IMG/VR virus record: IMGVR_UViG_3300008267_000256
Coordinates: 1 to 43,058 of that record
Length of the DNA stretch: 43,058 nt
Reading direction: 5' to 3' (one strand)
DNA from: a virus
Part shown: positions 1-43,058 of the stretch, piece by piece
How the letters are laid out: each line of letters opens with the position of its first letter
Numbering within the stretch: position 1 is the stretch's first letter
Program-made: the position numbers and the translations under genes
The notes under the pieces: generated by a model
Told to the model about the DNA's origin: nothing
Seen by the model: the letters and a program-made list of their open reading frames with translations, nothing else
Database searches by the model: none

Positions 1-2
1 TT

Positions 3-2771
3 AATATATTACATCCAAGTGCATCTTGTAGATTCCAAGGTACAGCAGATCATACTAAAATCGCTAATGCTAGTTCTAATTTCTTCTGGACATTCTTAGA
101 TGAAACAGATGGTGTACTTGATATAACAAGAAATTTAGCTGTGACATTTGCTGATGGAACTCACACAGATGCCTCAACCTTAATCTTCCGTGGTAGTCCA
201 ATGGGAGTGATGGAAGGCGGTGTAATAACAACCTCATCAGCTAACCCAAATGCTTTAGAAATTGATATAACTGGAGGATTTGGATATTTAGAAACTGCAA
301 CACAAGGAGTTTATAAGAGAGTAGATTTTAATGAGTTTCTAAGTTTTGGTGCTTTAACTGATGACTCAGAAAATTATATTTTTGTAGCTAGTGATGGCAA
401 TATCGAATCTGCACCGACTGAACCAGATAGCATCACTAAAATTATATTAGGCAGAATATATGCCGCTGGAGGACGAGTTCAATTTGTAGATCAAAGTCCT
501 AGAAATGCTTCACATACAGCCAATTTATTATCTACATTTAATAGAACAGCATTAGGTCCTGTATTTGCTCAAGGTAGTACAGTCACAGCAAATGGAACTA
601 ATCAATTAAATGTATCAGGTGATGGTATTTACTTTTTTGGTGAAAATCAATTTAATCCTATTGGTGGCACCGGAATAACTTTTGATAGGTATTATAGAGA
701 TACAGGAGCAACAGATAGTTGGGCAAGACAAGCCACAGCCACTGTTCCAATCAATCAATGGGATTCTGGTTCTAATGCTTTAGTTGCTTTATCTGCATCT
801 TATTATACAAAACATACTTTATATTTAATTGGTGATGGAGCAGAAGAAAAATATTTCTTAGTTACAGGACAAGAGCAATTTTCAACATTAGTAGCAACTG
901 AAGGAGCTGATTTAGCAACACCTCCTAACTACTTTACACAAGGTGTAGTACCATTAGCAGCAGTATATGTACAATCGGGCTCAGGAATAACACAAATAGA
1001 AGATATAAGACCAATTATTGGTTTTAGAGCAGGTGGTGTAAATGCAGCATCAGATCACGGTAACTTGTTAGGATTAGCAGACGATGATCATACTCAATAC
1101 TTGTTAGTTAATGGTACACGAGCCATGACTGGCCCATTAACTGCTTCTATCATAAGTGCTTCATCCGGAATCACAGGTAGTTTATTTGGTACAGCATCAT
1201 ATGCTTTAACTGCATCGTTTTTATTAGGCTCTGTAGCTTCGGCAACAAAAGTAGTAGTAACAGAAAAAACGACAGACGCTACACACTTTATAACATTTGT
1301 AGATTCAAATAACAATCCTGGTGTTAGTGAGGATGTATACACAGACGCCAGCCTAACTTATAATCCTACTACAAATATTTTACGAGTACCTAGTGTAGAG
1401 TCAACAGGAGCAGTAACTGCATCTATAATTAGTGCATCTAATGGCATAACTGGTAGTCTATTTGGTACAGCCTCTTATGTAACCGGATCAGTGTTTGGAT
1501 CAGGAAACCCTGCATTATCTGCATCTTATGTAACCGGTTCAATATTTGGATCAGGAAACCTTGCATTATCAGCTTCATATGCTGTTACCGCATCTTATGT
1601 TTTATCAGCGCCTGCTAGCAACATAACAGTATCAGCGGGTACAGCTACAAGTGCAGTATCCTCTCTCGTATTTGCAAATCTCAATAATGTATCTTTTGGG
1701 TTAAATGGAAATACAATTACAGCGACTGCAACAGTTGCTTCAACACAAGCTAGTATAAACATATCTGCAGCAGGCTCTTCAAATAACATATCTGCTTTAG
1801 TATTTTCCAATACAAATAATGTTGATTTTGGTCTAAATGGTAGTACAATCACGGCACAAGCGTCTATTCATTTATCAGACAGTGCCAATACTGCAAAAGT
1901 ATCACAACTTGTATTCTCAAATGCAAATAATATAAGCTTCGGTATAAATGGTGGAACAATTACAGCAACCGCAAACGCCGGTGGTGGAGCAGTCCATTCC
2001 TTTTTCCAATATCCTTCACTAGTCTATTCTACAAACTCATCCAACCATGGTACTGGGGTTAATATCGTACATCCATTTGCATTACCTTTTGATGTTTCAA
2101 TAAGTTTTCTACGAGTGCCTTTAAACTTCTCATTTGCATCATCGACATTTGCATCTACTGCAAATACATCTATACAAGTTAGACAAACACAAACATATTA
2201 TGCTAACATATACAGTAGAGGAACAGGTGCTAGCTCAAATTCACTACAACGCATAACCGGTGCTTCTATATCATTAATATACCAAGCATCGGCAACAGAA
2301 GGAGCTAACTCAAACGCTCAAACAAACGCATTTGCATACACTTGGTATACGGGCGGACAAACAACATCTCAAGAAACATACAGCATAACTGTACCAGGAT
2401 CTGCTGCATTCAACTTTACAACAAACGTTTTATCGTCTGTGTCGGGTGTTAGGATGGTTGATTTGCCTTTTGCAACATCACTTCCAGCAGGTGACTATTG
2501 GATTGCATTCCAAAGATCATCCGCTCAATCTACAACAGGATTAGCAGCAGTATCTAACTTGTCTTTGAATAATCAGTTTGTTCATGTATCGCAGCCAAAT
2601 ATGTCCTTTTTTGGTTTTGCATCAAATAATAGTACAGGTTTTCATCCTTATCAAGCAGGTGTATGGTCTAGTAACACACAAGGTATAACGACTGTCTCAA
2701 TAGGCATGAACTCTGTCTCAACTATAGCATCACACCCTAATGTGCCTTTTCAGTTAATAAGATTTGCTTAA
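3..2771 (+). CDS. Tail-fibre-like structural protein (5' end outside window)
   Basis: The reading frame is open from base 3, so the gene starts upstream of the window; the GTG at 141 is only an internal codon. About 922 codons are visible. The first part (to about base 1110) is non-repetitive and reads like fibre or baseplate-attachment sequence. A Ser/Ala/Gly-rich repeat zone follows, with two GSLFGTASY segments and two 17-residue VTGS-FGSGN-ALSASY units, then three units of the form LVFSN-NN-FG-NG-TITA. The C-terminal ~270 residues (from about 1990) are unique, rich in Ser, Thr and aromatic residues, and would be the likely receptor-binding tip. GTASYALTAS-type repeats are common in marine phage fibre proteins. 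The exact fibre identity and receptor cannot be told from sequence. Confidence 0.7.
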   Translation, partial: NILHPSASCRFQGTADHTKIANASSNFFWTFLDETDGVLDITRNLAVTFADGTHTDASTLIFRGSPMGVMEGGVITTSSANPNALEIDITGGFGYLETATQGVYKRVDFNEFLSFGALTDDSENYIFVASDGNIESAPTEPDSITKIILGRIYAAGGRVQFVDQSPRNASHTANLLSTFNRTALGPVFAQGSTVTANGTNQLNVSGDGIYFFGENQFNPIGGTGITFDRYYRDTGATDSWARQATATVPINQWDSGSNALVALSASYYTKHTLYLIGDGAEEKYFLVTGQEQFSTLVATEGADLATPPNYFTQGVVPLAAVYVQSGSGITQIEDIRPIIGFRAGGVNAASDHGNLLGLADDDHTQYLLVNGTRAMTGPLTASIISASSGITGSLFGTASYALTASFLLGSVASATKVVVTEKTTDATHFITFVDSNNNPGVSEDVYTDASLTYNPTTNILRVPSVESTGAVTASIISASNGITGSLFGTASYVTGSVFGSGNPALSASYVTGSIFGSGNLALSASYAVTASYVLSAPASNITVSAGTATSAVSSLVFANLNNVSFGLNGNTITATATVASTQASINISAAGSSNNISALVFSNTNNVDFGLNGSTITAQASIHLSDSANTAKVSQLVFSNANNISFGINGGTITATANAGGGAVHSFFQYPSLVYSTNSSNHGTGVNIVHPFALPFDVSISFLRVPLNFSFASSTFASTANTSIQVRQTQTYYANIYSRGTGASSNSLQRITGASISLIYQASATEGANSNAQTNAFAYTWYTGGQTTSQETYSITVPGSAAFNFTTNVLSSVSGVRMVDLPFATSLPAGDYWIAFQRSSAQSTTGLAAVSNLSLNNQFVHVSQPNMSFFGFASNNSTGFHPYQAGVWSSNTQGITTVSIGMNSVSTIASHPNVPFQLIRFA
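1473..1574 (+). repeat. 51-bp tandem duplication in fibre gene
   Basis: Two adjacent 51-bp units start at 1473 and 1524, both opening with TCTTATGTAACCGG. They encode SYVTGSVFGSGNPALSA and SYVTGSIFGSGNLALSA. The period is a whole number of codons, so copy number could change without breaking the frame. Confidence 0.85.
1620..1978 (+). repeat. Three degenerate protein repeats in fibre gene
   Basis: Three units of about 40-45 residues share the core LVF-N-NN(V/I)-FG(L/I)NG-TITA: LVFANLNNVSFGLNGNTITA, LVFSNTNNVDFGLNGSTITA and LVFSNANNISFGINGGTITA. They are probably beta-structured shaft modules lying between the GTASY region and the unique tip. Confidence 0.8.
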
Positions 2772-2803
2772 TTTGGATATTTAATTTTATTTTATTATAT
2801 TAG
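2772..2803 (+). promoter_or_regulatory. Bacteroidetes-type promoter upstream of glycosyltransferase gene
   Basis: TTTG at 2772-2775, a 20-nt spacer, then TATATTAG at 2796-2803, close to the TTTG-N19-21-TAnnTTTG consensus. It follows directly on the fibre stop codon, 20 nt before the ATG at 2824. Confidence 0.5.
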
Positions 2804-2823
2804 TTACATAAATTTAGTTATAG

Positions 2824-3543
2824 ATGGATATAAAACCACAAATAATAGTTAATGGTATGGAAGGATACCATAACTCTATTGTAGATGAAGAAAACTTAAA
2901 AAAGAATGCATATAAAGATTTATCAACAATATGCATAGTTCCAACACGAGGACAAATACCGGCAAAAGTAGTACAATCTTGGATGGGTCTTATGACACCA
3001 ATGAATCAAAAGTTTGTTAGAATGTTTGCTATTGGTATGGAGGTAGGTAAGGCTTACTCAGAAACAATAGAAGCAATTTTAGCACATCCTGACTTGTCGA
3101 AGTGGAAATATATACTAACACTGGAAGAAGACAATACACCCCCACCTGATGGCCTTTTAAGACTGTATGATCATATGGATAAATATGATGTTATTGGTGC
3201 ATTGTATTGGACAAAGGGTATAGAAGGTAAGCCAATGTGTTATGGTAAAACGGATGTATTTCCAAAAGGATTTGCACCGTTCATGCCTGATGCAGATACA
3301 ATTACACCATGTAATGGGTTGGGGATGGGATTTACATTGTTTAAATTAGATATATTCAAAAACAAAAAACTACCAAAACCATTTTTTGAAACAGTTCAAC
3401 GATACACTCCAGGACAAGGCGTACAAGGTTATACTCAAGATCTTAAATTCTTCGAGAATGCAGGTAAGTTAGGTTATAAGTTCGCATGCGATTCAAGAGT
3501 AAAAGTCGGGCACTATGACTATGAAAACGATCAAATGTGGTAA
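2824..3543 (+). CDS. GT-A-type glycosyltransferase-like protein
   Basis: A 239-residue soluble protein. The N-terminal third has the beta-strand/loop pattern of GT-A nucleotide-sugar transferases (TICIVPTRGQIPAKVV, then WKYILTLEEDNTPPPDGL). The acidic EEDN cluster sits where these enzymes usually have their metal-binding DxD. The middle segment (YDVIGALYWTKG, then CNGLGMGFTLFKLDIF) also fits family 2-like transferases. The start at 2824 follows a promoter-like box. It lies between the fibre gene and a methyltransferase remnant, so a role in modifying a virion protein, DNA or host surface glycan is possible, but the substrate cannot be inferred. Confidence 0.6.
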   Translation: MDIKPQIIVNGMEGYHNSIVDEENLKKNAYKDLSTICIVPTRGQIPAKVVQSWMGLMTPMNQKFVRMFAIGMEVGKAYSETIEAILAHPDLSKWKYILTLEEDNTPPPDGLLRLYDHMDKYDVIGALYWTKGIEGKPMCYGKTDVFPKGFAPFMPDADTITPCNGLGMGFTLFKLDIFKNKKLPKPFFETVQRYTPGQGVQGYTQDLKFFENAGKLGYKFACDSRVKVGHYDYENDQMW

Positions 3544-3557
3544 TAAAATAAAACAAA

Positions 3558-3935
3558 ATGGCAAAGAAAAAATCAAATAAGAATCAACCTCAAGTAGAGG
3601 TTATAGCGGTAGAATTAGGTTGTGGACAAACAAAACAAAACGCAGAATTCTACAAACAAAATTTAAATACTGATCCTACAAAAATAATTGGGGTAGATAT
3701 TGTTGATTGTAAAGGTGTTGATGTCGTACATGACCTAACTGTATTTCCTTATCCGTTTGAAGATAATACAATTGATGCGTTATATGCATGTCACTTTGTT
3801 GAGCATTTAGATGGAGCAGAGCGTATGAAATTTATGGATGAGTGTTATCGCATACTAAAACCAGGAGGTAAAATGCGACTAATACACCCATACTATAAAT
3901 CAGTCAGAGCTGTACAAGATCCTACATGGTTGTAG
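3558..3935 (+). CDS. Class I SAM-dependent methyltransferase, C-terminally truncated
   Basis: Residues 15-120 show a Rossmann methyltransferase core: motif I VELGCGQTKQN, an acidic residue ending strand 2 (IIGVDIVD), FEDNTIDALYACHFVEHL (motif IV region) and RILKPGGKMRLIHPYY (motif V/VI). The protein stops at 125 residues right after VQDPT, whereas phage homologues of this type usually continue for many more residues. Immediately downstream, in another frame (3926-3952), lies an orphan stretch encoding MVVDLVKR and a stop, which resembles the C-terminal strand of such enzymes. An internal deletion is therefore likely. The core may still fold, but activity is doubtful. The substrate is unknown. 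Confidence 0.65.
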   Translation: MAKKKSNKNQPQVEVIAVELGCGQTKQNAEFYKQNLNTDPTKIIGVDIVDCKGVDVVHDLTVFPYPFEDNTIDALYACHFVEHLDGAERMKFMDECYRILKPGGKMRLIHPYYKSVRAVQDPTWL

Positions 3936-3952
3936 ATTTAGTTAAACGATAA

Positions 3953-3960
3953 TATTTATA
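3953..3960 (+). promoter_or_regulatory. TATTTATA box
   Basis: TATTTATA 13 nt before the ATG at 3974. It is one member of a recurrent intergenic motif in this window, interpreted as the phage late promoter (see findings). Confidence 0.5.
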
Positions 3961-3973
3961 TAAAAATAAAGTT

Positions 3974-4246
3974 ATGTCACAACAGCAATTTACAGCAGAA
4001 GAACTAGAACAAATAAAACAACTCCAAACCAAATACAATGAGATTGGTATTGAACTTGTTCAACTTAAATTAGCAAAAAAAAATGCTAAGGAGTATTTAG
4101 ACAAACTCCACGAACAAGAAGAAGAGCTTACAAAACAGATTGTTGAAGCTAACCAATCAGAAAAACTATTAGCAGAGAAGCTAAATGGTAAATACGGAGC
4201 TGGATCATTAGACGTCGAAACAGGTTTATTTACACCAACTGCCTAG
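3974..4246 (+). CDS. Small coiled-coil protein
   Basis: A 90-residue protein, almost wholly alpha-helical by inspection and rich in Glu, Lys, Gln and Leu. Heptad-like spacing runs from about residue 8 to 65 (ELEQIKQLQTKYNEIGIELV, then KEYLDKLHEQEEELTKQIVE). It carries its own TATTTATA box and lies just before the tail sheath gene, so a structural or assembly role late in infection is plausible. No family recognised. Confidence 0.65.
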   Translation: MSQQQFTAEELEQIKQLQTKYNEIGIELVQLKLAKKNAKEYLDKLHEQEEELTKQIVEANQSEKLLAEKLNGKYGAGSLDVETGLFTPTA

Positions 4247-4275
4247 TAAATTGAGGTTTTGAGGTTATAATTGAG

Positions 4276-4283
4276 TATTTATT
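4276..4283 (+). promoter_or_regulatory. TATTTATT box upstream of tail sheath
   Basis: TATTTATT, one mismatch from the recurrent TATTTATA motif, 29 nt before the sheath ATG. It overlaps a small hairpin (GTATT 4275-4279 with AATAC 4284-4288), itself enclosed by a 7-bp pairing of 4254-4260 with 4290-4296. Confidence 0.4.
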
Positions 4284-4312
4284 AATACAAAAACCTTTAA
4301 AACATTATTAAC

Positions 4313-6709
4313 ATGGCAGAAAAAATTGTAAGTCCTGGTGTCTTTACGAACGAGAATGACCTCTCGTTCCTACCAGCCGGCGTTGCACAAATTGGTGCTG
4401 CATTCGTAGGTCCAACAGCAAAAGGACCAGCGTTTGTACCTATCGTACTTAGGAACTTCGAGCAGTTTAAAGCATATTATGGGGATCTTAACGACAGTTA
4501 TTATATCCCGTATGCTGTACGAAATTATTTAAAGAACTCAGCTCAAGTGACTGTAGTTCGCGTTGTAACTGAGGGTGGATATCTCACCAACGGTTTATCT
4601 ATTATCAGCGGTTCTACAATCGTTGGATTCTTGTTACCAACTACGCAAGTAGGACAAAGTACTGGAGCTGACTTCGCAAAAACAACCGGTGGTGGAACAG
4701 TAACAGCTGGAACAGCTTCATTAGTTGTATCTGGTTCAAACGTAACAGCTCAGACTGTTGACGTAAGCTTTACTTCAACAGCTACTAACTACATTATTAA
4801 GGTGTTAGGTAAGTCTGCAAAAGGTGCTAAAAAGCCTTACGCTTATGTTTATTTTGAAGACTATGCAACTGCACAAGCAAGCAAAAACTTCACTGTCGTT
4901 TCTGGTTCAGCTTCTGCGTCAATAGATTTGAGTGGTGCTACTACAGACTATGGTAAATTTAGACCAGGTGTTACTCCATGGGTAACTTCCCAGTTCATCG
5001 GTACCGGTGCTAACAAAGCAGCACAAAACTTATTCAGAGTTAAGACCCAAGGTGATGGTGACTTGTTTAACAGAACATACAAGATCTCTATTATCAACAA
5101 CACTTTAGCTGGATACGTTCCTGGATCTGATTATGGATACTTTACTTTGTTGGTGCGTGATTACAACGATACTGACAAGCGTCCTAACGTACTTGAAACT
5201 TATTCAAACCTTACCCTCGATCCAGATTCTGCAAACTACATTGCTCGTAGAATTGGTGACAGGTATTATGAAGTGGATTCAACAAGTGCTTTCGGTGCGG
5301 AAGTTGTTGCTAAAGGAGAATATCCAAACATCAGCAAACTTATTTATGTTGAAGTGGATACGACTGTTAAAAACAAAGCTATCGACCCAAGTTTGAATCC
5401 TTATGGATTTGCAACTGTTAGTGATACTGTGATTGTACCAGGATGTACATTACCAACAGCTAGCATCGTAAGAGCTAATCCTGAGATTGAAAGTGATTAT
5501 AGCGAAAGAGCTTATTATGGTTGGAATTACACTGCTGCAGATAACGTAAACTATCTCAGACCTATTCCAAACGGTGCTACTACTGGATCAAACACATTGT
5601 TCAATCTTGATGAAGCTACAATCTCTGCAGATTACGGCACTGCAAAAGATGCAAATAGTTCCTTAACAGCTGGCGGTATCATTTCCGCATCAGTATTGAG
5701 AGGTCTTGATGTATCAACTATTGCTAAGTTTAACGTACCATTCCAAAATGGATTTGATGGAGACGATCCAGCAGTACCATTGAACACTGGTGCAAATATC
5801 ACTAGCACTAACGCAGTTGGTATGAATTGCGATTCAGCAGCTTCTTCAGGTTCAGTATCTTATGCAAAAGCACTTAACATCATGTCAAATGCTGAAACAT
5901 TCGATATCAACTTACTTGCAATGCCAGGTGTTAACATGGCAGATCACAAGCCTGTAATTGACAAAGCTATCGATGTTGCTACAAACAGAGGTGATACTTT
6001 CGTAGTAATTGACCCAGTTAAACAAAGTCAAACTATCGGAGTAGCAATCAGTGGTGTAGAAAATAGCTTAGTAGATAGTAACTACGCAGCTGCTTACTGG
6101 CCATGGGTTAAAATCCTTGACGTAAACAAGAACAAGCCAGTTTGGGTACCTGCATCAACTGTTATCCCAGGTGTAATTGCTAAATCAGATGCTTCTTCAT
6201 TTGAATGGTTTGCTCCTGCTGGTCTAAACAGAGGTGGTATTCCTGACGCTCTTGAAGTAGAAGCTAAGCTTAGCGTATCACAGCGTGACTCTTTGTATGA
6301 TGCTCGTATCAACCCACTTGCAAGCTTCCCAGCTCAGGGTGTGTGTGTATGGGGTCAGAAGACTCTGCAAACTAAGCCAAGCGCTCTTGACCGCGTTAAC
6401 GTAAGACGTTTGATGATTACTTTGAAGAAGTATATCGCAAGCTCTACTCGTTACCTTGTATTCGAAAACAATACTGTTGAAACACGTCAGCGTTTCCTCA
6501 ACATTGTAACTCCTTATCTTGAGAATGTTAAAGCTCGCCAAGGTCTGTACGGTTTCCGTGTAGTAATGGATGAGTCTAACAACACTCCTGACATTATCGA
6601 TCGTAACATCCTTTATGGTCAGATCTTCGTACAGCCTACCAAGACCGCAGAATTTATTGTCCTTGACTTTAATATCTTGCCAACTGGAGCAACTTTTGAT
6701 AACGCGTAA
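4313..6709 (+). CDS. Tail sheath protein (T4 gp18-like)
   Basis: A 798-residue protein that would form the contractile outer tail cylinder. It opens with the typical sheath N-terminus (VSPGVFTNENDLSF, then AFVGPTAKGPAFVPIVLRNF). The C-terminal third carries the conserved sheath core (residues ~610-798), including LNRGGIPDALEVEAKLSVSQ, NPLASFPAQGVCVWGQKT, RVNVRRLMITLKKYI and an ending in FIVLDFNILPTGATF. It is longer than T4 gp18 (about 660 residues); the extra length sits in the middle, as expected for variable outer domains. The tube gene follows after 27 nt with no terminator, so the two are likely co-transcribed. This stretch uses a noticeably different codon mix (more C-ending codons) from its neighbours, consistent with high expression. 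Confidence 0.95.
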   Translation: MAEKIVSPGVFTNENDLSFLPAGVAQIGAAFVGPTAKGPAFVPIVLRNFEQFKAYYGDLNDSYYIPYAVRNYLKNSAQVTVVRVVTEGGYLTNGLSIISGSTIVGFLLPTTQVGQSTGADFAKTTGGGTVTAGTASLVVSGSNVTAQTVDVSFTSTATNYIIKVLGKSAKGAKKPYAYVYFEDYATAQASKNFTVVSGSASASIDLSGATTDYGKFRPGVTPWVTSQFIGTGANKAAQNLFRVKTQGDGDLFNRTYKISIINNTLAGYVPGSDYGYFTLLVRDYNDTDKRPNVLETYSNLTLDPDSANYIARRIGDRYYEVDSTSAFGAEVVAKGEYPNISKLIYVEVDTTVKNKAIDPSLNPYGFATVSDTVIVPGCTLPTASIVRANPEIESDYSERAYYGWNYTAADNVNYLRPIPNGATTGSNTLFNLDEATISADYGTAKDANSSLTAGGIISASVLRGLDVSTIAKFNVPFQNGFDGDDPAVPLNTGANITSTNAVGMNCDSAASSGSVSYAKALNIMSNAETFDINLLAMPGVNMADHKPVIDKAIDVATNRGDTFVVIDPVKQSQTIGVAISGVENSLVDSNYAAAYWPWVKILDVNKNKPVWVPASTVIPGVIAKSDASSFEWFAPAGLNRGGIPDALEVEAKLSVSQRDSLYDARINPLASFPAQGVCVWGQKTLQTKPSALDRVNVRRLMITLKKYIASSTRYLVFENNTVETRQRFLNIVTPYLENVKARQGLYGFRVVMDESNNTPDIIDRNILYGQIFVQPTKTAEFIVLDFNILPTGATFDNA

Positions 6710-6736
6710 TACTTATTATTAAAAAGATAACGAAAC

Positions 6737-7234
6737 ATGGCAACATTAATCCCAGAAAACGGTCCCAACGGTATATTTTATACCAATTACGAACCAAAAA
6801 CACAGAATAGATTTATCATGCAGATTGGAGGCATCCCAGCCTTCATCTGCAAGAAAGTCACTCGTCCCAACATCGATTGTGGAGAGGTAGTAATTGATCA
6901 CATCAACCTTGTACGCAAACTGAAAGGTAAGTGTAAGTGGCAAGATATGTCAATGACTCTTTACGATCCGATTGTTCCTTCAGGCGCACAAACAGTAATG
7001 GAGTGGATCAGAACAGCTCACGAATCAGCAACTGGTCGTGATGGATACGCAGACTTCTACAAGAAGGATATGCAGATTCAAACTCTTGGACCTGTAGGTG
7101 ATATCGTTGAACAATGGACTATCAAAGGTGCATTCATTAAGACTGCAAACTTCGGTCAGTTAGATTGGTCAACTGAAACCCAAGTTGAAATCGAACTCAC
7201 AATCGGTTTAGACTGGGCACTGCTTGAATACTAA
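6737..7234 (+). CDS. Tail tube protein (T4 gp19-like)
   Basis: 165 residues, nearly the length of T4 gp19 (163). It should form the inner tail tube inside the sheath. It has the usual tube layout: an N-terminal segment with NRFIMQIGGIPAFICKKVTR, a central WQDMSMTLYDPI, and a C-terminal WTIKGAFIKTANFGQLDWST followed by EIELTIGLDWALLEY. It sits 27 nt behind the sheath gene and is followed at once by a rho-independent terminator, as expected for a two-gene, highly expressed sheath-tube unit. Confidence 0.93.
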   Translation: MATLIPENGPNGIFYTNYEPKTQNRFIMQIGGIPAFICKKVTRPNIDCGEVVIDHINLVRKLKGKCKWQDMSMTLYDPIVPSGAQTVMEWIRTAHESATGRDGYADFYKKDMQIQTLGPVGDIVEQWTIKGAFIKTANFGQLDWSTETQVEIELTIGLDWALLEY

Positions 7235-7251
7235 GCAAAGTACTTGAAAAG

Positions 7252-7287
7252 AAAACCAGCCTCGAGAGGGGTTGGTTTTTCTTTTTT
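7252..7287 (+). terminator. Rho-independent terminator after tail tube gene
   Basis: An imperfect stem formed by AAACCAGCC (7253-7261) and GGGTTGGTTT (7269-7278), followed by a T-rich tract to 7287. It ends the sheath-tube transcript. Confidence 0.75.
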
Positions 7288-7292
7288 ATGTA

Positions 7293-7300
7293 TATTTATA
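7293..7300 (+). promoter_or_regulatory. TATTTATA box upstream of gp26-like gene
   Basis: TATTTATA just after the terminator and 32 nt before the ATG at 7333. It would restart transcription for the chaperone/tape-measure operon. Confidence 0.5.
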
Positions 7301-7332
7301 TTAAATAAGTTTTAAATCTAAAGTTATAAATT

Positions 7333-8205
7333 ATGTCAAAAGTTGTAGGCGATCTTCCACCAAGAGCAGATGCTCTCTCAAACGAAGAAATTAAAGCAAT
7401 GTTTGCAGCAGAAAAAGCTGCTTACGAAGGAACACCAGTCCAAATTAAAAATGACTTTCCAACGGAGATTATCGATCTACCGTCAAAAGGATATTTCTAT
7501 CCCGAAGGACATGCACTAGCTAGCGGTACTATTGAAATGAAGTACATGACAGCTAAGGAAGAAGACATTTTATCTTCTGCAACTTTAATTAAACAAGGTG
7601 TAGTACTTGATAGACTTATTCAGTCTTTGATTATTACAAAAGTTAAGTATGATGATCTCTTAGTTGCAGATAAAAATGCACTACTGATAGCATCAAGAAT
7701 CTTAGCTTACGGACCTGAGTACAGTGTTGAGGTTACTTGTCCAAATTGCGGTACAAAAAACAAAGTAGATGTGGACTTACAACAGTTTGAATCAAAGGAT
7801 ATTAGCTTTGATAACTTACAAAAAGGTAAAACAGAATTGGATTTTACATTCCCAATCTGCAAAAAGCACATTACTTTTAAATTCTTGACTCATGGTGACG
7901 AAAAACTCATCGAGCAAGACATTAAAGGATATAATAAGATGAGAGCATTACATGGAGTTGATCCACAACTATCAACTAGATTAAAGCATCTCATTACTTC
8001 TGTTGAAGGAGAAAGAGACACTGCAGCAATTAATAAGTTTGTAGACAATCTTCTATCAAGAGACTCATTGGCTTTGAGAAACTATCTCAAAGAAATCACA
8101 CCAGATATTGATTTAACATTTAACTTTAGCTGCAACAACTGTGATTATACCAATGAGAAGATGTTGTTGCCGCTTGACGTCTCCTTTTTTTGGCCTGGGG
8201 CCTAA
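7333..8205 (+). CDS. T4 gp26-like baseplate/tail assembly protein (zero-frame product)
   Basis: 290 residues. The pattern IIDLPSKGYFYPEGHALASG, then MKYMTAKEEDIL, is characteristic of the phage T4 gp26 family of baseplate hub/tail assembly proteins. Two CxxC pairs (CPNC near residue 137 and CNNC near residue 269) could bind zinc. The frame ends at 8203-8205 just after a run of seven T (8185-8191). A second frame continues the protein in a gene just upstream of the tape measure, the position in which many tailed phages place a frameshifted tail chaperone pair (lambda G and GT). This zero-frame form would be the major product. Confidence 0.8.
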   Translation: MSKVVGDLPPRADALSNEEIKAMFAAEKAAYEGTPVQIKNDFPTEIIDLPSKGYFYPEGHALASGTIEMKYMTAKEEDILSSATLIKQGVVLDRLIQSLIITKVKYDDLLVADKNALLIASRILAYGPEYSVEVTCPNCGTKNKVDVDLQQFESKDISFDNLQKGKTELDFTFPICKKHITFKFLTHGDEKLIEQDIKGYNKMRALHGVDPQLSTRLKHLITSVEGERDTAAINKFVDNLLSRDSLALRNYLKEITPDIDLTFNFSCNNCDYTNEKMLLPLDVSFFWPGA

Positions 8206-8389
8206 CTATAGGCCCGTTCTGTATGATCAGATCTTTGATCTGATGTACTACGGTAAATTTGGTTTAACCTTTACCGAAGTATATGGAATGCCAGTATTCC
8301 TACGCAACTACTACTACAGAAAATTAGCAGATATTCGTAGAAGAGAAAACGAGGAGTACGAGAAAGAATCAAAAAAAGCAAAGAGATAG
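8141..8389 (+). CDS. Probable frameshift extension of the gp26-like protein
   Basis: An open frame overlapping the gp26-like gene by 65 bases, in +1 relation to it. The only nearby start is a GTG at 8141 without a ribosome binding site, and the first ~17 codons merely shadow the upstream gene. The convincing part begins near 8192 and encodes NYRPVLYDQIFDLMYYGKFG, then GMPVFLRNYYYRKLADIRRR and a charged helix. The (M)P-LR-YY-KL pattern is like the T part of tail assembly chaperones. It is best read as joined to the upstream frame at the T7 run, giving a product of about 351 residues. Confidence 0.7.
   Translation: MIIPMRRCCCRLTSPFFGLGPNYRPVLYDQIFDLMYYGKFGLTFTEVYGMPVFLRNYYYRKLADIRRRENEEYEKESKKAKR
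8185..8215 (+). promoter_or_regulatory. Candidate programmed ribosomal frameshift signal
   Basis: A T7 run (8185-8191) read TTT TTT T in the zero frame is followed, after 6 nt, by a perfect 7-bp stem-loop: GGGCCTA (8198-8204), loop ACTA, TAGGCCC (8209-8215). The zero-frame stop TAA (8203-8205) lies in the stem. A +1 slip on the T run re-pairs perfectly and leads into the downstream frame. Confidence 0.65.
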
Positions 8390-8412
8390 GCCGATAAAAC
8401 ATCGGCCTTTTT
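8389..8412 (+). terminator. Rho-independent terminator
   Basis: A perfect 7-bp stem GGCCGAT (8389-8395) / ATCGGCC (8401-8407), loop AAAAC, then TTTTT. It begins at the last base of the frameshift-extension stop codon. Confidence 0.85.
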
Positions 8413-8424
8413 CATTTTTAAAAC

Positions 8425-8432
8425 TATTTATA
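8425..8432 (+). promoter_or_regulatory. TATTTATA box
   Basis: TATTTATA 10 nt before the ATG at 8443 and just after a terminator. It would drive the 102-residue gene and the tape measure. Confidence 0.5.
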
Positions 8433-8442
8433 AAAAAACGAG

Positions 8443-8751
8443 ATGAAAAGGAGTGATCTACGTCAAGTAATAAAAGAAGAATACGACAATCTTATGTTAG
8501 AAGGAATTTTAAGTTGGATGGTAGACAAGGTTGCAAATGCTGCAAAGTGGTATGCCGATAAAAAAGCTCAGTATAATTACGAAGCACTAATGAGTAGTAA
8601 AGAGTTTAGATCACTTGCCAAGAATTACGGTATGGATGAGGATAAGTTTGTTGCAAAAGCAAAGCAGCTAGTAAAAGATAATCCAAAAAGATTTATTGAG
8701 CTACTTGACTTCGATGTCAGCAAGTCCAAGTATCGCAAATTTATGAAATAA
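8443..8751 (+). CDS. Small helical protein with putative capsid-targeting N-terminus
   Basis: 102 residues, charged and mostly helical. The N-terminus MKRSDLRQVIKEEYDNLMLE matches the pattern K-x3-R-x-(L/V)-I-(R/K)-E-E-(I/Y)-x2-(V/L)-M-x-E shared with the proteins starting at 30775 and 31274. It ends in LMLE-G, a possible prohead protease site (hydrophobic-X-Glu). The remainder (residues 30-102) shows no family I recognise. It lies 3 nt before the tape measure, so it may instead be a tail component; the shared N-terminus argues for packaging in the head. Confidence 0.6.
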   Translation: MKRSDLRQVIKEEYDNLMLEGILSWMVDKVANAAKWYADKKAQYNYEALMSSKEFRSLAKNYGMDEDKFVAKAKQLVKDNPKRFIELLDFDVSKSKYRKFMK

Positions 8752-8754
8752 TAA

Positions 8755-11700
8755 ATGGCAGAATTGGGACCAGAAGGTTTGGATGATTTCCAAGATCGCA
8801 TAGACGAGCTTGGTGATTACCTATTTACTACGCTTACAAATAGTGTTGAAGCAGCTGCTCAATCTGCAAATCTTAGTGCTTTTAGCAAAAACCTCACAGT
8901 TGAATTATCAAAGGGGTTATTAAACGTACAAGTTGATAAAATACTTACCGATAAGCTTTTAAAGGACACCAAAGTACAAAAGGTGATGGCCGACGTTCAA
9001 AAGAAATTTGAAGACGGTGTAAGTAAAATAAACTTTAAAGTAAACAATATACAGCTACCAACAGAACCACTTTTTGTAGATATAAAAGCAAACAACTTTG
9101 ATACAACAGGTCTCGCAAAAGCATTACAAGTACCGGTAGTATTTAATTATGAAAAACTTTTATTACCTAAAGCAGAATCGGTTGAAGTACCGGTTGAATT
9201 TTTATATGACAAGTTTCAATTACCAAAAACATCACGAGTACTAGTAAATGTAAAATATGCTTACGAGAAGTTCATACAGCCAAAAGCCAGTGATCTAGAA
9301 GTATCTGTCTCTTATTTGTATGACAAATTCACACTACCCAAATCACAAAAGATAGGTGTACCGGTTGAGTATGAATATGAAAAGCTAGCGTTACCTAGAG
9401 TAACTGGAATTACCATACCGGTAGGATTTAATTATGATAAATTTGCATTACCTAAAGCTCAATCGCTTGATGTGTTTGTAGATTATGTATATGATAAGTT
9501 TATTTTACCAAAGGCTACACCAGTAAGTGTACAAGTTAAGTATGCTTATGAAAAGTTCATACTACCTAAAGTAAACGACTTATCTGTATCAGTAAAGTAC
9601 TTGTATGATAAGTTTGCATTACCTAAAATAAATAATATACAGGTGCCTGTGAGCTTTGCGTATGATGATTTGAGTTTACCAAAAGAAAGTTTAGACGTTC
9701 CAGTCCACTACAAATATGATAAGTTAGTACTACCAAAATCTTCACCAATAAATGTATTGGTTGGATATGTGTATGATAAGTTTACTATACCAAAACCAAC
9801 TACTGTTAATGTACCGGTTAAGTATAGTTACGATAAATTTACTTTACCTATCAATAAAAGCATTAATGTAGCCGTAGAGTATGTTTACAGTAAGCTATCA
9901 TTACCAAAATCTTCAATCACAGTACCTGTAGATTACCAATATGAATCCTTTAAATTACCAAAGGATCAAGTAATAGACGTATTTGTTGATTTTATATATA
10001 CTAAGTTTGAATTACCAAAAGTAAACCCAGTCAACGTTGCAGTCAAATATGCATATGATAAATTTGTACAACCACTAGTAAGCGATATATCAGTTAGTGT
10101 CAAGTATGTATATGACAAGTTTACCTTACCTAAGATAAGTAACGTAGTTATACCAGTTGTGTATGATTATGACGATCTTATTATACCAAAAAGTCAAGTT
10201 GTCGATGTTTTTGTTGACTATGTTTACACTAAGTTCGAGTTACCAAAAGCTCAACAAATCAATATACCGGTAGCATTTAATTATGCTAAGTTTACATTAC
10301 CGAAAGCCGGGTCAATTGATGTAGCAGTTGAGTACATATACGATAAGTTCCAGCTACCAAAGGCTATACCAATTAAAGTACCTGTAAGCTTTATATATGA
10401 CAAATTTGCTTTACCAAAAGCAAGTATGATTACAGTGCCTGTTAGCTATGATTATGAAGACTACACACAACCAGAAGTCGAAGATGTATCTGTATCAGTA
10501 AGTTACGATTACGATAAGCTTATTTTGCCTAAATCGCAGGTAGTAGATGTGTTTGTTGATTTTGTATATAGCAAACTTCAATTGCCGAAAGCAAGTAAAA
10601 TACAAGTACCTGTAGAATACAAATATCAAAAACCTGTAGAGCAAAAGAAGCAACAGCTCACAGTGCAGGTTAAATATAGCTATGATAAATTTATTGCACC
10701 GGTAGTTAAGGCTATTACAGTTCCAGTAAAGTATTTGTATGATAAGTTTCAATTACCTAAGGTTGGTAACTTGACTGTGAATGTACAACCGATAACAACA
10801 GAGTTAGATGCATTATCAGATGTTGGATTAACTGCAAAAGTGACTGAATTCGACACTAATTTAATTCAGCAAACGATACAAAGCTTAGATCCAATAAACA
10901 TAAATGCTACAACTGCACCACTTAGCTCATTTGCTACACTAACAACGACCGTATCTGATGCAGGCAATGCAGCTGCCTCGTTAGTAAATTTAATTGATCA
11001 AGCTAATAAGAAAGCGGCGATAACTGTTGATCTATATAATAAAATAAAAGATGCAGCAGATCAATTAGTAGCAGCTAAAAAGATGGAAAGAGATAGCGCA
11101 GATGCTATCATAAAGTCATTACAAAGCAAATTAAAGCTACCAACAACAAAGTTAAGCGCTAAAGTAACAGATGTTAATACATCAAAGATTGACAAAGCAC
11201 TAGAATCATACAAACCAGCACAACTCAGTGCAATTATGAACTTAGAGTCATCTAGTGTTGATAAATTACAAAACATGGCTCCAGCACAAGTGCCAGTAAC
11301 GGTAACAGATGTTGGAACAATAACAACAGCAATAAAAGATGCAATACTTGAAGCCGCTAACAGTGTGAGCGAGATGTTCTCAGGTATTGAATCTGGTTTT
11401 GGTGATGCACTCGCTAAAGGATTTAATAAAGGTAAGAATAAAATAAAAGGTGCAACTTTACTCGATACCATTACTGCAGAAATAAAGAGCTACGAAAAGG
11501 CGCAAGATGATGCAGCTCTGAAAGGTAAGATACTCACCTTAATGGCAGATAAAACAGTATCATCTGAAAGAGCGGCATTAATGATTGCGTTAGACGCTCA
11601 AAAACAAAAGTTGGAATCATTAGCTACGCAACAAAAAGCATTACTTACTGAGTTAAACATTGCTAAAGCAGAGGCGAATAGAGCTAGTAATTTAGAAGAA

Positions 11701-14280
11701 GTTGCAAAGTTACAAGAAGAAATACTACAAGCACAAAGTGACTTAACAGGATACAAAAATGAAATAGCTTTATTAAATATTAAGGGAAAGAAGCTTGATG
11801 ATATGATATCTTCTCAAGAAAGTCTAACTGCTGCAGCTGCAGAAGAGAAGAGAATTAAAGAAAAGATATCTGAAATATATGAAAAGCATTTTGATATAAT
11901 AAATGAAATTAAGTCTGTAAGTGCGCAGGTTAAAGATGTATTTAAGAGTCAAGAATTAGCATTAGCTACGTTGGCTGGAAGTGCAGCTGTACTTGGACAT
12001 CGTTTGACTTACTCCATGCATGATTTTAAAAGTATTGGCATGGACGCGGCAACGGCGGTACAAGCAAGCTTCAACTCACTGTCAATAAAATCCATAATGG
12101 GATTGAGTGATACAGTTGGCGTAACCAAACAATTAGTATCTGAGTTTGGATCATTAAATACACTAACAACAAGCCAAGTAGATGCAGTTGGTCAACTTGC
12201 ACATAATAATGGAATGGCCGGTGAAGAAGCAGCAAGCATGGTTATGGCTATGTCTCGCATGCCAGGTATGACAAAGGAGATGGCTTCTAATAGTGAGGAG
12301 ATGTTTAAGCAGATTGGTAAAACAAAAGGCGTTATACCAGCTCAAATTATGAAAGAAGTTGCTAAGAATTCTAGTCTAATGGCAACTTACAGTAGAGGTG
12401 GTGCTAAAGGATTTATAGAAGCAGCTGCATCTGCTAAGAAGATGGGTGTGGAGTTAGGTAACATGCTTGGAGCAGCTCGTAAAACATTAGACTTTGAATC
12501 AAGCATCAATGCTGAAATGGAAGCATCTGCCTTGTTAGGTAGAAGCATGAATTTTGATTCACTTAGGCGAGCAGCTTTATCTGGCGACGCAAATGCTATA
12601 CTGAGAGAGCAAACAAGACTTATCCAACAAGCAGGTGGGTTAGACAGGATGAATGTCCTACAAAAGGAGAAGCTTGCTGAAGCAATGGGAATGTCTGTTG
12701 ATGAGATGGTTAAGATGAGTGAGCAAGCTAAATATCAAGAAGAGCATTTTGGTGAGCAAGCAAGTATATGGGCAAAAATCACAGGATACACAGCTAAGTA
12801 CACAGAAGGACTAATAAATGGCTTTACACAAATAGCACCACTAGCAACAGGACTTGCGAGTATAATGAGTCTTTTAAATGCGAAGTCTTTACCAGGCATG
12901 GTTAAGAGTGTTTGGACTATGGTTAAAGGTTTGACAGCTGGTGTGTTTCAAGCAGGTTTACTATTGCTTAAATTTATAGCAATTGGTGCTTTAAAACTGT
13001 TTAAAGCAGATACGTGGACAGGAATGGCTAAAGGTATACGTGGAGCGGTAGACGCAACTAAGGGATTTACATTTCAAGGAGCTATCAAAGGACTGACAAC
13101 AGTAAAAGATAGATTGAAGGAACTTGTAATGAGCGCATCTTCAGATAAAGTTAAAGAAGCCCTTAGTGGAGGAGGTGTTAGTGGACCATCGTTTGCAGAT
13201 AAGCGCAAGATGGTGTTAGAAAGGCGGAGAGCAGGTGGAGGATTGTCACCAGCAACGCCACCATCACCACCGACGGGAGGTGTAGGTCCAACAGACCAAG
13301 CAGATAAAATTAGTAAAATAAACGCAGCCTCATTGTTGAAGGGAGCAGCAGCAATGCTAGTTGCAGCTGCAGCAATTTATGTTTTTGCAAAGGCAGTACA
13401 AGAATTAGATAAAGTAAAAAATTGGAAAACAGTTGCTATTGGATTAGGTTTATTTGCAGGAGCAATGGCTATAACAGCGTTAATATTATCAAAAGCAGGA
13501 CCAGGAATTGCAATAGCAAGCTTGGCATTAATACCATTTGGTTTAGCTTTAATGATGTTTGCTAAAGCTATTAGTATAGCAGCACCAGCAATAGCAATGT
13601 TGGGAGCAGCATTTGGATCCTTTGTAACGATTGTTAGTAAAAATATAGGTGGATTTATTGCTGTTGCTTTGGGGTTACCATTACTAGCAGCTGGGATTAC
13701 TATGTTAGGTATAGCATCAATATTTGCATTACCAGCAGCAGGAGCGCTTACCATACTTGGAATTGGTATAGCAGCTTTTGGTAAGTTGGCTGGAGTAGCC
13801 GCTCCAGGTATAGTTGCAGTCGCGACTTCATTAGCAGTTATATCAAAAGTTAATTCAAGTAATTTCAAGAATGTTGGTGACGGCTTATTCCATATAGCAA
13901 AAGGATTAGGAGCAATAGCTTTTACTGGATTGGCTGCAGTACCAGTACTGACAGCGTTATCTAAACTCAACATGGTAGCACCACAAGCACCACAAACACC
14001 AATAGCAAAGGCAGCGCCAGTTGGTGCAAAAACAACACAACCTGCAGTGCAAGCAATGGCCCCAGCACCAGCAGCTGCTGTTGGACCTGCAGTTGGATCG
14101 CAAGCCACAACAAGTGCAACAAAATCAGCTAAAGAATCAAGTCAAGATATATCTATATTAGTAGGGAAGTTAACTGAGCTTATATCTGTCTTGAAGGCAG
14201 GTGGAACGATAAACGTTGATGGTAAAAAACTTGCTAGTATTGTACTAAGTAATATTCGTGGACTTATATACACCGACTAA
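8755..14280 (+). CDS. Tape measure protein with a 29-unit repeat region
   Basis: 1841 residues, by far the longest gene, directly behind the tail chaperone genes, where tape measures normally lie. Layout: residues 1-120 soluble; 124-670 a run of 29 repeats of about 19 residues (consensus VPVxYxYDKFxLPK); 670-870 Ala/Thr-rich; 900-1090 long charged coiled coil; 1090-1340 helical, Met/Ala-rich core; ~1345-1420 and 1525-1720 strongly hydrophobic, Ala/Gly/Ile-rich segments typical of tape measures that insert in the host membrane; a Pro/Ala linker near 1745; and a short conserved tail ending NIRGLIYTD. At the usual 1.5 angstrom per residue the tail would be some 270 nm, but the repeats look beta-rich, so this rule may not hold. 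No lysozyme or peptidase domain seen. Confidence 0.9.
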   Translation: MAELGPEGLDDFQDRIDELGDYLFTTLTNSVEAAAQSANLSAFSKNLTVELSKGLLNVQVDKILTDKLLKDTKVQKVMADVQKKFEDGVSKINFKVNNIQLPTEPLFVDIKANNFDTTGLAKALQVPVVFNYEKLLLPKAESVEVPVEFLYDKFQLPKTSRVLVNVKYAYEKFIQPKASDLEVSVSYLYDKFTLPKSQKIGVPVEYEYEKLALPRVTGITIPVGFNYDKFALPKAQSLDVFVDYVYDKFILPKATPVSVQVKYAYEKFILPKVNDLSVSVKYLYDKFALPKINNIQVPVSFAYDDLSLPKESLDVPVHYKYDKLVLPKSSPINVLVGYVYDKFTIPKPTTVNVPVKYSYDKFTLPINKSINVAVEYVYSKLSLPKSSITVPVDYQYESFKLPKDQVIDVFVDFIYTKFELPKVNPVNVAVKYAYDKFVQPLVSDISVSVKYVYDKFTLPKISNVVIPVVYDYDDLIIPKSQVVDVFVDYVYTKFELPKAQQINIPVAFNYAKFTLPKAGSIDVAVEYIYDKFQLPKAIPIKVPVSFIYDKFALPKASMITVPVSYDYEDYTQPEVEDVSVSVSYDYDKLILPKSQVVDVFVDFVYSKLQLPKASKIQVPVEYKYQKPVEQKKQQLTVQVKYSYDKFIAPVVKAITVPVKYLYDKFQLPKVGNLTVNVQPITTELDALSDVGLTAKVTEFDTNLIQQTIQSLDPININATTAPLSSFATLTTTVSDAGNAAASLVNLIDQANKKAAITVDLYNKIKDAADQLVAAKKMERDSADAIIKSLQSKLKLPTTKLSAKVTDVNTSKIDKALESYKPAQLSAIMNLESSSVDKLQNMAPAQVPVTVTDVGTITTAIKDAILEAANSVSEMFSGIESGFGDALAKGFNKGKNKIKGATLLDTITAEIKSYEKAQDDAALKGKILTLMADKTVSSERAALMIALDAQKQKLESLATQQKALLTELNIAKAEANRASNLEEVAKLQEEILQAQSDLTGYKNEIALLNIKGKKLDDMISSQESLTAAAAEEKRIKEKISEIYEKHFDIINEIKSVSAQVKDVFKSQELALATLAGSAAVLGHRLTYSMHDFKSIGMDAATAVQASFNSLSIKSIMGLSDTVGVTKQLVSEFGSLNTLTTSQVDAVGQLAHNNGMAGEEAASMVMAMSRMPGMTKEMASNSEEMFKQIGKTKGVIPAQIMKEVAKNSSLMATYSRGGAKGFIEAAASAKKMGVELGNMLGAARKTLDFESSINAEMEASALLGRSMNFDSLRRAALSGDANAILREQTRLIQQAGGLDRMNVLQKEKLAEAMGMSVDEMVKMSEQAKYQEEHFGEQASIWAKITGYTAKYTEGLINGFTQIAPLATGLASIMSLLNAKSLPGMVKSVWTMVKGLTAGVFQAGLLLLKFIAIGALKLFKADTWTGMAKGIRGAVDATKGFTFQGAIKGLTTVKDRLKELVMSASSDKVKEALSGGGVSGPSFADKRKMVLERRRAGGGLSPATPPSPPTGGVGPTDQADKISKINAASLLKGAAAMLVAAAAIYVFAKAVQELDKVKNWKTVAIGLGLFAGAMAITALILSKAGPGIAIASLALIPFGLALMMFAKAISIAAPAIAMLGAAFGSFVTIVSKNIGGFIAVALGLPLLAAGITMLGIASIFALPAAGALTILGIGIAAFGKLAGVAAPGIVAVATSLAVISKVNSSNFKNVGDGLFHIAKGLGAIAFTGLAAVPVLTALSKLNMVAPQAPQTPIAKAAPVGAKTTQPAVQAMAPAPAAAVGPAVGSQATTSATKSAKESSQDISILVGKLTELISVLKAGGTINVDGKKLASIVLSNIRGLIYTD
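9124..10764 (+). repeat. 29 tandem ~57-bp repeats in the tape measure gene
   Basis: I count 29 consecutive units with the pattern V-x-(F/Y)-x-Y-(D/E)-K-(F/L)-x-L-P-K, for example VDYVYDKFILPK, VKYAYEKFILPK and VKYLYDKFALPK. Spacing is about 19 residues. DNA identity between units is limited, so the array is old or under diversifying pressure. Higher-order order is visible: a VFVD unit recurs at units 7, 16, 20 and 26, and units 7-10 resemble units 16-19. Poor matches are unit 13 (LPI), 17 (QPL), 24, 27 and 28. Confidence 0.9.
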
Positions 14281-16535
14281 TGGCTAAGCTGTTTGCAAAT
14301 AAATTTAATTTAGATACATTAGCATCTCCACAAAAACCTGTGGAAACTGTTAATCAAGGGCAAGCTATCTTAAAGCAACCAACACTACTTGCACAACAAA
14401 AACAAGGTAATCCTAAAATAGATCCTTTTGGAAAGACAATTAATCTAAAGGATAGATTTAGACAATATACGGAGATATCATCAACTTCACATCTACCTGA
14501 GTACGTTTTATCTGACAAGAATACAGGATACTTAGATAGATTGCTTGGTAATCAAAGAGCAGGAGGACGCTTTACAGATCAAGCAACAGCATTAAGAGTA
14601 TTAGAGAATGCTGCAGTTATAAGAAACATAAATAAGCAGTATGCACAAGAAGCAGTGTCTCAAGGCACAGCTAGCATCACTAAGTTTCCATTTATATCCC
14701 AACTTGGTAGAGAAGAAAGAGCAATCAAACTAACAAACGTAAGAGACTTTCAAGCAAGCAAGTTAACAATACCAGCAATTCAAATTACAAAGGTTGTTGC
14801 AGGAGATAGAATATTTAATCCAAACATACTCATACAAAAAATAAGATATGATGAGGTGTCTGTTTTTAACAATAACCTTATACTAGGTGTGACTGTTATA
14901 CCAACTTTTACACCAGCATTACCAAAAACTGATTTAATTGTAAATCCAAAAATAAACGTAAAGCTTACTAGTAGTGAGAGTTTTATAATTGATCCTAAAC
15001 TCAACATAAAACCTTTAGAGCAAATACCATTAGAGCGCAAAAGACTACGTGAGATAACAAAAATAATTAGCATAAAAGATGAGTTCTTAACATTTCCAAA
15101 GTTTAATCCACAAGAGCAAAAAACAATTAACTTTAAAGCTCAAGCAGATGGCATAAACATTGTCAAAGTTAAACCAATATTACAACCATTAACTCGTCAT
15201 GGATCAGTAAGCGTAGAGCCTTTAAGAACAATAGCTGATGAGTTTATAGTTATACCAAAACAAGATTTTCCATTAACAGAAACTAAGAGGGAATCCGAGC
15301 AATCAACAAAAGTGACTCCAAGACCCATGGGTAGTATCGAAAACCCAGAAGCTAGACATGGATCTACAAATAGAGGGCAAGTACAATATATAACTGATGA
15401 GTTCATACAAGATTCTTTACAGTATACAAGTGCAACATCACCTATAATACCAATAGGTCTTGATGAATTGCTTATTAATCCAATATTAAATGCCTTGTAT
15501 GTATCTACATTAAATTCAAACACCTCCGTAGGTACTAGTATGGGTGTACAAGATGTATCAGCATATTATTCCGTACCACCAACATTTCCATACAATTCTG
15601 TTGAAGGAGGTAATGTGGCAACAAACGAAGTTAGACCACTTTTTACAAAATATGGAAATGTATATGATGATGGCAAATCATATACACAAGCAACTGCACA
15701 ATCAACAAGTCCACTAAAAAAAGCTGGTGATAATTCAACAAACGGTAGACTTGAAATAGAAAACAGCAATCAAGCCGTCCTTCAGTCATATTCACCAAGT
15801 CAACCAGTTATACCAATTGATGCAGCAAGCAGATGGTCAAGTATAAATGGAACCGGTCAAACAAACATACCGGGTGATTACAAAACACTGACATACGCAG
15901 ATATAGCTGCTAGAAGGACAAGTTCTACTAGAGCAACTACGGACTTTACACTAACAACAGGGGACACAATACAACCATGGAGAGTTAGATTGGGAATGCC
16001 AGATGATGGATCAGGAGATACATTAAATAAAAGTACAACTGCTACTGCAACTGACCTAGTTAAATTAAAAATTGGACAATTACAATTTAGAGCATATATA
16101 ACTAATTTTAGTGATAGTTATTCGCCATCTTACACAGACGTTAACTATATAGGTAGACCAGATACATTAAAGGTGTATAAAAATTCAACAAGATCAATAA
16201 GCTTAGGATTCAAAGTTGCAGCATTTAGCGATAAGGATCTAAAAGGAATGTATCAAAAGTTGGAAAGCTTAGTAAAAACCGGTATAATGGCAACACCAGT
16301 AGCAGCATACGCAAAAGGTCCAATGTTAAGACTAACTATTGGTAGTTGGATAACAAATGCACCAATCGTCTTATCATCTCTTAAATATGACACAAACCCG
16401 TCCGAGTATACATGGGATATAACGCACGAAGTACCACACATAGTAGATGTATCATTAGATTGTGTTGTATTAGCTTCTAATGATGCTGCAACACCATTCT
16501 TAACAACCGGAACTTATATAACATACGGAGCATGA
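14280..16535 (+). CDS. Large baseplate/tail structural protein
   Basis: 751 residues; the ATG overlaps the tape-measure stop (TAATG). The first ~450 residues are low in recognisable motifs, rich in Ile, Lys, Pro and Thr. The C-terminal ~170 residues form a compact domain: LKIGQLQFRAYITNFSDSYS, YIGRPDTLKVYKNSTRSISL, GFKVAAFSDKDLKGMYQKLE and LTIGSWITNAPIVLSSLKYD. This resembles a tube-fold-like domain found in large phages next to gp53/LysM-type baseplate genes. The partner gene (16532) is of that type and overlaps it. A baseplate or tail-tube-cap role is likely; a specific T4 equivalent is not assignable. Confidence 0.6.
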   Translation: MAKLFANKFNLDTLASPQKPVETVNQGQAILKQPTLLAQQKQGNPKIDPFGKTINLKDRFRQYTEISSTSHLPEYVLSDKNTGYLDRLLGNQRAGGRFTDQATALRVLENAAVIRNINKQYAQEAVSQGTASITKFPFISQLGREERAIKLTNVRDFQASKLTIPAIQITKVVAGDRIFNPNILIQKIRYDEVSVFNNNLILGVTVIPTFTPALPKTDLIVNPKINVKLTSSESFIIDPKLNIKPLEQIPLERKRLREITKIISIKDEFLTFPKFNPQEQKTINFKAQADGINIVKVKPILQPLTRHGSVSVEPLRTIADEFIVIPKQDFPLTETKRESEQSTKVTPRPMGSIENPEARHGSTNRGQVQYITDEFIQDSLQYTSATSPIIPIGLDELLINPILNALYVSTLNSNTSVGTSMGVQDVSAYYSVPPTFPYNSVEGGNVATNEVRPLFTKYGNVYDDGKSYTQATAQSTSPLKKAGDNSTNGRLEIENSNQAVLQSYSPSQPVIPIDAASRWSSINGTGQTNIPGDYKTLTYADIAARRTSSTRATTDFTLTTGDTIQPWRVRLGMPDDGSGDTLNKSTTATATDLVKLKIGQLQFRAYITNFSDSYSPSYTDVNYIGRPDTLKVYKNSTRSISLGFKVAAFSDKDLKGMYQKLESLVKTGIMATPVAAYAKGPMLRLTIGSWITNAPIVLSSLKYDTNPSEYTWDITHEVPHIVDVSLDCVVLASNDAATPFLTTGTYITYGA

Positions 16536-16831
16536 GTAGTAGATACGACTATACAATAATAGAAAAAAATAAGGATGGTAAAGTAGTTACTAATAGTTTA
16601 ACACTACCATATATTCAGCCAGGAGATACTGATGTCTATGTTATTAGTAATATAACAGATCGATTAGATACATTGTCTTACAAATACTACCAAACACCAA
16701 AGTATTGGTGGGTATTAGCTTTGGTTAATCAATTAGGTGCAGGAACAATGGCAGTTCCAGTTGGAACACAATTAAGAATACCAGCAGATATTGGAGCTAT
16801 ATTGCAACAAGTCGAGCAAGTAAATAAATAA
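16532..16831 (+). CDS. Baseplate wedge gp53/LysM-like protein
   Basis: 99 residues, overlapping the upstream gene by ATGA. The core DRLDTLSYKYYQTPKYWWVL, then ALVNQLGAGTMAVPVGTQLR, is LysM-like and matches the sequence pattern of T4 gp53 (a -YGNP-YWVLL-N- type motif), a LysM-containing baseplate wedge protein. It is shorter than T4 gp53 (about 196 residues), so only the LysM part is present. It likely joins baseplate components rather than binding peptidoglycan. Confidence 0.7.
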   Translation: MSSRYDYTIIEKNKDGKVVTNSLTLPYIQPGDTDVYVISNITDRLDTLSYKYYQTPKYWWVLALVNQLGAGTMAVPVGTQLRIPADIGAILQQVEQVNK

Positions 16832-16833
16832 AT

Positions 16834-18801
16834 ATGTCTATTTCGTTTGGAGGTAAAGCAGTAACACCTGCTACAATAAGTGAATTAAATGCTAGAGGGA
16901 ATGTTAATGCATTCAATAAGTGGTTTGCATCACGAAGCGTTTGGGTAAAATTAGTATCACGTAGTACTGGTTGTAGTGATCCAAAATTAAAGACAATGTC
17001 TAGTTTGGATAGATTTATACCATACGAGTCTGGATACACAGGAGGCAGACCATATCCAATTATAACAGGTGTTAGAGTAGCATCAGCAGGTAGTTTAGGT
17101 ACAATCAGAGAGGCAACAATTAACATGATTGCCTTTACACCTGATCAATTAGATCAATTAGAATCTTGCTACTTGATACCACAGATGAGTGTTATGGTGC
17201 TATTTGGTTGGACTGTTGGTGCAACAGACTCCTTAACAGCCGCAGCAATTAATGTCAGTGGAGTTAGTGACTCTGAAGTTACTTGTGCTATAAAAAAAGC
17301 ATGGCCGTTGGCTGATGGTGTACAAGGACGCGTTGCTAAATACGATGTATCTTTTAATAAAGAAGGTATGTGGTGGGACATCACAATAAAGATTGTAGGA
17401 GCCTCTAATGCAGTGATGACATTACCAGCAGAAGATTTTACATCGACGTGTGAATGTGATACTGTATCGACACCAGCAGGTGCATCTGGAGATGATAAAG
17501 CAGGTGAAGCCAAGACAACGGAAGTGTCAGGCTTTAAGATGATATTGACTAACTTAGCTGATTATGCTTTTAAGCAGAATAGTGATTCTATAAAAGCATA
17601 TTCTAGACAGTTTGGAGCAGAAAAAGGTACATACTATGCAATGCTGACAAATAAGAATCGATGGAAAACAACACTATATGAAGACATAACTGGATACATT
17701 CCATTTTTTGAAGAGACAACAAAATTCTTAGGTGTTGGTGGGTATACGAGTATGGAATCGTATATATCAATTGATGCACTATTAAAGGCTCTTGAAAAAA
17801 GAAGCCTATCAAAAGACGCATCTGGTAATCCAATATATGGTAAATTTGATAATACTAAAGGCGGAGCAATGTCACTACCACCAAGCAGGTTTTTAAAAAG
17901 CTCCAATCCACACAAAGCAATATTTCCTACTGAAATTTATGAAGGATTAGATGCACCATCGTGTATAGAAAATGGTAAATGTTACGTTGGTGGAATATTA
18001 GTTAATGTGATCTTTGCATATGAGTGTTTGAAAGATTGTGGTAAAAACGCTACAATACAAGATTTCATGTCAAGAATTTTACAAGGTGTTAACGATGCAT
18101 CAGGTAATTTATGGGAATTAACAATAATAGATAATGGAGCAGGCTGCGAACGACCAATATTCTCAATAATTGACCTACAGTCTGTTGAAAAAGTTGATGC
18201 AACACTTATTAAGATAGATCCAAAAACAGCAATTGTTAGAGAAGTTAATTTAGCTTTAAAAATGACAGATGCAATGCAATCACAAGCATTGTATGGTGGT
18301 ACAAGAAGTCAGACAACCGATCAAGCATGTAGTAATACTAGGTGGGGAAAGCTTTTAAAAGACTTTAAAAATGAAGCTGATCCAAATGGTGTTGGTCAAC
18401 CAGAACCACCTCCTTGTGAACAAAATGCATCATTGGGTTGTAAGGATGTAGCACCATACGCTGGTGGATATAAGCAGTTTGAGAAAAAGCTTCTGGAAAT
18501 GAGAAAAGAAACAGGTAATGAAGATCTAAAAGAATCTTGTTATACAGAGCAAGTCAGAATGAATAATGAGGTTAGTAGGAACTCCAAAACACCGCAGCAA
18601 TGTGCAAATGTTATGCTACCTTATGAGTTTTCTTTTTCAGTTGATGGCATTGGTGGTTTTGAATTCGGACAAATGGTAACATCTAATATACTACCTAAGG
18701 TGTCACAAAAATATTATGTATATCAAGTGTCGTCTGTTGAACATGATTTAACTCATGGTGATTGGAAGACAACAATAAAAACAATACCAAGATATAAATA
18801 A
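16834..18801 (+). CDS. Putative baseplate hub protein
   Basis: 655 residues. Residues 60-125 carry RPYPIITGVRVASAGSLGTI, EATINMIAFTPDQLDQLESC and YLIPQMSVMVLFGWT, a pattern seen in hub proteins of large T4-like phages, where this domain is ring-forming. The central part is Cys-rich (TCECD near 207, CLKDCGKN near 405, CKD and CEQ near 530), which is unusual for a cytoplasmically assembled protein. The C-terminus VSSVEHDLTHGDWKTTIKTI resembles the closing strand of gp27/hub-type domains. The next gene overlaps by one base. Function is inferred from position plus these patterns. Confidence 0.5.
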   Translation: MSISFGGKAVTPATISELNARGNVNAFNKWFASRSVWVKLVSRSTGCSDPKLKTMSSLDRFIPYESGYTGGRPYPIITGVRVASAGSLGTIREATINMIAFTPDQLDQLESCYLIPQMSVMVLFGWTVGATDSLTAAAINVSGVSDSEVTCAIKKAWPLADGVQGRVAKYDVSFNKEGMWWDITIKIVGASNAVMTLPAEDFTSTCECDTVSTPAGASGDDKAGEAKTTEVSGFKMILTNLADYAFKQNSDSIKAYSRQFGAEKGTYYAMLTNKNRWKTTLYEDITGYIPFFEETTKFLGVGGYTSMESYISIDALLKALEKRSLSKDASGNPIYGKFDNTKGGAMSLPPSRFLKSSNPHKAIFPTEIYEGLDAPSCIENGKCYVGGILVNVIFAYECLKDCGKNATIQDFMSRILQGVNDASGNLWELTIIDNGAGCERPIFSIIDLQSVEKVDATLIKIDPKTAIVREVNLALKMTDAMQSQALYGGTRSQTTDQACSNTRWGKLLKDFKNEADPNGVGQPEPPPCEQNASLGCKDVAPYAGGYKQFEKKLLEMRKETGNEDLKESCYTEQVRMNNEVSRNSKTPQQCANVMLPYEFSFSVDGIGGFEFGQMVTSNILPKVSQKYYVYQVSSVEHDLTHGDWKTTIKTIPRYK

Positions 18802-19403
18802 TGGCTAAGTTAGAGAAAATACCATATGGCTCGGTAAAGACAACTAAACCAACAAAATACCTTTACACTAAGGGTGGAGAATATAGCTTAGATGGTAAAA
18901 ATTATATTGGAGAGTATCACCTTAGTAGCGATGTTCCAAAGACTGGACCAATACCAGATCCATCATCTAAATTACTCCGTAAGTATTACAAAGATCCACT
19001 GCTATATCAATATGACAGAGCTCGTGAGTTTGAAGAAAGAATACGTATAGAACCAAATCAAGTAGTGTTTTTTCCAAAAGATAGTGACTACCAAGTAGGT
19101 TATGCACTACGTTATTTTGTAGAAAGATCTGCAGGCTACGATGGATATCCAATAGAAATAGACAGAGACCAATACATAGAGTATGGTAAATCTGGTGGTA
19201 TTGATGAAGCTGCATATAATTTAGTAACTATTAAATGGAAACTAACAGGAGCAGAACGAAACATCTTTAAAGATGGTCAATTGTTAATCAAAGGTATATT
19301 TGAATCAAATCAAGAGGAAGTGTATAAGAACACAAGAGTTATACCAACACTCCCCGCAGCAATAAAAAACTTTACAGAGTTTGCTAGAATAACATTAAAG
19401 TAG
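18801..19403 (+). CDS. Conserved-looking tail/virion structural protein
   Basis: 200 residues; ATG overlaps the upstream stop (TAATG), so it is translated with the hub-like gene. The N-terminal segment has TKYLYTKGGEYSLDGKNYIG then EYHLSSDVPKTG, a Tyr/Gly-rich pattern often seen in small phage structural proteins. The rest has RYFVERSAGYDGYPIEIDRD and VTIKWKLTGAERNIF. It is the last gene of the tail block before replication genes. No family name can be given with confidence. Confidence 0.55.
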   Translation: MAKLEKIPYGSVKTTKPTKYLYTKGGEYSLDGKNYIGEYHLSSDVPKTGPIPDPSSKLLRKYYKDPLLYQYDRAREFEERIRIEPNQVVFFPKDSDYQVGYALRYFVERSAGYDGYPIEIDRDQYIEYGKSGGIDEAAYNLVTIKWKLTGAERNIFKDGQLLIKGIFESNQEEVYKNTRVIPTLPAAIKNFTEFARITLK

Positions 19404-19411
19404 TATATTGT
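19381..19411 (+). promoter_or_regulatory. Bacteroidetes-type promoter, leaderless arrangement
   Basis: TTG at 19381-19383 (inside the end of the upstream gene), a 20-nt spacer, TATATTGT at 19404-19411, then only 5 nt to the ATG at 19417. Transcription would begin at or next to the start codon. Confidence 0.5.
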
Positions 19412-19416
19412 AATCA

Positions 19417-20709
19417 ATGTATATTGATAGTTACAAAGAGTTAGAGCAATATAAGTTGTCTGTTAAGGATAACGCTGTTTTTATTATACCTCTTTTACAA
19501 GATACGAGACTCCATTATACCAAAAATGACATAGTTGCATTGTATGCTTATTGTGACTCACAAGAATATGTTTTTCCGTATAAGCATCCTGAATCTGTAT
19601 ACCACGATTATAAATTACAAGATGTACTATGTGGTGGTGCAGTATATATGCTGGATAGTATGCTTTTAAAGTATTTACATATTAAGACACAAGTTAATGA
19701 TTTAGAAACAGTTCATTATCTTAACACAACATCGGAGCTGGAGTATGAAGATCCAATAACTCAGTTTCACTATAGAAGATTGTTTAATAACTTTACTAAG
19801 CTAGGCTATCTACAATCATTAAGCTGCTTTGTAGACTATGCAAGAGATGTAGTAAACAATGCTTGTACATCAGATAATGCAGGAGGCTGGTTTTACAGCA
19901 ATGTTTTATTTGATGTGTTCTATAAAATAGAGTCAAGTGGATTGCAAGTTGACAAAGAGTATTTTACGTCCCAGTACGGTATAACATCTAACCTAGTAGA
20001 TAATAAAATTTACACCAAATATAACTTCTTTACCTCGACAGGAAGACCTAGTAATAGGTTTGGAGGTATAAACTTTGCAGCATTAAACAAGAATGACGAT
20101 ACACGCAAATGTTTCATATCACGGTATCAAGATGGTAAATTGGTTGAGATGGACTTCAAGGCATATCATCCACACATTATTGCTTGGTTGTGTGATTATG
20201 ATTTTGGATCAGAAGATGTATATGAGCACTTAGCAAAATACTATAATGAGACGGATACACCAACAGAGCAGCAAATAAAGGACGCTAAGGAAGCGACATT
20301 TAATCAGCTTTATGGAGGCATAAATAAAAAATATCTACACATCGACTTCTTTAAAAGAGCAAAAGAATTTGCAACAAAACTATATAATGACTACCATAAC
20401 GATGGTTATGTTGTATCAATTGTATCAGGTAGAAAGCTCTTTGCTGAAGATATGAATGCTGCAAAGTTGTTCAACTACTATATTCAGATGTTAGAGACAG
20501 AGCTTAATGGTGTCTTTCTACAAAAGCTATTTAAAGAGCTAGATTTTGAAAAATGTGTGCCTGTATTATACACTTATGATGCTATTTTATTTGATAGTCA
20601 AGCATCCTACATAACTGAATTACTACAAAAAATAAATTGTAATTTATTGCATGGATTTCCTATTACAGCAAAAGTTGGAGATAATTATAAGGAGATGAGC
20701 AGTATATGA
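19417..20709 (+). CDS. Divergent family A DNA polymerase (compact)
   Basis: 430 residues. The C-terminal ~230 residues follow the PolA palm/fingers order: TSTGRPSNRFGGINFAALNK (the GR--S--N-QN region), motif A LVEMDFKAYHPHIIAWL, a fingers motif KEATFNQLYGG, and motif C VLYTYDAILFD. Motif C has YDA instead of the usual HDE: the catalytic Asp is kept, the following Glu is replaced by Ala. The N-terminal 180 residues may be a worn-down exonuclease domain without visible catalytic acids. It starts the replication block, 5 nt after a promoter-like box, and overlaps the next gene by 4 nt. Probably the phage replicative or accessory polymerase; a second PolA gene lies at 39.3 kb. Confidence 0.75.
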   Translation: MYIDSYKELEQYKLSVKDNAVFIIPLLQDTRLHYTKNDIVALYAYCDSQEYVFPYKHPESVYHDYKLQDVLCGGAVYMLDSMLLKYLHIKTQVNDLETVHYLNTTSELEYEDPITQFHYRRLFNNFTKLGYLQSLSCFVDYARDVVNNACTSDNAGGWFYSNVLFDVFYKIESSGLQVDKEYFTSQYGITSNLVDNKIYTKYNFFTSTGRPSNRFGGINFAALNKNDDTRKCFISRYQDGKLVEMDFKAYHPHIIAWLCDYDFGSEDVYEHLAKYYNETDTPTEQQIKDAKEATFNQLYGGINKKYLHIDFFKRAKEFATKLYNDYHNDGYVVSIVSGRKLFAEDMNAAKLFNYYIQMLETELNGVFLQKLFKELDFEKCVPVLYTYDAILFDSQASYITELLQKINCNLLHGFPITAKVGDNYKEMSSI

Positions 20710-21089
20710 AGACACAACTACTTTGTACATTTACCAACGTTGATAACGTTTTCAATACAATAAAAGTTATAAACAAAACATACGCAGAAGAGGTTTCGGA
20801 TGTTGCCGTCTTTTCTTACGCCAATGCACCAGTAAACATTGTGTGCATATATAATGTGGTAGACAAAACTAAGAGACTAAAAGACACGATTAGCATAAAC
20901 AAGAAAAAAGAAACAAACACATACTATAGCATTAACGCATTGAATGCTTTAATAATGGCATTAAATGGCGGTATGTTGGATAAGACATACAGAGTAAACT
21001 GGTCCGATTACACCAATTCAATTTTATTATCGAACGGACCCTCAGGATATAGGCACATAGAATTACAACTTGTAGATTCTTTTAAGTAA
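20706..21089 (+). CDS. Unknown protein between polymerase and SSB
   Basis: 127 residues, ATGA overlap with the polymerase gene, so translationally coupled. Sequence features: mixed alpha/beta, no transmembrane segment, a basic loop (SINKKKETNTYYSINALNAL) and a YRVNWSDYTNSILLSNG segment. Position before gp32/uvsX-like genes suggests a replication or recombination accessory role, but nothing in the sequence identifies it. It is followed by the strong promoter-like box of the SSB gene. Confidence 0.6.
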   Translation: MKTQLLCTFTNVDNVFNTIKVINKTYAEEVSDVAVFSYANAPVNIVCIYNVVDKTKRLKDTISINKKKETNTYYSINALNALIMALNGGMLDKTYRVNWSDYTNSILLSNGPSGYRHIELQLVDSFK

Positions 21090-21093
21090 TCGT

Positions 21094-21124
21094 TGCCAAA
21101 TCCCTTTTTTCTTATTATATTTGT
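21094..21124 (+). promoter_or_regulatory. Bacteroidetes-type promoter for SSB gene
   Basis: TTG at 21094-21096, 20-nt spacer, TATATTTG at 21117-21124: an exact match to TAnnTTTG. The ATG at 21152 lies 27 nt downstream. This is the best match to the consensus in the window, fitting a highly expressed gene. Confidence 0.65.
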
Positions 21125-21151
21125 TTTATTAACAATTAAAATTTATATAAC

Positions 21152-21916
21152 ATGAGCATTAACATCGATCAGATCAAGCAGAGACTTAAGCAGATCCAAA
21201 CAACGGCTAGTTCAGGAAATTCAAACAGTGATGTAATCTGGAAACCACCAGTAGGTAAGAGTCAAGTACGTATTGTACCATACGCACATGACAAGTCAAA
21301 TCCTTTTATTGAACTTTACTTTCATTTCGAAGTAGGTAAAAAAACAATGCTATCACCACATAGCTTTGGTAGACCAGATCCAATTATGGAGTTTGCCGAA
21401 AAACTAAAGAAATCCGGTAATAAGGATGACTGGCGTTTAGGTAAAAAGATTGAACCTAAGTTTCGTATTTATGTACCTGTTGTTGTTCGTGGACAAGAAT
21501 CAGAAGGTGTAAAGTTTTGGAGCTTTGGTAAGCAAATTTATCAAGAGCTACTTGGCTACATTGCAGATCCTGACTACGGCGATATCACAGATTTAATGAA
21601 CGGACGTGATGTGACTATTGAGCACATTGCTGCTGAGAAAGAAGGTGCTTTCCCAACTTATACAGTTAGGATTAAGCCAACAGCAACACCAGCAACTACC
21701 GATAAGGCAGTCGCCGAGTTGATTGTAAATGGACAGAAGAATATTAACGATATCGTTAAAGAGCCATCATACGAAGATATGACTAAGGTACTTGAAGAGT
21801 GGTTGAATCCAGGCTCTGAGCAAGCTGCTCCAAAGGCTGGTCCTATTAAAGGTGCAACTACTGCTAAGAAGGTAGATGATATCTCTGATGCATTCAGCGA
21901 ACTCTTTAATAGCTAA
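21152..21916 (+). CDS. Single-stranded DNA-binding protein (T4 gp32-like)
   Basis: 254 residues. It shows the gp32-type layout: a short basic N-terminus for cooperative binding (INIDQIKQRLKQIQ), an OB-fold core (SDVIWKPPVGKSQVRIVPYA, FIELYFHFEVGKKTMLSPHS, KFWSFGKQIYQELLGYI, then ITDLMNGRDVTIEHIAAEKE), and an acidic C-terminus ending DDISDAFSELFNS for partner proteins. No clear Cys/His zinc set as in T4 gp32 is visible. It would coat ssDNA during replication and recombination; the recombinase gene follows after 5 nt. Confidence 0.85.
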   Translation: MSINIDQIKQRLKQIQTTASSGNSNSDVIWKPPVGKSQVRIVPYAHDKSNPFIELYFHFEVGKKTMLSPHSFGRPDPIMEFAEKLKKSGNKDDWRLGKKIEPKFRIYVPVVVRGQESEGVKFWSFGKQIYQELLGYIADPDYGDITDLMNGRDVTIEHIAAEKEGAFPTYTVRIKPTATPATTDKAVAELIVNGQKNINDIVKEPSYEDMTKVLEEWLNPGSEQAAPKAGPIKGATTAKKVDDISDAFSELFNS

Positions 21917-21921
21917 GATTT

Positions 21922-23079
21922 ATGGCTAAGGGTACGAAAAAAGTTACACCAGCTAACGGAGATCCGTTAGGTGATAGAGATGAACTTGCATCAGTTTTGG
22001 CCGACAGTTTGAACAAGAAGTTCAAAGACATGAAGGCAGCGTACTTTCTAGGCGAGGATGATGCTCCAACCGATCTAACAGAGTGGGTTTCTACGGGATC
22101 CACTCTGCTAGACTTGGCAATATCCAATAGACCAAATGGTGGATTACCAGTTGGCAGGATTTGTGAGTTTACAGGTTTGGAAGCATCAGGTAAGAGTCTT
22201 ATTATGGCTCACGTCCTTGCCAACACTCAAAAGAAGGGTGGCCTTGCAGTATACATTGATACCGAGAATGCTTTGTCAGAAGAATTTCTGAGAGCCGTAG
22301 GTGTCAATGTTACTGACATGCTCTACTTACCTCTTGACACAATTGAAGATATCTTTGAAGCTATTGAGAATATTATTGAAACTGTACGCAAGTCATCAAA
22401 AGACAGACTTGTTACGATTGTAGTAGATTCAGTAGCAGCAGCAACAACTAAGATCGAACAGGAAGCTGATTTTGATAAAGATGGTTGGGCAACTGCAAAG
22501 GCTATTATTATGTCAAAAGCTTTGCGTAAAGTTACTGGTATGATTGGTAAGCAGAGGATCCTACTTTGCTTTACTAACCAGCTCAGAGAAAAGCTTGGGG
22601 TAATGTTTGGAGATAAGTACACAACATCAGGTGGTAAGGCATTACCATTCCACGCAAGTTGTAGAGTGCGTTTGAAAGGGTTGGATAAGCTTAAAAACAA
22701 GCAAGGTACTGTTGAACAAATTATTGGTGTTCGGACAGAAGCGCAAGTTGTTAAGAATAGGATGGGTCCTCCTTTCAAGAAGGCTAACTTTGACATATAC
22801 TTTGAATCAGGTATCGATGATGTCAATAGTTGGTTACAAATACTAAAAGACTATGAGGTAATCAAACAATCTGGTTCGTGGTACGAATTTACTAATGAAG
22901 AAACCGGTGAACATTATAAATTCCAAGGTAAGGATTGGAGAGCTATGATTGCTGATGATGAAAGCCTCAAGGACTATTGCTATAAAAAAATCTGTGATGT
23001 AGTAATTATGAAGTATAGAGCAGAAGATGTTATCGACCCAGATCAGTTGATTTTGGATAATGAAATAAACGAAGAATGA
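21922..23079 (+). CDS. uvsX: UvsX/RecA-type recombinase
   Basis: 385 residues. Walker A GLEASGKS at residues 85-92, the catalytic-Glu strand VYIDTENAL, Walker B VTIVVDSVAAA, and a RecA-like L2/allosteric segment LLCFTNQLREKLGVMFGDKY then TSGGKALPFHASCRVRL. It forms filaments on ssDNA and drives strand exchange and recombination-dependent replication. It lies 5 nt behind the gp32-like gene and overlaps the exonuclease gene by ATGA, so SSB, recombinase and exonuclease form one unit. Length is typical for UvsX (T4: 391 residues). Confidence 0.92.
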   Translation: MAKGTKKVTPANGDPLGDRDELASVLADSLNKKFKDMKAAYFLGEDDAPTDLTEWVSTGSTLLDLAISNRPNGGLPVGRICEFTGLEASGKSLIMAHVLANTQKKGGLAVYIDTENALSEEFLRAVGVNVTDMLYLPLDTIEDIFEAIENIIETVRKSSKDRLVTIVVDSVAAATTKIEQEADFDKDGWATAKAIIMSKALRKVTGMIGKQRILLCFTNQLREKLGVMFGDKYTTSGGKALPFHASCRVRLKGLDKLKNKQGTVEQIIGVRTEAQVVKNRMGPPFKKANFDIYFESGIDDVNSWLQILKDYEVIKQSGSWYEFTNEETGEHYKFQGKDWRAMIADDESLKDYCYKKICDVVIMKYRAEDVIDPDQLILDNEINEE

Positions 23080-24110
23080 ACTCAAGATATCTCAATATAT
23101 TAAAAGAGATTAAGAATAGAGCAAGTGAAGTCGAAGATACAAACAAGAATAGCAGAGTACTAATAGTTGATGGTCTAAACACGTTTATTCGTTCATATGC
23201 TGCAAGTCCAGTTATGAATGAAGACGGAGAACACGTAGGAGGAATCTCAGGGTTCCTCCTATCTGTTGGCCACGCTATAAAAGCTATAAACCCAACAAGG
23301 CTTGTTATTGTATTTGACGGCAAGAACGGATCTTCTAGAAGAAGACAAATCTATTCTGAATACAAGGCACATAGGAACTTTAAAGTAAGACTCAATAGAG
23401 CTGTTACGGTTGATAAGCAGGACAATCAAATGGAACAGTTACTAAGATTGCGTGACTACCTAGGTGTACTGCCACTAACAATTACAGTCTGTGATAACAC
23501 AGAAGCAGATGATGTAGTTGCTTATATGGTAAATGACTCTTTTGTAGAATCACAATGCTTTATAATGTCATCAGATAAAGACTTTTTACAGCTAATAACT
23601 GACAGAATCCATGTTTGGAGTCCAACTAAAAAGAAGCTGTACTACGTAGATGATGTGTTTGAAGAGTTTGGTGTGTATCCAACCAACTTTGCACTGTACA
23701 AAGCAATCATTGGTGATCCTTCAGATAACATACCTGGTATAGATGGTGTAGGTGCAAAAACGCTACTGAAGAGATATCCTCTTGTACAACAGCAAGAGAA
23801 ACTTACAGTTGAAGTGTTTATGGATTATATAGCTAATCTAAACGATAAAACAAAAACACTACAGACAGTGAAGGACTCAAAAGAGTTGATCGAACGTAAT
23901 ATGCAACTAGTTCAGCTTAGTGAATCTAATATGTCAGTAACAAATAAGTTAAAAGTACAGAGTTTACTTTCACAACCTATACAAAGACTATCTAAACCTA
24001 CGTTTCATAAAATGCTGATTGAAGATAAAATGACAACGGCTATAAAAAATGTAGATTTTTGGCTAAAAGAAGTTGCACAAAAATTAGATATGTTTGCTTT
24101 GCAAGATTGA
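23076..24110 (+). CDS. 5'-3' exonuclease (FEN/T4 RNase H-like)
   Basis: 344 residues. Acidic metal-binding motifs of the FEN family are present in order: VLIVDGLNTFIRSY, LVIVFDGKNGSSRRRQIYSE, NTEADDVVAYM, IMSSDKDFLQLI and the helix-hairpin-helix region IIGDPSDNIPGIDGVGAKTL. It would remove RNA primers and flap ends during lagging-strand synthesis. The ATG overlaps the recombinase stop. Length fits T4 rnh (305) and PolA-type 5' nucleases. Confidence 0.9.
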   Translation: MNSRYLNILKEIKNRASEVEDTNKNSRVLIVDGLNTFIRSYAASPVMNEDGEHVGGISGFLLSVGHAIKAINPTRLVIVFDGKNGSSRRRQIYSEYKAHRNFKVRLNRAVTVDKQDNQMEQLLRLRDYLGVLPLTITVCDNTEADDVVAYMVNDSFVESQCFIMSSDKDFLQLITDRIHVWSPTKKKLYYVDDVFEEFGVYPTNFALYKAIIGDPSDNIPGIDGVGAKTLLKRYPLVQQQEKLTVEVFMDYIANLNDKTKTLQTVKDSKELIERNMQLVQLSESNMSVTNKLKVQSLLSQPIQRLSKPTFHKMLIEDKMTTAIKNVDFWLKEVAQKLDMFALQD

Positions 24111-24128
24111 TATTTTTTAGTATATTAA
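24098..24128 (+). promoter_or_regulatory. Bacteroidetes-type promoter, leaderless arrangement
   Basis: TTTG at 24098-24101 inside the exonuclease 3' end, 19-nt spacer, TATATTAA at 24121-24128, and only 4 nt to the helicase ATG at 24133. Confidence 0.5.
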
Positions 24129-24132
24129 AGTT

Positions 24133-25497
24133 ATGCAAGATACATTACAATTCTATGGAAATGCCTTTCAACAAAAGGTAATAGCAGTCTTAATGACTGA
24201 TAAGCTCTTCTTGCAGCAGGTTCACGATATTATTGATCCTAAGTACTTTTCATCAGACTCAAGTCAATGGATAGTTAAACAAATACTTAGTTATTTCCAC
24301 GACTACAAATCCCAACCCACACTCGATGTACTAAAAATACAAATTGACAGTATAGATGTTGATATATTAAAAACATCTGTAATAGAGACGCTCAAAGATG
24401 CCATTAAGTTTCACGAGAGTCCTGATATACAGTTTGTAAAAGATAAGCTCCTTGACTTCTGCAAAAATCAAAAGCTTAAGAACGCAATTCTTGGTTCCGT
24501 TGATTTGCTTAAGAATGGTGAATACGATGCTATCAAGAATATAATCGATGAAGCTATGAAGGCTGGAGGCGATCGTAATGTTGGTCACAATTATATTGAG
24601 GATGTAGCATTGCGATTTGTAGAGAATCAAAGAAACACTCTACCAACACCTTGGGATGTATTGAATGATATTATGGATGGTGGATTAGGTAAAGGTGAAT
24701 TGGGAGTATTCGTTGCACCAGCTGGGATTGGTAAATCAATGGCACTTGTGAATGTAGCTGCAGATGCTGTGAAGAAAGGTAAAACTGTTATCTACTATAC
24801 TTGTGAGTTAAATGAAAACTATGTTGCAGCTAGATTTGATAGTTATTATACTGGCATACCATCACAAGACTTAAAATACCATCAGGAAGAGGTTGAAGCA
24901 AAGTTAAAAGGTGTTAAAGGTCAACTTATTGTTAAATACTTTCCAACCAAGACAGCTTCGGTGACTATGCTAACTGCACACATAGAAAAGTGTATGATGC
25001 AAGGCATTAAACCGGATATGGTTGTTATTGATTACGCTGACTTATTAAGAGACACAAGAGGTGGCAAAGGGCAAGTCAGAAACGATATAATGCTCGGTAA
25101 CATTTACGAGGATATTAGAGGACTAGCGGGTGTATATCAGGTACCAATCTATACGGCATCTCAAGCAAATAGATCAGCACTTGAAGAGGATATTATTGAG
25201 GCGGACAAGATTGCAGAGTCTTATGCAAAGATAATGGTTGCAGACTTCGTTGTATCACTATCTCGTAAGGTAACTGATAAGATATCAGGTACAGGTAGAT
25301 GGCACATTATTAAGAATCGCTTTGGACCTGATGGTATAACATTCCCAAGTAAGATGAATATGTCCATATGTCAGATTCAAATCTTTGGAGAAAATACAGT
25401 TGGTGGTCAAGAAGCAAAGAAAACAATGATGAGTGGGGATGAAGTATTGCGCAAAACTTTAGCATCAAAATTTTCTGAATTAACCGGGAAAATTTAA
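24133..25497 (+). CDS. Replicative DNA helicase (DnaB/T4 gp41-like)
   Basis: 454 residues. N-terminal helical primase-interaction domain (1-150); RecA-type motor from about 165. Walker A APAGIGKS near 195-202, then MALVNVAADAVKKGKTVIYY and TCELNENYVAARFDSYYTGI (H1a, Glu), Walker B MVVIDYADLL, H3 IYTASQANRSALEE and a C-terminal RFGPDGITFPSKMN, all as in DnaB/gp41. It would unwind the fork 5'-3'. No separate primase is visible in the window. Confidence 0.9.
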   Translation: MQDTLQFYGNAFQQKVIAVLMTDKLFLQQVHDIIDPKYFSSDSSQWIVKQILSYFHDYKSQPTLDVLKIQIDSIDVDILKTSVIETLKDAIKFHESPDIQFVKDKLLDFCKNQKLKNAILGSVDLLKNGEYDAIKNIIDEAMKAGGDRNVGHNYIEDVALRFVENQRNTLPTPWDVLNDIMDGGLGKGELGVFVAPAGIGKSMALVNVAADAVKKGKTVIYYTCELNENYVAARFDSYYTGIPSQDLKYHQEEVEAKLKGVKGQLIVKYFPTKTASVTMLTAHIEKCMMQGIKPDMVVIDYADLLRDTRGGKGQVRNDIMLGNIYEDIRGLAGVYQVPIYTASQANRSALEEDIIEADKIAESYAKIMVADFVVSLSRKVTDKISGTGRWHIIKNRFGPDGITFPSKMNMSICQIQIFGENTVGGQEAKKTMMSGDEVLRKTLASKFSELTGKI

Positions 25498-25507
25498 TCT
25501 GAAACAC

Positions 25508-25515
25508 TATTTATA
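25508..25515 (+). promoter_or_regulatory. TATTTATA box upstream of ribonucleotide reductase
   Basis: TATTTATA 43 nt before the ATG at 25559, at the start of the 61-nt gap after the helicase gene. A weak hairpin (CTAC/GTAG around 25517-25531) follows. Confidence 0.4.
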
Positions 25516-25558
25516 GCTACAAGAACGTAGTTTTAACAACTAAAAACACATAATTTAT

Positions 25559-27415
25559 ATGACAAAATCGAATCAAATTTTGAGTGAGATCACTATCTTC
25601 CTTAAGTATGCAAAGTTCCTACCTGAACTCAATAGAAGAGAAACATGGGAAGAGTTGGTTGACAGAAATAAAGACATGCACATTAAAAAATACCCTAAAC
25701 TCAAAAAAGAGATTCAGGAGGCATATGAGTTTGTGTATGATAAAAAAGTTTTACCATCAATGAGAAGCTTGCAGTTTGCTGGTAAGCCTATTGAAATCTC
25801 ACCAAACAGAATTTACAATTGTGCTTACTTACCAATTGACGATTGGAGAGCATTTGGTGAAACTATGTTCTTGTTATTAGGTGGAACAGGAGTTGGTTTT
25901 TCAGTACAAAAGCATCATGTTGAGAGACTACCTGCAGTTCGTAAACCAAACAAAGACAAAGCAAGAAGGTTTTTAGTTGCCGATAGTATTGAGGGATGGG
26001 CTGATGCAGTAAAGATGCTTATGAAGAGCTACTTCACCGGTGGTTCCTACTTACAGTATGACTTTTCAGACATTCGTCCTAAAGGAGCTAGGCTTATTAC
26101 ATCAGGTGGTAAAGCACCAGGTCCACAACCACTCAAAGAATGCTTAGTGAAAATTGAAGGAATACTTGAAAACAAAGCCGAAGGTGAGCAGTTACAACCA
26201 ATTGAAGTTCACGATATTATATGTCACATTGCAGACGCAGTGTTAGCTGGTGGTATACGTAGAGCAGCTTTGATCAGCTTATTCAATGCTGATGATGAGG
26301 ATATGATTTCTTGTAAAGCCGGTGCTTGGTGGGAACAAAATCCACAAAGAGGTAGAGCTAATAACTCTGCTGTGCTTCTTCGTCACAAAATCACTAAAGA
26401 GTTTTTTATGTCTTTGTGGAAGAAGATTGAAGCATCCGGTGCAGGTGAACCAGGATTCGTATTCAGTAATGATAAAGATTGGGGTACTAATCCATGTGCA
26501 GAGATTGCCCTACGACCATTTCAATTCTGCAATCTTTGTGAAGTGAATGTCTCAGATGTTCAATCACAAGAGGACTATAATGCTCGTGTAAAAGCAGCAT
26601 CATTTATTGGTACATTACAGGCAGGCTACACTGATTTCCACTACCTTAGACCAATATGGAAAAGAACAACTGAAAAGGATGCATTGATTGGGGTATCAAT
26701 GACAGGTATTGGATCAGGTACAGTGTTGAAGTATGATATGAAGGAAGCTGCTAGGATTGTAAAAGCAGAGAATGAGAGAGTTGCAAATGTTATTGGCATT
26801 AACGCAGCAGCTAGAGCAACAACAGTAAAACCAGCTGGTACAACGTCATTAGTACTTGGTTGTTCATCAGGTATTCACGCTTGGCATAATGACTACTATA
26901 TTCGCAGAATGAGAGTTGGTAAGAATGAAGCAATTTATTCTTACTTGGCAATCAATCATCCTGAATTAGTAGAAGATGAGTTCTTTAGACCACACGATAC
27001 AGCAGTTATTGGTGTACCTCAGAGAGCACCACAAGGAGCTATAATGAGAACTGAGTCACCAATTCAATTACTTGAGAGAGTTAAAAGGGTTGCACAAGAG
27101 TGGATCAAGCCTGGTCATAGGTCAGGTGTTAATATGCACAATGTATCAGCAACTGTTAGTATTCGTGAACATGAATGGCCAGCTGTTGGTGAGTGGATGT
27201 GGGAGAATCAAGACTCTTACAACGGATTATCGGTACTACCATTCTCAGATCATACTTACAAGCAAGCTCCGTTTGAAGATTGCACAGTTGAAACATATGA
27301 TAAGTTGTTCGCTTCTTTACATGAAGTAGACTTGTCAGGTGTAGTTGAGATGGCTGATTTTACAGATTTAAAGGGTGAAGCTGCTTGTGCTGGTGGTGCT
27401 TGTGAGATTGTGTGA
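25559..27415 (+). CDS. Class II (adenosylcobalamin-dependent) ribonucleoside-triphosphate reductase
   Basis: 618 residues, monomeric RTPR type. The active-site set is complete: Cys88 in NRIYNCAYLP, the thiyl Cys313 and Glu315 in NPCAEIAL, and Cys324 in FQFCNLCEVN. The 11-residue spacing of Cys313 and Cys324 equals that of Cys408 and Cys419 in Lactobacillus leichmannii RTPR. KPAGTTSLVLGCSSGIHAWH is the phosphate-binding region. The C-terminus CAGGACEIV gives the CX4C redox shuttle. It makes dNTPs from NTPs using coenzyme B12 as radical source, so the host must supply cobalamin. It is shorter than the leichmannii enzyme (739 residues). Fits the nucleotide-supply theme of the window. Confidence 0.92.
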   Translation: MTKSNQILSEITIFLKYAKFLPELNRRETWEELVDRNKDMHIKKYPKLKKEIQEAYEFVYDKKVLPSMRSLQFAGKPIEISPNRIYNCAYLPIDDWRAFGETMFLLLGGTGVGFSVQKHHVERLPAVRKPNKDKARRFLVADSIEGWADAVKMLMKSYFTGGSYLQYDFSDIRPKGARLITSGGKAPGPQPLKECLVKIEGILENKAEGEQLQPIEVHDIICHIADAVLAGGIRRAALISLFNADDEDMISCKAGAWWEQNPQRGRANNSAVLLRHKITKEFFMSLWKKIEASGAGEPGFVFSNDKDWGTNPCAEIALRPFQFCNLCEVNVSDVQSQEDYNARVKAASFIGTLQAGYTDFHYLRPIWKRTTEKDALIGVSMTGIGSGTVLKYDMKEAARIVKAENERVANVIGINAAARATTVKPAGTTSLVLGCSSGIHAWHNDYYIRRMRVGKNEAIYSYLAINHPELVEDEFFRPHDTAVIGVPQRAPQGAIMRTESPIQLLERVKRVAQEWIKPGHRSGVNMHNVSATVSIREHEWPAVGEWMWENQDSYNGLSVLPFSDHTYKQAPFEDCTVETYDKLFASLHEVDLSGVVEMADFTDLKGEAACAGGACEIV

Positions 27416-27434
27416 TACTTATAAGAAACAAATA

Positions 27435-27863
27435 ATGATAAAGCTGCGTAATATATTAAACGAAGTTGAAGCTTCTAAGTGTCCACAAGCAACACAAGAC
27501 ATTTCGTTAAATTTAAAGAATAGGCAAAAGGCTATAAATGAATTTGGCTACGGTCCATTAAATCCTAATGAAGCTAACGAGAAGTTCTGGAAGGATAAAG
27601 CGGTTAAGTGGAAACTAGATTCAGTTGACCAAGCAAAGAAGTCATTATGTGGCAACTGCGCAGCCTTTGATGTCTCAGAAAAGACACTCAATTGTATAGC
27701 ATTGGGGATTGGTGATGATCAAGGAACAGAAGATCCTTTTGATGTTATAGAAGCTGGCGACCTTGGATATTGTAGATTCTTGAAGTTTAAATGCGCAGCA
27801 AGGAGGACTTGTGATGCTTGGGTTGTTGGCGGTCCTATAACCGAAGCAAGCAATGAAAGATAA
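27435..27863 (+). CDS. Cys-rich small protein with putative capsid-targeting N-terminus
   Basis: 142 residues from the ATG at 27435; the frame is open upstream into the reductase gene, but this ATG gives a sensible N-terminus. It begins MIKLRNILNEVEAS, a short amphipathic helix with a hydrophobic-X-Glu site (ILNE-V). The body has CGNCAAFD, then a single Cys (LNCIALGIG), and a closing GDLGYCRFLKFKCAARRTCD with AWVVGGPI. Six Cys in such a pattern suggest a metal or Fe-S site; a similarity to small high-potential iron-sulfur proteins is possible but unproven. It overlaps the next gene by 11 nt. Confidence 0.6.
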   Translation: MIKLRNILNEVEASKCPQATQDISLNLKNRQKAINEFGYGPLNPNEANEKFWKDKAVKWKLDSVDQAKKSLCGNCAAFDVSEKTLNCIALGIGDDQGTEDPFDVIEAGDLGYCRFLKFKCAARRTCDAWVVGGPITEASNER

Positions 27864-28329
27864 AATTATTGATTGGATAGTAGCCCTAACAATTCCAAGA
27901 GAGGAGTTGTTAGGGTTTTCTATCTGCCCTTACGCAAAACAAGCATATCAGAGTGGTGTATATGATATAATTGAAAGTGATGTCGAAGACATACACAACG
28001 CTATACAGCAAGTTGATTTAATTACTAATCAGGTAGTTGTAGTTATCGTAAAAAATTACGATATACATAGTATTGAATTAATGAGGGAGAATACCTTATT
28101 GTTAAATGAAATGTATAATCCAAGTGACATAGTTGTGTTAGACAATGATCCAAGAGAGCCTTTTATTGTTAATGGAGTTACAACAACCTTCCCTGGATCC
28201 TATTTATGGGTTTTGCAGTCACTAAGTGATCTAAATGCTAAGCATGTAATGTTATCAAAAACCAATTATTATTCTGTTTGGACTAATAAACAACTCGAGG
28301 AAGTAGTTACCTGGAGAAAACAAAAATAG
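27853..28329 (+). CDS. Unknown protein with a CPYAK motif
   Basis: 158 residues, starting inside the end of the preceding gene. The N-terminal WIVALTIPREELLGFSICPY plus AKQA recalls the W-V--L-LCPFAK opening of DUF1415 proteins, a family of unknown function; the match is weak. The middle (VVVVIVKNYDIHSIELMREN) is alpha/beta. A perfect 9-bp inverted repeat followed by TTTT lies within codons 11-23. No function assigned. Confidence 0.55.
   Translation: MKDKIIDWIVALTIPREELLGFSICPYAKQAYQSGVYDIIESDVEDIHNAIQQVDLITNQVVVVIVKNYDIHSIELMRENTLLLNEMYNPSDIVVLDNDPREPFIVNGVTTTFPGSYLWVLQSLSDLNAKHVMLSKTNYYSVWTNKQLEEVVTWRKQK
27884..27919 (+). terminator. Intragenic terminator-like hairpin
   Basis: CCCTAACAA (27884-27892) and TTGTTAGGG (27907-27915), a perfect 9-bp stem with a 14-nt loop, followed by TTTTC. 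It lies just inside the 158-residue gene and 20 nt after the stop of the preceding gene, so it could end the reductase transcript while being read through in part. Confidence 0.5.
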
Positions 28330-28332
28330 AGA

Positions 28333-28340
28333 TATTTATA
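28333..28340 (+). promoter_or_regulatory. TATTTATA box
   Basis: TATTTATA 15 nt before the ATG at 28356. Confidence 0.5.
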
Positions 28341-28355
28341 AGAAACTCTGTAAAT

Positions 28356-28748
28356 ATGGTATTATCTTTAATAGCTGTATTATTTTTTTATGTAACTAAA
28401 TCTGTTGCTGAAGGATTTTATTTTCACGCAAAGGCAAAATCAAAAACACCTTATGAAAAGTACCAGCATTGGGTATTAACTGCAATACGAGTACCTATTT
28501 GGGTTCTTTACTACATGGCAACATATAATGAACTATCAACATTAGGTTTAATTCTGATATTTCCATTTATACACGATGGATTATATTACTACACCAGAAA
28601 CAAACTAAACCCTTTTGTGTACACAGAAGGATTCTTGGATAATCCAAATCCAAAAAGTTCTAATGCAATAATGGACTTTACTTTATTGCAAAGATCGTTG
28701 TTCGGATTAGCAGGCTTATTACTAATAATTTTAGGTTTTGTATTATGA
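28356..28748 (+). CDS. Small membrane protein (3-4 transmembrane segments)
   Basis: 130 residues. Hydrophobic stretches lie at about 1-18 (MVLSLIAVLFFYVTKSVAEG region), 45-58 (IRVPIWVLYYMATY), 62-80 (LGLILIFPFIHDGLYYY) and 112-130 (LFGLAGLLLIILGFVL). It overlaps the next membrane-protein gene by ATGA, so the pair is coupled. Possible roles are holin-related lysis or modification of the host inner membrane; nothing in the sequence decides. Confidence 0.6.
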   Translation: MVLSLIAVLFFYVTKSVAEGFYFHAKAKSKTPYEKYQHWVLTAIRVPIWVLYYMATYNELSTLGLILIFPFIHDGLYYYTRNKLNPFVYTEGFLDNPNPKSSNAIMDFTLLQRSLFGLAGLLLIILGFVL

Positions 28749-29011
28749 TAGATTTTGACAAAATAGATATGAGTAAGGATCCACTAAAAGGAGATCATTC
28801 ATTTACTATGTGGTTTAAAATAATGTGGATGAACTACTACATCCAACTATTTATTATATGTTTGACAGCTATAGGACTTGTACTGAGTAGTGATTTAGAT
28901 GGCTTAGATTTAACACTTGCCCTCGCAATACCAACAACTTCAGCATTAGTAATAGCCTACAAAGGATTTTATCAATTTTGGGATGACCTTAAAAAAGGTA
29001 GATCTCGTTAA
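28745..29011 (+). CDS. Small membrane protein, holin-like size
   Basis: 88 residues with two predicted transmembrane helices (about 29-48, YIQLFIICLTAIGLVLSS, and 55-72, LTLALAIPTTSALVIAY), a soluble N-terminal ~25 residues and a basic C-terminus (KKGRSR). The size, the two helices and the charged tail resemble class II holins, but no endolysin lies nearby, so this is only a suggestion. Confidence 0.55.
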   Translation: MIDFDKIDMSKDPLKGDHSFTMWFKIMWMNYYIQLFIICLTAIGLVLSSDLDGLDLTLALAIPTTSALVIAYKGFYQFWDDLKKGRSR

Positions 29012-29019
29012 TATTTATA
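29012..29019 (+). promoter_or_regulatory. TATTTATA box
   Basis: TATTTATA only 9 nt before the ATG at 29029; it begins at the last base after the upstream stop codon. Confidence 0.5.
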
Positions 29020-29028
29020 ACATAAATA

Positions 29029-30723
29029 ATGAATCTAGACGATATACTTTTTGAGTGGTCTTACCGATGTCCAAAAGGCTATCCAACTATTGTGGATGGG
29101 AAGTTTGTTGATAGGGAGGAAGTACTCCTTATCAACAAATTACTTATGGAAAATGGTTTTGGTCAGTTACCATTACCAAAAACCGAAATAGCACAATCAG
29201 CAATAAGTAGTAATAAAACAAATGTAAAGGAAGCATTAGTTATGGTTTTTTATGACTGTATTAGAGCTGATCAAGAATTTGTATCACTTTACGAGAGTTT
29301 ACAACAGGTTCCAGATCAAATGATAATTGCGGAATTAAAGAAAACGTTAGATAAAAGCAAATCACTAGGTTCAGATTATGGTGATGTTGATGTAGCAAAT
29401 CTACATAAATACATTCTTGAAGTTATGGGCTCCGATAAGAGAGGGACAAGTGCTGATTTTAAGCTTGTTAATAATGGATTTTCGGCAGCCAACACAATAG
29501 CAAATGATACAAAGATATCATCATATATTGGTTCTAAAAAGTATGCAACTAGAGGCAAAGTATTTTCAGCTATTAGAAAGGAGGCGGTAACAGTACATTT
29601 ACCTAATGTTGGTGTAACTGGTATATTTGAGGATAATTGGTGTCCTGGTGACTTTTATTTAATGGAACAACCGGCTGTACCAAAAGCTGATAACTTGATT
29701 GAATACAATTCACACTTTGCTGGCCCAGGATATCCAAATGGTGATATACTAGCAATATCCCTAAAAATGGAGGATGCACAGGCAGGTAAAGGCACAACTT
29801 TTATTAAATCTGTATTAAAGCCAAAGGAGATATCAGCGTCAAAGGCACATGCAACGAACACTGATTCAAAACTTGGTAAGCAGTACCTTGAAGCAAAGAG
29901 AAGATATTCAAAGAATAGTGAATATCAAACACCAGAACAGTTTTATGATAAAGTTGGTGGATATGCAAAGCTAATACATAATCTTGTTAAAACCAAAAAT
30001 ATAAAAGCCAACGTAACAACATTAGATAAGTTAGCAACTATTAAGGATAAGCAAGAACGTATAAGATTCTTTGCAAAAAATCGTAATAGTGTTTTAGAAA
30101 ACATGAATAATTGCTTTAAGGCACTTGATCCATCTATGCTTGGTGCTCAACAAACAGCAGCATATGCAAATGGTTTTAAGGAAGCTTATATTAGCTTTGT
30201 TAAATATTTAAAAGATATTGGGATTAAGTCCGATAGTCGTAGTGTAGTTGAATTTTTGGACTCTATTAAGAAATCTAAGGGTGCAAAAGCTGAGGGTGGT
30301 TTAACAAAGCTACTTATTAAAAAAGCGGACACTTATTCATTGGCTATTGAACTAATAAAGAGTTGGAATGACGAAAATAAAGCAATTGCTAAACCTTTTG
30401 CAAGACTCGGAGCCATCGATAACCCACTATTAGCAATTACAATGTTTGCAATTGCACAACATGGTGCAAATCCAAACTTTGCTAAAGTACATGGTAGCGA
30501 CTCAGCATTAATGGGCACGGCCGAAATATTCCCAGCTAAATCTAAGGTTGATGAGAAGTCAATGATACAGAGTGCTAAAATCAAAGATTCACCAGGTGCA
30601 GCTGGCTTTGATGTTGTTTACGATATGAAATTAAATAATATTAACTACTCAACACGCTTAGTATTTAGATTTTCAACAACACAAATACGTGTTGAGGTAG
30701 AAGAGCTTGAAATGCAGGGATAA
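29029..30723 (+). CDS. Possible head-packaged protein with PD-(D/E)XK-like core
   Basis: 564 residues. The N-terminus MNLDDILFEWSY fits a short capsid-targeting helix with a possible cleavage site ILFE-W. Around residues 205-265 lies NWCPGDFYLMEQ, then DNLIEYNSHF, then GDILAISLKMEDAQAGKGTT. The order W-P-(G/A)-D-(hydrophobic), about 40 residues, then (I/V)SLK is the pattern of PD-(D/E)XK nucleases, here D in PGD and K in SLK; the middle acidic residue before LK is replaced by Ser, as in some families. The C-terminal half is helical. An injected or virion nuclease is one reading; an uncharacterised structural protein is the alternative. A TATTTATA box lies 9 nt upstream. Confidence 0.5.
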   Translation: MNLDDILFEWSYRCPKGYPTIVDGKFVDREEVLLINKLLMENGFGQLPLPKTEIAQSAISSNKTNVKEALVMVFYDCIRADQEFVSLYESLQQVPDQMIIAELKKTLDKSKSLGSDYGDVDVANLHKYILEVMGSDKRGTSADFKLVNNGFSAANTIANDTKISSYIGSKKYATRGKVFSAIRKEAVTVHLPNVGVTGIFEDNWCPGDFYLMEQPAVPKADNLIEYNSHFAGPGYPNGDILAISLKMEDAQAGKGTTFIKSVLKPKEISASKAHATNTDSKLGKQYLEAKRRYSKNSEYQTPEQFYDKVGGYAKLIHNLVKTKNIKANVTTLDKLATIKDKQERIRFFAKNRNSVLENMNNCFKALDPSMLGAQQTAAYANGFKEAYISFVKYLKDIGIKSDSRSVVEFLDSIKKSKGAKAEGGLTKLLIKKADTYSLAIELIKSWNDENKAIAKPFARLGAIDNPLLAITMFAIAQHGANPNFAKVHGSDSALMGTAEIFPAKSKVDEKSMIQSAKIKDSPGAAGFDVVYDMKLNNINYSTRLVFRFSTTQIRVEVEELEMQG

Positions 30724-30749
30724 TAACCAATAAATATAAAAAACCAATA

Positions 30750-30757
30750 TATTTATA
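30750..30757 (+). promoter_or_regulatory. TATTTATA box
   Basis: TATTTATA 17 nt before the ATG at 30775. Confidence 0.5.
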
Positions 30758-30774
30758 TAAAAACATAAAACAAA

Positions 30775-31215
30775 ATGAATAAATTACAATTTCGCAAACT
30801 AATCCGTGAAGAGATTGGAAAAGTAATGAAAGAAGTAGGCGGTGCATCAAATACTAACGCTACATACAAAGTTGATATCATTACTTCGGATTTTACACCT
30901 GAGAAAGTAGAAGTAATATCGGGAGATCCTATGATGATTGCAAAAGCTCTGAAAAAAAGGGCTCTTAAAGGACTTGAACCTGATGATTTTGATGCAGAGT
31001 TTATCAAAGCACACAAGCTTGATAATGACACCTACATTGTTTCAACTGGTGAGGAAACTGCTACTATTGTTGGAAAGCCATCATCTAAATTATATGGACA
31101 GTTTTGGTCATTGTTACAAAGTGGTGATATGGCTAGAGCAAAGAAGATGTGGTATCAGATGGATAAGGCATCTTTGAAAGCACAGGAGATAGATGAGACT
31201 ACGCAAATGAAATAG
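30775..31215 (+). CDS. Unknown protein with shared capsid-targeting-like N-terminus (1)
   Basis: 146 residues. The first 20 residues, MNKLQFRKLIREEIGKVMKE, are nearly identical to those of the next gene; the two also match at DNA level. They form an amphipathic helix closing on VMKE-V, a possible prohead protease site. The rest (VDIITSDFTPEKVEVISGDP, then KALKKRALKGLEPDDFD) is a small alpha/beta domain without recognised family. It stands alone with its own TATTTATA box. Confidence 0.6.
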   Translation: MNKLQFRKLIREEIGKVMKEVGGASNTNATYKVDIITSDFTPEKVEVISGDPMMIAKALKKRALKGLEPDDFDAEFIKAHKLDNDTYIVSTGEETATIVGKPSSKLYGQFWSLLQSGDMARAKKMWYQMDKASLKAQEIDETTQMK

Positions 31216-31251
31216 GAATGAAAAAAATAACACGCAAAGCAAAAACGATAA

Positions 31252-31259
31252 TATTTACA
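31252..31259 (+). promoter_or_regulatory. TATTTACA box
   Basis: TATTTACA, one mismatch from the recurrent motif, 14 nt before the ATG at 31274. Confidence 0.45.
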
Positions 31260-31273
31260 TAAAAAGTAAACAA

Positions 31274-31834
31274 ATGAACAAACAAGAATTTAGAAAACTA
31301 ATCCGCGAAGAGATTAGAAAGGTAATGAAAGAGGCAAAGACAGGTGATCCAGACGCGTGGAAAAAGCCTTTCAAGGACGCTAGGACTGGTAAAATAATCC
31401 AAAGAGGTGTGGATTTTGATAAAAATCTCACAGGCGATAATAGTGAAATTGAGTATCTTATTGTAGGTGGTGGTAAAAGTGGGTGGGCATTAAAATCAAA
31501 GAAATCATTAAACAAATCAGAACCATTAGCTTGGTCAAATGCAAACGATGCAGCCAAACTCCCAGCAAAAGTGATACTTAGCTCAGATTACGAGGGCGAT
31601 TGGGAGGAGACAGCCCCAGACACATGGCAGGATGATTTTGAGGCATTACAAAATTATTTGGATAAAAAATATGTAGATGGTAAGGATTTTGGTGTTATGA
31701 TTGGTATGGGTGATGAACTTTTTAATGCACTATTCATAGTAAACACTACAATCTTACAAGATCAAACTGTGAAAAAGTACATCAAAAAAATAATGAGCTA
31801 CGGAGGTCTTGAAATAGAAAAAGGTAGACTCTAG
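31274..31834 (+). CDS. Unknown protein with shared capsid-targeting-like N-terminus (2)
   Basis: 186 residues. N-terminus MNKQEFRKLIREEIRKVMKE then AKTG; the VMKE-A site is close to the FIAE-A cleavage site of T4 internal proteins. The C-terminal part (residues 25-186) is unrelated to that of the preceding gene: ARTGKIIQRGVDFDKNLTGD, IEYLIVGGGKSGWALKSKK and acidic EGDWEETAPDTWQDDFE. Shared N-termini on unrelated bodies are what is expected for a transferable sorting signal. No enzymatic motif recognised. Confidence 0.6.
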   Translation: MNKQEFRKLIREEIRKVMKEAKTGDPDAWKKPFKDARTGKIIQRGVDFDKNLTGDNSEIEYLIVGGGKSGWALKSKKSLNKSEPLAWSNANDAAKLPAKVILSSDYEGDWEETAPDTWQDDFEALQNYLDKKYVDGKDFGVMIGMGDELFNALFIVNTTILQDQTVKKYIKKIMSYGGLEIEKGRL

Positions 31835-31858
31835 GGCTACGAATCCAAGAACAAAAAA

Positions 31859-31866
31859 TATTTACA
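31859..31866 (+). promoter_or_regulatory. TATTTACA box
   Basis: TATTTACA, one mismatch from the recurrent motif, just before the terminator at 31866. A transcript from here would run straight into that terminator, so it may be a chance match. Confidence 0.25.
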
Positions 31867-31896
31867 AAAAGGCTTGCATTTGTGAGCCTTTTTTTG
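31866..31896 (+). terminator. Rho-independent terminator
   Basis: AAAAAGGCT (31866-31874) pairs with AGCCTTTTT (31885-31893), 10-nt loop, then more T. The -33 TTG of the next promoter (31874-31876) starts in the stem's last base. Confidence 0.8.
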
Positions 31897-31904
31897 TATC
31901 TTTA
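31874..31904 (+). promoter_or_regulatory. Bacteroidetes-type promoter, leaderless arrangement
   Basis: TTG 31874-31876, 20-nt spacer, TATCTTTA 31897-31904, then 4 nt to the ATG at 31909. It overlaps the preceding terminator. Confidence 0.55.
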
Positions 31905-31908
31905 GGTT

Positions 31909-32355
31909 ATGGCATACAATCCTTTCTATTGGTGGAGACGTAAAACTAAACGCACACTTCTTAAACGCAAAGACGCATTCAAAGGCAAATCATTTCTATT
32001 ACAACAGATAGAACATGGTGACTATGAGTATAGTGACTACAGTAAACAAGCTAGAGAAGAGCATCCAATCGCAAAGGATAGGATAGAAAAGCTTAGAGCT
32101 AAGTTCAAAGGTGGTCCAGATGCTTTTAAAGAAGAAGAAGAAAAGATTCTAAGACTAACACACGTTCGCATCAACAGACTCATGCAAGATCATCATGATG
32201 AAGAGGAAAAGATGTTAACAATGCTTAGAGTTTCTTTGCTTAAAGAATTCAAAGAAGATTATTGGAATCAAGCATTGAAAGAAGTTGGCGAAGGTGATAT
32301 AAAAGACTTATATTATACCTACGAACTATTAGCAAAGCAAAATGGCAAGAGTTAA
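31909..32355 (+). CDS. Unknown charged helical protein
   Basis: 148 residues. Begins MAYNPFYWWRRKTKRTLLKR (aromatic/basic), then mostly Lys/Glu/Arg-rich helices with LTHVRINRLMQDHHDEEEKM. It overlaps the DenV-like gene by 14 nt and shares its promoter, so the two are co-expressed, probably early. The basic N-terminus could bind nucleic acid. No family recognised. Confidence 0.6.
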   Translation: MAYNPFYWWRRKTKRTLLKRKDAFKGKSFLLQQIEHGDYEYSDYSKQAREEHPIAKDRIEKLRAKFKGGPDAFKEEEEKILRLTHVRINRLMQDHHDEEEKMLTMLRVSLLKEFKEDYWNQALKEVGEGDIKDLYYTYELLAKQNGKS

Positions 32356-32806
32356 TTCAGGAGTATCACCAGAGCATTTATCTGACCAGCACCTAGTAGC
32401 TGAATCTGTTGAGATAACTATGATTGTTGGTAGCCTTAGATTAAATAGGTATGAGGTGAAAGGTGAAATACCCAAACGATACACTCTTGGTAAAGGTCAC
32501 ATTAACTTTTTTAAAGATAAGCTTGTGTACCTACAGAAAAGACTTAATGAAGTTAATAGTGAGATGTTAAGGAGAGGATTCAAGCCAGGTACTAAGCTTG
32601 ACTTAGATGAATTTCCTGATAAGTACAAGAATGATTGGATACCTAATCTAGAAGACACAATACAGCTGCGAAATAGGATAGCTGATAGATTGCTCAATCC
32701 AAGAAGTGGTAAAAAAGACTTGCATAGATACAAAGGTGTTATATTGACTGAGCAGATGCAAGCTTTTAAAGATAATATTTTGAATTCTGAATTATATTAC
32801 GTATAA
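32342..32806 (+). CDS. denV: Pyrimidine-dimer DNA glycosylase/AP lyase (T4 endonuclease V-like)
   Basis: 154 residues (T4 DenV: 138). The alignment with DenV is clear by eye: N-terminal MARVN (T4 MTRIN), DQHLVAESVEI (T4 DQHLMAEYREL) with the catalytic Glu at position 24, YTLGKGHINFFKDKLVYLQK (T4 [20 protein letters not shown]) then RRGF, and DLDEFPDKYKNDWIP (T4 DISDIPQEFRGDYIP). The N-terminal nucleophile after Met removal would be the Ala2 amino group rather than Thr2, which should keep the Schiff-base chemistry. It starts repair of UV-induced cyclobutane dimers, fitting a phage exposed to sunlight. Confidence 0.88.
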   Translation: MARVNSGVSPEHLSDQHLVAESVEITMIVGSLRLNRYEVKGEIPKRYTLGKGHINFFKDKLVYLQKRLNEVNSEMLRRGFKPGTKLDLDEFPDKYKNDWIPNLEDTIQLRNRIADRLLNPRSGKKDLHRYKGVILTEQMQAFKDNILNSELYYV

Positions 32807-32836
32807 AATCCTACACTTTTTACATGGATACGATGC

Positions 32837-32844
32837 TATTTATA
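32837..32844 (+). promoter_or_regulatory. TATTTATA box upstream of HNH gene 1
   Basis: TATTTATA 13 nt before the ATG at 32858. Confidence 0.5.
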
Positions 32845-32857
32845 ATAAAATACAAAT

Positions 32858-33532
32858 ATGAAAAACTATCGTAAAGTGTGGGAAAAGGCTAATGGACCAA
32901 TTCCAATTGATGAATTAGGACGTAGATATGAGATACATCATTTAGATGGGAACAGAAACAACAACACACTGTCAAACCTAGTTTGTATATCAATACAAGA
33001 GCATTACCAACTACATCTAGGTAAAGGTGACTACGCAGCCGCATATAGAATAGCTCAAAGAATGGGAATGAGCTCACAGGTTAAATCAGAACTAGCATCT
33101 GCTGCTAACAAGCGTAGACTTGAGGAAAGTACGCACCCTTTTTTAGATCCAGTAGTCCGTAAGAAGGCAGCTGCTAAAGTAGCTAAAAGAATTAAACAAG
33201 GTATCCAAGGATTACAAGACCCAGTTATAAATCACAAAGCAGTTCAAGCAAAAAAACAAAAATACACCTCAGCTGATCTAGCGGAGTTTGCAAAAAAAGG
33301 GTGGGATAAATGGAAAGAAAAGGGCTTAGAATCAACACAACGAACGTCACAAGGATCTATTGCAGGAGCTAAAAAGACTAAAGGCACTAAGTGGTATCAT
33401 AAGCCTACAGGAGAACAACTACGAACCACCTCAGATGATCCAAGATTAACTGATGAGTGGATTAAAGGTAGATTTAATGGAAAAGAGTTGTCTACTCGAG
33501 CAAATTTAAGTAAGTTAAATAAAAACAATTAA
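32858..33532 (+). CDS. HNH homing endonuclease 1
   Basis: 224 residues. The HNH core is near the N-terminus: YEIHHLDGNRNNNTLSNLVC then ISIQEHYQLH (paired His, Asn-rich loop, terminal His). The rest is basic, with Lys-rich helices (RKKAAAKVAKRIKQGIQGLQ) and a closing WYHKPTGEQLRTTSDDPRLT DNA-recognition-like module. It is a free-standing mobile gene sitting 2 nt before the broken queD gene, with its own TATTTATA box. Confidence 0.85.
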   Translation: MKNYRKVWEKANGPIPIDELGRRYEIHHLDGNRNNNTLSNLVCISIQEHYQLHLGKGDYAAAYRIAQRMGMSSQVKSELASAANKRRLEESTHPFLDPVVRKKAAAKVAKRIKQGIQGLQDPVINHKAVQAKKQKYTSADLAEFAKKGWDKWKEKGLESTQRTSQGSIAGAKKTKGTKWYHKPTGEQLRTTSDDPRLTDEWIKGRFNGKELSTRANLSKLNKNN

Positions 33533-33534
33533 AT

Positions 33535-34002
33535 ATGAAATTTCAATCAACAAAATTATTTGATGGGTATTCTACAGTCTTCCGCCAGTGGAGAGCTGAG
33601 GATACCCATTGTTAGCAAATTTCTACACGGCTATGCCGTATCTTTTAGAGTGTGGTTTGAAGGTGATTTGGATCACCGTAACTGGGTATGGGATTTTGGT
33701 GGCATGAAACGAGCCAAACATAATATAGATTATAGGACTCCTAATGATTATTTTTTAAATATCTATTAGATCACACTACAATTATAGCAGAAGACGATCC
33801 ATATTTAGATACATTTGTACAAATGGAATCTGATGGCGTTATACAGTTAAGGATACTACCAGCGACTGGATGTGAAAGATTTGCAGAGTTTTTGTATAAT
33901 AAAATAAATGACTTCCTCAAAGTTGAAACTAATGGTAGAGTTAAAGTAGTTAAAGTAGAAGTATATGAACACGAAAGAAATAGTGCTAGTTATATAGGAT
34001 AA
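33535..34002 (+). pseudogene. queD: QueD-like 6-carboxytetrahydropterin synthase with two compensating frameshifts
   Basis: Three frames together encode one QueD/PTPS-type protein. Frame 1 from 33535: MKFQSTKLFDGYSTVFRQWR then AEDTHC, stop TAG at 33613. Frame 2 from 33616/33617: KFLHGYAVSFRVWFEGDLDH, RNWVWDFGGMKRAKHNID, stop at 33767. Frame 1 again from 33769: DHTTIIAEDDPYLDTFVQME to a stop at 34002. The catalytic Cys (THC), His in LHGY, and the DHTT motif are all present but in different frames. Needed shifts: +1 at TGT-TAG-C, and -1 at T-TTT-TTA (33751-33757), a canonical slippery heptamer in the right frame. An 8-bp stem (33563-33570 with 33602-33609) ends just before the first slip. Recoding, sequence error or decay are all possible. 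QueD converts dihydroneopterin triphosphate to 6-carboxytetrahydropterin. Confidence 0.8.
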
Positions 34003-34005
34003 ATT

Positions 34006-34764
34006 ATGCCAACAACATTAATACAACAAAAACCTACCTTCGATAAAAAGGTAGAAGGAGACAATAAACTTATCATAGCAGAAATGTTCTCAGACACCAT
34101 TCAAGGTGAAGGTGTGAATGCAGGTGTTACATCAACATTTGTAAGATTACAAGGTTGTACACTACAATGTGTGTGGTGTGATACTCTGGACGTATGGCCA
34201 CATGGCAATGAATATAGCTTTGATGAAATATTTGCTATGTTTGAGTCTATTGACCTTATAACAAGGTTTAAGCAAGGCCAACATTTAATCTTAACAGGCG
34301 GATCACCACTAAAACAGCAACGCAGATTAGTAGCCTTTTTAGAAGCATTCTATAACAAGTACTCCTTCTTTCCATATACGGAAATTGAGAATGAAGGTGT
34401 ACTGATGCCGGATGCTGATTTAGCAGCTTTGATTAGCTGTTGGAATAATAGTCCAAAGCTCGCCAACTCTGGTATGAAAGAGAAGGCTAGATACAAGCCT
34501 GAGGTTATTAAAGACCTAGCACAAAGACCTAATTCTTGGTTTAAGTTTGTAGTTGCACAAGAATCAGATTGGCAAGAGATTGAAGACTTTTATCTCAAGC
34601 CTGGTTTGATTAATAGAAATCAGATTATTATCATGCCGGAAGGCCAAACACAAGATGAACTCTCTAAAACAAGAGAGATAGCAGCAGATGTAGCTATTAA
34701 AGAAAGTGTTAGATTTACTGATAGGATGCACGTTACTATTTGGAACAAGAAAACTGGAGTATAA
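34006..34764 (+). CDS. queE: 7-carboxy-7-deazaguanine synthase (QueE), radical SAM
   Basis: 252 residues. IAEMFSDTIQGEG is the QueE N-terminal motif; the radical SAM Cys cluster is CTLQCVWC (CX3CX2C) followed by DT; HLILTGGSPLKQQRRLVAFL is the SAM-binding GGEP-like segment, here GGSP. Substrate-binding WFKFVVAQESDW and IIIMPEGQTQDEL follow. It converts 6-carboxytetrahydropterin to 7-carboxy-7-deazaguanine with a 4Fe-4S cluster, SAM and Mg. It is 3 nt behind queD and overlaps the next gene (TAATG), so it forms part of a precursor pathway operon. Confidence 0.88.
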   Translation: MPTTLIQQKPTFDKKVEGDNKLIIAEMFSDTIQGEGVNAGVTSTFVRLQGCTLQCVWCDTLDVWPHGNEYSFDEIFAMFESIDLITRFKQGQHLILTGGSPLKQQRRLVAFLEAFYNKYSFFPYTEIENEGVLMPDADLAALISCWNNSPKLANSGMKEKARYKPEVIKDLAQRPNSWFKFVVAQESDWQEIEDFYLKPGLINRNQIIIMPEGQTQDELSKTREIAADVAIKESVRFTDRMHVTIWNKKTGV

Positions 34765-35327
34765 TGAAATCAAATTTAACAGAAAAATTATTATCTATCT
34801 GCGGAAGTGCAGATAAAATCTATGGTTATAATGATATTGAATCAATAACCCAATTAACAGAAGAACAGCGTGTTCAAGTAGAAACAGAACTAATCAAACA
34901 TTTTGAATTTGATAAAATTGTATGGATGGACTTACCTTCAGGACTAACAGAAGATGGAAAAAAAGCAATATCTGCAAAATCAATAAAAATATCAGACTCA
35001 GATAACCCAATTTACAAACATAAAGTAGGATATGTTTATACTATATCATTTACTCCAAAAATGTACGAACCAGGAGAGATGTATAAACCAGTACTGGATG
35101 GATGTGTGTTTGCACCCATAACATACAATCCAGAAACATTTGAACCAAAGCTAAGCATTACACTAACTTGGTCACCTGATTTTCCTCAAGACTTAGATGC
35201 ACCTATTAGAACATATGAAGATGACAAACAAATGATTCGTGATATGTTAGAAAAGGTATTAGGTAATCCTGAAGAATATAGACCAAAAGGACATATTGGA
35301 TGTTTAATAAGATTTGCGACAGTATAA
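34764..35327 (+). CDS. Unknown protein in nucleotide-metabolism cluster
   Basis: 187 residues from the ATG overlapping the queE stop. N-terminal helical region (KSNLTEKLLSICGSADKIYG), then a beta-rich domain (HKVGYVYTISFTPKMYEPGE, CVFAPITYNPETFEPKLSIT). Tight coupling to queE suggests a role in the same pathway or co-regulation only. No motif links it to known Que enzymes; no QueC-like ATP-PP motif is present. Confidence 0.55.
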   Translation: MKSNLTEKLLSICGSADKIYGYNDIESITQLTEEQRVQVETELIKHFEFDKIVWMDLPSGLTEDGKKAISAKSIKISDSDNPIYKHKVGYVYTISFTPKMYEPGEMYKPVLDGCVFAPITYNPETFEPKLSITLTWSPDFPQDLDAPIRTYEDDKQMIRDMLEKVLGNPEEYRPKGHIGCLIRFATV

Positions 35328-35342
35328 AACACTAAATGTATA

Positions 35343-35486
35343 ATGCACGAGCTACTACACTTGATTGGATTCTGCTCTGACACAATTGGTCACTTTGACT
35401 TGATTGACTTTGTTGTTGCAAATTACAGAAATATTTCTTTTATTAATATAAATACAATATTATTATATGTTACTAAACGCAGATAA
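35343..35486 (+). CDS. Tiny protein with HELLH motif
   Basis: 47 residues, ATG at 35343, ending 20 nt inside the dCTP deaminase gene. It starts MHELLHLIGFCSDTIGHFDL and continues IDFVVANYRN. HELLHxxGF fits a HExxH zinc-peptidase helix, and the following Cys/Asp/His could add a ligand, but the protein is far too short for a peptidase fold. It may be a remnant of, or a partner to, a metalloprotease-like protein. Coding status is uncertain. Confidence 0.4.
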   Translation: MHELLHLIGFCSDTIGHFDLIDFVVANYRNISFININTILLYVTKRR

Positions 35487-35949
35487 ACTATTACAATTCT
35501 TAGAAACTAGAGGACAGGGATCTAAAGCACAAGTTGGCTACGACTTAACACTGAAGTCAGTTAACATTATACATGGTGGAACTGTACTAGCGGATAAAAC
35601 CCTTGTAGAGGATTACACACCAGTCACATTATTTAGAAGTGAGAATGGTAAGATGCTCTTTAAACTAGAAGCAGGTGCATACTCACTAACCTTTGAACAA
35701 GGAGTTAAGATTGACACAAACCATACAGCATTTATTAGACACAGATCGAGCGTACTTCGTTGTGGTGCTATTATTACAAGTGGTGTATATGATCCAGGAT
35801 TCGAAGTGAGTGAAATGGGTGCAGTTATGATTGCAACAAAACCAATCACACTAGAGAAGGGTGCTAGAGTTGCACAGATTATTATGTTTGAGAATCACAC
35901 TGCTGATGCCTACGAAGGACAGTGGCAAGGTACAAAAGATGTAAAATGA
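35467..35949 (+). CDS. dcd: dCTP deaminase/dUTPase-family protein
   Basis: 160 residues. The trimeric dUTPase/Dcd fold motifs are visible: FIRHRSSVLRCGAIITSGVY then DPGFEVSEMGAVMIATKP (motifs with the RSS and the GV-D-GY-like segment) and GARVAQIIMFENH. It is closer to Dcd (deamination of dCTP to dUTP) than to dUTPase by the RSS-R-G pattern, but a bifunctional enzyme is possible. It would feed dUMP/dTMP synthesis. Its stop overlaps the next start (ATGA). Confidence 0.75.
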   Translation: MLLNADKLLQFLETRGQGSKAQVGYDLTLKSVNIIHGGTVLADKTLVEDYTPVTLFRSENGKMLFKLEAGAYSLTFEQGVKIDTNHTAFIRHRSSVLRCGAIITSGVYDPGFEVSEMGAVMIATKPITLEKGARVAQIIMFENHTADAYEGQWQGTKDVK

Positions 35950-36290
35950 AAAAGTATATTGAAGTAAAACTAGACATAGAAGGCCTACATTCTTGGCCTA
36001 ACTGTGATATTGAAGAAGTTGAGTACCTAAAGTACCTACACAGGCATACCTTTCAATTTTTATGTAGAGCTGAGGTGTCACATGGAGATAGAGACATAGA
36101 GTTTATTAAGTTTAAACACGAAATTAAGAACTATATTGGCCAAAAGTACTATGACGCTAAGTACAAATGTTGCAACTTTACTGGACAATCATGTGAGACT
36201 TTGGCTGAAGAGCTTGTTCATCAATTTAAACTATCACAATGCTCCGTCTCAGAAGATGGTGAGTTTTTTGGAATCGTTGTCAATGAATAA
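35946..36290 (+). CDS. Small His-rich protein, distantly QueD-like
   Basis: 114 residues from the ATG overlapping the dcd stop. It has LHSWPNC, then YLHRHTFQFLCRAEV, then DIEFIKFKHEIKNYI and SCETLAEELVHQF. The H...HxH plus a C-terminal CETLAE arrangement resembles the zinc His triad and the T-E-N-A helix of PTPS/QueD folds, so it may be a divergent member. It is unlikely to replace the broken queD, because no clear catalytic Cys-containing HKC-type motif is seen before the HxH. Coupled to dcd. Confidence 0.55.
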   Translation: MKKYIEVKLDIEGLHSWPNCDIEEVEYLKYLHRHTFQFLCRAEVSHGDRDIEFIKFKHEIKNYIGQKYYDAKYKCCNFTGQSCETLAEELVHQFKLSQCSVSEDGEFFGIVVNE

Positions 36291-36307
36291 AAAATTGCCT
36301 ATATTAT
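36276..36307 (+). promoter_or_regulatory. Bacteroidetes-type promoter for lipoprotein gene
   Basis: TTG 36276-36278, 21-nt spacer, TATATTAT 36300-36307; ATG at 36333, 25 nt downstream. Confidence 0.4.
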
Positions 36308-36332
36308 ATAAAAATAACTAACTAATCAAAAA

Positions 36333-36524
36333 ATGAAAACAGTAAAAGTAATTGCAGTACTCGCCCTTGTGGCATTTGGTTTGACTTCATGCTCAAACAA
36401 CAACTCAGAAACAACAGTAGAAACAACTGACACAACAACCGTGTCCACAGACACCACAGCTGTTGATACTACTTCGGTGATTTCTATCACTAATGATACA
36501 GATACAACTATTGTATCTCAATAA
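36333..36524 (+). CDS. Small phage lipoprotein
   Basis: 63 residues. Signal peptide MKTVKVIAVLALVAFGLTSC with lipobox LTSC (Cys20), so it should be lipidated by the host and anchored in a membrane. The mature 44 residues are low-complexity and strongly acidic/Thr-rich (CSNNNSETTVETTDTTTVST). Own promoter and own terminator, so it is independently expressed, probably early. Superinfection exclusion by a surface lipoprotein (as T5 Llp) is a fitting role; a spanin is less likely without lysis genes nearby. Confidence 0.75.
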   Translation: MKTVKVIAVLALVAFGLTSCSNNNSETTVETTDTTTVSTDTTAVDTTSVISITNDTDTTIVSQ

Positions 36525-36542
36525 TTTAAAAGTTATTGTTTG

Positions 36543-36570
36543 AAAGAGCCAACCTAACAAGTTGGCTTTT
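36543..36570 (+). terminator. Rho-independent terminator after lipoprotein gene
   Basis: AGCCAAC (36547-36553) pairs with GTTGGCT (36561-36567), flanked by AAAG and TTTT. The 3' arm holds the -33 TTG of the next promoter. Confidence 0.8.
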
Positions 36571-36592
36571 CCATTATTATTTTGTACATTTA
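36562..36592 (+). promoter_or_regulatory. Bacteroidetes-type promoter, leaderless arrangement
   Basis: TTG 36562-36564 (in the terminator stem), 20-nt spacer, TACATTTA 36585-36592, then 3 nt to the ATG at 36596. Confidence 0.55.
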
Positions 36593-36595
36593 GTT

Positions 36596-37063
36596 ATGAT
36601 TAAGACAAACAAAGTTGTCCTACTGTTCGGTAAGATCTGTAGTGGCAAAAGCACATACGCAAAAGCGCTAGCATATATAACAAAAGCAAAGCACATTACG
36701 GTATCTGACATTGTGAAAAGAATCTCAGGCCAAGCGTCTCGTAGTGAGTTGCAAACAACTGGTCACATGGATGTGTTAATTGCAAATGAACTTATAAATG
36801 AGATTAATAAATACGATAGTGTAGTTATTGATGGCATTAGGCAGTATAGCATTGTTTTAGAACTAGCTGCAGAGTATGGTCAAACAGAACTAGATTTAGT
36901 TTGGCTAGAGGTACCGGATGATGTTCGTAAGTATCGCTTCTATGATCGTGCTATTGCAAAGGACGACATCAGCTTTGAAGAGGCTGATAAGAGGGATGCA
37001 GATTTAGGTCTTTTAGTGTTGCAAGATAAGCTAAAAGATTCGTATACTATTATAAACAACTAA
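36596..37063 (+). CDS. P-loop nucleotide kinase-like protein
   Basis: 155 residues from the ATG at 36596; the frame is open further upstream through the terminator, but the promoter position fixes this start. Walker A FGKICSGKST at residues 11-20, Walker B-like YDSVVIDGIRQ, and a lid-like segment RKYRFYDRAIAKDDISFEEA then DKRDADLG. This pattern fits the dNMP/adenylate/dephospho-CoA kinase group; the substrate may be a (modified) deoxynucleoside monophosphate given the neighbouring folE, dcd and queuosine-type genes. Confidence 0.7.
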   Translation: MIKTNKVVLLFGKICSGKSTYAKALAYITKAKHITVSDIVKRISGQASRSELQTTGHMDVLIANELINEINKYDSVVIDGIRQYSIVLELAAEYGQTELDLVWLEVPDDVRKYRFYDRAIAKDDISFEEADKRDADLGLLVLQDKLKDSYTIINN

Positions 37064-37066
37064 AAT

Positions 37067-37708
37067 ATGAAATTATTACAAAAAGCTAATGGTAATCTCC
37101 CTCGTACACAGGAAGAGAAGTCTCAGATGATCGAGCAAGCTGCAATACACTATGGTAACTTCTTAAATGCACTCGGATTCGATTGGACTGCAGATCCACA
37201 CAGTGCTAATACTCCTAAGAGGGTAGCAAAAGCATGGATTAATGACTTAATTGCAGGTTCGGTTGGGGAAGAACCAGAGATTACTGCATTTCCTAATGAT
37301 GAAGGTTACACAGGTCTTATTTGTCAAACTAGAATACCAGTAATTAGTCTTTGTGCACATCACAACCTACAATTCACGGGAGTTGCTCACGTTGCCTATA
37401 TTGCAGGTAAGGAGAAGACAGATATGGTTATTGGTTTGAGTAAGTTAAATCGCATTGTAGATTTTTATTCACGTAGACCTAACATTCAAGAGTCACTTAC
37501 TAAACAGATACACGATCACGTAGATAGATTATGTATTGGTAATCGAGGAGTAGCTGTGGTTGTGGAGTCAATACACAATTGTGTAAGGTGTAGAGGTATT
37601 AAAAATGACAGTGTTATGAAGACATCACAAATGTCAGGATACTTCTGGACTAATGAAGTTGGTACACGTCAAGAGTTCTTTAACCTTATAGATCAATCTC
37701 GCTACTAA
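37067..37708 (+). CDS. folE: GTP cyclohydrolase I (FolE)
   Basis: 213 residues. Catalytic and zinc motifs: RIPVISLCAHHNLQFTGVAH (Cys and His zinc ligands), VIGLSKLNRIVDFYSRRPNI then QESLTKQI, and SIHNCVRCRGIKNDS with the second zinc Cys. It converts GTP to dihydroneopterin triphosphate, the first step of both folate and 7-deazaguanine synthesis. It sits 3 nt after the kinase and 1 nt before the dpdA-like gene, tying it to 7-deazaguanine formation together with QueD and QueE. Length is normal. Confidence 0.93.
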   Translation: MKLLQKANGNLPRTQEEKSQMIEQAAIHYGNFLNALGFDWTADPHSANTPKRVAKAWINDLIAGSVGEEPEITAFPNDEGYTGLICQTRIPVISLCAHHNLQFTGVAHVAYIAGKEKTDMVIGLSKLNRIVDFYSRRPNIQESLTKQIHDHVDRLCIGNRGVAVVVESIHNCVRCRGIKNDSVMKTSQMSGYFWTNEVGTRQEFFNLIDQSRY

Positions 37709-37709
37709 G

Positions 37710-38300
37710 ATGGACTTTTATGTTATATCACCGGTCTCTAATTTAGAGCCAATGAAAATGGGAGATAGGATATTTGTACTTGCACACTTGTGGGTACAGT
37801 TTCCTGAATATAGAGAGTTTGTCCTTAACTTAATTGATGAGGACATTGATCGATGGATCACATTAGATAATTCAGCAGCTGAAAGGGCTTTAGTTACAGA
37901 AGACGTCCTTATCCAAGTGGTTAAGGAATTAGCACCAAGTGAGGTTATCGCACCAGATGTACTCTTTGATAAGGATGCTACTATTGCAAATGCAATCAAG
38001 TTCCGTGACCGCATGGAAGAGGAGGGATTACTAGATACAACCGATATCTTCTTTTGTCCACAAGGTAAAACTAAAGAGGATTGGTTAGAGGCTTATGTAT
38101 GGGGATTAGAGCAAGATTGGATTCACACTATTGGATTTTCAAAGATTGCAGTGCCACAAGCTTGGTTACCTGATTGGAAAGATGATCAAGGTATCAAAGA
38201 AGCTCGTCACATGGCATACGACTATTTGAAAGAGCAGAATTTGTTACTCAAGCCAATCCACTGTTTAGGACAAGGACAGATAGTGTGTATCCTGTGCTAG
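37710..38300 (+). CDS. dpdA: DpdA-like 7-deazaguanine DNA transglycosylase, frame broken near C-terminus
   Basis: 196 residues to a TAG at 38298. The TGT-like core is clear: WITLDNSAAERALV, then ELAPSEVIAPDVLFDKDATI, FFCPQGKTKEDWLEAYVWGL and IGFSKIAVPQAW. After KPIHCLGQGQ the frame runs into IVCILC and stops, whereas the matching C-terminal part continues in another frame (38279-38455). In working phage enzymes of this family the LG-G and the following DS segment are separated by further residues, so a deletion plus frameshift is likely. The family swaps guanine for preQ0-type bases in phage DNA. Confidence 0.75.
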   Translation: MDFYVISPVSNLEPMKMGDRIFVLAHLWVQFPEYREFVLNLIDEDIDRWITLDNSAAERALVTEDVLIQVVKELAPSEVIAPDVLFDKDATIANAIKFRDRMEEEGLLDTTDIFFCPQGKTKEDWLEAYVWGLEQDWIHTIGFSKIAVPQAWLPDWKDDQGIKEARHMAYDYLKEQNLLLKPIHCLGQGQIVCILC

Positions 38301-38455
38301 CAGCTGCACATGGAATTGATTTCACAAGAGACTCAGAAACAAGAATACCTACACCACACAATTTCTTAGAAACCTTTAACATGCAAGATATAGATATGGA
38401 TTTAGTAAAATCAAACGTCAATATGTTAAAAAAGAGTTGTAGAAAGGAGATCTAA
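38279..38455 (+). pseudogene. dpdA: C-terminal fragment of the DpdA-like gene
   Basis: In the -1 frame relative to the upstream part, without its own start. It encodes DSVYPVLAAAHGIDFTRDSE, TRIPTPHNFLETFNMQDIDM and a basic end with stop TAA at 38453-38455. It matches the expected continuation of the transglycosylase and joins it by a -1 shift near 38276-38279. Confidence 0.7.
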
Positions 38456-38457
38456 CA

Positions 38458-38465
38458 TATTTATA
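38458..38465 (+). promoter_or_regulatory. TATTTATA box before structured leader of HNH gene 2
   Basis: TATTTATA three bases after the dpdA stop and 91 nt before the HNH ATG; transcription would begin about where the hairpin at 38469 starts. Confidence 0.5.
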
Positions 38466-38468
38466 TGT

Positions 38469-38549
38469 GTAGAGTCGAGGCTACAAACATAAGTTAAAAA
38501 TTTTAAGCCTTTGGTGAGTAAGGACCTCGACCCTGAAAACCAGAGGCTT
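38469..38549 (+). ncRNA. Candidate kissing-loop/pseudoknot leader RNA
   Basis: Hairpin 1: GTAG (38469-38472) with CTAC (38481-38484), loop AGTCGAGG. Hairpin 2: AAGCCTTTGG (38505-38514) with CCAGAGGCTT (38540-38549), 10 bp with one G-U. The loop of hairpin 2 contains CCTCGAC (38525-38531), a perfect 7-bp match to GTCGAGG (38474-38480) in loop 1. The two loops can therefore kiss. It precedes the HNH ATG by 7 nt and would cover its translation start region. Not a known riboswitch as far as I can tell. Confidence 0.5.
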
Positions 38550-38556
38550 TATTATT

Positions 38557-39219
38557 ATGGACTACAAGAGAATATACGATCAATTGATTGCAAAAGCTCG
38601 TATTGAAAATAGAGTAAAAGGACAGGAAATTTATTATGAAGCACACCACATTATCCCAGAGTGTTTGGGAGGAGAGGGTACTGTGTGGGCTTGGAGAAAT
38701 CATCCAAATATAATATTATTAACTCCAAAAGAACATTACATGGCCCACTTACTACTATGTGAAATTTATCCAAAGGAGAGAAAACTAAACTATGCGTTGT
38801 GGAGAATGGCAAATCCTGGTAATCGACCAAAGGACTACGTGATGTCTAGTAGTAGCTACTCTCGCCTAAAGAGAGTTGTTCAGCAGCAGTTACGTGAACA
38901 GGCTACAGGAGTGTTAAAGTCAGAGGAGACATTAGTCAAACTAAAAAAACCAAAGCCACCAAGAAGTCATCAGCATGTGAGTAATTTGAAGGCAGCCGCT
39001 AAGGAAAAGGGTTTCAAAGGCCCTGTGAAAGATGAAAAGTGGTTCAAAGCTGTATCAAAATCTATTCTTCAGTATACCAAAGATGGTAAGTTTATAAAGC
39101 AATGGGAGTCAATTCAGCAAGCGTCATCAGCACTTGGTATTAATAGAAGTGATATAGGAAGTGTGTGTAATGGCCGATATAAAACAGCAGGTGGATTTAT
39201 TTGGATATTTGAAAATTAA
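38557..39219 (+). CDS. HNH homing endonuclease 2 with NUMOD1-like C-terminus
   Basis: 220 residues. HNH core: YYEAHHIIPECLGGEGTVWA then NIILLTPKEHYMAHLLLCEI (His-His, Pro, Asn, terminal His). Residues 165-220, ILQYTKDGKFIKQWESIQQA then SSALGINRSDIGSVCNGRYK and TAGGFIWIF, form a NUMOD1-type DNA-binding module of homing endonucleases. It lies between the broken dpdA and the broken polymerase gene and has a long structured leader. Confidence 0.88.
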   Translation: MDYKRIYDQLIAKARIENRVKGQEIYYEAHHIIPECLGGEGTVWAWRNHPNIILLTPKEHYMAHLLLCEIYPKERKLNYALWRMANPGNRPKDYVMSSSSYSRLKRVVQQQLREQATGVLKSEETLVKLKKPKPPRSHQHVSNLKAAAKEKGFKGPVKDEKWFKAVSKSILQYTKDGKFIKQWESIQQASSALGINRSDIGSVCNGRYKTAGGFIWIFEN

Positions 39220-39231
39220 ATAGTATTATTA
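39201..39231 (+). promoter_or_regulatory. Bacteroidetes-type promoter, leaderless arrangement
   Basis: TTG 39201-39203, 20-nt spacer, TATTATTA 39224-39231 (weaker box), then 4 nt to the ATG at 39236. It supports 39236 as the original start of the polymerase gene. Confidence 0.4.
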
Positions 39232-39235
39232 AGTT

Positions 39236-39412
39236 ATGACAGATACAAAAGAATATATAATAGTACAAGATAAGGTCCAGCTAATGGACCTTTTCCGTCA
39301 TATCACAGACTCAAAGATAATTGCGTACGATATTACATGCTTAAAGGTAAAAAGCTCATTATGCATAACGGATCTTTTGATATTAGATACACCAAGTGTT
39401 ACTTTGGTATAG
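39236..39412 (+). pseudogene. N-terminal fragment of the second family A polymerase
   Basis: The ATG at 39236 opens a frame encoding MTDTKEYIIVQDKVQLMDLF then RHITDSKIIAYDIT, which is the start of a 3'-5' exonuclease domain just reaching the exo I strand (normally ...YDTET...). After about 39334 the frame carries unrelated residues and stops at 39412, while the matching continuation (LKGKKLIMHNGSFD) is in another frame. The stretch between exo I and exo II, normally tens of residues, is missing. Confidence 0.7.
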
Positions 39413-41304
39413 ACTTGCGTGAAGATCTGTATTGTGATACGATGTTACTTAGGCATACACTTAAGGAGGACGGCCCTTTTGGTTTAAAAGATATCGCAAT
39501 CGAATTACAGAACGAACTCGAATTAGATGTAGAAAGACAAGCCAACGAAGAGCAACTATTAATGAAAGAAAACATTAAGAAGAATGGTGGCTCAGTGTCA
39601 AAAGAAAACTATGAGATCTACAAAGCTGATATGGACTTGCTTGGCAAGTACGCAGCAGCAGATACTGACTTAACACTTCGTGTAGCTACATACTACCTAC
39701 CAGTATTAGAAGAGCAGAAACTTTGGGACTTCTTCTTTACTGAGGAGGTAATGCCTCTTTATAGAGAGGTTACTATATCAATGGAAGAGGGTGGTACACT
39801 TCTCAATATTGACTACATTAAACAAGTCAAGCAAGATATCACAGTTGAACTCAAGCAATTAGAAAATGATATAGTGAAAGAACTTGTATCCTATCCAGAA
39901 GTTCAGAAGTGGGCTATGGACAGAGCTTACAATAATTATAAACCTAACACAAGAGGCTCTTATATACAAAAACTATTAGAACTTACTAAACAAACTCACT
40001 TACCTTTATCAGATAAAGGTAAATACAAAGTTAACGCGAAAACGGCATACTTACTAACAAACGAGTCAGTTAAACAGTTTGTACAGACAGGTAATGAGAG
40101 TAGTTTAGATAATACGTTAAAGATGAACGTATGTCTACAATTAATGAAAGAAGATGAAGGTTCTCTCATTAATATCAGCAGTAAACAGCAGATGGCTGAT
40201 ATATGCTTCAACTATCTCGGAGTTAAACCTCTATCACAAACACGCAAAGGTACTGATCAGTTTAATGAAGACTTGGTAGAGCATTTGTCAAGAGACTACG
40301 TGTGGGCTGCTAAGTTGCATGATTATAATAAGCTAATTAAAATTAACAGTGCGTACATAGATAGATTCCTAGAAGGAAACGAGAATGGTAGATATTATTG
40401 GTACTTCAAGCAACATGGCACAACTAGTGGTCGATTTAGCTCGGACTGTCAGCAAATACCACGTGTATTAGAGCCAGGCGAGGTTAGTGACTTGGTACTC
40501 AAGTATAACAACATACTACGCAGTTTCTTAGTGGCAGAGGAGGGTCGTAAGTTTATTATATGTGACCAGAGTTCTCTAGAACCAAGAGTGTTTGCTAGCG
40601 TAAGTGGTGATCCCAATCTCATTAACGTATTTGTTAACAATGAAGACCTTTATAGTAGAGTTGCTATTCAGGCTTTCAAACTAAAAGGCATGTCGGCGAA
40701 TAAAAAGGATGAAAACTATGTTAAAAACATTAGACCTGAGTTAAGACAAAGAGCTAAGTCTATTGCACTTGCTATTCCTTATGGAGCAGGTGCTTGGCAG
40801 ATTGGACAAACATTAAACATACCAATTCAACAAGCTCAAGGATTAATAGATGGTTACCTGGAAGGTTTTCCTGAGTTAGCTCGATGGATGTCGGATACTA
40901 ACTTGAGAGCTCAAACTATTGGACAAATCAGATCAAAAACTGGTAGGATTAGACACTTAGAGAGAGTTGCGCAGATATATGGTCACTTTGAAGACAACTT
41001 GATGGACCCTCGCACCTTTGGTCAGATGAAAAGAACTATGAAATCTCCTGACCAACAGCAAAAGTTAATTAAGCTTAGGATGGAGTATAAGAATGGTCTT
41101 AACAATGCGAAGAATTTCCAAATACAATCACTAGCAGCATCTATTATGAACAGATCAGCTGAATTTGTAATCAACTCAAGCGAAAAACACGCAGATCATG
41201 CAGCTAAGATTATAAAGAAATGTATGGAGACAACTGTACAAATTGAGACTGGGCTAGTAGCTGAACCAAATATTTGTGATAATTTTGGATCTGGGCATGC
41301 ATAA
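39337..41304 (+). CDS. Family A DNA polymerase lacking exo I and palm motif C
   Basis: 655 residues from an internal ATG. Present: exo II MHNGSFDIRY, exo III YAAADTDLTLRV, TTSGRFSSDCQQIPR, motif A FIICDQSSLEPRVFASVSGD and motif B RQRAKSIALAIPYGAGAWQI. After the NFQIQSLAASIMNRSAEFVI helix the sequence jumps to SSEKHADHAAKIIKKCMETT and AEPNICDNFG, which normally follow motif C (HDE). No HDE or equivalent exists in between, so about 25-30 residues with a catalytic Asp are absent, in frame. With the N-terminal loss (see 39236) neither proofreading nor polymerisation would be expected. An HNH gene follows 60 nt downstream. Confidence 0.85.
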   Translation: MLKGKKLIMHNGSFDIRYTKCYFGIDLREDLYCDTMLLRHTLKEDGPFGLKDIAIELQNELELDVERQANEEQLLMKENIKKNGGSVSKENYEIYKADMDLLGKYAAADTDLTLRVATYYLPVLEEQKLWDFFFTEEVMPLYREVTISMEEGGTLLNIDYIKQVKQDITVELKQLENDIVKELVSYPEVQKWAMDRAYNNYKPNTRGSYIQKLLELTKQTHLPLSDKGKYKVNAKTAYLLTNESVKQFVQTGNESSLDNTLKMNVCLQLMKEDEGSLINISSKQQMADICFNYLGVKPLSQTRKGTDQFNEDLVEHLSRDYVWAAKLHDYNKLIKINSAYIDRFLEGNENGRYYWYFKQHGTTSGRFSSDCQQIPRVLEPGEVSDLVLKYNNILRSFLVAEEGRKFIICDQSSLEPRVFASVSGDPNLINVFVNNEDLYSRVAIQAFKLKGMSANKKDENYVKNIRPELRQRAKSIALAIPYGAGAWQIGQTLNIPIQQAQGLIDGYLEGFPELARWMSDTNLRAQTIGQIRSKTGRIRHLERVAQIYGHFEDNLMDPRTFGQMKRTMKSPDQQQKLIKLRMEYKNGLNNAKNFQIQSLAASIMNRSAEFVINSSEKHADHAAKIIKKCMETTVQIETGLVAEPNICDNFGSGHA

Positions 41305-41341
41305 ATGTCCCTCTAGACGGCCATTTTTAATAATACTCGAC

Positions 41342-41349
41342 TATTTATA
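41342..41349 (+). promoter_or_regulatory. TATTTATA box upstream of HNH gene 3
   Basis: TATTTATA 15 nt before the ATG at 41365. A GGAAAGG purine run 41350-41356 is one of the few Shine-Dalgarno-like sequences in the window. Confidence 0.5.
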
Positions 41350-41364
41350 GGAAAGGTAAGTAAT

Positions 41365-41982
41365 ATGAGAATCTGTAAGACCTGCAAGCAAAATAAACCA
41401 TTAGAGGATTATTATAGTGGTAAGGGTTATGTAGGAGGCAGAAATCCAAACTGCAAGGTATGTATAAAAGCATCTAAAAACAAAGATACTCAAAACGCAG
41501 CATCGAAAAGATATCGAGATCGTAGCCCAGAAAGACGATTAGAGCGAGATAGGAAGTATCGAGCTGAAAACACAAAAGTGATTAGAGCCAAGCGGAATGT
41601 ATACCTAGCCGAGCGTTATAAAACAGATCCTGTTTATAGATTGCAAACTATACTGAGACAGCAGATTGTAGACTACATTAAGTACAAAAAAAATGATAGA
41701 ACAGCACAGCTACTTGGATACACAGCTCAGGACTTTATTAACCGCTACGGTGAAGGCCTAGTAGGTCAACACATTGACCACAAGATCCCAAAAAGTTGGT
41801 TTAAGGAGGATGCGCCAATCAACATTGTGTGGCATTTAGAAAATCTACAGTGGTTGGGTGGTATAGAGAACGACTCAAAGGGTAACAGATATGCACACCA
41901 AGTAACAGAGGATTATTTGCAAATAGCTTTACCATATATACAAGAAGAATATGTAGTTAAATTAAAAACAAGATATTTATAA
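41365..41982 (+). CDS. HNH homing endonuclease 3 with zinc-ribbon N-terminus
   Basis: 205 residues. N-terminal CKTCKQNKPLEDYYSGKGY then NCKVCIKAS gives two CxxC pairs, a zinc finger common in phage HNH proteins. A basic linker (YRDRSPERRLERDRKYRAEN) precedes the HNH motif GQHIDHKIPKSWFKEDAPIN then IVWHLENLQWLGGIENDSKG, with His-Asp-His, Asn and the closing Asn/Lys. It is free-standing and lies directly behind the damaged polymerase gene. Confidence 0.88.
   Translation: MRICKTCKQNKPLEDYYSGKGYVGGRNPNCKVCIKASKNKDTQNAASKRYRDRSPERRLERDRKYRAENTKVIRAKRNVYLAERYKTDPVYRLQTILRQQIVDYIKYKKNDRTAQLLGYTAQDFINRYGEGLVGQHIDHKIPKSWFKEDAPINIVWHLENLQWLGGIENDSKGNRYAHQVTEDYLQIALPYIQEEYVVKLKTRYL
41974..41981 (+). 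promoter_or_regulatory. TATTTATA box upstream of ferritin-like gene
   Basis: TATTTATA 11 nt before the ATG at 41993; it overlaps the end of HNH gene 3. Confidence 0.5.
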
Positions 41983-41992
41983 ATAAAGTTTA

Positions 41993-42565
41993 ATGAAACC
42001 AGTTGACAATCAATTAAAAGAGATAATCAAAGGTGCTATTAGAGAAGTTCAAGCTGTTGAATCATCTAACTTAAAACAGCCAAAGACACTGGCACCAGAA
42101 GTGGTTAATTTACTACAAGAGAGGATTGGTGATGAGTATAATGCTCACTTTTTCTATAGAAACGCATCCAATTGGTGTCAAGGAATAGGTTATCTCAAAG
42201 CAGCTGCATTCTTTAATAAAGAAGCGGCTAATGAACTAGAGCATGCCATGCAAGTGCAAAAATATTTAGTAGATTGGAATGTAGATGTTAAAATTCCAAC
42301 TCCTAAAACTGAAGCATCATTTGCAACACTTATTGATATAGTAAATAAAGCATATGATATGGAGTATGCTTTGTTTGATGCTTATAACAAAACTTCCTTA
42401 GCTTTGTTTCAAGCAGATTTAGCAACATTTGACTTCCTACAACCACTACGTGTTGGACAGAATGCTTCAGTGGCAGAATATTCTGATCTACTAAATGCCG
42501 CAATGCTTGTTAATGTTAACAACGCATTTGAGTTACTTTACTACGAACAAACCTATTTTGGTTAA
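41993..42565 (+). CDS. Ferritin-like protein, possible capsid-targeting N-terminus
   Basis: 190 residues. Residues 35-190 follow the bacterial ferritin four-helix bundle: LLQERIGDEYNAHFFYRNAS (helix A with Glu ligands), FFNKEAANELEHAMQVQKYL (helix B, Glu-x2-His), AYDMEYALFDAYNKTSLALF (helix C, Glu) and TFDFLQPLRVGQNASVAEYS (helix D). In helix D the usual EQ becomes GQ, so one ferroxidase or accessory Glu is lost. The ~30-residue N-terminal extension (MKPVDNQLKEIIKGAIREVQ) is not part of ferritin and resembles the amphipathic tags of other genes here. It may store or oxidise iron, or be a repurposed bundle inside the virion. Confidence 0.78.
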   Translation: MKPVDNQLKEIIKGAIREVQAVESSNLKQPKTLAPEVVNLLQERIGDEYNAHFFYRNASNWCQGIGYLKAAAFFNKEAANELEHAMQVQKYLVDWNVDVKIPTPKTEASFATLIDIVNKAYDMEYALFDAYNKTSLALFQADLATFDFLQPLRVGQNASVAEYSDLLNAAMLVNVNNAFELLYYEQTYFG

Positions 42566-42566
42566 G

Positions 42567-42956
42567 ATGATATCCCTTAAGCATCTTTTCAAAGAAGCAA
42601 CTGAGAGTAATAGTTCAGTAACATCAAAGATAACAATTGATGATAAGGATGGTATCTCCTTTGATATTGTAGCAGATGGTAGGAAGGTTGGTGAAGTTGA
42701 TCTAGAAACATCTGGCCAACTTGATTACACAATAACTGATGCTAAAATAGATCAATCAGAAAGAGGTAAAGGATATTATTATAAAGCTCTATTTAACCTA
42801 TTAGATCAAAAGCCAAATATCAAAATACATTCTGTCTATCGCTCACCAGAAGCTAACAAAGCGTGGAATAGATTAATGGATAAAATGGGTGATAAATACT
42901 CAGTTGTCTACAAAAAAGTAGATGGTGAGTTAATGTATATTCTATCAAAGAAATAA
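42567..42956 (+). CDS. GNAT-like small protein with capsid-targeting-like N-terminus
   Basis: 129 residues from the ATG at 42567 (the frame is open upstream inside the ferritin-like gene, but this ATG follows its stop by one base). N-terminus MISLKHLFKEATES closely recalls the T4 internal-protein tag MKTYQEFIAEA, with LFKE-A as likely cleavage site. The body has DQSERGKGYYYKALFNLLDQ then IHSVYRSPEANKAWNRLMDK, i.e. the R/Q-x-x-G-x-G/Y acetyl-CoA loop and the N-x-A helix of GNAT acetyltransferases. It could be an acetyltransferase carried in the head; substrate unknown. A strong terminator follows. Confidence 0.65.
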   Translation: MISLKHLFKEATESNSSVTSKITIDDKDGISFDIVADGRKVGEVDLETSGQLDYTITDAKIDQSERGKGYYYKALFNLLDQKPNIKIHSVYRSPEANKAWNRLMDKMGDKYSVVYKKVDGELMYILSKK

Positions 42957-42997
42957 CATACGTCTTAGGACCGTATAGTTGCTTGGCAACTTTTAAG

Positions 42998-43027
42998 CCC
43001 GGATAAGCTACCATTATCCGGGTTTTT
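42998..43027 (+). terminator. Strong rho-independent terminator
   Basis: Perfect 9-bp stem CCCGGATAA (42998-43006) / TTATCCGGG (43014-43022), 7-nt loop, TTTTT. A second small hairpin GTTGC-TTG-GCAAC lies at 42978-42990. Confidence 0.92.
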
Positions 43028-43041
43028 CTATTTTATGTAGA

Positions 43042-43049
43042 TATTTATG
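43042..43049 (+). promoter_or_regulatory. TATTTATG box near window end
   Basis: TATTTATG, one mismatch from the recurrent motif, after the terminator; it probably serves a gene that starts beyond the window. Confidence 0.35.
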
Positions 43050-43058
43050 GGCACACAA

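Follow-up and report, generated by a model that had tools for sequence, protein, structure and literature searches.

Comparative evidence for a programmed +1 frameshift in a gp26-type tail assembly chaperone gene of a T4-like phage

Frameshifting of the G/GT type in tail chaperone genes has been described as a widely conserved trait of phages with long tails, 'except T4' (PMC5009743), and the usual direction in such genes is backwards; -1 on a heptamer is the commonest form without being universal. In lambda, two overlapping open reading frames occupy the interval between the tube and tape measure genes, and a -1 shift on a heptamer near the 3' end of the first frame extends the protein by a small domain at its C terminus (Xu, Hendrix, Duda 2004; reviewed in PMC5009743). 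T4 has two genes of one family and no frameshift, with gp26 as the short member and gp51 as the longer one; this two-gene solution is published. Both the encoding of a short and a long chaperone by separate genes in T4-like phages and the presence of poly-T -1 signals in T4-like TAC genes are attributed to Vladimirov et al. 2022 by papers that cite it (PMC10885494 and PMC12846349, respectively). A +1 chaperone shift has been proposed for the HF1-group haloviruses, in which the chaperone locus precedes the tape measure gene and the site is TTT-CGC, a UUU_Y site (PMC7230728). The RF2 gene (prfB) shifts by +1 re-pairing of a P-site YUU_U at CUU_UGA; CUU_U is the prfB site, UUU_U is found in a minority of prfB genes, and UUU_Y is especially +1-prone in bacteria (PMC5009743). 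Cases of +1 frameshifting in gp26-type genes are not described in the literature that we searched, which did not include Vladimirov et al. 2022 itself.

The gp26-like locus

We analysed a stretch of viral DNA of 43,058 nucleotides (IMG/VR record IMGVR_UViG_3300008267_000256, positions 1 to 43,058; the window), which is a fragment of a T4-like phage. The features at and around the locus are as follows.

4313-6709: sheath gene, upstream of the tube gene
6737-7234, + strand: tail tube protein, gp19-like (phrog_4542 tail tube, 5e-24)
7333-8205, + strand: gp26-like putative tail assembly chaperone, the 290-aa short form read in the zero frame (...DVSFFWPGA*)
8185-8191, + strand: slippery run TTTTTTT, with predicted P-site UUU at 8188-8190 and A-site UGG at 8191-8193
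8192-8389, + strand: +1-frame extension, 65 codons and a stop, predicted C-terminal domain of a 351-aa long form (+1 homologues, dN/dS, helical model)
8198-8204, + strand: 5' arm of a 7-bp stem, GGGCCTA, 6 nt after the T run (covariation within one clade)
8203-8205, + strand: zero-frame stop codon TAA (ORF listing)
8209-8215, + strand: 3' arm of the stem, TAGGCCC (covariation within one clade)
8443-8751, + strand: small ORF (102 aa) in the chaperone/tape measure interval, no PHROG or Pfam match
8755-14280, + strand: putative tape measure protein, 1841 aa, from its position and a gene in the same place in Flavobacterium phage immuto

As in lambda, the overlapping pair of reading frames (7333-8389) sits between the tube gene and the putative tape measure gene. 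A family search with the latter gave no match; in immuto, the gene in this position is annotated as tail tape measure. The gp26-like protein belongs to the PF12322 (T4_baseplate) family (58.8 bits, cut-off 24.5) and matches phrog_150 (baseplate hub) at 1.5e-18. The predicted folds nearest to its AlphaFold model (pLDDT 84.5) are those of T4-like hub proteins, and among PDB folds the highest-probability match is the HK97 TAC 2OB9, a weak one (prob 0.25, E 2.6). Family and position together point to a chaperone function. The system would be lambda G/GT-like in its working and is of the gp26 family by domain; what sets it apart from lambda is the predicted direction and the site, a forward step by one at YUU_Y instead of -1 on a heptamer.

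The +1-frame extension and the shift site in relatives

The gp26-like gene ends in ...TCC TTT TTT TGG CCT GGG GCC TAA. An earlier note on this DNA had placed the end of the gene right after a run of seven T residues; the run is there and is the only TTTTTTTGG in the window, and the gene ends 12-14 nt past it. The +1 frame spans 8186 to 8389 and reaches 61 codons beyond the zero-frame stop. The sole start codon upstream in this frame, a GTG at 8141, falls within the preceding gene; the earlier note had described a continuation lacking a credible start. The length given there (65 codons) is slightly corrected to a conserved unit of ~66 residues, taking the shift site as its beginning. This unit is basic and helical (helical model, pLDDT 84), the short-form part and the extension having been modelled separately and not as a fused product. 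The proposed resemblance to the T domain of lambda did not hold up: there is no detectable sequence match (hhalign E 0.73), and the extension matches those of other gp26-type genes instead.

Relatives were fetched with the gp26 part alone, without requiring the T run or the extension, which yielded about 190 loci, down to ~40% identity. Among the viral loci with a recognised extension, 174 of 176 have its homologue in the +1 frame, as do 9/9 MAG contigs, mostly labelled Flavobacteriales or other Bacteroidota. Isolates with this arrangement are Microcystis phage Mel-JY01 and Flavobacterium phage immuto; more distant +1 cases are Bacillus phage SP-15, Listeria phage LIS04, Streptococcus phage GXN1, and Rhodothermus phage RM378. 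Nothing in the plasmid collection matched the extension. None of the close relatives has one uninterrupted frame, which the earlier note had named as an outcome that would speak against a shift. In the window, the -1 frame closes 12 codons after the stop, and the close relatives are all +1; the locus is accordingly not of the -1 heptamer type (X_XXY_YYZ). The dN/dS of the extension (53 independent pairs) is 0.098 in the +1 frame and 1.87 and 1.42 in the other frames, compared with 0.153 for gp26 itself. By this comparison, the extension evolves as a protein only in the +1 frame, and it is phase-fixed and under protein selection, as is typical of G/GT-type genes.

The site itself is also conserved. 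Site and start-codon statistics were calculated from 157 nonredundant +1 loci, all of which (157/157) have a YUU_Y site. The first codon is TTT, TTC, or CTT and the second TTT, CTT, or CTA, giving variants such as TTT TTT TGG, TTC TTT TGG, TTT CTT TGG, and TTT CTA TTC. The second codon is TTT or CTT in 156/157, corresponding to the YUU_U of RF2, and CUU_U is found in 20+ relatives. Where it encodes Phe it is always TTT (135/135, versus 80% TTT and 20% TTC at other Phe codons), and where it encodes Leu it is CTT in 21/22 (versus 18% CTT elsewhere). On the gp26 tree, we counted one TTT/TTC change at codon 1 and none at codon 2, compared with 12-20 at six conserved control Phe columns. The A-site codon is UGG in 142 loci, UAC in 9, UUC in 3, CUC in 2, and CAC in 1. 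Unlike in prfB, the A-site codon is never a stop; the family also lacks a general SD-like element just upstream and is not known to be autoregulatory. The haloviruses differ in being archaeal and in having CGC instead of UGG in the A site, and are likened here by locus and site, not by gp26 homology. In L205 (2670-2712), a Winogradskyella MAG contig, the run is T8 (TTT TTT TTC) and the extension is still in the +1 frame.

Altogether, these comparisons strongly support the claim of the earlier note that a gp26-type homologue shifts into the +1 frame, and we consider it very probable that the gene is decoded by a programmed +1 frameshift into two isoforms. According to this reading, most ribosomes would read TTT TTT TGG CCT GGG GCC TAA and terminate, yielding the 290-aa short form. 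In a minority, tRNA-Phe on the second UUU (8188-8190) would slip by +1 and re-pair on 8189-8191, omitting one U and continuing from GGC (8192), and the slip would add a helical domain of ~65 residues to give the 351-aa long form (...VSFF-GLGPNYR...). If lambda G/GT is taken as the model, the tape measure may be coated by the short form, and tube subunits may be recruited by the long form, the rarer of the two; neither isoform would be expected in the virion.

Alternative explanations, site losses, and the downstream stem

The earlier note had left open whether the slip is +1 or -2. Mu-type -2 slippage on U7 would reach the same frame, with the product ...SFFFGLG..., and U7 permits P-site re-pairing two bases back. 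However, the sites TTC TTT TGG (L100-L108, L110-L114), TTT CTT TGG (18 loci), and TTT CTA TTC (L004) keep the same frame and allow no -2 re-pairing, and we regard this route as very unlikely. Homopolymer runs are prone to slippage, and RNA polymerase slippage on T7 that deleted one U in some of the mRNA would, by plain translation, give the identical protein; yet at least 35 loci with an interrupted homopolymer (longest T run 3-4) show the frame arrangement unchanged, making this explanation extremely improbable. TTC TTT TGG permits YUU_Y re-pairing at codon 2 only and TTT CTA TTC at codon 1 only. Because the YUU_Y P-site step is the only one common to all variants, +1 slippage fits, whereas -2 and homopolymer slippage do not fit all of them. 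A homopolymer of seven also invites the suspicion of a sequencing or assembly error in a gene that is truly single-frame, a miscount that the earlier note had itself raised. But ~180 relatives are alike, many of them without a long homopolymer, and they include isolates (Mel-JY01, immuto, SP-15, GXN1) as well as metagenomes; this repetition refutes an error for the family, and we give it practically no weight.

The extension might also be a separate gene with an independent start or translated by termination-reinitiation. Mel-JY01 and immuto carry it as a separate small CDS annotation, and the two exceptions to the +1 rule, L109 and L115, have an ATG of their own just past the stop. On the other hand, 48/157 nonredundant loci have no ATG, GTG, or TTG in the +1 frame ahead of the conserved core, and there the extension cannot be an ordinary separate gene; moreover, conservation sets in exactly at the shift site, and a separate gene leaves the fixed +1 phase and the constraint on the T run unaccounted for. 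We therefore hold a separate gene to be highly unlikely as the general arrangement. L109 and L115 are sisters nested within the TTT CTT clade of the gp26 tree. They have lost the UUU codon (sites TTC TTG TAT and TTC CTT TGG), and their extension (L109, 2718 ff.; L115, 2715 ff.) is a separate ORF in another phase, starting a few nt past the gp26 stop. Loss of the UUU step thus coincides with gain of a start codon in these two loci. Because L115 retains CUU_U despite its split gene, the codon alone is insufficient to infer a shift. Including these two natural losses, the ~180 natural site variants are material for studying +1 slippage without an A-site stop.

Returning to the programmed +1 shift, the earlier note had listed a perfect 7-bp stem-loop, 6 nt after the T run and containing the stop codon, as part of the recoding signal and had proposed that relatives be checked for T run and stem. 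In the window, the stem is exactly as described, with seven pairs and a 4-nt loop, and the stop codon straddles stem and loop. T run, frame, and extension recur across ~180 relatives, which is more than chance would give. The stem does not belong to the general signal: it is present in 21/21 members of one clade, where it can be shortened to 6 bp around a larger loop, and in L048, and it is absent from the remaining ~140 loci. Aligning these 22 sequences, we found 94.6% of cells paired and changes on both sides in 4/7 pairs, and the covariation score was reached by 0/500 shuffles. A conserved stem with covariation at the spacing of hairpin-stimulated frameshifting (5-9 nt past the site) occurs in these 22 loci only. 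From its clade-limited presence and its covariation, we conclude that the stem is a real, lineage-specific element in stimulator position. In the clade of the window phage, the hairpin would lie where the mRNA enters the ribosome during the shift and would probably raise efficiency. The A-site UGG is not a stop codon and, with a usage of 10.5 per 1000, not very rare; outside the stem clade this speaks against the +1 reading, as such slippage usually needs a pause.

The stem alone folds at -13 kcal/mol (z -1.4), and at -24.5 (z -4.3) together with a second strong hairpin just past it (8221-8248; ATCAGATC-TTT-GATCTGAT), the like of which is found in L013 and a few other relatives only. An SD-like upstream stimulator was considered as a general element and rejected: GGG at codon -3 shows no more than a mild enrichment and is missing in the stem clade. 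Neither the Rfam scan nor the tRNA scan of the window gave a hit.

Distant homologues and routes to the long form

Homologues of the same gene in PA5oct-type phages (Paride), XacN1, Atu_ph07, LR756511, and IMG/VR locus L201 have a -1-frame extension. Their sites, U_UUU_UUC or U_UUU_UUU, lie at the same FF position as in the +1 group, and a comparison of profiles shows homology between the -1 and the +1 extensions (hhalign prob 92, E 7.4e-8). Searches with SP-15, RM378, and PA5oct found 1-3 viral loci per query, and these distant groups rest on few sequences. T4 gp26 and gp51 both match PF12322 and phrog_150, and gp51 is longer by a C-terminal extension. The profile of the fused product matches gp51 at E 2.8e-5; taken by itself, the extension matches the tail of gp51 only weakly (E 0.003-0.1).

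It seems likely that, within one chaperone family, four routes that can replace one another lead to the long form, all at the FF position: a +1 shift at YUU_Y (window lineage, SP-15/GXN1, RM378), a -1 shift at U_UUU_UU(C/U) (PA5oct, XacN1, Atu_ph07), a split gene (L109/L115), and duplication (T4 gp26/gp51). The isoform pair would be conserved while the decoding route drifts. That distant relatives of T4 gp26/gp51 would frameshift, by +1 in the large lineage of the window phage, ties T4 to the general scheme. The comparison also corrects the annotation of public genomes, in which the extension is listed as a separate hypothetical protein or missed.

Three further observations concern other genes of the window. 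Residues ~110-690 of the putative tape measure protein consist of ~28 tandem 19-residue repeats (V.VPV.Y.YDKF.LPK...; period-19 identity 0.39), which might serve in setting tail length or in chaperone binding; the longest downstream ORFs of the relatives, in the parts that were fetched, showed no comparable repeat. Replication genes follow. The DNA polymerase ORF (39337-41304) matches phrog_17 (1445 long) over positions 729-1165 only, so the N-terminal part of the polymerase may be encoded separately. A QueE-like radical SAM gene (34006-34764; phrog_2076, 7.5e-52) suggests a 7-deazaguanine pathway and, possibly, DNA modification.

What the first reader, a model, noticed from the sequence alone, without database searches (positions are those of the whole stretch)
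39236..41304. Second family A polymerase has lost exactly one motif in each active site
Exo II, exo III, pol motifs A and B are intact, but exo I (with a frame change at ~39334) and motif C (in-frame, after EFVIN) are missing. The flanking sequences on both sides of each gap still match the family. Two separate, short deletions that each remove a catalytic centre, in a gene lying between two HNH endonucleases, are striking. Either the polymerase is dead and kept for structure, or pieces are supplied elsewhere (split gene, trans-splicing), or the assembly lost the segments.
Basis: partly seen in the sequence, partly recalled or inferred. Interest (0 to 1): 0.7.

Follow-up and report, generated by a model that had tools for sequence, protein, structure and literature searches.

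The report
Gapped phage polymerase, probably assembly error
A phage DNA polymerase gene in this metagenome contig really lacks two short catalytic stretches, but relatives have them, two neighbouring genes are broken too, and the same kind of loss was found only in contigs of one other metagenome sample, so this is most likely a faulty assembly and not biology.

Summary
The gaps are there. Against relatives the polymerase lacks about 172 nt (exo I; frame changed) at 39334/39335 and 66 nt (22 codons, in frame) at 41162. The second gap lies before EFVIN, which is the tail of motif C. Motif A, the lysine/YG of motif B, exo II and exo III remain. The finding is wider: dpdA lacks 46 nt (frameshift) at 38276, and queD carries +4 and +2 nt at 33612 and 33752. 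The lost pieces are not elsewhere in the 43-kb contig.

All 80 fetched pol homologues have the exo I carboxylates; 79 have motif C (one is cut by its contig end). At least 12 distinct contigs have an intact pol within 120 nt of a homing-endonuclease gene, one on both sides, so the endonucleases do not explain the damage.

The same clean 63-175 nt losses hit recA, helicase, queE, dpdA and another gene only in contigs of one metagenome sample (3300008267): 5 of 62 gene copies, against 0 of 486 elsewhere. They do not favour conserved DNA. Most likely cause: short stretches dropped in assembly. The window's own sample is unknown and no reads were available, so a real, recent deletion is not excluded.

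The parts
32858..33532 (+). HNH_3 endonuclease gene upstream of queD
   Evidence: Pfam HNH_3 E 7.6e-12; phrog_12324 intron-like DNA endonuclease E 4e-33
33535..34002 (+). queD-like gene, broken: +4 nt after the THC codons (~33612, gives an in-frame TAG) and +2 nt in a T run (~33752)
   Evidence: family name from the QueD hit of the homologue in L149
37710..38440 (+). dpdA (DNA guanine transglycosylase), broken: 46 nt missing after HCLGQG (38276), C-terminal part continues in another frame
   Evidence: name from the immuto annotation, to which the window protein matches at E 4.8e-4
38557..39219 (+). HNH homing endonuclease with NUMOD-type C-terminus
   Evidence: phrog_655 E 3e-34; PF22083 E 1.5e-7
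39236..39334 (+). 5' part of the second family A polymerase (33 codons, ends in IIAYDI)
   Evidence: 82% aa identity to L003
39334..39335 (+). junction: 172 nt with exo I missing against L003, frame changed
39337..41304 (+). rest of the polymerase, 655 aa: exo II, exo III, motifs A and B present
   Evidence: Pfam DNA_pol_A E 4.6e-45, DNA_pol_A_exo1 E 6.7e-7
41162..41163 (+). junction: 66 nt (22 codons, up to HD of motif C) missing, in frame, NRSA|EFVIN
41365..41982 (+). HNH / endonuclease VII-like gene after the polymerase
   Evidence: phrog_1035 E 2.2e-17
19417..20709 (+). first, divergent family A-like polymerase, 430 aa, unbroken; also in relatives
   Evidence: Pfam DNA_pol_A E 1.6e-4, 21.2 bits, below the curated cut-off of 34.3; aligned with relatives

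Best explanation
The contig comes from a Flavobacterium-phage-immuto-like virus whose polymerase, dpdA and queD are in reality most likely intact. Short stretches (46, 66 and about 172 nt) were dropped, and a few bases added, when the contig was put together from reads, so that sequences on either side were joined cleanly. The dropped stretches happen to contain the coding sequence of exo I and motif C. Shown: the gaps, the intact relatives, the restriction of this kind of lesion to the window and contigs of one sample. Inferred: that the window was assembled in the same way, and the exact cause (for instance uncovered gaps of read-pair size closed without Ns, where strains with and without an endonuclease gene make the assembly graph branch).
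For: 80 of 80 pol homologues keep exo I, 79 of 80 motif C, the other cut by its contig end. Five indels in three genes within 8 kb; none found in the 10 other surveyed gene families of the window. The same clean losses in sample 3300008267: queE -175, one gene ('g113') -100 and dpdA -149 nt in contig 001270; g113 -63 in 000871; recA about -121 in 000054; helicase about -155 in 005971. Gene-copy count 5 of 62 in that sample's clusters against 0 of 486 in others, Fisher p 1.6e-5; contig clusters 3 of 7 against 0 of 144 (the recA case was missed by its criteria). Not at more conserved DNA (combined p 0.55 over 7 deletions). Remaining codons under purifying selection. No endonuclease gene found among the ORFs around the three lesions of 001270.
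Against: No reads were available. The sample of the window is unknown. Where one virus was assembled in two samples (8267_005425 with 8459_000118; 8267_009160 with 8453_000584) there is no such indel, so the artefact was never caught with the intact and broken copy of one virus side by side. The four lesion sites of the window lie 81, 279, 116 and 203 nt from an endonuclease gene, closer than chance would suggest. Chimeric joining, one way to make such errors, was not supported.
Confidence: 0.8

Rival explanations
1. Real damage linked to free-standing homing endonucleases. The endonucleases beside queD, dpdA and pol cut their target sites, which lie in active-site codons of neighbouring genes; faulty end repair left short deletions and a 4-nt insertion. 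The genome would then be a defective one, surviving by complementation in mixed infection.
For: All four lesion sites lie within 300 nt of an endonuclease gene (coordinates). A review states that recognition sites of such enzymes often cover active-site codons and that free-standing ones act outside introns (PMC2988022, passages read). The endonuclease genes themselves are unbroken ORFs.
Against: In at least 12 other distinct contigs an endonuclease gene lies within 120 nt of pol, in L076 on both sides, and pol is full length, but for one cut by its contig end. The like lesions of contigs 001270, 000871, 000054 and 005971 have no endonuclease of the searched families within 500 nt of the broken gene. 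A lethal loss should not be the consensus.
Confidence: 0.1
2. A real, very recent loss of function: the polymerase, dpdA and queD are pseudogenes in this virus, and the first family A-like polymerase (19417-20709) does the work.
For: A second polymerase-like gene is present and unbroken.
Against: The relatives compared come from contigs that keep both genes; 0 of 80 homologues are broken; dN/dS of the remaining codons is as low as between intact genes; five indels without other stops in the remaining polymerase frame is odd for decay.
Confidence: 0.06
3. A gene in pieces: the exo I and motif C segments are encoded elsewhere and joined by trans-splicing, or the polymerase is a complex of several chains.
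For: Split phage polymerases and reductases made by endonuclease insertion are known (PMC2988022, passages).
Against: No match above chance to the missing segments in six frames of the contig; no Rfam intron match; in the known split genes both parts together make the whole enzyme; in the same contig two unrelated genes are broken in the same manner.
Confidence: 0.02

Closest known systems
Family A DNA polymerase of Flavobacterium phage vB_FspM_immuto_2-6A (QQO91751.1) and IMG/VR relatives L003-L011
   Same: Same gene in a like neighbourhood (folE, dpdA, pol); 44% (immuto) to 76% (L003) identity over the shared part
   Different: These relatives have exo I, and motif C where the contig reaches it; the window lacks both
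Free-standing homing endonucleases next to replication genes, and split genes such as nrdA of Aeh1 and gene 43 of Aeromonas phage 25 (PMC2988022)
   Same: Endonuclease genes flank a replication gene, as in at least 12 relatives here
   Different: In the known split genes the parts together make a working enzyme; here residues are missing and the endonuclease genes lie outside the coding sequence
Group I introns with HNH endonucleases in phage DNA polymerase genes (I-HmuI, I-PfoP3I; PMC3428280, passages)
   Same: HNH endonucleases associated with phage polymerase genes and conserved sites
   Different: No intron is inserted here and nothing was found in Rfam; sequence is missing, not added

Membership tests
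Family A DNA polymerase with 3'-5' exonuclease | Palm/finger domain (Pfam DNA_pol_A) | tested here: met
   E 4.6e-45, 154.6 bits against a cut-off of 34.3
Family A DNA polymerase with 3'-5' exonuclease | Exo I carboxylates | tested here: not met
   172 nt missing; present in 80 of 80 homologues
Family A DNA polymerase with 3'-5' exonuclease | Exo II and exo III | tested here: met
   HNGSFD and YAAADTD
Family A DNA polymerase with 3'-5' exonuclease | Motif A aspartate and motif B lysine | tested here: met
   DQSSLEPRVF; RQRAKSIALAIPYG
Family A DNA polymerase with 3'-5' exonuclease | Motif C (His-Asp) | tested here: not met
   66 nt missing before EFVIN; present in 79 of 80 homologues, the other cut by its contig end
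Gene split by a homing endonuclease | Endonuclease gene inside the coding sequence, both parts complete | tested here: not met
   Endonuclease genes lie before the start and after the stop; residues are missing
Group I intron in a polymerase gene | Intron RNA between the exons | tested here: not met
   No Rfam match at the gathering score, none to an intron family at E <= 5 in 33000-43058; exons abut
Assembly artefact | Reads that contain the missing segments | not testable with these tools
   No reads held
Assembly artefact | Like lesions in unrelated genes of other contigs from a shared technical source, absent elsewhere | tested here: inconclusive
   5 of 62 against 0 of 486 gene copies; that the window shares the source is not known

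The most novel reading that the evidence does not exclude
A real genome in which free-standing homing endonucleases destroyed the active-site codons of their neighbours (queD, dpdA, pol twice) by cutting and faulty repair, leaving a selfish, defective phage that lives on intact co-infecting relatives.
Probability: 0.06. Interest if true: 0.65.

Novelty: not a real feature. Interest (0 to 1): 0.12.

Why it matters
If the losses are assembly errors, they warn that IMG/VR contigs of some samples carry clean 46-175 nt losses without Ns that look like catalytic-site knock-outs; claims of dead viral enzymes from such contigs need a check against relatives and reads. If the losses were real, they would be a rare case of endonucleases ruining the essential genes beside them.

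Tried and rejected
(1) Missing segments elsewhere in the window: nothing above chance by protein (two reference versions each of exo I, motif C and dpdA) or DNA search. The dpdA search showed only the dpdA locus itself, where a stretch in the wrong frame resembles the lost motif (EFVTQANPLFR); taken as chance.

(2) My own idea that deletions fall on conserved DNA shared by strains: not supported. Of 8 deletions given to the test 7 could be scored (the recA one gave no row); the fractions of same-length windows at least as conserved were 0.58, 0.39, 0.31, 0.64, 0.38, 0.53 and 0.20, combined p 0.55.

(3) Chimeric joins between strains: not supported. At 7 of 10 lesion sites there was enough alignment; 11% to 81% of 484 control points showed a shift of ancestry at least as large. 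The visible jump of identity in contig G013 (75% to 86% against G002) therefore does not count.

(4) Endonuclease-linked damage: set back by the intact endonuclease-flanked pol genes.

(5) The same virus in another sample: an exact 20-mer left of the exo I junction hit no contig (the window's own and very near records may be left out by the tool). A 28-mer from the window's start hit two contigs at 87-89% identity in which no pol was found.

(6) Sample identity: no paper in the held library names 3300008267; my recollection that it is a Lake Erie sample is unverified; the passages read of a Lake Erie paper (PMC5647855) do not name it. A search for papers on misassembly was read as a listing only.

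(7) Dropped or weaker rows. One search also lists in-frame gaps backed by few contigs (G003 at 12055, G012 at 6258, G001 at 15763, G002 at 1333, X178 at 15093, G013 at 4520), a 1-nt split in G010 at 15038, and a natural length difference in the middle of pol in six contigs (G003-G006, X045, X049); I did not count them as lesions. One search left out matches under 40% identity, genes under 80% covered, and pol gaps at residues 280-360. Single stops inside matches (folE L122, L146, L202; dpdA L127; exo L212, L215), C-terminal shortfalls of dpdA in L051, L087, L089 and L090, a 19-aa gap in queE of L131 and L143, 12-aa gaps near the start of recA in L163, L165, L168, L187 and L214, and the distant pol of L012 were not followed up.

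Full report
What was checked. The ORF at 39337-41304 (655 aa) is a family A polymerase (Pfam DNA_pol_A E 4.6e-45, exonuclease domain E 6.7e-7), preceded by a 33-codon piece in another frame at 39236-39334. The window is a virus record of 43,058 bases; its closest annotated phage is Flavobacterium phage immuto (160 kb).

The two gaps. Against eight relatives the first gap removes 172 nt between IIAYD-I and the LKGKK stretch and changes the frame; the second removes 66 nt in frame, joining NRSA to EFVIN. Exo II, exo III and motifs A and B are present.

More lesions. The same 8 kb hold two more broken genes: dpdA lacks 46 nt after HCLGQG and goes on in another frame, and queD has +4 nt (giving a stop right after THC) and +2 nt in a run of T. 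Of 13 gene families scored in the window, 3 are broken and 10 are not.

Relatives are intact. In 80 pol loci from IMG/VR all 80 have the exo I Asp and Glu and 79 have the His-Asp of motif C; the remaining one ends at its contig edge. A conserved short form is therefore excluded in this set. These were the best 80 of 333 by score, so badly broken copies could have ranked lower.

Is it the endonucleases? The four lesion sites lie 81, 279, 116 and 203 nt from three endonuclease genes. This looks telling, and the literature says that such enzymes often recognise active-site codons (PMC2988022, passages). But a search for relatives of six endonucleases (the window's three, named by PHROG; three from L003, L008 and L009 named by my reading of their sequence) found such genes within 120 nt of pol in 14 loci of the 80-locus set and L009, which are 12 distinct contigs after removing two near-identical pairs (L058/L060, L113/L116); L141 has one at 487 nt. 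In L076 they lie on both sides. All these pol genes align full length, except L009, cut at its contig end far from its endonuclease. Such genes at the ends of pol are thus common and harmless here.

Is it the sample? Clean losses of the same size class were found in four more contigs, all from sample 3300008267: three in contig 001270 (queE 175, g113 100, dpdA 149 nt), one each in 000871 (g113 63), 000054 (recA about 121) and 005971 (helicase about 155). In a gene-by-gene count over 15 families, 5 of 62 copies are broken in the 7 clusters that hold contigs of that sample, and 0 of 486 in 144 other clusters (p 1.6e-5, which by its criteria missed the recA case). Copies within one contig are not independent; by contig it is 3 of 7 against 0 of 144 (p 6e-5). 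Two of the 7 clusters also hold identical contigs of other samples (8459, 8453). The larger contigs of the sample were mostly clean, and where the same virus was assembled twice the copies agree.

What the errors are not. They are not at more conserved DNA, so 'one motif in each active site' reads as coincidence, and they do not sit at switches of ancestry. Of 232 loci then held, one has four single Ns and none a run of N, so joins are made without marks. A loss of up to about 175 nt would fit an uncovered stretch between read pairs; this is inference. Nearness to endonuclease genes may be explained if strains with and without them branch the assembly graph there; also inference.

Selection. 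The remaining polymerase codons have dN/dS 0.08 against L003, like pairs of intact genes (0.07 and 0.10 in the two intact pairs where it could be computed; the other intact pairs were saturated at synonymous sites). So there was no long decay; this fits an artefact or a very recent loss.

Verdict. Not shown: the window's sample, its depth, any read. I keep 0.1 for endonuclease-linked damage.

Noticed in passing
pol loci L041-L120: In 70 of 80 homologues the third residue of motif C is Gln, not Glu (HDQ); the immuto isolate also has QIHDQLIIN. Only 9 have HDE, as L003 does.
   Followed up: no
window 30775-31215 and 31274-31834; L004 873, 4041, 4655, 5005; L008 4896; L149 5767; L135 2835: Otherwise unlike small proteins share an N-terminal leader of the form MKxxEFRKLIREEV. 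It recalls, from memory only, the capsid-targeting leaders of T4 internal proteins.
   Followed up: partly
window 38557-39219 and 41365-41982; L048, L058, L068, L076, L083, L098, L100, L103, L104, L113, L120: Both ends of the family A pol gene are favoured places for HNH and GIY-YIG type endonuclease genes in this phage group.
   Followed up: partly
window 19417-20709: A second, divergent family A-like polymerase without a recognised exonuclease part, 430 aa, also present in relatives.
   Followed up: partly
L153 end and L003 start: Two contigs of sample 3300008267 (000054 and 008295) overlap by exactly 114 identical bases at their ends, so they are probably one genome of about 164 kb.
   Followed up: no
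window 33535-38440: Genes of 7-deazaguanine DNA modification (queD, queE, folE, dpdA), as folE and dpdA are annotated in immuto; in the window queD and dpdA are broken while queE and folE are not seen to be.
   Followed up: partly
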